A program made the position numbers and the translations under genes. Below the pieces are notes generated by a model. That model made no database searches, was not told the DNA's origin, and saw nothing but the letters and a program-made list of their open reading frames with translations. 30,412 nt of DNA. Source: Enterococcus wangshanyuanii. GTDB taxonomy: Bacteria; Bacillota; Bacilli; Lactobacillales; Enterococcaceae. Positions 1-30,412 of this stretch are shown piece after piece. The stretch is taken from positions 1 through 30,412 of the forward strand of contig NZ_CP021875.1 in NCBI RefSeq assembly GCF_002197645.1, written 5' to 3'. Position 1 is the stretch's first letter; each line of letters opens with the position of its first letter.

Positions 1-1126
1 ACACTTCAAACCATTTTTTTAAATCTATCACTAGACGGTGCTGCGTATGTTAAATAGACAACGTCTCCAATAATATTAGCTTTGTCAGTGTAGTTGTTGT
101 TCCATATAAACTGGTCATTAGAAAAGTCTGTCAATTAGGCCCCGACACTCCACTATCTATATTTGGTACATAGTTTTCAAAAACTCCCACAGAACCATCA
201 ATGTCAATAACTTGCACATCCGATATAGGCACCGTTAGCACATTGTTTAATGGCGTTCGAACAGGTAATTCGATTTTTGCATTAACATAATATTTTTTTA
301 AATTTGGTAATTTCCCTAACGGGCTAATATCCGTAACACCGCAATATTGCGCACTTACTACCTCTAAATTCACTAAATTTTCTAGGGGTGATAAATCATT
401 AATTGCAGGACTGTCGTTAAAAAAAAGGGATTTTAAACTTGTTATATTAGCAACTGATTCAAGTGAAGTTGCTGCTGTTCTTCCAAGTTCTAACCATTCC
501 AGATTTTTTAGTCCTCCTAGTGCTGAAAAATCTGTAATTTTTGTTCCCCCACACCTCAAGTATTTTAATAGTGGAAACTGCGACAGAACAGAAATATCAG
601 ATATTGGATTTTGGTAAATATTCAAATCATGTAACCTTTGAAACACCTGAATTCCTTCTAGATTTGATATGTTTTTATCCTGTATCCAAATAGTACTTGT
701 CTTGTCTATCTGGTATTGCTCAATCGTTTCGGCTTCTGAAGTAGCTCCTAGTTGTTCCATTATGGCTTTTCTTAGGTTTTCGTCAGGGAAGATATCAGCA
801 TATGTTTGCCCTATAAGTTGTGCGTTGGCTACAGCTGGCACTTGAATATCCTGTTGAACGCTGCTATCGATCATTGGTTCTTCAATTTCTGTATCAACCG
901 AATCCAAGGTCAGTTCTTCTGAAGAACTTGCTTCCGTTTGTTCTAAGGTTGTTTCAGTGGTTGATTCCATGCTGCTTGATTCTGTTGTGGCAGTTGTTTC
1001 TAGCATTTCTTCTGTTTCTGCTGTTGTGCTTGTAACAGTATCTGCATAGGCTTGGTGAACCCCTATGATTGCCGGGGCAAGTAAAGTGATCATTGTTGTG
1101 TAGCTCAAAATTTTCGTTCTTTTCAT
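1..1126 (-). pseudogene. Internalin-like leucine-rich-repeat surface protein, frameshifted and cut by the window edge
   Basis: The open frame 1126-131 codes for 331 residues. It starts at ATG behind GAAGGAGA with a signal peptide (about residues 1-28, ending YADT), followed by a Ser/Thr/Glu-rich linker (about 30-95) and at least five 22-residue LRRs of internalin type (about 150-290; motifs NPISDIS, TKITDFS, CGVTDIS). The frame stops with SGVSGPN at 131. One extra base would continue it as LTDFSNDQFIWNNNY..., and a second shift at the A7 run (plus 13-19) would turn KKMV-stop into KKWFEV. The C-terminus, where an anchor would lie, is outside the window. It starts 31 bp after the CHAP gene and probably shares its transcript. 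The family is exported and mediates binding. Ligand unknown. Confidence 0.8.
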
Positions 1127-1156
1127 ATGTGTGTTTCTCCTTCAGTCTCTATGTTT

Positions 1157-1587
1157 TTATTTAGGGGAAATATAGCTCATTAAATACGTGTACTCAGCTA
1201 AAATCGTACGTGTAGAAATAACACCAAAGCCTTGTGCGTTCATTTCAGAAATCAAAATAGACCCGTCTTCATAGACATGCTCGACAAAAGCAACATGGCC
1301 ATAAAATGGATCAGCACCTAAAACACCTGGTTCAAACGAAACAGCTGTACCAGCTTTTGGTGTACTACTTACCTCATATCCTTTCGCAATACCTGTAGCA
1401 TCCCAATCTGCACCGTTGCCCATGTGTAGATCCACATGACCTCCTAATTGAGTAATGCGGTTATAAACATATTGCGTGCAATTTCCTGGCGCATAACTAT
1501 TACCTTTGTCATAATTCTCATTGTTGTATGGTTCAAAATCACCACCGGCGACGATATCGCCTTTTTCGTGATCGTATTGAGTTAGGT
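1157..1587 (-). pseudogene. 3' exon of GH73-CHAP peptidoglycan hydrolase: CHAP domain
   Basis: This encodes the C-terminal CHAP (cysteine/histidine amidohydrolase/peptidase) domain. The catalytic Cys is in GNCTQYVYNR and the His in YGHVAFVEHV, both present. CHAP domains cleave peptide crosslinks or the amide bond of peptidoglycan; conjugative plasmids of Gram-positives carry such enzymes to open the wall for the mating channel. The open frame can be read from an ATG at 1615, but residues MTSKDYLSLY come from intron domain VI, so that start is artificial. Joined to the upstream exon the junction reads ETYNLTQYD, with frame preserved, which fixes the exon start at 1587. This half has no frameshift. 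Confidence 0.85.
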
Positions 1588-4205
1588 ATAGCGATAGGTA
1601 ATCCTTTGAAGTCATCTCCAGATTTTCCCCCGCTCCACACCGTACGTGAGACTTTCACCTCATACGGCGTTCCAACTTTTTCATTATTGATAGATTTCAG
1701 TTAAATTACATAATTTTCGCATTGTATTCAGCTTGCTAAGTTGCTTTTTATTCAACTTCAGTATAGCCATATACTCATTAATCGTTTCTATTTTCTTCAT
1801 ATGAATAAGTCTATGAACCCATTTATGGACGATAATTAAGTTACTAAATGTATCTTTACCACCAAGATATCGAGGTATTTTATGGTGACAATGTACTTCA
1901 TTTGCAGTTAGAAATCTTCCTGTTACAGCACATTTTCCATCTTGCATAGAGTACCTTGACAACTTGTTGTCCGAAAATTCGACTGTTTTATTTCCAATGT
2001 CATTTTTGCAAAGTTTATACAATTCCTCGATGACTGTATGTTCTAATTTCTTGATTTGGAGCGCCCTTCCTTCCGATGTGTAATCTGATACATTAGGATT
2101 GAAAAACAACGCTAACTTCCATCGAACTTTGCTTATAGGGATTAAATTAATCCCCTGTACTTGGAAGGTTCTGTGATTTCGACCATACAGTTTTACATAG
2201 GATTGTGGCGGACTTCTAGGAATTTCATATTTTCCAATAGATTTTAAACGATTGAACATTACTGGTAAGCATGAGAAATAGATTGCTGAAAAATCCAAAT
2301 TTACTCGGGTGGCTTTACAATAATAATTGTGTATTCCACGAACGAATGAATTATATACTATGATATTTTCCACTGTTGGATATTTTTTTAATCTTATTAT
2401 TCTTGCTCTAATTTCTTTTTTCAGTCGGCACTTAGCCTTCTCTGAAATCTTGATACTTCCAACGTAGTCATTTCTACACTTATTGACTTTTAATTCAAAT
2501 CCCAAAAATTCTGAATACCTTTTTCTGAGATTCGTTATCTTGGATTTTTCTGGTGATATATCAAGTTTCAACTGGTTTTTTAAGTACCCTTTAACTGCAT
2601 GAAATATCTTTATCGCACTTTTTGGGTTCCTTGTAAATATTTTGAAATCATCTGCATATCGAACAATGTACATTTCTTTTAGATTTGTTGTCTTTAAAGC
2701 TCTATATCTACCACTATTACTGAAATAACGATGATCACTTTTAAACGTTTCCCATTGATTGGCAATCCACCAATCTAGCGAGTTCAAAACTACGTTTGAC
2801 AAAAGTGGTGATAGTATAGCTCCTTGTGGGGTTCCTTTACTTTGAACACCCACCTTATCAACCGGAGCCTTGAGCATTTTAGAAACCAAACTTAAAACTC
2901 GTGCATCTTTAATTCCTATTGTGTAGAGTTGTTTCAATAATTTTGCATGATTTACATTATCGAAAAATCCTTCTATATCAATGTCCACTACATACTGGTT
3001 CTTTGATACGTTTACAATGTGACTACATCGACTAATCGCATGTTCTACTGAACGATTCGGGCGAAATCCATAGGAGTGTTTAAAGAATTGTGCCTCACAA
3101 AATTGGCTCCATTACTTGCTTGAACATTTGTTGTATTATCCTATCTCTCATAGTCGGAATTCTAATGGACGCTTCTTTCCATTGGCTTTAGGTATTTCAA
3201 CTCGTTTACCACTTGAGGTTGGAAGTTGGTTAAACGCTTCTCTGATTTCTTTGATAAATTTTTGTGTATCTTTTATTTTGAAATCAGATATTGTTATAAC
3301 CGTCAACTCCTGCGGTACGTGATCCAGTATTCGTTTTTATCATTTCGGTATGCTAGTAGTATATTATTTTCAGACGTGATGATTTCATATAAATTTAACC
3401 TTTTGTGCATTTATTTTGGCTTCTTTGGTACAGCCAATCAAATGTTGACTGCATATTGTAATATTCTGAATAACGCAAACTTTTTGTACTCACTGATGAA
3501 GTCTCTCTCCTATCATTGATAGTCTCATCTTCTTACCAGATTCTGTGAGTTTCATTTAACTAGTATCTATTTATTACGAAAAGTCTTAGGGCTATCCCTC
3601 CACGGTCATTACCCGCTTCATAGGTACTGTGCCCTTACTCTCACGAAAATTAAGGATTTTTGACTTGTTGTCTTATATCCACCATGCCGATAACAGTCGT
3701 TTTATACATGTTTTTCGCTTTCCACGTTCCAACTACTCTAGCTTTACATTTTTCCTTAGGTGCTTACTATAAGCCTGAACAATTTATAAGGTCATTGTTC
3801 CTTATCCCAAATTTCATACTTACAACTCTTACTTTTCGGTATTGTTCGTTGCGCCACGCAAACTATATACTTTCATATATATCGAAATTTAGACCCGTAC
3901 ATTCGTAAGTTCGTCAGTAATTTTTTTATTACATTCTCACCATAGAAAATTTATAGGCATCCCCGGTATATCTATTTCCTTATGAATGGATAAAAACCTT
4001 CACTTAGGAAATATTCTACCGACTTTATCTAGCTTCATACCTTGCATATCTGTTACTATTTTCAGGCATGTAGAAGTATCAGATTAATTGTTTCAGCCAA
4101 CATGACGGCTTTCATTCCAATTATCAAGTAGTTAGTTGTAATTAACCTTTTTGTAGTTAATTCTCCTTTTTCTCGTTCACACGATTATAAGGAAACGTGT
4201 CGCAC
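1588..4205 (-). mobile_element. Group II intron (2618 nt) inserted in the GH73-CHAP gene
   Basis: The minus strand begins at 4205 with GTGCGACACG, the canonical GUGYG 5' end, and ends at 1588 with CGCTAT, a 3' AY end. Domain V lies at about 1672-1634 (GCCGTATGAGGTGAAAGTCT...CACGTACGG) and domain VI follows it. Removing exactly this segment joins ACCTATA to ACCTAACTC and restores TYNLTQYD in frame. About 700 nt of non-coding ribozyme (domains I-IV) lie between 4205 and the intron ORF. Splicing would rebuild the host gene and mobility would be by retrohoming, but the encoded reverse transcriptase is frameshifted in its N-terminal half as read. Confidence 0.92.
1684..3493 (-). pseudogene. ltrA: Group II intron reverse transcriptase/maturase with HNH endonuclease, frameshifted N-terminal half
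   Basis: The probable start is GTG at 3493 behind GGAGAG (VSTKSLRYSEYYNMQ). The clean frame 2988-1684 (434 aa) holds RT domains 3-7 with the catalytic YADD (MYIVRYADDFKIF), the maturase (X) region, and a C-terminal HNH nuclease (CAVTGRF...CHHKIPRYLGG...NLIIVH). Upstream, the RT0-RT2 sequence is recognisable (RTAGVDGY, GKRVEIPKANGKKRPL, IPTMRDRIIQQMFKQV, SYGFRPNRSVEHA), but it is spread over different frames with at least four shifts between 3090 and 3400. Intact family members have about 600 residues. As read it cannot make a full RT; either the intron is immobile or the sequence carries indel errors. Confidence 0.88.
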
Positions 4206-5057
4206 TATAGGTTTCTATCAACCCATTCAATTTTTGGTTGTAAAAGAGTATCTGTCGCATACACACCCGTAAGGGCTTGTGTAGCGTTCTGATAGCTTCC
4301 TGCTTCGCTTTTCCAAGCTCCTTTGTAAATAGTTGGATTCCAATCTACACCGTCTGTAATAGCTTAGAATAATTCTTAACGATTCTTCTGGACCTGGTAT
4401 ACTCGGAATGGTGCATTAGTAGAATGTAGTTTCCTGATCCGGTCGTCTTCCAACGTCGGTAGGGTCACCAGACTGACCTTCAAATTCTCCTTTGATCCCA
4501 AATAAATTATTATACGGTTCCTGGCTTAATTGGCTGCCACCTGATCCTGATTCTAAAATGGCTTGGGCGATCATTACTGAAGCAAATAAATTCGTTTCTT
4601 GTCCTATTTTACGAGCGGGTTCACCCAATTCGAGCGATAAACGCTTTCTGTCGTAGCGTCCTTGTCAAAATGAAGCGCTGACGGTTCCACCGTTACAACA
4701 GCTTCATTACAACTGGTTTCTGCCGGCATTACCTCATGAACTTCTTCCGTTGGTGCCCCTTGTGGTGTTTCTGTTGGTTTCTACTTGGACAGGTATTTCT
4801 GAAGGAGTGGTTTCATTGCTTGATTCCGTTCTATCCGTTGTTTGGCTTTCCTGTGCCAATTCCTGCGTTGTCGACGTTTCTGGTTGACTAAACGACTCTT
4901 GTGTCGCTGATCCGCTTGTACTTGTTTCTTCCGGCACTTCAATAGGTTTGTTGCTCCCTATTGTTATTTCCTGATTGATCTCTTCCGCAAAACTCATGAT
5001 AGGAAAGTGCTAGAAAAAATGAGTAGTACTGGAAAATAAAGTAACTGCTTTTTTCAA
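4206..5057 (-). pseudogene. 5' exon of GH73-CHAP peptidoglycan hydrolase: signal peptide and glucosaminidase domain, multiply frameshifted
   Basis: The start is TTG at 5057, 9 nt after AGGAGG; the first codons read MKKAVTLFSS. An in-frame TAG at 5012-5010 (codon 16) breaks the signal peptide, then the frame resumes at MSFAEEIN. A Ser/Thr/Glu/Gln-rich linker follows (4997-4734). After a shift come PTETPQGAPTEEV and then the GH73 N-acetylglucosaminidase core (LGEPARKIGQETNLFASVMIAQAI..., 4640-4416). After more shifts comes DGVDWNPTIYKGAWKSEAGS up to the intron junction. GH73 enzymes cut glycan strands and the domain pairs with the CHAP exon in one two-domain hydrolase of about 425 residues. At least five indels are needed to restore it. 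Related enzymes assist conjugation or daughter-cell separation; that role here is inferred. Confidence 0.82.
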
Positions 5058-5073
5058 AAGTATGATCCTCCTT

Positions 5074-5359
5074 AGATTGCTACCAAAATAGTTAGGTGCC
5101 TTTAATCGGGATAATTCCCGTTTTAATAAATCAATTTGTCGCTTCATTTGCCGATTTTTCTTCTTCTAACAGCTGACAATCTATTTTTTTTCTGTTCTAA
5201 TAAACAGTGGTATTGGTGATTAGATTTTTCTAAAAAAGAAATACGTTCTATTACTTGATTTCCTGTCTCTGCTGTCTTCATGTGGTGTTTCACCTCCAAC
5301 TGTATTTTTTGTTTAAAAGGGGATTTAGCTTTGTTTGAGCCGAATTCAATCTTAATCAT
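5074..5359 (-). pseudogene. Small coiled-coil protein, frameshifted
   Basis: The ATG at 5359 overlaps the stop of the upstream small gene (GATGATTAA), which suggests translational coupling. The frame gives 71 residues (MIKIEFGSNKAKSPFKQK...), rich in charged residues with heptad-like spacing. Near 5160 it leaves frame. Alternative frames continue with LLEEEKSANEATN and then RQMKRQIDLLKRELSRLKAP, so the ancestral protein was a longer coiled coil ending just before the hydrolase gene. No family is recognised. Its position between the LPXTG gene and the peptidoglycan hydrolase suggests it belonged to the same operon. Confidence 0.5.
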
Positions 5360-5668
5360 CGGCCTCTGTCACAAAATAAGCAGGATCTACTTCAAAACGA
5401 GCAATCTTTTCTTTCTTACGGCCATACCTGGTATGAACATATTGAAATGTTACCAGATCCTTTTTTTAAGAGGAATTTCAACTGACTTTCCTAATTTGAT
5501 CAATACAATTGTTTTCAATCTCAACAATGTTGTCCGCCGTAAGTACCTGATTCCCTGCTAATTTAATGATTTCATTGTGTTTTTGTTTATAAATCTTAGT
5601 TTTCTAACTTTACTGCGATAGTCTAAAAGGGTATCACTCTCCATTAGAAACAATTTTTTTGTCTCCAT
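5352..5668 (-). pseudogene. Small protein of about 105 residues, frameshifted
   Basis: ATG at 5668 lies behind GAGAGG and opens METKKLFLMESDTLLDYRSK. After a shift near 5595 the sequence continues as KIYKQKHNEIIKLAGNQ and VLTADNIVEIENN. A further shift gives SVEIPLKK, and another gives VTFQYVHTRYGRKKEKIARF followed by EVDPAYFVTEADD and a stop at 5352. Each block has coherent coding character, so this is one gene broken by three or more indels. No family is recognised. It lies 73 bp downstream of the LPXTG gene. Confidence 0.5.
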
Positions 5669-5740
5669 ATATTCCTCTCCCTGAAAATAAAAAAGCGATA
5701 AAACTTACTGGAAAAGTTCACCCGCTTAGCTATCATTATT

Positions 5741-8385
5741 TTATACTAATTCGTTTTCTGCTTTCTTTGAAACAAAGAAAAAACCAACAATCGCTGTGAT
5801 CATCAAACCAATGAGGGCGAATGTTGCTTGAATCGTTTCACCGGTACTAGGTAGTGTTCCTCTTTTTGCCGGTGTACTTGGTGTAGCTGGTGTTTTAGGT
5901 GTTTCTTTTAGAACTGGTCGAATATCTTGTTTGGCATCTTTTCCCGTCAGGGTTATGCTCCAGTATCTTTTTTACCATCCTTATCATAACCGTCTTCAGA
6001 GAAGTACCAGCGAGTGTTTGGTGTTGCTTTGGGATCTTTTTTGTAGTCATATTCTGCGATTGCACGTTCAGTCATTTCTTTATCTACTACTGTATAATCA
6101 ACCACACCGGATCTCCAAAACAATCGCTGATGTTCCATCTTCATAATCTGCATGAAGTTTCACTTCTTTTTTCCGTTTAGTACCGTTTGGAATGTTTTCA
6201 TGTGTAAGGTTGCTGTCATCGTAGAATGTTGCATCCTCACCCCATACAAACGTTTGAGAGCTGCCGTCACCAGTATGTGCTTGAGTTGAAATACCAACTT
6301 TTTGTGCTTTTGGCATGTTTTCCCAATCAATGGTCATGTCTTTTCCTTCAGTGACAGTCACAATTCGTGTATCTGTTGTTCCTGGTACTAGGTCAAATCC
6401 ATCTGGACGTTTTACTTCCGTAAATGAATAAGTAGCTGTTCCTTTATCTGCCAATAATTTTAGTAAAGTAGAAGTAGATTCTGTTGTAAACATGAATTTC
6501 ACATCATTTGTTAAGCCTTGAACCAAGAATTGAGCACCTGTTAAGTTCAATCCTGCTAAATCTAAGGCATTCTTTTTGTTGAATGTTAGATTCACTGTTT
6601 TTAATTCATTGTCGATTTCGCCCTGGTCAAACAAGACTAATTTCTCCGTGTTGTTTCCATAAGGAATAGAGAACTCTGTTTGAATATCAGAAGGATCACG
6701 GTAATTTTCAGGAGTATTTGTTTCCACTAATTTGTATTTATTTTGGCTACCGATAAACAATTCCACATTTGAACTACCGTTCCCGTCTTTATCTGTCACA
6801 ATATGATCGACTACTTCGCCTGCCTTATCTACAATGGTCTTGCCATCAGGTAACGTGTGATCATTTACTCGAACAAGGTCAAACTCACGATTGGCCGCTG
6901 GGTTTCTGTCATACATTGGTTTCCCTGCATCCCATGTCGCTTGAGGATTATACACCTCTTCAAATTTTTGGAAAGTAAATTTTCCTTTTTGGATCTTGTT
7001 TTCAATCGCAACTTCAATCGTTGTCCCTGCTTCAATCGTAAATTTGATTGGACTTGCTAATTTTACATAACCGGCAGGTGTTTTTACTTCGGTTACTTCA
7101 CCCGTTGTGCCAAAATCAAAGTCTTTACTTTCAGGCGTTTCCCCGTTTTCATTTGATTCAAGTTCTAATACTTCACCAGTTGACATGGTTACCTTGAAAC
7201 CAACTTCACTCATTGGAAGATTGCTGATTTCTGAAGTCTTTTTCAACTTGAACTTTCCTTGTCGAGCGAAAAATGTCGCTTGTACGTTTTCTTCTTTTAA
7301 CGGATCTTTCATACCACCAGGCTTAACTACAGATTGAGCATTAGCATTGAGAGGTTCAAATAGTAATGCTGCTAATTTTTTATAGTTTGTATTAATTGTA
7401 AAATTTAATTTTTGGTATAGTTAGCTGGTGCAATAAGACGAAACTTAACGTTTGCCGGAATTGTTTTGGTACCTGATTGACTACTGAAAGTTTGTCCATT
7501 GTCTAATTCCACTGTTACTTCTTTGTCAAAATCGTTCGTTGGAATATCATATGTCACATTCTGTCCATCTGTTTCAGGTGTATACCAATCAGTAATTTGT
7601 TTTTTTGTATTTCGATCGAATCCAGCTGTTTGAATTTTATTTTTGATAGAGAAATTACCAGTTGGCGCATCTTTATCTTTCGCTTTTTGAAGCAAGAAAG
7701 CAACATTAGGATCTGAAGTAAATACTGGCATATTTAGATCTACTCCTTGATATGAGTGTCCTAAATATGCATTTAGCGCTACGAAAACATCTACGTAATT
7801 TTCATTTGGTTGATCCCAGCCATTTTTTACGGCATAGTATAAGATATTTACAACACCTTCGTCATTGTAAATGCTTTTCGCATACTCAACATTTACAGGA
7901 AATGGACTGTCAGGTTTGATACACCATACAGCTCCATTGTCCTCACCAACAATATCAATATATGGTGTTGAAATATAGGCTGTTGAGCTATAATATTTTG
8001 TCAACTTACCAGTACTATTTCCAATCTCTCTAAACAAAGAGTTCATTCGTTGATTAAATGTGATTTGATCCCCATCAGCTGTAAAACCGCTAGAAACTAG
8101 TGGCTGCGAGGCTAAAAAATTATCAATCGCATTATTTATAGGTGGAGCGATTGTAACTTCTGGAATTTGTACTTCTTGGGTTGATTCATTCTCTTCTGTT
8201 GATTCAGCTGTCGCTGAACTTGTTTCTTCGGTGGTAGATTCTATCGTTTCTTTGGAACTGGTATCTTCTGTACTTGGTGTTCCTTCTGTTGCTAATGCTT
8301 GGATAGGCGTTAACGCTACTTGGCCTAACACCATCGCTGTTGTTAAAACTGTTGCGCATTTACTAAATACTTTATTGATTTTCAT
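5741..8385 (-). pseudogene. LPSTG-anchored adhesin/pilin-like surface protein with SpaA-type domains and a T-Q ester-bond-like domain, three frameshifts
   Basis: ATG at 8385 follows AAAAGGAGAAC. The order is: signal peptide (about 1-33, ending QALATEG); Ser/Thr/Glu linker; a thioester-like domain (WCIKPDS at about 155 and ALNAYLGHSYQG); several SpaA/Cna-B-like beta domains (FKLKKTSE, FTFQKFEE, LTFNKKNA); a VaFE/T-Q ester-bond-like domain (KVGISTQAHTGDGSS); a Pro/Thr wall spacer; LPSTGET; a membrane helix and the tail KKAENELV, stop at 5741. Sortase would fix it to the wall. The reading frame breaks at about 7408 (A/T run), about 6113 (TTTT) and about 5955; one indel at each restores a protein of about 880 residues. 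In pheromone plasmids this operon position carries adhesion/aggregation and exclusion proteins. I infer such a role, but there is no similarity I can see to aggregation substance. Confidence 0.85.
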
Positions 8386-8484
8386 AAGTTCTCCTTTTTA
8401 TAAAATTGTTTTTTAGTTGGTTGAGTTGACCTTTTCACTTCGCAGGTGATCGAATCATTTTCATGTTCATTTCCTCTCTTTCAC

Positions 8485-8522
8485 ATAAAAAAGTCACGTA
8501 AGCATATATACTTACGTGACTT
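8485..8522 (-). terminator. Rho-independent terminator after the coiled-coil surface protein gene
   Basis: A perfect 12-bp stem (AAGTCACGTAAG / CTTACGTGACTT) with an 8-nt loop is followed on the minus strand by TTTTTT. It sits 20 bp past the stop of the gene ending at 8542 and separates it from the LPXTG gene starting at 8385. Confidence 0.9.
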
Positions 8523-8541
8523 CCTTTAATCTATGTTCTAT

Positions 8542-9693
8542 TTATTCAAATCCCCACCACTCATTAGTTCCTCCATGGTTATTATTTTCTGAACCTTGAA
8601 TATCTTCTGGTTTTAAATGAATTGTATTACTCCCCCCATTATCTCCAGGTGGTGTAGATTGGCCTCCTGTTGGTGGTGTTTGAGGGGCTTGTTCAGCAGG
8701 TGGCGCTTGGTATTGTGGCTGCTGATATCCTGTGTCTGTTCCTCCTTGCGGCACATAACCACCTGTATCTGTCGCAGCACCGTCACCTGTATAATCTGTA
8801 GTTGCTGCACCTTGATCTGTTTGAACTTGTTCTTGTGCTGCTTCAACGGTTCCAGGACTAGTAACACCATTTTGTGGTTGTTGCATCGAATCAGCTGAAG
8901 CGGCTTCTTTCGCTTCAGACTGTTTTTTTGACTCTTCTGCTTTTTTCTCAATGTCTGTTTTGACCTTAGACAGTTGATCATTTAGAGATTTTTTAGCTTT
9001 TGCATTTTTAATCTTATCTGTCTCTGTTTTAGCTGTATCATAAAGTTTATGGTCAGTTGAAATCACTTTATTTTCTTTAAATATTTTGCTGACGGCTTGT
9101 TTTGCAGTCTCAATTTGCTTTACTTGATTTTCTGCATTTACAATCAAATCATTGATTGCTTTGTCATAAGCCGTTTTAGAGTCTTTTTTGTAATACTCCT
9201 TTTTTGTCGATTCTACTGTTTCCTTTTTAAGATCGTCTACAATTGATAAATCTTTTTTTACAACAGATCCATTCAATGCCGCATTTTCTTTCTCTTGCTT
9301 AAATAATTGGTTAATCGCTGTTTGAGCATCAACTTTCTTTTCCAGTGCCTTTAAAGCTTTTTCGGTGTCTCCAGCTTCCTTGTTGTACTCTTTTAAATCT
9401 ACTTTCTCTGTTTGTTTCCCGATCGATAGACGATCAAATTCTTCACGTAGTGTCTTTACCTGATCTTTAGTAACATTCTTTGCTAGGAAATTATTGTCCT
9501 TATCGTCAAACAGTTTGTTGATCTTTACTTCTAGATCCGTAAGCCCTGTTGTTTTTGTTGTGATTACTTTTTGAGCTTCATCTAGTTTTTGTTTTGACTG
9601 GTTACTAGCATAAACACTACCACCAACTGCTAGTGCTGCGATAACCCCAACACTTGTAATTATTAATTTCGTTTTTTTACTTAACTTTTCCAT
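8542..9693 (-). CDS. Exported coiled-coil protein (Cry1Ac D-VI-like helical repeats) with Gln/Pro/Gly-rich tail
   Basis: The start chosen is ATG 9693 behind TTGGAGG (MEKLSKKTKLIITS), giving 383 residues; an upstream in-frame start lacks an RBS. Residues 8-30 form a hydrophobic segment ending VYASNQ, a signal peptide or signal anchor. Residues 30-270 are almost all helical and charged, made of repeated units with motifs such as VDAQTAINQLF, YDKAINDLIVNAENQVKQIE and AKKSLNDQLSKVKTDIEKK. These resemble the helical repeats annotated in enterococci as toxin Cry1Ac domain D-VI-related; that label implies no toxin activity. The tail (290-383) is rich in Gln, Pro, Gly and Thr and ends NEWWGFE. No LPXTG motif and no lipobox Cys are present. 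It is the last gene before a strong terminator and the frame is intact. Confidence 0.82.
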   Translation of the reverse strand: MEKLSKKTKLIITSVGVIAALAVGGSVYASNQSKQKLDEAQKVITTKTTGLTDLEVKINKLFDDKDNNFLAKNVTKDQVKTLREEFDRLSIGKQTEKVDLKEYNKEAGDTEKALKALEKKVDAQTAINQLFKQEKENAALNGSVVKKDLSIVDDLKKETVESTKKEYYKKDSKTAYDKAINDLIVNAENQVKQIETAKQAVSKIFKENKVISTDHKLYDTAKTETDKIKNAKAKKSLNDQLSKVKTDIEKKAEESKKQSEAKEAASADSMQQPQNGVTSPGTVEAAQEQVQTDQGAATTDYTGDGAATDTGGYVPQGGTDTGYQQPQYQAPPAEQAPQTPPTGGQSTPPGDNGGSNTIHLKPEDIQGSENNNHGGTNEWWGFE

Positions 9694-9715
9694 TTTTAAA
9701 TCCTCCAATTTCTTC

Positions 9716-9862
9716 TCAGTTTGAATATTCATAATACAGATCCATCGCCTTGAACAAGGCATAAACACCTGATAAAACAATGAGTATAAATAATTGATCA
9801 AAATTTATGAGTGACAAAACAATTGCAATAAGTAACGAACCCAACACTTTTATTTGCTTCAT
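9716..9862 (-). CDS. 48-residue membrane protein
   Basis: ATG 9862 (MKQIKVLGSLLIAIVLSL) follows GAGGATG; the longer in-frame start at 9898 has no RBS. The product is almost one continuous hydrophobic stretch with two likely helices separated by NFDQ, and a short polar tail (DLYYEYSN). Function unknown. It lies between two small genes of the same strand and 22 bp before the coiled-coil protein. Confidence 0.55.
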   Translation of the reverse strand: MKQIKVLGSLLIAIVLSLINFDQLFILIVLSGVYALFKAMDLYYEYSN

Positions 9863-9902
9863 TTTTTCACATCCTCGAAAAAAGTCTGACCTGGTCAAAA
9901 AT

Positions 9903-10082
9903 TTATCTCCAATTCCATTTGTAAGGTTTTCTTCTTTTATTTTTGCTCGCTTGAATTTTGAATAATGCGATTTTTTCGTTTGGTTCTAAATTTGTTTCTC
10001 TATGATTCAAAGGAACATATACATCCACTATGATTCCTAATTTTTGATCTACTGTAAGGAACTCTTCGTTTGAACAAACCAT
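9903..10082 (-). CDS. 59-residue basic protein
   Basis: ATG 10082 (MVCSNEEFLTVDQKLG) lies behind a good AAGGAGGAG at 7 nt. The C-terminus is strongly basic and aromatic (KNKRRKPYKWNWR). No family recognised. The middle (VDVYVPLNHRETNLEPNEKI) looks like a small beta domain. Tightly placed between the XRE regulator and a small membrane protein in the same operon. Confidence 0.6.
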   Translation of the reverse strand: MVCSNEEFLTVDQKLGIIVDVYVPLNHRETNLEPNEKIALFKIQASKNKRRKPYKWNWR

Positions 10083-10134
10083 TTGATTCTCCTCCTTATA
10101 TTGATAGTAAAGTATTAAACACTTTTAGTCTATA

Positions 10135-10374
10135 CTAAGCTTCAACATCTTGATTTATTCGTTTAAAAGTAAAAATTTGTTCAATCGGGACTTCAAAAAC
10201 ATCAGCGATATCATGCGCCAGTAAAAGTGAAGGGTTGTAGCGATTCCGTTCTAATTGAATGATCGTTTGACGTGAGACCCCTACTTTATCAGCTAACTCC
10301 TGTTGGGTCATACGTTGCATTGCTCTGTATACGTGAATACTGGATTCAAAACTACTATTCTTTTTCTTCGGCAT
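10135..10374 (-). CDS. XRE-family helix-turn-helix transcriptional regulator
   Basis: A 79-residue single-domain protein. The HTH is at about residues 19-70: RMTQQELADKVGVSRQTIIQ is the classic recognition pair, followed by LERNRYNPSLLLAHDIADVF and a hydrophobic end (VPIEQIFTF). This compact type (YozG/YgzD-like) usually represses its own operon and often neighbours a membrane protein, as here. ATG 10374 has AAGGAG at about 9 nt and overlaps the end of the upstream membrane-protein gene by 20 bp, so the two are co-translated. It could give local control of the middle of the long minus-strand operon. Confidence 0.9.
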   Translation of the reverse strand: MPKKKNSSFESSIHVYRAMQRMTQQELADKVGVSRQTIIQLERNRYNPSLLLAHDIADVFEVPIEQIFTFKRINQDVEA

Positions 10375-10921
10375 AAAGTTCCCACTCCTTATTTAGTAAA
10401 TTCAATTCTTCTTGTGCTTTTTTTATCGCTCGTTTATCTTTTTCAATTCGTTCTGCTAACTCCTTTAGCTCAATGACTAAATAACGATCTGAAAATACGT
10501 AAGAAGTAAACTTTACTACCTCAACAATTACTCCAAGTATCGCTAGGCTAATGATTCCTAAAATCAATAACCACAAGAAGAGTACAATTAAAGTGAAAAT
10601 TACATTTCCAAACAAAGAAAGATATGTTGCAGGCACCATCATATGTACAATATCTGGCTGTTCAAACCCAGAATCGTAAATCATTTTCCCGAAAAGGGCG
10701 AATAATGGAACTACAGCTAGAAGTGGAATCATGTACCATTTTGTTCTCAAAACAAGTTTGCTTCGATCAAAATACCCTAAAAATGGTAACTTCTTTAGGA
10801 GGTTTGTTCTTTTTTCTAGATAAAGAACCTTTTTTGTTTTCCTATCAAGAAGTTTCAAAAGATTTTTCTTTTTTAGCTTATATTCTGCATAATCTATTGA
10901 TTCTTTTACTGATTCAGCCAT
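10355..10921 (-). CDS. Membrane protein with flanking coiled coils (188 aa)
   Basis: Start ATG 10921 (MAESVKESIDYAEYKLKKKN) is behind AGGAG; the longer frame to 11011 lacks an RBS. An N-terminal basic helix (residues 8-45) is followed by a hydrophobic segment (WYMIPLLAVVPLFALFG), then after a loop a long second one (VIFTLIVLFLWLLILGII) probably spanning once or twice. The last 45 residues (ELKELAERIEKDKRAIKKAQ) are a predicted coiled coil facing the cytoplasm. No named family. It is coupled to the XRE regulator downstream. Confidence 0.65.
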   Translation of the reverse strand: MAESVKESIDYAEYKLKKKNLLKLLDRKTKKVLYLEKRTNLLKKLPFLGYFDRSKLVLRTKWYMIPLLAVVPLFALFGKMIYDSGFEQPDIVHMMVPATYLSLFGNVIFTLIVLFLWLLILGIISLAILGVIVEVVKFTSYVFSDRYLVIELKELAERIEKDKRAIKKAQEELNLLNKEWELYAEEKE

Positions 10922-10931
10922 TTTTTCACTC

Positions 10932-11129
10932 CTAACTCTTGTGTGTATTAATTGATATGACTTGATTTTTTTTACGACTACTTGCAAGTAGGTTTTTCTT
11001 CCAAAGTTCATTCACAATCACTCTATTTTGGTGTTCAGAAAATTTTGTTGTGTCGATAATTAACATTTCTTTGTCTCTGTTTTCTTCGAAAAATTGACGA
11101 ATAAAACGTCTAATTCTAAATTTTTTCAT
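10932..11129 (-). CDS. 65-residue basic protein
   Basis: ATG 11129 (MKKFRIRRFIRQFFEEN), two codons after a GTG that overlaps the stop of the preceding gene (GTGTGA). GGAAG lies upstream. Arg/Lys-rich N-terminus and a central motif KEMLIIDTTKFSEHQNRVI. No family recognised. It is packed between two genes (3 bp and 11 bp gaps), which supports it being real. Confidence 0.55.
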   Translation of the reverse strand: MKKFRIRRFIRQFFEENRDKEMLIIDTTKFSEHQNRVIVNELWKKNLLASSRKKNQVISINTHKS

Positions 11130-11131
11130 TT

Positions 11132-11794
11132 TCACACCACTTCCATTGTCATTGCTTCAACATTACAAGTTTTATAACTGCTTATTCCATCCGCATCTTC
11201 GATCGTAAAATGATCTACTTGAAAATTCATTACCACATTTTTTATGTATTCTTTGTCTGTTTTCACTTCACTCATATCATGTTCAAAACTTCCTCCACTA
11301 GCTAGATAGATCGAGAAGATCTCTTCTTGGACCAAGCTGCCATCACCAGCAGCTTCTAATCTATCCTTTTTTTTGGTGTACTCTTCACTTGAAATTAACT
11401 TGCATTTGTTCTCTTGAGTGATTATTTCGATACATTTTTTGTATTTTAAAGGAAAACTTAGTTTTTCTCTGATTAACCCTACCGAATCATATGCGTAGAT
11501 ATCTATCTCTTTAGAAAAGACGTGCTCATCATATACCAGAGTACGGTTAGCTGAACATTCAATCAAGGTCAGCACTTGTTGTTTTCGGCGCCTACTTCTA
11601 AGTTGGTTCCATAAAGTTAGTAGAGATATTAAGATAATTATACTTCCTAGTAGAAACATAATTACGAATCCAAAACTTGGCCCATGTTCTTCAAATTCGA
11701 CCTCTTCTCCAAAAGTTGGCTTAAGTACAATTGGTTGCGTGTTTCTTGGTCGTAAAATAATGAAATTGTCTTTGTCATTTTGTTCATCCTTCAT
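11132..11794 (-). CDS. Single-pass membrane protein (220 aa)
   Basis: The start is taken at ATG 11794 (MKDEQNDKDNFIILRPRN) behind GGGGAGAAG. An alternative GTG at 11998 would add 68 residues rich in Cys and Arg (FCDDRSKISGFARVYVYGCY) with no good RBS. One membrane helix is at about residues 40-62 (FGFVIMFLLGSIIILISLLT) followed by an RSRRRK stop-transfer cluster. The roughly 150-residue C-terminal domain is mixed alpha/beta and probably cytoplasmic by the positive-inside rule. No family recognised. It lies in the run of tightly spaced minus-strand genes. Confidence 0.6.
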   Translation of the reverse strand: MKDEQNDKDNFIILRPRNTQPIVLKPTFGEEVEFEEHGPSFGFVIMFLLGSIIILISLLTLWNQLRSRRRKQQVLTLIECSANRTLVYDEHVFSKEIDIYAYDSVGLIREKLSFPLKYKKCIEIITQENKCKLISSEEYTKKKDRLEAAGDGSLVQEEIFSIYLASGGSFEHDMSEVKTDKEYIKNVVMNFQVDHFTIEDADGISSYKTCNVEAMTMEVV

Positions 11795-12158
11795 TTCTTC
11801 TCCCCCTACTCGATTTCTTCTAAACACTTTTTGTTTACCAGTTTTAACAGGACGAAATAATTTGCACGTTTTATAGCAACCGTAAACGTAAACTCTAGCA
11901 AAGCCGGATATTTTGCTTCTATCATCGCAAAATCTTTGCATGTATGTGACACGCCCGTCTCTCGACACTGGCAATTTCTCAAATCCTTTATAAGTCACGC
12001 TGATTGATTTGAGGGGTCGTCCTTAAACCCAATAAAACTATTCAATTGGTTAAAAGATTTCGATACAGTCAATCCGTTATCGATTGACCGCATTAGAACC
12101 TTTTGATTTAAATATATTTGCTAAAAAACTAGCAAACAAAAAGTGTTTAGCCTCTCTC

Positions 12159-12488
12159 TTAGTGCGTCAATTGTTCATAGAATACTAGTATTGATTCCAC
12201 TTTTCCATCAAAATTATTAAAAATCACATATAGTGCAGCACAGCCAATAACAATAAAACAAACCACTTTAGCATGCACTGGAATGCTAGTTTGCTCAATA
12301 GCAGCACATAAAAGTCCGCCTGCTATAACAACTAAATAGATTGCTATCGTCATAATGACTGATAAGAAAAACACGTCACTCAACATTAACCATTTAAAAA
12401 TGAAATAGCTTACTAATAATATTCCTACAGCTGAAAACACCCACCAAAAAATATCTCTTGCTTTCAGTGTTTTTAACTTATCTACCAT
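12159..12488 (-). CDS. Polytopic membrane protein (109 aa)
   Basis: ATG 12488 (MVDKLKTLKARDIFWW) behind TAGGGGGG. Four hydrophobic segments can be read: IFWWVFSAVGILLVSYFIF, VFFLSVIMTIAIYLVVIAG, a short GGLLCAAIE region, and VVCFIVIGCAALYVIF. No charged or catalytic motifs, no named family. A gap of about 160 bp (12000-12158) follows. It contains no gene I can support, only two short inverted repeats (GTCAATC...GATTGAC near 12070-12090 and TTTGCTA...TAGCAAA near 12118-12137), so the operon may be attenuated or re-initiated here. Confidence 0.6.
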   Translation of the reverse strand: MVDKLKTLKARDIFWWVFSAVGILLVSYFIFKWLMLSDVFFLSVIMTIAIYLVVIAGGLLCAAIEQTSIPVHAKVVCFIVIGCAALYVIFNNFDGKVESILVFYEQLTH

Positions 12489-12520
12489 AACAAATCCCCC
12501 CTAAATGTATTGGTCCATGT

Positions 12521-12859
12521 TCAAAAACGCTGTAATAACTCAATTTCAACATCATTTTCTAATAACCAATTGATTTCTGTTTCCCAAGCAGCCCCTTTTA
12601 GTACTTCTTGATTGTAGATATAGGTCTGAAAGTCTTGTGGAATCACAATTAAACCATAGTCTTTGGTTTCCACTACTAATGCAGTAAATACAGTTTGATC
12701 AATGCCACAGTTCCTTTCATGAGAAATCACTCGAACAACATCGCCATGCTTGAAGTCTGCTAGTTCTGTCAACACTTTCCCCTGATTTTTATTCATAGTT
12801 TCTGTATACTTTTTCCTATGACTAGCCATCAACTGACTAATAGATTCTAAATTATCCAT
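12521..12859 (-). CDS. Unrecognised 112-residue protein, translationally coupled
   Basis: ATG 12859 (MDNLESISQLMASHRKK) shares bases with the TGA of the preceding gene (TGATG) and has AAAGGAG 10 nt upstream, a typical coupling arrangement; the longer frame to 12931 lies inside the upstream gene. The N-terminal 30 residues are helical and basic. The rest (KHGDVVRVISHERNCGIDQT, VFTALVVETKDYGLIVIPQD) looks like a small beta-barrel. No family recognised. Confidence 0.62.
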   Translation of the reverse strand: MDNLESISQLMASHRKKYTETMNKNQGKVLTELADFKHGDVVRVISHERNCGIDQTVFTALVVETKDYGLIVIPQDFQTYIYNQEVLKGAAWETEINWLLENDVEIELLQRF

Positions 12860-13296
12860 CAACAGGTTGCTCCTTTGTTTTTCTTTTTGCCATACTTCTG
12901 AGAACAATACCTTCTTTCTCTTTTGATCCACCTGTAATACTCCAGTGCTTCATGTTCGTAGTAGCATTTAAGAGCATTACTCATTGGTTCAGGTTTTAAA
13001 GCATGAAAATTACTCCAAATACTATCGTCCTTCGCTAATAAAGACTCCTTTTCAGCAGGTCTAACTGCTACGATCTTTCCTTCAGGATCAAAAACTAATT
13101 TAATTTGATCATAAATTTTTAAGATCTCAACCTCTTTCCCAAAATCATTGAATTGCTGTACTCCGTTCTCATAGGTCACCATTTGACGGAATGCTTTTCC
13201 TTTACAGAGCCTATAAAAATGATGATTGAATAACTGTACCCTGCCACTTTCAACCCGTAAAAGTATTTTTGGTGTAAGTATCATTCTCTGCTTCAT
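12859..13296 (-). CDS. First structural gene of the peptide-controlled operon (145 aa, unrecognised)
   Basis: Start ATG 13296 (MKQRMILTPKILLRVE) behind AAAGGAGGAAG; an upstream in-frame ATG at 13368 sits within the terminator hairpin and is rejected. The N-terminal part is beta-rich (RVESGRVQLFNHHFYR, EILKIYDQIKLVFDPEGKIV). The C-terminus is basic (RWIKRERRYCSQKYGKKKNK). It lies directly after the terminator at 13341-13381, so its expression should depend on readthrough from the inhibitor-peptide promoter. In pAD1 this slot holds the positive regulator TraE1, but I see no clear similarity and make no such assignment. Confidence 0.65.
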   Translation of the reverse strand: MKQRMILTPKILLRVESGRVQLFNHHFYRLCKGKAFRQMVTYENGVQQFNDFGKEVEILKIYDQIKLVFDPEGKIVAVRPAEKESLLAKDDSIWSNFHALKPEPMSNALKCYYEHEALEYYRWIKRERRYCSQKYGKKKNKGATC

Positions 13297-13332
13297 AACT
13301 TCCTCCTTTCTGACCAAATGACAGGTTAACGG

Positions 13333-13381
13333 AAAACAAAAAAGGTGTGGTGTATGCTTAAACTGCATACACTACACCTTT
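13333..13381 (-). terminator. Terminator between the inhibitor-peptide gene and the operon
   Basis: A 17-bp stem with one G-U pair (AAAGGTGTAGTGTATGC on the minus strand), a 7-nt loop, and on the minus strand a T-rich tail (TTTTTTGTTTT). It is 37 bp before the ATG at 13296. Leftward transcripts starting at the inhibitor promoter near 13865 must pass it, as with IRS1/IRS2 in pCF10 or TTS1/TTS2 in pAD1. Confidence 0.85.
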
Positions 13382-13506
13382 GTAATAGCAATTCCCTACA
13401 TTTCGTATACATCCATTCAAAGAAAAAATAATTTTATCAGAACTTTGGGGGCTTTGATATTATTGAAAGTATTGAATTAATACTGTATTTTTTCTTAGAA
13501 AGTTGA

Positions 13507-13622
13507 TATAATACAAAGTTGTAGCACTGCTACGACAAAAGAGTTGTACAGTTCAAGCGTACCTTGAATTGTTTCATCTCCCTCTAGGATTACCAGTCCT
13601 ATGGAGACGACTCTTTTTTTGT
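13507..13622 (+). ncRNA. Plus-strand small RNA, about 100 nt, antisense to the inhibitor transcript leader (mD/Anti-Q analogue)
   Basis: An extended -10 (TGATATAAT, TATAAT at 13507-13512) predicts a start near 13519. The RNA would fold into GTAGCACTGCTAC (13521-13533), TTCAAG..CTTGAA (13552-13568) and a long hairpin TCTCC-CTC-TAGGA..TCCTA-T-GGAGA (13577-13607). AAAGAGTTG (13538 on) also pairs with CGACTCTTT just before the T7 run ending near 13620. It is complementary to leftward transcripts between the peptide gene and the operon, the place where pAD1 makes mD RNA. No peptide ORF is inside. The -35 is weak (CTGTAT). Confidence 0.75.
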
Positions 13623-13688
13623 TTCCCGCTAACCTCACACCTAAAATTACTTAGAGTTTGATTAGCTCAATTAAATTTTTTGTAGTTG

Positions 13689-13717
13689 TTGGAATTAATA
13701 AGAATTTTTGTTATAAT
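13689..13717 (+). promoter_or_regulatory. Strong plus-strand promoter pointing at the peptide gene (PX analogue)
   Basis: TTGGAA (13689-13694), 17-bp spacer, TATAAT (13712-13717) with an extended TG two bases upstream. Transcription starts near 13724 and runs antisense to the end of the inhibitor gene and, on readthrough, on to the prgX-like gene. In pCF10 the prgX promoter also lies on the opposite strand downstream of prgQ. Confidence 0.8.
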
Positions 13718-13734
13718 GAAACTAATAAAGCTTT

Positions 13735-13773
13735 AACTAGATCACTCTTCTACGGTTTGTTCTAGTTTTTTTT
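13735..13773 (+). terminator. Plus-strand terminator ending a ~50-nt antisense RNA
   Basis: AACTAGA (13735-13741) pairs with TCTAGTT (13761-13767) and is followed by a T run to 13773 that overlaps the inhibitor stop codon. With the promoter at 13689-13717 it defines a very short RNA (about 13724-13773) with readthrough into prgX, the same logic as Anti-Q of pCF10. The minus strand has no T tract, so leftward transcripts pass. Confidence 0.7.
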
Positions 13774-13849
13774 ATGCAACAAGTGTAAGTGAAAATGCTA
13801 CTGCAAGAGATAATAAAGCTTTTATTTTTTCTTTTTTGTTAAAATTCAT
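13772..13849 (-). CDS. Pheromone-inhibitor-type peptide precursor (25 aa)
   Basis: ATG 13849 is 5-6 nt after AGGAGGGG. The product starts MNFNKKEKIKALLS, continues with a hydrophobic core and ends AFSLTLVA-stop. This is the layout of enterococcal inhibitor precursors (21-23 residues, basic N-terminus, signal-like core, last 7-8 residues released by Eep-type processing). The end resembles iAD1 (LFVVTLVG), iPD1 (ALILTLVS) and iAM373 (SIFTLVA) without matching any. Likely mature forms are AFSLTLVA or FSLTLVA. Transcribed divergently from a PrgX-family gene. Function inferred from family and position: exported peptide that binds the PrgX-like protein, keeps the operon off and titrates self-pheromone. 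Confidence 0.85.
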   Translation of the reverse strand: MNFNKKEKIKALLSLAVAFSLTLVA

Positions 13850-13871
13850 AATATCCCCTCCTACTGGTTAT

Positions 13872-13900
13872 ATAATAGCATATAAAAAAAGCATTATCAA
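13872..13900 (-). promoter_or_regulatory. Promoter of the inhibitor-peptide operon (PQ analogue)
   Basis: On the minus strand TTGATA (13900-13895), 17 bp, TATTAT (13877-13872) preceded by TGC (extended -10). Predicted start near 13865, giving a leader of about 16 nt before the peptide ATG. Confidence 0.78.
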
Positions 13901-13915
13901 CGTTTTTTTATTATA

Positions 13916-13933
13916 AGTAAAAACCATTTTACT
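13916..13933. promoter_or_regulatory. Candidate operator for the PrgX-like regulator
   Basis: Perfect 7-bp inverted repeat AGTAAAA-ACCA-TTTTACT beginning 16 bp upstream of the -35 of the inhibitor promoter, between the two divergent genes. PrgX and TraA bind DNA in this interval in pCF10 and pAD1. Binding here is inference. Confidence 0.5.
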
Positions 13934-14071
13934 ATTATGCCTATTTTAGTTTCAAAAAAGAACAATTTCGCTTTTTATTTATACACTGTTTCGATAGTAA
14001 TCACTTAGTTTTTTTTAAAGTTGATGTTTTATGTGCTAAAATTAGAGCTTTTTAGAGGAGGAGAATATTTA

Positions 14072-14989
14072 TTGTTTAACTCAAAAATTATTAGAGATAT
14101 TAGAAAAGAATTTAGAATCTCTCAAGTTGATTTGTATAAAGATATCTTATCTCGTTCTAGTTACTACAAACTTGAAAAAGGAGAAAAAGATATTACTATT
14201 GGTGAACTATCTCTCATTTGTGAAAGGCTCAGAATGAGACCATCCGAGTTATTATACAGGACAGACTTTACTCGCCTTGAATCACTCCCATATTGGGAAA
14301 ATAAGATCAATTTACCTAACCTTACACAAGACAGAGAATTATTTTTTAAGCAGTTTAATATTTACAAAAAAACGAGATTTGATAGTATAGGGGATTACAG
14401 CTTATACTTGGGTTTATTAGTATTAGGTATATTAAGCGGACTAATTACAGACTACATGCCTAGCAAAAAACACCTACGTTCTTTAGAAAAAATGTACTCT
14501 AACAGAAAAATTTTTTTTGCTATAGACTATGAAGTATTAGGTAATTTAACATTTTTTCTACCACAAATAGACATTAATTTCATGACTTCAAAAATGTTTC
14601 CAATTACTCAATCTGAGGGAGAAGTTTATGATCTTTGTGCTCAAAATGCTTTGAAAAATCTTATATCTTCAAGCATTCATGAAAAAAAATACGATCAATG
14701 GAAAGTCTATAATGAGTATTTTGACAACCTTCGTAGTATTGAACATTTTAATATCTCGACAACCGTAAATTTAGAAGTGGTTTATCTAGAACATCTAAAA
14801 GAATTCTATGAAACAAGAGATATCAACGCATTTCTTGAAGCATCTAAAATAGCGAATTTATTCCTAAAATTAGGATACAAACAAATCCACAAACTTTTGG
14901 TTGAAGAAATTAGTAAAATCGCCATCAACGAGAATTTTCAAATACCTAAAGAAATAGCTGTTTATACACAAGCTTACTCAATAAACTAA
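14072..14989 (+). CDS. prgX: PrgX/TraA-family peptide-sensing transcriptional regulator
   Basis: The start is TTG 14072 (MFNSKIIRDIRKEFRISQ), 8 nt after GAGGAGGAG; the upstream ATG 14021 has no RBS. The 305 residues compare with about 317-319 in PrgX and TraA. N-terminal HTH (about 5-60; SQVDLYKDILSRSSYYKLEK), then an all-helical peptide-binding/dimer region. Blocks recalling PrgX include MYSNRKIFFAIDYEVLGNLT (PrgX FFGIDYEIVSNL) and HKLLVEEISKIAINENFQIP-KEI near the C-terminus (PrgX SLVEELTKISAKEKFTPPKEV). The family represses the inhibitor-gene promoter when bound to inhibitor and releases it when bound to the cognate pheromone. Intact frame; ends in a bidirectional terminator. Confidence 0.92.
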   Translation: MFNSKIIRDIRKEFRISQVDLYKDILSRSSYYKLEKGEKDITIGELSLICERLRMRPSELLYRTDFTRLESLPYWENKINLPNLTQDRELFFKQFNIYKKTRFDSIGDYSLYLGLLVLGILSGLITDYMPSKKHLRSLEKMYSNRKIFFAIDYEVLGNLTFFLPQIDINFMTSKMFPITQSEGEVYDLCAQNALKNLISSSIHEKKYDQWKVYNEYFDNLRSIEHFNISTTVNLEVVYLEHLKEFYETRDINAFLEASKIANLFLKLGYKQIHKLLVEEISKIAINENFQIPKEIAVYTQAYSIN

Positions 14990-15030
14990 AAAGACAGTGC
15001 CTCTAGTTGATTGAAAGGCACTGTCTTTTT
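14988..15030. terminator. Bidirectional terminator between prgX-like gene and OppA-like remnant
   Basis: Near-perfect 15-bp stem AAAAAGACAGTGCCT / AGGCACTGTCTTTTT with a 13-nt loop, with T runs on both strands. It serves both convergent genes, whose stop codons overlap its ends. Confidence 0.9.
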
Positions 15031-15160
15031 AGTTTATTTTTTCTGCATTTTTAAAGTCAAAATTTGTTCCAAAAGAATATTGTTCAATTTTTTTAAACTC
15101 TGTTTTTCTCATAATAACAACTGCTTGTTGAAATAACGGCACTATAGGTTCATCAGTTAA
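15029..15160 (-). pseudogene. C-terminal remnant of OppA-like peptide-binding lipoprotein (TraC/PrgZ type)
   Basis: The last 43 codons of a minus-strand gene remain, cut exactly at the Tn3 left end (15161). The sequence LTDEPIVPLFQQAVVIMRKT followed by EFKKIEQYSFGTNFDFKNAE has the form of the end of OppA-family oligopeptide-binding proteins (VP-aromatic-Q near the end and a final FG.(N/D)(F/Y)DFK block). Pheromone plasmids carry such a protein (TraC, PrgZ) near prgX/traA to recruit pheromone to the host Opp permease. Identification rests on a short stretch and on context. The truncated protein would be non-functional, so pheromone uptake would depend on host OppA or another copy. Confidence 0.6.
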
Positions 15161-15253
15161 GGGGTTCAGGTATCAGTGGAACGAAACTTTACGGTATAAA
15201 GTCGAATGTTTTGGTTCTTCTCTATAATAATGTTTGTTTTTCTAAATTTGGTC

Positions 15254-15362
15254 TGTCAAAAAGTATACTTTTTGATAAAGTCTTTTCTTATGCAAAACCA
15301 TGTGTCAAAACCTATGTTTTTCACTTTTGATATGTGTCATAATTATTAATGACATTTTGATA
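15254..15362 (+). promoter_or_regulatory. res site of the transposon, with tnpR promoter region
   Basis: Repeated resolvase boxes TGTCAAAA/TTTTGATA: a near-palindrome TGTCAAAAAGTATACTTTTT-GATA (15254-15277) centred on TATA, the crossover-type subsite, then TGTCAAAACC...TTTTGATA (15303-15332) and TGTCATAATT...ATTTTGATA (15335-15362). Three inverted pairs upstream of tnpR is the usual res layout. Confidence 0.75.
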
Positions 15363-15382
15363 TATGAAAGGAGAAAATAAAC

Positions 15383-15997
15383 ATGCTTTTTGGCTATGCT
15401 AGAGTTTCCACTAAAGAACAAAATTTAGATCGACAAATACAGAAGTTTAATGATTTAGGTATTGAATCTCGTTATATATTTGTCGATAAACAATCAGGTG
15501 CTGAGTTTGATCGTCCACAGTATCAACTATTACTTCATATGCTTCGTTCTGGAGATATTGTTTACTTAGACTCTTTAGATCGTTTAGGGAGAAACTATTC
15601 TGGTGTAATTGAAGAATGGAAGTATATTACAAGAAAGATAAAAGCAGATATTATTGTTCTAGAAAATTCAGAATTATTTGATAGTAGAAAGTTTAAAACT
15701 ATGGGGGACATTGGTCTTTTATTAGAAGATCAGTTTTTGAGCATGCTTTCTTATGTAGCAGATCAGGAACGAAAGAAGAGCAAACTGCGTCAAACTGAAG
15801 GGATTGAAATTGCAAAATCTGCTGGTACGGTCTTTGGTAGACCTAAATTGGCAATAACAGAAGAATTCAAAAGACAGTATTTTAGTTGGAAAAATGGGGA
15901 GCAAACAGCAACTGATACTATAAATAAACTAGAATTGTCCCCAAGCACATTTTATCGTCGAGTAAAAGAGTTCGAACAAGAAATGGCAGGTGACTAA
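15383..15997 (+). CDS. tnpR: Serine resolvase TnpR
   Basis: A 204-residue serine recombinase. Catalytic Ser9 is in YARVSTKEQNLDRQ; conserved DRLGRNY (about residues 68-74) and the arm-helix region follow. The C-terminal HTH (about 160-195: ITEEFKRQYFSWKNGEQTAT...LSPSTFYRRVKEFE) binds the res subsites just upstream. It resolves the cointegrates made by TnpA. ATG is behind AAAGGAG. The stop directly abuts the tnpA ATG, so both are made from one message, and TnpR probably represses this promoter. Confidence 0.95.
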   Translation: MLFGYARVSTKEQNLDRQIQKFNDLGIESRYIFVDKQSGAEFDRPQYQLLLHMLRSGDIVYLDSLDRLGRNYSGVIEEWKYITRKIKADIIVLENSELFDSRKFKTMGDIGLLLEDQFLSMLSYVADQERKKSKLRQTEGIEIAKSAGTVFGRPKLAITEEFKRQYFSWKNGEQTATDTINKLELSPSTFYRRVKEFEQEMAGD

Positions 15998-18991
15998 ATG
16001 CCTGTACAGATAATGAGTAAAGAACAAAAACAGTCTTTTGGATCTTATGCGGGCCTTCCTTCCGATGAACAATTAGTGAAATACTTTCATTTGGACGATT
16101 ATGACAAATCAATTATTAAAACTTTGCGAAACGATAGTACTAAAATTGGTTTTGCAGTACAGTTAGGGACTGTACGATTTTTAGGAACATTTCTTTCTGA
16201 TTTAACAAATGTTCCTAATGAAGTAATAGAGTACATGGCAGAGCAGTTGTCTATTGAAAGTCGTATGTTCTCTTACTATACAAGAATTCCTACAATCAAG
16301 CAGCATGCACTCATGATTCAGGAACTATACTCTTACAGGCAGTTCCATGACCAAGCCGTTTTAGATTATTTAGAGCAGTGGATATATGAAGGTGCTTGGT
16401 ATTCTACAGAGCAAACAACTCTTCTTGCTGATCGTTTCTTGAATAAGTGTATAAACGAAAAAATAATTCTCCCAGGTCTTACTACATTCGAACGGTTTAT
16501 ATCGCGCATTATAGACGCTGTAACCAAAGATATAGAGCAAGCAATTGTAAATATTCCTAGTAAGAAGGAAATTGAACGAATCAATCAATTGACGCTGTTT
16601 TTTATGGAAGGAAAAACGTCTTTGTTTACAGTAAAGTTGGACGCTTTAAGAGAACCTCTAAAAGAACCGTCTTATTATGAGATTAAACGTGGATTTCAAA
16701 GAATAAAAGAATTTGCTTCTTTTTCAGTTGATTTTTGGGATTTCAGCCAGATTCCTAAAGGGAAGATAAAATTATATGCTGAGTATACAGCTAAAGCCAA
16801 ATCGCAAAGTATTCAGCGTATGCCTGAAAGTAGACGTTTAGCTTACCTAGTTTCATTTATTGCAGAGTATCGATCAGTTGCTATGGACGAATTATTATTA
16901 GCATTAGAAAAGTATTTTACTAGTATTATCAACCTTGCAAAGAAAAAGGAACAGCAAGAACGACTCCGATCACTAAAAGATTTGGACAATGCAGCAGCCA
17001 TGCTGTCTCATATTGTAGAGGATCTGATTGACGAACAAACTCCACCTGAGAAGCTGTTAGATTATGTTTTAGAGCTACGCGAGAAACAAGAGATAGTAGC
17101 AGCTGTGTCAAAAGTAAAACGTATTGTGAGTTCGGATAAAGAACCTGTGGCAATCAAAGAATTATTAAACTCATTTTCAAAATTTAAAAGGTTACTTCCG
17201 GATATTCTTGCTCATATTCCTTTTTTAGTTAGTGATAAAGATAGTCCAGTAGCTTATATTTGGTCTTTTTTAAGAGATAAAGGAGATCTATTTCTTCGAT
17301 ATCAAGATTTTGAAAAAATACAAGACTATCTGCCAACCAAGTGGCATAATTTTATCGATAAAAATCAAGCATATGCTAATAAAGGAATCATAATTGCTGC
17401 TATGGAACTTTTTATAAAAGGCATAAAGACACATACTGTTTATGTCCCTTATAGTCATAGATATAATGATCCATTGCAAAATCTAATACCTAAAAATGTA
17501 TGGAATGAGCAAAGAAAATCCTTTGTAAATCAGTTAGGTCTTGCAGAGGACGGAGCTATTGCTGTAGAAGATTTTAAAATCAGTTTAGAAATGTCTTATA
17601 GAGAAACACTAAAAAACTGGAATAATAGCAACATGGCTAGGATAGAGGAAAAAAATGGACAAACAGAATTGATTATTAGTCCGCTAAAAAGACAAAGTTT
17701 ATCTAAACCACGTCTTATTGAGGAAATTCATAGAAATCTTCCCATTGTTGACCTTCCTGAAATATTATTAGAGGTAAATCAGCGACTAAGGCTTACAGAG
17801 TGTTTTTCACATTTAAATGAAAATCGATCGCGTATGAAAGAGCTGGATATAAGTATCTTAGCAGTGTTATTAGCTGAAGCGTGCAATATAGGGCTGTCAC
17901 CCGTTGCTAAGAAGAGTACAGAAAGTTTAAAAAATGACCGCTTATCCTACGTCAATCAAAACTATATACGATTAGATACTTTAACAGCAGCCAATAATAA
18001 GGTCGTAGACGCCTATCAGAAACTTGCTTTACCTTATATATGGGGAACAGGAGATATGGCTTCAGCGGACGGTATACGCTTTACTACACCAAAGAAATCT
18101 CTACATTCAGGACGGAACCCTAAATATTTTGGTCGAGGTAAAGGGATCACATACTATAACTTTCTATCTGATTCCTATGTTGGATTTCATGGTATGGTTA
18201 TTTCTGGGACGATTAGAGATTCAGTCTATTTGCTTGAAGGACTGTTAAATCAAACAAGTACATTAACACCTAGTCAGATAATGACTGATACTGCTGGATA
18301 CAGTGATCTTGTATTTGGATTATTTGGAATACTAGGTTTTCAATTTAGCCCCCGAATAGCTAAAGCAAACGAAACAAAAATATGGAGAATAGACAAAAAT
18401 GCTAATTACAAAATTCTGAACGAACATTCAAAAAATACTATAAATACAACAATTATAGAGCAAGAGTGGGATGATATCTTACGAATTGCAGGTTCTCTAA
18501 AATCAGGAACCGTCCAAGCCAGCTATCTTATTCGTGCTCTCCAACATCAAGGAAATCCTACTCCATTGGGGCGTGCATTAATTGAAGTTGGAAAAATATT
18601 TAAAACAAAACATCAACTCAGATATCTATCTGATGAAGAATACGCACGAAATATTCTAGAACAACTGAATAAAGGAGAATCTCGCCATAGCTTGTATAGA
18701 AAAATATGCTATGGTAAAAATGGACGAATCTATCAAAGCTATTTTGATGGTATGGAAAACCAATTAAACGCTTTAGGACTTGTTGCAAATATAATTATTT
18801 ATTGGAACACGCTTTATATGGAAAAAGCTATAGAACAACTTCAGGAAGCTAATTCAGAGAACCAAATACAAGAAGAAGTTCTTCAATTCTCTTCCCCTCT
18901 AGTATCAGAACACATTAATTTCATGGGGAAATATTCTTTCAAATATAATGAGCAATTAAACGAAGGAGAATTTCGTCCCTTAGGACAATAA
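15998..18991 (+). CDS. tnpA: Tn3-family transposase TnpA
   Basis: 997 residues, the normal length for the family, and no frameshift. N-terminal DNA-binding domain (about 1-300), then the RNase H-like DDE core: ASADGIRF (first Asp, about 690), MTDTAGYSD (second Asp, about 762) and the Glu in LGRALIEVGKIFKTKHQLRY (about 860). It catalyses replicative transposition, acting on the 32-bp ends described. The start ATG immediately follows the tnpR stop, so translation is coupled. Confidence 0.97.
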   Translation: MPVQIMSKEQKQSFGSYAGLPSDEQLVKYFHLDDYDKSIIKTLRNDSTKIGFAVQLGTVRFLGTFLSDLTNVPNEVIEYMAEQLSIESRMFSYYTRIPTIKQHALMIQELYSYRQFHDQAVLDYLEQWIYEGAWYSTEQTTLLADRFLNKCINEKIILPGLTTFERFISRIIDAVTKDIEQAIVNIPSKKEIERINQLTLFFMEGKTSLFTVKLDALREPLKEPSYYEIKRGFQRIKEFASFSVDFWDFSQIPKGKIKLYAEYTAKAKSQSIQRMPESRRLAYLVSFIAEYRSVAMDELLLALEKYFTSIINLAKKKEQQERLRSLKDLDNAAAMLSHIVEDLIDEQTPPEKLLDYVLELREKQEIVAAVSKVKRIVSSDKEPVAIKELLNSFSKFKRLLPDILAHIPFLVSDKDSPVAYIWSFLRDKGDLFLRYQDFEKIQDYLPTKWHNFIDKNQAYANKGIIIAAMELFIKGIKTHTVYVPYSHRYNDPLQNLIPKNVWNEQRKSFVNQLGLAEDGAIAVEDFKISLEMSYRETLKNWNNSNMARIEEKNGQTELIISPLKRQSLSKPRLIEEIHRNLPIVDLPEILLEVNQRLRLTECFSHLNENRSRMKELDISILAVLLAEACNIGLSPVAKKSTESLKNDRLSYVNQNYIRLDTLTAANNKVVDAYQKLALPYIWGTGDMASADGIRFTTPKKSLHSGRNPKYFGRGKGITYYNFLSDSYVGFHGMVISGTIRDSVYLLEGLLNQTSTLTPSQIMTDTAGYSDLVFGLFGILGFQFSPRIAKANETKIWRIDKNANYKILNEHSKNTINTTIIEQEWDDILRIAGSLKSGTVQASYLIRALQHQGNPTPLGRALIEVGKIFKTKHQLRYLSDEEYARNILEQLNKGESRHSLYRKICYGKNGRIYQSYFDGMENQLNALGLVANIIIYWNTLYMEKAIEQLQEANSENQIQEEVLQFSSPLVSEHINFMGKYSFKYNEQLNEGEFRPLGQ

Positions 18992-18997
18992 TCACAC

Positions 18998-19031
18998 AGC
19001 TATTTATCTAAAAAAGATAGATAGCTCTTTT
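18998..19031 (+). terminator. Terminator after tnpA
   Basis: Stem AGCTATTTATCT / AGATAGATAGCT with one G-U pair, a short loop and CTTTTTATT, starting 7 bp past the tnpA stop. Confidence 0.75.
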
Positions 19032-19057
19032 TATTGTTCGTGTTTTAACCCCTACCG

Positions 19058-19192
19058 TAAAATTTCGTTCCATTGTTCCGAGAGAAAACCTCTGTAAAAT
19101 GAGTAAGTTCTCATAATTAAATTTAGAAACGTTGATTTTATAGGGTTTACAAATTCATGTAAGAAATCTTAGAGTAAAATTTCGTTCCATTG
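19058..19192. repeat. Internal duplicate of the transposon end
   Basis: The 18-mer TAAAATTTCGTTCCATTG occurs at 19058-19075 and again at 19175-19192, where it is the inner part of the right inverted repeat. The inner copy lacks the terminal GGGGTTC and is followed by TTCCGAGAG. The 118 bp between the copies holds no gene. Confidence 0.7.
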
Positions 19193-19205
19193 ATACGTGA
19201 ACCCC

Positions 19206-19562
19206 GATTCATTGGCAAAAAGTGACGTTAAAAAAATGCCAAAAAATATTGAGCAAATCATATTTTTTGGTCACTCATTAAGTGTTGCTGATTATTCCTA
19301 TTTTCAATCAATCTTTGACTACTACAATATCTATGATAGTGATGTGGATCTTATTTTCTATTACGTAAATTATTCAAAGAATGCTTTTCCTCAGTGTTTA
19401 GAGGCGATTACGAAATTGATCAAAAGGTATGGAGAAACGCTAGATAATAAGGATCATGGAAAAAACTTGTTGCATAAGCTTAGTCTTGAATGCAGGCTAA
19501 AAGTAAAAGAGATCCAGATTGAGTATGACGAAGAAACCAATCTGATAAAGTCGATACAATGA
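19206..19562 (+). pseudogene. C-terminal remnant of AbiH-like abortive-infection protein
   Basis: About 118 residues of open frame continue out of the transposon end; the GTG at 19197 lies inside the inverted repeat, so it is not a native start. The motif EQIIFFGHSLSVADYSYFQS matches the (I/F)FGHSL..(A/T)D..YF block typical of the AbiH phage-exclusion family near its C-terminus, and the remainder (VDLIFYYVNYSK...KLIKRYGE) fits the family end. The 5' two-thirds is missing. Its loss is due to the Tn3 insertion and adjacent deletion. Non-functional as it stands. Confidence 0.7.
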
Positions 19563-19570
19563 AAAAAATC

Positions 19571-19614
19571 AAAAGAGTTAAAAGCACTTATGACATGTTT
19601 TTAACTCTTTTTTT
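19571..19614. terminator. Bidirectional terminator
   Basis: AAAAGAGTTAAAA pairs with TTTTAACTCTTTT around a loop of about 15 nt, with T-rich tails on both strands. It separates the AbiH remnant (+) from the convergent zinc-ribbon gene (-). Confidence 0.8.
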
Positions 19615-19636
19615 CATTTTTATTATTAGTTGTTTG

Positions 19637-20107
19637 TTACATTCGGATAATGAGTCTAGTCATTTTATCTCTGTTGTTCTCAGCAAGTGACTGCTCAAAC
19701 TTGTTGACCTGAATACTTTTTTTCTTCAGCAAGTTATCAGAGATCGACAACGGGAATGTTCCTTCTCTCTCCAGTAGAATATTTTCGATGGTATATACTT
19801 TCTTTTGGAAGAACGTCAGACGTTCCTGGTCTTTTGCTCTGAAGTATTTATCTTTTGCTTTTCTTGCTGCACGCAAAAGATAGTAAAGAGTGATCGTTTT
19901 CTCTTTAAGCAATGTCTCAGTTGGTCGCGACATAAGCTCAAAAATCATTGTTTCGAAGTCGTCGATAATTGGAATGCTATCGACCATTTGATGTGGGCGT
20001 TCCTGATTGAAACATACTTCTTCCGGAGAAAAAGTTATGCTGCAGTATGAGCAGGTCAAGTGTTGATCTAGATCCGTTCCGCAGTATTTGCATGTTGCAT
20101 TTTCCAT
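19637..20107 (-). CDS. Zinc-ribbon protein (156 aa), unknown function
   Basis: The N-terminal zinc ribbon has Cys pairs C6-C9 (CKYC) and C19-C22 (CSYC), then a helical, basic domain without known motifs (LLKEKTITLYYLLRAARKAK). ATG 20107 follows GGAGGAAATAC. It is the last gene of the first repeat-headed cassette. Zinc ribbons of this size often bind nucleic acid or serve as adaptors; nothing more specific can be said. Confidence 0.65.
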   Translation of the reverse strand: MENATCKYCGTDLDQHLTCSYCSITFSPEEVCFNQERPHQMVDSIPIIDDFETMIFELMSRPTETLLKEKTITLYYLLRAARKAKDKYFRAKDQERLTFFQKKVYTIENILLEREGTFPLSISDNLLKKKSIQVNKFEQSLAENNRDKMTRLIIRM

Positions 20108-20180
20108 AATGTATTTCCTCCTTCAGAATAGTTGCTCTCATTCATTTTACACAATTAGCCCAATTAAATCAGCATTTTAC

Positions 20181-20378
20181 TCAATCTCTCCAGCAAAAAA
20201 GAAAAATTAACGATAGAATGCCGGTAAAAACAATTACATTTGATTGATACGAGTGGGTTTGAGCTTGATAGGTTTGGATGCTCAATAGTATGATTCCTAT
20301 TGAAAATAGGACCAGAATACCCTTTGCTGCGCGTACTAGATGGTGCATAAAAAGCAACAGATGATCAGTTTTTTTCAT
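20181..20378 (-). CDS. Small membrane protein (65 aa)
   Basis: ATG 20378 overlaps or abuts the stop of the upstream gene (20380). Two hydrophobic segments: AAKGILVLFSIGIILLSI and SNVIVFTGILSLIFLFCW, with a short polar link (QTYQAQTHSYQ) and a basic N-terminus (MKKTDHLLLFMHHLVR). No family recognised. Confidence 0.55.
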   Translation of the reverse strand: MKKTDHLLLFMHHLVRAAKGILVLFSIGIILLSIQTYQAQTHSYQSNVIVFTGILSLIFLFCWRD

Positions 20379-20379
20379 G

Positions 20380-20709
20380 CTACTTGATCTCCTTTAATTT
20401 TATTCTGACTTCCTCTACAGCAATCGGGTCCAAGCTGAGAACATTTTTTAGTAAATCACGACCAGCAAATATAATGCTGCCGGTAAATGTTTCAATGCGA
20501 TCTTCCCAGCGAATAGTGATGGTTTCTTTTGCTTGATCAGGAAGATACAATCCGTGAAAGACAGTGAGTGTTTTACTAAGATCCATTGAAAATAAATTTG
20601 TTGTACCAAGAAGCATACTAATGTCGGTCAAGGGCTCAAAAGAGTAGTAATATTCAGTTTGTACTTCACCATTTACTTTTTTTGCGACTATTAGTTTACC
20701 TGGTTCCAT
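20380..20709 (-). CDS. First gene of cassette A (109 aa, unrecognised)
   Basis: Start ATG 20709 (MEPGKLIVAKKVNGEV) directly behind TAGGAGG; the longer frame to 20733 is inside the leader. The product is beta-rich with alternating hydrophobics (TITIRWEDRIETFTGSIIFA) and a charged C-terminus. It lies about 35 bp after repeat copy 1 in the minus direction, so its leader is shared with the repeat. Confidence 0.6.
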   Translation of the reverse strand: MEPGKLIVAKKVNGEVQTEYYYSFEPLTDISMLLGTTNLFSMDLSKTLTVFHGLYLPDQAKETITIRWEDRIETFTGSIIFAGRDLLKNVLSLDPIAVEEVRIKLKEIK

Positions 20710-20743
20710 AAGAATTCCTCCTAAGTCATGCATGAGACCTTCC

Positions 20744-21267
20744 CTTCAGACATGTTTTATTTTTTGTTTGATTTGACCGGCAAATACCATAGGAGAAGCA
20801 ATTTGCAAGGGCGTACAGCTGCACCAATTTATAATTGGCTGCAGGTGTAGGTGTATCTTCCCTTGCAAATGTGAGCGGAGCCTATGGTATAGGCAACGAA
20901 GTTGCCGAAAAAGGTCGAACAAAAAATAAACACTGTCTGTGGTTTAAAAGGGCCCCCGATTGGCGCAGCCAAGTGGGGTGAGGGACGACGCAGGCGGCCC
21001 TCATAACTAAAGAGCGGTCAGCTGGTGTAACCAGATGATGAAAGAAGTCTAGATAGCGAAGCGTCAAAGGAAGAGAACGAAGGCGAAGCGAACCGAGAGA
21101 ACGACTGAATCTAGAGTTGTTTCAAGCGCAGCATGAGCCCCAGGGCGAATGCATACCACGAAGTGGGCTCTTGTCGACTTGCGTAACGCACGGCGACTAT
21201 GATAAGGGCGAGCTGCAAGCACGCCTAAACTCGATCGTTGACGACCTGAAGGGAGTGATCGTGTTTT
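20744..21267. repeat. Structured repeat copy 1 (candidate large non-coding RNA)
   Basis: 524 bp, visibly GC-richer than the flanks. Nested pairings: TTTATTTTTTGTT near 20757 with AACAAAAAATAAA near 20920; ATACCATAGG with CCTATGGTAT; TTTGCAAGGG with CCCTTGCAAA; GGCAACGAAGTTGCC; TTGGC-GCA-GCCAA (20960-20972); GAGGG..CCCTC (20980-21002); CTGGT-GTA-ACCAG (21022-21034); GAGCCC..GGGCTC (about 21133-21173). The open frames here are short, differ between copies and are not credible genes. The element lies just upstream of a minus-strand cassette. The transcribed strand is not settled. Confidence 0.8.
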
Positions 21268-21280
21268 CTCCGTAAGGAGG

Positions 21281-21308
21281 GAGTCTCTTTGCATTTGCAA
21301 AGAGACTC
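21281..21308. terminator. Perfect 13-bp hairpin between repeat copy 1 and the methyltransferase gene
   Basis: GAGTCTCTTTGCA / TGCAAAGAGACTC with a 2-nt loop. On the plus strand it is followed by TTGTTTTAATT; on the minus strand there is no T tract. It therefore best fits termination of a plus-strand RNA (for example the repeat), though it lies 5 bp after the end of the minus-strand gene at 21314. Confidence 0.7.
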
Positions 21309-21313
21309 TTGTT

Positions 21314-22837
21314 TTAATTCAGCAAGTTTTGAATATTTGGAAATTCATTTTTGGCAAAGCGTAATGCTTCGGGATCTTGCTTCATTTCCTCAGATGAAGG
21401 AACCCAACCAAATTTTTGCCCACATATTAGATTGAATTTATCAAGTGTTTCTAGGTCTTTAAACCAAATGTGAATAGTTCCTTTTTTGAACACTTTAAAA
21501 CGAAGAAATTCGTTTTCTAAATCGCCGTAGTCATTCGCAGTAAAAGTTGTTGGAATATCTGGTTTGATCAGTTTAAACATGGTTATTAGATCGTTCATGT
21601 AGTCTTGCATTCCGTGTGTTATATGCTTAAAGTTTTCTTCTAAAGGATGACCATAGCCGAATGATACTGTTTCATAATAAGATGAAGCTTGGTAAGCAGG
21701 AATTATTATTTTTGAATTTACCTTGAAGGCGTCATTTGTCTTGAATCCATTGTAGTAGTGAATGTTTTTGCTGTATTCATTTTGGTGATTGCCGGTCATT
21801 TTTTTGAACCATTCTACACAACTATCAAGAATTACCTCATATCCATTTGACATTAAAGCAGTGAGCAATAAAAGAACATTTTCTTCCGTGATTTCAAGTT
21901 TAGTGGCGGAATCAATTTTATCAGTGATCAAACTTGATCCATGCCGTGTTAATTTTTTGCGGAACTCGTCAGTTTTTAGGATTTTCTCCCAATACTGACT
22001 GCGAATGCTTTTTATTTCTTGATTAAGAGTTAGGTCATTTCGTCTATAACTAAACGATCCAAATTTATGCTTTTGTTTCATAATCGACTCAAACATATTG
22101 AGTGAATTGTCAAACAGATATTTTTTCTTAAGTAAAGAAATATGTTCATTGTAAGAACTAATAAGAAAGCGGATATCTTTTAAACGCTCTTCAAGATCAC
22201 GATCAGAAACAATGGTGCTTAGACCTCTTTCTAGTGCTGTCTGAGCAGGTTCAAAGCCTTTAGTAGCTAAAAGTCTGTCATAAATCTTGTGGACATTATC
22301 TGTCGCTTTAGTGACTGATACGCGAACTAGGGCGACCTCTTCTTTTGATTCAGGCTTAACATTTTTATGAAAGGTTATTTCTGTTTCGTTGTTTTCAAGT
22401 GCTGCTTGTAATGCTGTGCTTGGATTTTGAATGATGTCAGCGCGTATGAGCGCTGAAATGTAGCAACTTTTGTCTACTTGCTTTTGAGCGAGTTCGAATG
22501 CTTTTAACAAGTAGTCTTCACTTTTTTCTACGGGTGGATCTAAAAGAATAATGTCAAATTCAATATGTGTGGCAAACGTTAAGAAATCAGTACCGACTAC
22601 TTCGAATCCTTGATTTTCAAGGTTGTTTGATTTCTCAAAGTCTTTTTCTAATAGGGCATATTCTTCCTTCACTCCATATCGAAATTTCATGGAACTAAGA
22701 GCAAGTTCACCTAAATCGGCGTCGGGTATCAAAACTTTGTTGCTACCAGAGTTTAAGTGTTTTAGATCATTGCAAAGTAAATCAAATACAGGGTTTGGGT
22801 CTTTGTACCGTTCTCTTTTTAGTCTATCTTTTAGCAT
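21314..22837 (-). CDS. DUF4942-type DNA methyltransferase-like protein (507 aa)
   Basis: Start ATG 22837 (MLKDRLKRERYKDPNP) behind GAGGAGAG, overlapping the preceding stop at 22839. The N-terminal Rossmann-like methyltransferase part (about 1-190) has a degenerate SAM-binding strand (NKVLIPDADLGELALSSM) and a catalytic-type motif DIILLDPPVEKSEDYLL (DPPV at 100-103). The C-terminal half resembles DUF4942 (HYYNGFKTNDAFKVNSKIII and KKGTIHIWFKDLETLDKFNL). Such proteins accompany plasmid and phage genomes and are presumed to methylate DNA adenine, protecting the element or modifying host sites. The final DPPY position is V, so activity is uncertain. Confidence 0.78.
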   Translation of the reverse strand: MLKDRLKRERYKDPNPVFDLLCNDLKHLNSGSNKVLIPDADLGELALSSMKFRYGVKEEYALLEKDFEKSNNLENQGFEVVGTDFLTFATHIEFDIILLDPPVEKSEDYLLKAFELAQKQVDKSCYISALIRADIIQNPSTALQAALENNETEITFHKNVKPESKEEVALVRVSVTKATDNVHKIYDRLLATKGFEPAQTALERGLSTIVSDRDLEERLKDIRFLISSYNEHISLLKKKYLFDNSLNMFESIMKQKHKFGSFSYRRNDLTLNQEIKSIRSQYWEKILKTDEFRKKLTRHGSSLITDKIDSATKLEITEENVLLLLTALMSNGYEVILDSCVEWFKKMTGNHQNEYSKNIHYYNGFKTNDAFKVNSKIIIPAYQASSYYETVSFGYGHPLEENFKHITHGMQDYMNDLITMFKLIKPDIPTTFTANDYGDLENEFLRFKVFKKGTIHIWFKDLETLDKFNLICGQKFGWVPSSEEMKQDPEALRFAKNEFPNIQNLLN

Positions 22838-22838
22838 G

Positions 22839-23300
22839 TTATCTCTCCTCATAAAATCTGTTATATAGTCCACCAGTGAGATGTCCGACTTGGATCTGAC
22901 CGAACTTAACATTTTCCGGTGACGAAAAGTTGATAGTTGCTACAAAAGGAAGCGAAGCATAAATATCGTCTTGTTGGGTTTCCCAATCTTCCTTGTTTTC
23001 GCGAACATAGAATAGATTATAAATAGTTCCAGTATCTGTGAGAGTTTTGATTGTATGGTACACAAGACATTTATATTCTTTTTCAAAATCTTCTATCATT
23101 TTTGGGGTGTCTTCTTCTAATTCATATTTTTTTACAAATGGACAGGGATTAAGAATTCCTACGCTTGCAAGTTCAGAGCAAAATACAGTTCGATGTAAAA
23201 GAAAATCAGAAATCAATTCTTTTTGTATGTCTAGAATAGTCATTCGGTTAATTGCTTCAATTTCTAACTCAGATTCGTTTAAAATTTCTAAGTAATCCAT
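22839..23300 (-). CDS. Unrecognised 153-residue protein, paralogue of the gene at 23912-24352
   Basis: ATG 23300 (MDYLEILNESELEIEAIN) after AGGAGGAATTTT. It shares with the later paralogue the order FEKEY..(L/M)VYH.I.T.T..G...(N/D)L.YV..N...WE..Q.D......V..(I/V)N...P....FG.I...GGL. About 35 bp of leader separates it from repeat copy 2. It is coupled to the methyltransferase (stop at 22839, next ATG 22837). Acidic, no transmembrane segment, no catalytic motif identified. Confidence 0.7.
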   Translation of the reverse strand: MDYLEILNESELEIEAINRMTILDIQKELISDFLLHRTVFCSELASVGILNPCPFVKKYELEEDTPKMIEDFEKEYKCLVYHTIKTLTDTGTIYNLFYVRENKEDWETQQDDIYASLPFVATINFSSPENVKFGQIQVGHLTGGLYNRFYEER

Positions 23301-23331
23301 AAAATTCCTCCTATGCGCCTGAGAGGTGTTA

Positions 23332-23854
23332 CTTCAGACATGTTTTATTTTTTGTTTGATTTGACCGGCAAATACCATAGGAGAAGCGATTTGCAAGGGC
23401 GTACAGCCGCACCAATTTTAATTGGCTGCAGGTGTAGATGCATTTTCCCTTGCAAATGTGAGCGGAGCCTATGGTATAGGCAACGAAGTTGCCGAAAAAG
23501 GTCGAACAAAAAATAAACACTGTCTGTGGTTTGAAAGGGCCCCCGATTGGCGCAGCCAAGTGGGGTGAGGGACGCTGCAGGCGGCCCTCATAACTAAAGA
23601 GCGGTCAGCTGGTGTAACCAGGTGATGAAAGAAGTCTAGATAGCGAAGCGTCAAAGGAAGAGAACGAAGGCGAAGCGAACCGAGAGAACGACTGAATCTA
23701 GAGTTGTTTCAAGCGCAGCATGAGCCCCAGGGCGAATGCATACCACGGAGTGGGCTCTTGTCGACTTGCGGAACGCACGGCGACTATAATAAGGGCGAGC
23801 TGCAAGCACGCCTAAACTCGATCGTTAACGACTTGAAGGGAGTGATCGTGTTTT
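23332..23854. repeat. Structured repeat copy 2 (candidate large non-coding RNA)
   Basis: 523 bp, nearly identical to copy 1 with scattered substitutions, most of them in loops or G-U/A-U exchanges. All pairings listed for copy 1 are kept. It ends CGTGTTTT like copy 1. The 30 bp between this repeat and the RBS of the next gene (TGCGCCTGA..., 23313-23331) is shared with copy 3. Confidence 0.8.
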
Positions 23855-23855
23855 A

Positions 23856-23911
23856 TCATTAAGAAGAATTCAGAGCCTCTTTAATCATTACAAAGGCTCT
23901 GATAAATGATA
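23856..23911 (-). terminator. Hairpin between repeat copy 2 and the cassette C end
   Basis: CAGAGCCT (23871-23878) pairs with AGGCTCTG (23894-23901), with an outer ATCATT/AATGAT pairing. On the minus strand it is followed by AATTCTTCTT, directly after the stop at 23912, so it probably ends the cassette C message. Confidence 0.65.
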
Positions 23912-24352
23912 TTAACCTACTCTGATTAATCCGCCACCGCTAGATTGAATTCCAATTGACCCAAATTCGGAATAGTCCGGATAAGTTGTATTTACACAAT
24001 AGACACATGGGGTTTTATAGGAAAGGTCTTCCTGTTCCATTTCCCACTGATCGGTATTATTAGAAACATACAAAAGGTCGTTTACTAAACCAAATTCGGT
24101 GTTAGTTTCGATCACATGATAGACCATAGAATCGTATTCTTTTTCGAAGTCAGAAATAAATTTCTTTTGTTCTTTGGTTAACTCATAGATAGTACCGATA
24201 ACGCTGGAACCAATCCCTAATATTGAAAGGTTTGTCGGTTCAGATTTGCAGACCGTTCCTGATTGAATAAATTTGTTTATAGCTTCCTCATACAAATCTA
24301 ATTGGCGCATTCTTTTAATTGCTTCATTTTTGATTTGTTCATTAGTGTTCAT
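23912..24352 (-). CDS. Unrecognised 146-residue protein, paralogue of the gene at 22839-23300
   Basis: ATG 24352 (MNTNEQIKNEAIKRMRQL) behind AAAGGAG. Shared blocks with the paralogue include FEKEYDSMVYHVIETNTEFG, LLYVSNNTDQWEMEQEDL and a Gly-rich C-terminus (GIQSSGGGLIRVG). Last gene of cassette C. Occurrence of a paralogue in each of two cassettes suggests duplication together with the repeat. Confidence 0.7.
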   Translation of the reverse strand: MNTNEQIKNEAIKRMRQLDLYEEAINKFIQSGTVCKSEPTNLSILGIGSSVIGTIYELTKEQKKFISDFEKEYDSMVYHVIETNTEFGLVNDLLYVSNNTDQWEMEQEDLSYKTPCVYCVNTTYPDYSEFGSIGIQSSGGGLIRVG

Positions 24353-24366
24353 TTTGAATTTCTCCT

Positions 24367-24911
24367 TTAATGATAATCTTTGATGATTTCCACAGTGTAG
24401 TAAACTTTCTTTTCTTTTTCTAAAGTGTTAATGAGTTCCCAAGTCAATTCAGAGTTGTAATTTTCTTGTGGTATGTCAGTTTCTGAATAGAGTTTGAAGT
24501 CGTCACGTTCAACAAATAGTAAGCAAAGAGAATCTGTATTCGTTTGGTCAATATATTTGATATAGGGAAAACAAAGGGGTGCTTTAATAAAATTTGAAAC
24601 AAAATTATTACAGAGATATTCAATTATTTCATGATAGTCATTCAAATTCGCTTCTGTGGGAGAGAACTCGTCTGATTCAATGAGTTCGAAATCATAAGAA
24701 TCTTCATTATCATACGGCTCTTTTTTTCCAAAGTTCATTTCAAAGTATTCAGCAGTTTCACTTTCTTTGTATTTGTAAGCAAAAACTTGAAGTTCATGTT
24801 TATCTGTATGAACGCTAGCAATATCTTCACCAATAAAAAATGATTGGGGGTTCCAATTAGTCTCCATTCCTTTTTTATAGTGAAGTCTTCAAATGTAAAT
24901 GTTTTTTCCAT
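24367..24911 (-). pseudogene. Unrecognised acidic protein (about 180 aa), frameshifted at an A6 run
   Basis: The good RBS (AGGAGA) and ATG are at 24911 (MEKTFTFEDFTIKK), but that frame does not continue. The long coding frame starts inside it at 24867 (METNWNPQSFFIGEDIAS) with no RBS of its own. One additional A in the run on the minus strand (plus-strand T6, 24871-24876) would fuse them into one protein. Acidic, no membrane segment, no known motif (NEDSYDFELIESDEFSPTEA). Either a homopolymer error or a real frameshift. Confidence 0.6.
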
Positions 24912-24966
24912 GATATTCTCCTATTCATATTTTTATTTGGGGAAGGAATCACTTGTGAGAGGCGCT

Positions 24967-25344
24967 TCAACAGCGCCTTTCACGAATAATGAAATCAAGT
25001 ACGTTTATGTCTACACAACCGCATATTTCTTTTAGGCTTTGGGCAAAAGCAATGTCAATAGGAGTTAGTTGCTTAATTGGTTCTGAACGATATTGAACAA
25101 CTAGTAACTGCTCTGCCTGATGTCGCAAGGCAATGTTTAAAATCAATTTTTTTACAGATAATTGATGTTCTAGCTTTCCAGTGTAAATGATGTCAGAAGA
25201 AAGAATTTGATTGGAATTCGATAATGTAACTAAAACTACGCTGTAAGGTCTGATTTTTGGTGAAAATCTAGAGTCAATTTCATGCAAAATTTGTAGAACG
25301 TCAGACGAGGGAACATTCATTTTAGGATTCGCTATTGTACTCAA
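24967..25344 (-). CDS. RadC/JAB-domain-like protein lacking metal ligands
   Basis: About 117-125 residues; the start is TTG 25344 or ATG 25320, neither with a strong RBS. The fold pattern of the RadC MPN/JAB domain can be followed: SVVLVTLSNSNQILSSDIIY, then G-KLEHQLSVKKLILNIALRH, then LLVVQYRSEPIKQLTPIDIA, then LKEICGCVDINVLDFIIRER. In RadC proteins the third block is HNHPSGDP.PS..D. Here HNHPSG is replaced by QYRSEP, so the zinc ligands are missing while the following D and the (V/L)D.II end are kept. It is probably a non-catalytic binding derivative. It overlaps the preceding gene by 23 bp. Confidence 0.65.
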   Translation of the reverse strand: MSTIANPKMNVPSSDVLQILHEIDSRFSPKIRPYSVVLVTLSNSNQILSSDIIYTGKLEHQLSVKKLILNIALRHQAEQLLVVQYRSEPIKQLTPIDIAFAQSLKEICGCVDINVLDFIIRERRC

Positions 25345-25771
25345 AGTGACGTTTCATATCCCTTCTTTTTTCAAGTTCTAATTGGCTTTCTGCGTGGTTA
25401 ACAAAATAACCAACGTCTTCCATGCAAGAAAAATTTTTCTCAAATAGTTCGAGAACATTTTTTTCATGCGCATTATTGGAAAGGAAAGACACAACGTCTT
25501 CTTTTTGAATGCGATAAAGAGTGTTTTCTTGTTCTGTGTTTAATAGTTCAGCTTCTTTTAGGAGGCGTAGGTAATAGTCAGGTATCTCATTTCGAATCAT
25601 TTCGTCAGTCTCGTCTAAGATTTCTTCAAAAGGGATATCTGTTGCGTTAATAAGCATTTCTACAGTAGTATCAGTGTGCCCAAAATAAAGATAGACTAAA
25701 GTGCTAGCACTGTTAACATTGATGACAAACTCCCAACCTCCGTTTAATAGTAAGACCAGAGAATCACTCAT
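25322..25771 (-). CDS. Unrecognised 149-residue acidic protein
   Basis: Start ATG 25771 (MSDSLVLLLNGGWEFVIN) behind GAAGGAGGTG; the longer in-frame extension to 26014 lies within the upstream gene and is not credible. The N-terminus is beta-like, the rest helical and acidic (FEEILDETDEMIRNEIPDYY). It overlaps its upstream neighbour by 8 bp and downstream by 23 bp, a tightly coupled operon. No family recognised. Confidence 0.65.
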   Translation of the reverse strand: MSDSLVLLLNGGWEFVINVNSASTLVYLYFGHTDTTVEMLINATDIPFEEILDETDEMIRNEIPDYYLRLLKEAELLNTEQENTLYRIQKEDVVSFLSNNAHEKNVLELFEKNFSCMEDVGYFVNHAESQLELEKRRDMKRHFEYNSES

Positions 25772-26141
25772 GGATTTCACCTCCTTCAATAAGAGCGTGG
25801 CATTTTCTTTCTCCAAATAATTTACGAATAATTTCAAAAATTTCGTCCTGACTTTTTCCTTTAAAAGATGATTCTGAAATCTTTTTCCAAGAATCAGTCG
25901 TGTGAATGATTTGGCTATCCTGATGCTCGTAAGTTCCGAATAATAAGAAATAGGAAAGTTTATCCTCGTCATATCTAGTGACAAAGCAGAGTTCATGTGT
26001 TGAATCATAGACACGTAATAGGGTCATTTCTTTAGAAACGAGTTGGATATTCCAGTTGTTTTTAGCAAGTTGGAAGTACTCGTCTGAAAATGCTACTTCC
26101 ATTAGTCCAATTAGATATTGTTGTTGGTTTGATTTTGTCAT
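25764..26141 (-). CDS. Unrecognised 125-residue protein
   Basis: ATG 26141 (MTKSNQQQYLIGLMEVAF) with AAAGGAGA upstream, 4 bp after the preceding stop. It has mixed alpha/beta character (LVSKEMTLLRVYDSTHELCF, YEHQDSQIIHTTDSWKKISE) and no membrane segment. No catalytic motif is apparent. It belongs to cassette C. Confidence 0.62.
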   Translation of the reverse strand: MTKSNQQQYLIGLMEVAFSDEYFQLAKNNWNIQLVSKEMTLLRVYDSTHELCFVTRYDEDKLSYFLLFGTYEHQDSQIIHTTDSWKKISESSFKGKSQDEIFEIIRKLFGERKCHALIEGGEIHE

Positions 26142-26144
26142 TTT

Positions 26145-26556
26145 CTATTCTCCTTTTAATCCGTTTTTTTCGAATTTTTGAAACTGTGCTAGGACTTCAA
26201 TGTCCATAATCTTTGGTTTTTTCTGTTTAATAAAGTCATTCCAAACCATTTCAATTGCTTGATGTTCAGAAGGTTTGATAGTACTAGGATTGATTTTTAA
26301 ATCAAGGCATAAGATCGCTTGGAAAAACCATTTTGGATTTTGAACTTGTAAATCTTTAAGCATAGAATAATAGGTGTTTAAGAGGTTGAGTTCGACACTA
26401 GATTCCATAAGCTCAACGATCGTTTTCGATAGGTGTTGTTCATAGTGTTTTTTTGGAACTTTGGTTTCTTCGTAAAGGTAAGTTAAGTCTGAAATAGCTT
26501 GAGCCATTTTAGATTGGGGGTAATTTTGAAAACTGGTCATAATAGGTATTAGGCAT
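26145..26556 (-). pseudogene. First gene of cassette C (about 137 aa), frameshifted at a C5 run
   Basis: The RBS AGGAGG and ATG 26556 (MPNTYYDQFSKLPP) fit the cassette pattern, but this frame stops after 15 codons. Removing one base from the C5 run (plus-strand GGGGG, 26516-26520) continues it as KLPQSKMAQAISDLTYLYEE, the frame that runs to 26145. No other start in the long frame has an RBS. The product is mostly helical (HYEQHLSKTIVELMESSVEL) and unrecognised. Confidence 0.6.
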
Positions 26557-26590
26557 ATGAAGACTCCTCCTGTGCGCCTGAAATGAGTCA

Positions 26591-27003
26591 CTTCAGACAT
26601 GTTTTATTTTTTGTTTGATTTGACCGGCAAATACCATAGGAGAAACGATTTGCAAGGGCGTACAGCTGCACCAATTTCAATTGGCTGCAGGTGTAGGTGT
26701 ATCTTCCCTTGCAAATGTAAGTGAAGCCTATGGTATAGGCAACGAAGTTGCCGAAAAAGGTCGAACAAAAAATAAACACTGTCTGTGGTTTAAGAGGGGC
26801 CCCGATTAGCGTAGCTAAGTGGGGTGGTAGACGTCGTAGACGGCTGCCATTATAAAAAAGCGTTCGTTTGTGAGCCACAAACGATGAATGATATCAAGAT
26901 AGCGAAGCGTCAAAGGAAGAGAGCGAAGGCGAAGCGGATCGAGCGAACGACTGTACCTTGAAAGCAGTCAAGCTACAGCATGAGCCCTGGGCGAATGCTA
27001 ACC
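26591..27003. repeat. Structured repeat copy 3, diverged and truncated
   Basis: 413 bp, matching copies 1 and 2 from CTTCAGACATG to GCGAATGCTAACC and lacking the last 110 bp or so. Differences are compensatory: TTAGC-GTA-GCTAA (26806-26818) for TTGGC-GCA-GCCAA; GGTAG..CTGCC (26826-26848) for GAGGG..CCCTC; CGTTTGTG-AGC-CACAAACG (26865-26883) for CTGGT-GTA-ACCAG; TCAAG..CTTGA for TCTAGA..TCTAGA. This is strong internal evidence that RNA structure is under selection. Confidence 0.8.
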
Positions 27004-27043
27004 AAAAAAAGGCCAAACAAGAGAGTTTTCTTGTTTGGCCTTT
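27004..27043 (-). terminator. Terminator downstream of the 64-aa basic protein gene
   Basis: Stem AAAGGCCAAACAAG / CTTGTTTGGCCTTT (14 bp) with an 8-nt loop and TTTTTTT on the minus strand. It follows the gene ending at 27093 by 50 bp and replaces the missing end of repeat copy 3. Confidence 0.85.
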
Positions 27044-27092
27044 CTAAATGATTAATTGATCATTGGCATACAAAAACGCGATCCTACAAGAA

Positions 27093-27287
27093 CTATTTCT
27101 TGGTATTATCGCGTTCTAATCTTTCTTTTACTAATTCCTGAATAAATAAAAAATCTTCGTCTGTGGCAATATTGATAAAGCTTTTAGCAGCTGATTTTTT
27201 ATTTCTGTACTGTCTGCCTTCAGGATTGTTCTGATCGTACTTTTTATTTGCTCTTCGTTTTGCTTCGCTAGTTTTATATTCTGTCAT
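27093..27287 (-). CDS. Small basic protein (64 aa), divergent from the plus-strand genes
   Basis: Start ATG 27287 (MTEYKTSEAKRRANKKYDQN) behind GGAAGGCGG; the ORF extension upstream to 27428 covers the divergent promoter and is rejected. Very basic N-terminal half (RQYRNKKSAAKSFI) followed by an acidic helix (EDFLFIQELVKERLERDN). The shape resembles small ribbon-helix-helix or Arc-like plasmid proteins, which would suit a regulator of the adjacent AGTATATACT operators. That link is inference. Confidence 0.65.
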   Translation of the reverse strand: MTEYKTSEAKRRANKKYDQNNPEGRQYRNKKSAAKSFINIATDEDFLFIQELVKERLERDNTKK

Positions 27288-27335
27288 AATACCGCCTTCC
27301 TTCGAATTTAGTATATCATAGATAGAAAGAAAAAA

Positions 27336-27387
27336 CAGTATATACTTGCAAAATCTCTTTACAATACAAGTATATACTGGGTATAAT
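27336..27387 (+). promoter_or_regulatory. Divergent promoter with two AGTATATACT operators, copy 1
   Basis: CAGTATATACTTG (27336-27348) and CAAGTATATACTG (27367-27379), each with a palindromic 10-bp core, centres 31 bp apart. The plus promoter is TTTACA (27358-27363), 18 bp, TATAAT (27382-27387); the second operator fills its spacer. On the minus strand TTGTAA-16-TATACT overlaps the first operator, so one regulator could control both directions. Confidence 0.8.
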
Positions 27388-27419
27388 ATAGAGTATAAGA
27401 TGATGAGAGGAAGATGTTT

Positions 27420-27608
27420 ATGGATCACGAATTAAGAGAAGAACTTGAACAATGGGAAACACAATTTCATGAGCACACAGAGAACTTGGAAATGGACCTA
27501 AAGGAGATTGAGGACTTTGCAGATCAAGATATTTTAGATAGCTTGACGGATTCTCAAAAACAGTTATTGAAGAAAAATCTTGTTCATTTCATAAAGCAAG
27601 TAGCATAG
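27420..27608 (+). CDS. Small acidic helical protein (62 aa)
   Basis: ATG 27420 (MDHELREELEQWETQFHE) with GAGAGGA at 8 nt; an ATG two codons earlier is too close to the RBS. The protein is acidic and helical throughout (DLKEIEDFADQDILDSLTDS) with a basic end (QKQLLKKNLVHFIKQ). No family recognised. First gene under the operator-containing promoter. Confidence 0.62.
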   Translation: MDHELREELEQWETQFHEHTENLEMDLKEIEDFADQDILDSLTDSQKQLLKKNLVHFIKQVA

Positions 27609-27657
27609 AAAGGGGATCAGCTTTGATCCTCTTTGAAAAATATTTGGAGGTAAAAAT

Positions 27658-27885
27658 ATGGTAAAAAATAAATTAATTGATTTGAATAACCATTTGTTTG
27701 AACAGCTTGAAAGATTGAATGATGATGGGCTCACAGGAGAGCAACTAGATGAAGAAATCAAGAGAGCTCAGGCAATGAAAGGAATAGCTGGCCAAATCAT
27801 TAATAATGCAAATACAGCGATTCGAGCGAAGGAAGTTTTTTCAGAGCACCGAATTGAAAAAGATATTCCTGAGATGTTGGAGTGA
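27658..27885 (+). CDS. Small helical protein (75 aa) of phage/plasmid type
   Basis: ATG 27658 (MVKNKLIDLNNHLFEQLE) behind TTGGAGG. Helical, with motif LTGEQLDEEIKRAQAMKGIA and NANTAIRAKEVFSEHRI. Small proteins with this pattern precede HNH genes in Gram-positive phages and plasmids, as here. Function unknown. Confidence 0.65.
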   Translation: MVKNKLIDLNNHLFEQLERLNDDGLTGEQLDEEIKRAQAMKGIAGQIINNANTAIRAKEVFSEHRIEKDIPEMLE

Positions 27886-27889
27886 TTTT

Positions 27890-28686
27890 ATGCGATATAC
27901 GAAAGAACAGGGTGAGTATGTAAGAGAAATTGCATTAGGAAGGTACAACTCAGAAATTGCCAGCATTGTTCAATGCAAAATTTGGTACAAATGTCACAGC
28001 TGAAGAGATCAGGAGATACAAATCTAATCACAAGATCAGAAGTAACGTGCCAACGAATAAGAAAGGTCTGAGTCGGGGATTATTTACCGAAGAGCAAAAA
28101 GATTTTATAAGAGCTAACGCAGCCAAGCGATCTAATAAAGAACTTACTGATTTATTGAATAAGACGTTCGGATCGACTTTTATTACTTCTCAAGTGAAAG
28201 CATGGAAAAATAGAAATCATATCGATAGTGGATTAAATGGGTACTTTGAGAAAGGACACGTTCCTATCAACAAAGGGACAAAGGGAATGTTCAATGTGGG
28301 CGGAAATAGTGGTTCTTTTAAGAAAGGTGAGACGCCTCTAAATTATAAGCCTGTGGGATCTGAAAGAATTGATCGTGGATGGTTACTGTCTTGTGAAGGT
28401 TCAGGATCATGGGACATGGCCAGAAAGATGGCGGCATAAGCACAAAGTGATTTGGGAAAAAGAGAATGGCCCAATCCCTGCTGGACATGTATTAATGTTT
28501 TCTGATGGTAACAAAGAAAATATTCGACTCGATAATCTATTGTTGATCACTCAAAATCAGTTACTACAGATGAACCGCAATGGTTGGATAGGTGAAGACC
28601 GTGAGATCACTGAGACTGGACTTCTATTGGCGGATCTAGTTAGTCGGTTAGCAGAAAAAAAGAGAAGCAGAAAAAAAGAAAAGTAA
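27890..28686 (+). pseudogene. HNH endonuclease with N-terminal DNA-binding repeats, two frameshifts
   Basis: Start ATG 27890 (MRYTKEQGEYVREIALGRYN). A one-base shift near 27963 leads to LFNAKFGTNVTAEEIRRYKS. A second HTH-like repeat follows (FTEEQKDFIRANAAKRSNKE...LLNKTFGSTFITSQVKAWKN). A second shift at about 28378 (extra G in CGTGGATGG) leads to the HNH domain: DGYCLVKVQDHGTWPERWRH KHKVIWEKENGPIPAGH then MFSDGNKENIRLDNLLLIT. Restored length is about 264 residues. Enzymes of this group nick or cut DNA at specific sites and move as free-standing homing genes in phages. As read, no single frame gives the complete enzyme. Confidence 0.8.
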
Positions 28687-28699
28687 AGGAGAGATACTA

Positions 28700-28885
28700 A
28701 TGAGGTGGTTAATAGTTGTTTATCCATATAATTCTCGGCTTAGTCAGCATTATTATGTACGATGCAAGCATTGGCCGCAGCGAAGAGACATATCTAAATT
28801 AGAAGAATACTTTTGTGGGGGAAATAGATGTAAGACGGGCCTGAAGCTCGTCTTATTTTCATTAAAAAAACCAGTATATACTTGA
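28700..28885 (+). CDS. Small protein (61 aa), doubtful
   Basis: ATG 28700 (MRWLIVVYPYNSRLSQHY) behind AAAGGAGAG, 14 bp after the HNH stop. The first 45 codons look coding (Cys/Trp-rich: VRCKHWPQRRDISKLEEYFC). The last 16 run through a terminator hairpin and into the next promoter, so the natural stop may have been lost by a frameshift. Function unknown. Confidence 0.45.
   Translation: MRWLIVVYPYNSRLSQHYYVRCKHWPQRRDISKLEEYFCGGNRCKTGLKLVLFSLKKPVYT
28832..28858 (+). terminator. Terminator at the end of the HNH operon
   Basis: AAGACGGGC / GCTCGTCTT (one G-U pair), 5-nt loop, followed by ATTTTCATT. Confidence 0.75.
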
Positions 28886-28922
28886 ATATTAACTTTACAA
28901 TACAAGTATATGCTGGTATAAT
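28872..28922 (+). promoter_or_regulatory. Promoter with two AGTATATACT operators, copy 2
   Basis: CAGTATATACTTG (28872-28884) and CAAGTATATGCTG (28903-28915), centres again 31 bp apart. -35 TTTACA (28894-28899), 17 bp, -10 TATAAT (28917-28922). Same geometry as at 27336-27387, so the two operons are probably co-regulated. Confidence 0.8.
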
Positions 28923-28952
28923 TAGGATATAAGAAAAGAGGGGGAAATGATA

Positions 28953-29275
28953 ATGAAGAGTAAAGAAAGATTGGTAACTATAGGTGAAATTGCTAAAAGA
29001 GCAAAAGAAATGGGGATTCTAGTATTCGATGTTTTTTCGTTGGTGATGGACTTAAACTTGCGGATGATGTGTTTGATCTAAACCTTGAAGAATTGAAAAT
29101 CGCAGATGCTCAAAATTTTTCTCACGATATTATGGGGATTCAGAATCACATTGACAGGAAGAATAAGTCATTTTCTAACAATTTTTTACCCGCGTTTCTC
29201 AAGATAGGATCATTAGAAAGAGACCTATTGAAAGCCTGTAAATACAGGCTTTCGTATTGTTTTAAGGTTGACTTA
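28953..29275 (+). pseudogene. Unrecognised small protein (about 95 aa), frameshifted at a T6 run
   Basis: ATG 28953 behind GAGGGGGAAA opens MKSKERLVTIGEIAKRAKEM but stops at 29081. One more T in the T6 run (29032-29037) would continue it as FDVFFVGDGLKLADDVFDLN and then the long frame (LEELKIADAQNFSHDIMGIQ...). The true end is unclear: the frame runs through the hairpin at 29231-29252 and on into the next gene. No family recognised. Confidence 0.45.
29231..29263 (+). terminator. Hairpin, probable terminator or attenuator
   Basis: Perfect 10-bp stem AAAGCCTGTA / TACAGGCTTT with a 2-nt loop, followed by CGTATTGTTTT. It lies before the RBS of the gene at 29297. Confidence 0.65.
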
Positions 29276-29296
29276 GAAAAGAGAAGGGAAAATGAT

Positions 29297-29575
29297 ATGA
29301 AAAAGGAAACTGAAAATACTAATGAGGTCACTAAAGAGATGTTGAATATGTTCAGAAGTATAATCCCAGGCTGTATGGTTGTTGAAGTTCATTATCTACA
29401 ACGTGACAAATTAACTGGAGATTTTGGTTTTTGGATCTCAGCAGGGTTTCATTACATTCCTTCCGAAAAAGTCATTGCCACTTTAAAGAAAAAAGGCAAT
29501 TGGGCAATTGGCGAAAGAAGATGCTGCCGGATGTGTAAGGAGATATGCATTAAAACAAGTAGTACAGTAGATTAA
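29297..29575 (+). CDS. Unrecognised 92-residue protein
   Basis: ATG 29297 (MKKETENTNEVTKEMLNM) behind GAGAAGGGA. The middle is beta-like (CMVVEVHYLQRDKLTGDFGF WISAGFHYIPSE) and the C-terminus Cys-rich and basic (RRCCRMCKEICIKTSS). The Cys-rich end may be an out-of-frame tail. It begins in the same frame as the coding stretch upstream but has its own RBS. Confidence 0.5.
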   Translation: MKKETENTNEVTKEMLNMFRSIIPGCMVVEVHYLQRDKLTGDFGFWISAGFHYIPSEKVIATLKKKGNWAIGERRCCRMCKEICIKTSSTVD

Positions 29576-29606
29576 ATCTCAGGGGATCTGGAAAGGAATA
29601 GATGTT

Positions 29607-29876
29607 ATGGAAGTAGTTGAAAATTGTTTAGATAGCACTGTAATTCTTCTTTGCCCTGAAAATATGGGACAAAGAAGAGTCACCATAAAGGTTTTAAATG
29701 AAAACAAAGTTCAAACTTTCGTTGAAAGAATGGAATCTAATTTTATAGCTGAAGCTAGAACAAACTGGAAATCAGGTTTCAAATTTGAAAAAAGTTCAAG
29801 TTTATCGATGATAAAAAGTATTTCAGATCCTGATTTATTTTTCGAGATACGTGTTATTGATAATTTTGATTTTTGA
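29607..29876 (+). CDS. Unrecognised 89-residue protein
   Basis: ATG 29607 (MEVVENCLDSTVILLCPE) after GGAAAGGAATAG. Predicted alpha/beta (RRVTIKVLNENKVQTFVERM, SMIKSISDPDLFFEIRVIDN). No catalytic motif or membrane segment. Same strand and spacing as its neighbours, probably under the promoter at 28894-28922. Confidence 0.55.
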   Translation: MEVVENCLDSTVILLCPENMGQRRVTIKVLNENKVQTFVERMESNFIAEARTNWKSGFKFEKSSSLSMIKSISDPDLFFEIRVIDNFDF

Positions 29877-29943
29877 CTGAAGGTGCTATTGAGGATTTAT
29901 ATTAACGAAGGTTTTAAAATATCGAATGAAAGAAGGACATTTC

Positions 29944-30333
29944 ATGAAAAGAAAAGAATTGATTTTAGAAACGGGTCAAGCGAATAGTTTAGAAGAGCTC
30001 TATCAGTTGATCGATAAATATGAAAAGCTAAAAGAAAATCCTATTACTGATCAAAACTATAAGATGGATTTCACTGCAAAAACAGTTTCAATTGATTTTC
30101 TTGATAAGGAATTTAAAAAGGGCGAGATTGTCGTAGAACATTTGAACAATAGTATCGGTATTACTAAGATAACTTTTTTAGGCCAAGATCCTTGTCGCGA
30201 AAGAGGTCAAATGTTAGTTGAAACAGGACGACTCTTAGACAACTCTCCAGAGTCTAGCGAAACAGAATTTTATTGGATCTATAAGATCAAAGATTTATGT
30301 GTTGATTACAAAATTTATATAGGGGGGTATTGA
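29944..30333 (+). CDS. Unrecognised 129-residue protein
   Basis: ATG 29944 (MKRKELILETGQANSLEELY) behind AGAAGGA; an ATG six codons earlier lies inside the RBS region. The N-terminal helix is followed by a beta-rich part (DFTAKTVSIDFLDKEFKKGE, IVVEHLNNSIGITKITFLGQ) and an aromatic C-terminus (FYWIYKIKDLCVDYKIYIGG). No family recognised. The last 79 bp of the window hold no gene I can support. Confidence 0.55.
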   Translation: MKRKELILETGQANSLEELYQLIDKYEKLKENPITDQNYKMDFTAKTVSIDFLDKEFKKGEIVVEHLNNSIGITKITFLGQDPCRERGQMLVETGRLLDNSPESSETEFYWIYKIKDLCVDYKIYIGGY

Positions 30334-30412
30334 GGGTAGGGTATTATAAACGGTTGGCTTTGAGAAAGATATAGGGAAGGAATGAAGGGATTAATTCCCC
30401 TCTAAAGACGGT

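What the first reader, a model, noticed from the sequence alone, without database searches (positions are those of the whole stretch)
13333..14989. Pheromone-response control locus of a type I cannot match to a described plasmid
Seen: a PrgX/TraA-like gene (14072-14989, +) and, divergent, a 25-codon gene with strong RBS ending AFSLTLVA, with a promoter, palindrome, two plus-strand RNA units and a terminator arranged as in pCF10 and pAD1. Known: this arrangement controls conjugation by ratio of self-inhibitor to recipient pheromone. Inference: the window is the regulatory head of a pheromone-responsive plasmid with its own specificity. The operon behind it is not prgA/prgB-like but begins with unrecognised small proteins.
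Basis: partly seen in the sequence, partly recalled or inferred. Interest (0 to 1): 0.95.

Follow-up and report, generated by a model that had tools for sequence, protein, structure and literature searches.

The report
New-specificity pheromone switch of an Enterococcus plasmid
A plasmid of a bacterium that is likely an Enterococcus carries a mating-control region of the known sex-pheromone type with its own small peptide gene (ending AFSLTLVA), and it is predicted to be switched on by a nearly identical peptide that would be released from a lipoprotein of related enterococci.

Summary
Window 14072-14989 (+) encodes a PrgX-family regulator (Pfam E 2e-29, solved PrgX E 4.5e-44), inside the PrgX clade. 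A divergent 25-codon gene ends AFSLTLVA; Rfam calls Anti-Q RNA at 13518-13613 (+). The closest plasmid regulators are 42% identical. The peptide has no match in 72,556 plasmid records; the iCF10 precursor matches 98.

The locus lies on a repeated unit of about 77 kb in contig C3, with TraB, a Tn3-split TraC, a primase-type replication gene and a pLS20-like transfer module. The window joins it to a second plasmid through a Tn3 copy.

Candidate pheromone: a chromosomal lipoprotein signal peptide ending LFSLTLAA before Cys, 6 of 7 identical to FSLTLVA, exact in 12 of 22 genus genomes, own included. Chance would give 0.08-0.42 such matches per genome, so the pairing is likely, not shown.

Verdict: new member of a known kind with an unlisted specificity. 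A second plasmid couples a similar Q/anti-Q stretch to a different RRNPP regulator.

The parts
14072..14989 (+). PrgX-family regulator (305 aa, TTG start)
   Evidence: Pfam PF22459 E 2.1e-29 and HTH_3; PDB PrgX E 4.5e-44 over residues 5-302; PrgX clade
13772..13849 (-). 25-codon peptide gene MNFNKKEKIKALLSLAVAFSLTLVA; predicted inhibitor AFSLTLVA or FSLTLVA
   Evidence: the same finder returns the known inhibitors from pCF10, pTEF1, pAM373 and pTEF2, with extra chance ORFs in several of those loci and none in the window
13855..13862 (-). ribosome binding site AGGAGGGG
   Evidence: sequence
13872..13900 (-). predicted PQ-type promoter TTGATA-17-TATTAT with TG before the -10
   Evidence: similar CGTTGATAA...TATGCTATTAT at the same place in the pCQ20-2 locus (by eye)
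13518..13613 (+). Anti-Q RNA (RF00388), T run 13614-13620
   Evidence: fold z -7.63; alignment with 8 other loci
13504..13512 (+). extended -10 TGATATAAT, predicted promoter of Anti-Q (and by analogy of prgX)
   Evidence: sequence; not listed by the scan
13689..13773 (+). possible second short plus-strand RNA unit (TTGGAA-17-TATAAT, weak terminator)
   Evidence: promoter; terminator z -1.66 only
13341..13381 (-). strong leftward terminator (Q RNA 3' end, IRS-like)
   Evidence: MFE -22.5, z -6.0, 0 of 200 shuffles as good
12859..13293 (-). first operon gene; weakly TraE-like
   Evidence: NCBIfam TraE_Enteroc 29.4 bits, below cut-off 100; 34-37% matches in 6 E. faecalis plasmid records
12521..12931 (-). 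second operon gene; 53% over 85 residues to a pAM373 ORF near its control region
14985..15038 (.). hairpin between the convergent prgX and traC ends
   Evidence: z -7.8
15029..15157 (-). last 42 codons of a TraC/PrgZ-like gene cut by the Tn3; the N-terminal piece is at C3:16160 to about 17373
   Evidence: C piece matches the C-terminal ends of EFD32pB (E 5e-7) and pCF10 (E 2e-4) TraC proteins; N piece SBP_bac_5 E 1e-57, 37-45% to four plasmid TraC proteins
15160..19210 (+). Tn3-family transposon: resolvase 15383-15997, transposase 15998-18991; junction between two plasmids
   Evidence: NCBIfam transpos_Tn3 794 bits; copies in C3 and C4

Best explanation
Window 13341-14989 encodes a PrgX-family regulator, a divergent 25-codon peptide gene and an Anti-Q RNA in the order found in pheromone-responsive plasmids, and together they likely act as a pheromone switch for plasmid transfer, with LFSLTLAA from a chromosomal lipoprotein as its predicted inducer. 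Inferred working: the regulator with the plasmid's own AFSLTLVA/FSLTLVA would hold the leftward promoter at 13900-13872 shut; Anti-Q RNA would pair with the short Q transcript and end it early; when the host or recipient peptide (L)FSLTLAA displaces the inhibitor, Q RNA would outrun Anti-Q and transcription would run into the TraE-like gene and the transfer operon. Shown here: gene families, arrangement, RNA family, plasmid context, and the presence of the lipoprotein signal in the same genome. Inferred: peptide processing, binding, repression, and the pheromone pairing.
For: PrgX family by profile, solved-structure sequence and tree. Anti-Q RNA above gathering score, and the same family at the matching place in pTEF1, pTEF2 and four other PrgX-type loci. 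The peptide finder recovers four known inhibitors from their plasmids. TraB above the NCBIfam cut-off (309 against 178 bits), split TraC, replication initiator and ParA on the same plasmid. A chromosomal SBP_bac_5 lipoprotein MKLKKSFAFGFITLFSLTLAAC in the same genome; among 17 lipoprotein-like ORFs in 400 kb of the chromosome the best other match is 4 of 7. In a further pattern search the other two of three hits hold an in-frame stop; in a looser one, 30 of 59 hits were translated and only this one is a lipoprotein signal. The octapeptide before Cys is exact in 12 of 22 genus genomes, own included.
Against: Likeness of inhibitor and pheromone is a weak guide: scored the same way, the true pheromones of pCF10, pAD1, pPD1, pOB1 and pAM373 rank 1, 4, 16, 7 and 3 of 21. 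A match of 6 of 7 is expected by chance 0.08 times per genome (own sample) to 0.42 times (paralogue-rich sample). The pattern was drawn up after seeing the peptide's likeness to cAD1. In G005, the only other genome of 105 with PrgX over the cut-off, no comparably close lipoprotein turned up. The TraC/PrgZ gene is split by a Tn3 with about 100 residues unaccounted for. Operator sites were not identified. E. termitis and two other close relatives have FSLSLAA instead.
Confidence: 0.7

Rival explanations
1. The locus is a working PrgX-type switch, but the inducer is another lipoprotein-derived peptide; the LFSLTLAA likeness is chance or shared signal-peptide bias.
For: Known pairs are often no more alike than decoys; 0.08-0.42 chance matches of this quality per genome; only a sample of the lipoproteins was listed (17 in 400 kb of 3.84 Mb).
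Against: The score of 26 exceeds every known pair (7-23) and the next decoy by 12; targeted whole-genome patterns gave no rival lipoprotein among the hits translated.
Confidence: 0.25
2. The locus is a decaying or crippled copy: Tn3 insertion and rearrangement have removed the pheromone-binding TraC protein, and the control head no longer serves transfer.
For: traC is in two pieces either side of the Tn3 with about 100 residues unaccounted for, and no 5-bp target duplication is seen (by eye); several Tn3 copies and composite contigs.
Against: Regulator, peptide gene, promoter, Anti-Q and terminator are present without a break and identical in C2 and C3. By a review (PMC7117660, section 10 part 1) mutants without PrgZ/TraC are still inducible at fourfold higher pheromone.
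Confidence: 0.15
3. The peptide is an autoinducer (SHP/Rgg-like quorum signal) rather than an inhibitor, so the plasmid counts its own donors.
For: RRNPP regulators of the Rgg type use short hydrophobic peptides as activators (recalled); a related plasmid in the strain has an Rgg_C-type regulator with its own peptide.
Against: The window's regulator matches PrgX_C_TPR and not Rgg_C, falls in the PrgX clade, and its peptide gene is divergent and paired with Anti-Q as in known inhibitor loci.
Confidence: 0.07

Closest known systems
pCF10 prgX-prgQ control region (cCF10/iCF10)
   Same: PrgX-family regulator, divergent short peptide gene, TraB/PrgY and TraC/PrgZ genes on the same plasmid; Anti-Q RNA is the family named after this system (recalled; the pCF10 stretch itself was not run through Rfam here)
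   Different: Regulator 32% identical; different peptide; no prgA/prgB match; VirD4- and VirB4-like genes match pLS20, not pCF10, at 1e-5; replication gene of primase type (PriCT_1) where pCF10 is annotated with replication initiator protein A; TraC split by Tn3
pCQ20-2 / pE1123 / LR962543 PrgX loci of Enterococcus plasmids
   Same: Closest plasmid regulators (42% each), same arrangement, Anti-Q found in pCQ20-2 and LR962543
   Different: Peptides end SVLTVTLIS or GVLTVALTS; pCQ20-2 and pE1123 carry sea1/prgA
pAD1/pTEF1 traA-iad (cAD1 LFSLVLAG / iAD1 LFVVTLVG)
   Same: Candidate pheromone LFSLTLAA is 6 of 8 identical to cAD1 as printed in PMC7117660; first operon gene weakly TraE-like
   Different: Regulator only 21% identical to pTEF1 TraA
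Proteins P0002 and P0003 (unnamed public contigs)
   Same: 88% and 86% identical regulators
   Different: Their DNA and peptide genes could not be read with these tools

Membership tests
PrgX/TraA pheromone-responsive control locus | HTH plus PrgX C-terminal TPR receptor inside the PrgX clade | tested here: met
PrgX/TraA pheromone-responsive control locus | Divergent short peptide gene ending in 7-8 hydrophobic residues | tested here: met
PrgX/TraA pheromone-responsive control locus | Anti-Q (mD) RNA opposite the Q transcript, with terminator | tested here: met
PrgX/TraA pheromone-responsive control locus | TraB/PrgY and TraC/PrgZ genes on the same plasmid | tested here: met
   TraC is present but split
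PrgX/TraA pheromone-responsive control locus | Cognate pheromone from a chromosomal lipoprotein signal peptide | tested here: inconclusive
   candidate LFSLTLAA
PrgX/TraA pheromone-responsive control locus | Two PrgX operator sites (XBS1, XBS2) | not tested
   only general repeats were listed
PrgX/TraA pheromone-responsive control locus | Peptide-dependent transcription and transfer | not testable with these tools
   needs an experiment
pCF10/pAD1-type aggregation operon | prgA (surface exclusion) and prgB (aggregation substance) | tested here: not met
   no match of 71 ORFs from C3:22500-88000 at 1e-5
Rgg/SHP systems | Rgg_C receptor domain in the window's regulator | tested here: not met
   tree

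The most novel reading that the evidence does not exclude
The plasmid carries an undescribed pheromone specificity in which its inhibitor (FSLTLVA) copies, but for one residue, the signal-peptide end (FSLTLAA) of an OppA-type lipoprotein kept across a clade of enterococci; and the Q/anti-Q RNA switch is a portable cassette, because a second plasmid in the same strain couples a 76%-identical copy of it to a regulator of a different RRNPP clade (Rgg_C type) that reads in the same direction as its own 27-codon peptide gene, so one cell would hold two separate peptide-gated transfer circuits.
Probability: 0.4. Interest if true: 0.7.

Novelty: new member of a known kind. Interest (0 to 1): 0.55.

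Why it matters
A review lists five pheromone/inhibitor pairs as identified (PMC7117660 Table 2). Here a PrgX locus from a likely relative of E. termitis and E. ureasiticus gives a candidate pair outside that list, in a genome where both halves can be read, and the two peptides are short enough to synthesise and test directly. PrgX over the family cut-off was found in only 2 of 105 Enterococcaceae genomes, own included, so examples are few in that set. If the second, Rgg_C-type plasmid also works through Q/anti-Q, the RNA switch can be studied as a module separate from its receptor.

Tried and rejected
Close plasmid relatives: no megablast match for window 9000-20000. A distant search with window 12500-15150 hit 133 records, none covering 80% of the query; the 40 rows listed are short stretches of 3-6% of the query over the Anti-Q region at 71-79%, and a further 85 records at 80-90% were not listed. 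Genome contigs and viral-contig scans with the regulator found no relative. The protein search misses relatives that share few exact words (the 42% plasmid regulators are not in its list of five), so it does not bound the family. The pheromone test in G005 (inhibitor ending ALNLVLIG) gave 8 pattern hits; of the 6 checked by script one is a clear lipoprotein signal, with 4 of 7 residues, no better than background. I considered a wholly new transfer module and dropped it: relatives of the MobL relaxase are in 1069 plasmid records, and LR962005.1 appears in both the PrgX-like and the MobL lists. Three chromosomal outgroup rows were extracted wrongly and left out of the tree by the program (23 of 26 rows used). 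In one search I gave 59 of the 80 fetched loci; 11 gave no signal peptide and about 10 more were misread by the script, all outside the ten closest loci. A few of the 17 lipoprotein-like ORFs may not be lipoproteins. Of the 59 hits, 29 were not translated. Paper searches for the four peptide strings returned 0 papers; searches for Rgg with anti-Q or with conjugative plasmids listed no title on an Rgg-type enterococcal pheromone plasmid. I read only sections 9, 10 (part 1) and 22 of PMC7117660 and passages of PMC9765709, and saw the other papers as listings.
Full report
What is there. Its closest named relatives by one lipoprotein are E. termitis and Enterococcus sp. 5H (91%) and E. ureasiticus (89%), so the host is likely an Enterococcus of that group. 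Window 1-19210 matches contig C3 (99.8%), and 9000-15159 matches it exactly; window 15160-25513 matches another part of C3, and contig C4. The two stretches overlap in a Tn3-family transposon (15160-19210). C3 begins to repeat after 76.8 kb. I read this as a plasmid of about 77 kb holding the control locus, joined through the Tn3 to a second plasmid, either in the cell or by the assembler. Window 25514-30412 was not compared with the rest of C3.

The regulator. Window 14072-14989 gives 305 residues with HTH_3 and PrgX_C_TPR. It aligns over residues 5-302 with solved PrgX (E 4.5e-44). In a tree of 23 regulators it lies in an 11-row set with pCF10 PrgX (96/98) and next to the pCQ20-2, pE1123 and LR962543 regulators (93/97), to which it is 42% identical. 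pTEF1 TraA and pAM373 lie outside that set on long branches. All 249 plasmid records with a relative are under 60% identical. In the large protein collection five proteins reached 1e-10, one of them the window's own; the others are 88, 86, 60 and 50% identical, but that search misses relatives sharing few exact words. PrgX_C_TPR over its cut-off was found in 2 of 105 Enterococcaceae genomes, the own one and G005.

The peptide gene and RNAs. A 25-codon gene runs divergently from 13849 to 13772 behind AGGAGGGG and ends AFSLTLVA. As a control, the same finder returned the iCF10, iAD1, iAM373 and SLTLILSA peptides from pCF10, pTEF1, pAM373 and pTEF2, along with some chance ORFs (the published peptides are in PMC7117660). 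The 25-residue peptide has no match in 72,556 plasmid records at E 10, while the 23-residue iCF10 precursor matched 98. Rfam finds Anti-Q RNA at 13518-13613 (+). The Q terminator and Anti-Q hairpins fold far better than shuffles; the second short plus-strand unit does not clearly do so.

Context. On C3, reading towards the locus, lie ParA, a primase-type replication initiator (PriCT_1), TraB (TIGR00261, 309 bits against 178) and the N-terminal piece of a TraC-like peptide-binding lipoprotein. The Tn3 separates that piece from its last 42 codons at window 15157-15029. The N piece aligns to about residue 402-412 of plasmid TraC proteins and the C piece from about residue 502, so about 100 residues are unaccounted for; no target duplication is seen (by eye). 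On the other side the operon starts with a weakly TraE-like gene and one with a pAM373 relative, followed further on by an LPXTG protein with SpaA folds, a glucosaminidase, a CHAP protein and a leucine-rich-repeat protein. The VirD4-like, VirB4-like, pLS20_p028-family and MobL proteins match pLS20 at 24-30% and have no pCF10 match at 1e-5; the VirB4 family call is below NCBIfam's cut-off (170 against 590 bits), the p028 call above it (288 against 150). prgA and prgB were not found.

The candidate pheromone. A pattern of roughly the form [LF]-F-S-L-x-L-[AG]-x-C, drawn from the peptide and its likeness to cAD1, hit the own genome twice; one hit is a lipoprotein signal, MKLKKSFAFGFITLFSLTLAAC, on an SBP_bac_5 protein. 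(L)FSLTLAA and (A)FSLTLVA share 6 of 7 residues, or 6 of 8. In 20 chromosomal stretches (400,000 of 3,842,361 bases) 17 lipoprotein-like ORFs were recognised, the best other match being 4 of 7. Two further patterns gave no other lipoprotein signal: one had 3 hits, two with in-frame stops; the other had 59, of which 30 were translated. The expected number of chance matches this good is 0.08 (own sample) to 0.42 (sample rich in related proteins). As a check on the method, the true pheromones of five known plasmids rank 1, 4, 16, 7 and 3 of 21, so likeness alone does not prove a pair. LFSLTLAAC is exact in 12 of 22 genomes of the genus and in 12 of 105 of the family, none outside the genus. Among the ten loci with the closest orthologues (76-91%), five named species have FSLTLAA, three have FSLSLAA and two have other ends.

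Mechanism. By analogy with pCF10 (PMC7117660 sections 10 part 1 and 22) the regulator with its inhibitor would repress the promoter at 13900-13872, Anti-Q would end the Q transcript early, and the host or recipient peptide would relieve both. None of this has been measured here. The loss of an intact TraC would be expected to raise the pheromone threshold, not to abolish the response.

A related second locus. Contig C5 (64 kb) carries a stretch 76% identical to window 13319-13640, with an Anti-Q match just below threshold (41.2 against 45 bits, E 0.004), and shares operon DNA at 85% over 1.6 kb. Its regulator (C5:23307-24239, -) has Rgg_C (33 bits against 27; NCBIfam's RGG_Cterm is below its cut-off), lies in a separate five-row clade (100/100), and reads in the same direction as a 27-codon peptide gene. 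Relatives occur on 12 Enterococcus plasmid records, with one weak Carnobacterium hit. Anti-Q in these Rgg_C-type loci is weak or missing: 0 of 6 at the gathering score; with E-values, 2 of the 4 tried (C5 and pEfVSI48_1, 37.3 bits) against none in pGTC2 and pEFS108_4. By sequence the nearest solved structure of the C5 regulator is still PrgX (E 9e-8), so 'Rgg type' rests on Pfam and the tree. An analysis of RRNPPA systems reports PrgX only on plasmids and Rgg sometimes in prophages (PMC9765709, passages).

Judgement. The locus is a PrgX-type control region with an unlisted peptide: a new member of a known kind. The candidate pair makes it testable with two synthetic peptides. The Q/anti-Q stretch with two different receptor types in one strain is the most novel part and is only partly tested.

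Noticed in passing
G000 contig C5:22572-24239 (loci L008, L044): Second pheromone-like control region: Q/anti-Q stretch 76% identical to the window's, 27-codon peptide gene MKKHKNILGTVIICVLTMAPIFPNLLG co-directional with an Rgg_C-type RRNPP regulator, with an inverted repeat GTTGTC-N6-GACAAC upstream of the peptide gene.
   Followed up: partly
plasmids EFD32pB, pEFS108_4, pEfVSI48_1, pGTC2, PLM3 plasmid1 (loci L147, L161, L148, L160, L162): Related regulators, each followed by a 26-29-codon peptide gene with a shared C-[VI]-[LVI]-T-[LM] core; 12 Enterococcus plasmid records have such a regulator.
   Followed up: partly
window 15160-19210; C3 17369-21420, 94150-98200, about 183300-187355; C4: Same Tn3 element at junctions of two plasmids in all four combinations of flanks, none with a 5-bp target duplication by eye: cointegrate and resolution products, or assembly joins.
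   Followed up: partly
C3:98346-98777 and 187501-187932: Truncated Rgg_C-like protein (20 bits, below the cut-off of 27) next to the Tn3 and a second replication-type gene: perhaps remains of another control region on the second plasmid.
   Followed up: partly
window 1588-4140 (-): Group II intron with reverse transcriptase between the glucosaminidase and CHAP genes of the operon.
   Followed up: no
window 5900-8385 (-): LPXTG adhesin with SpaA folds appears as several ORFs in the window, while the C3 copy reads as one 880-residue ORF; C2 may carry sequence errors.
   Followed up: no
window 20705-21279, 23296-23866, 26565-27004: Three copies of a roughly 420-575-bp repeat, 85-95% alike, between small genes of the second plasmid.
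   Followed up: no
G005:C31 (locus L048): Another PrgX locus (35% identical) with a divergent peptide ending ALNLVLIG; its cognate pheromone was not found.
   Followed up: partly
C3:16160-17373 and C1:about 1.774 Mb: The plasmid's TraC piece is 43% identical to the very lipoprotein whose signal peptide is the candidate pheromone, so receptor and precursor may be paralogues.
   Followed up: no
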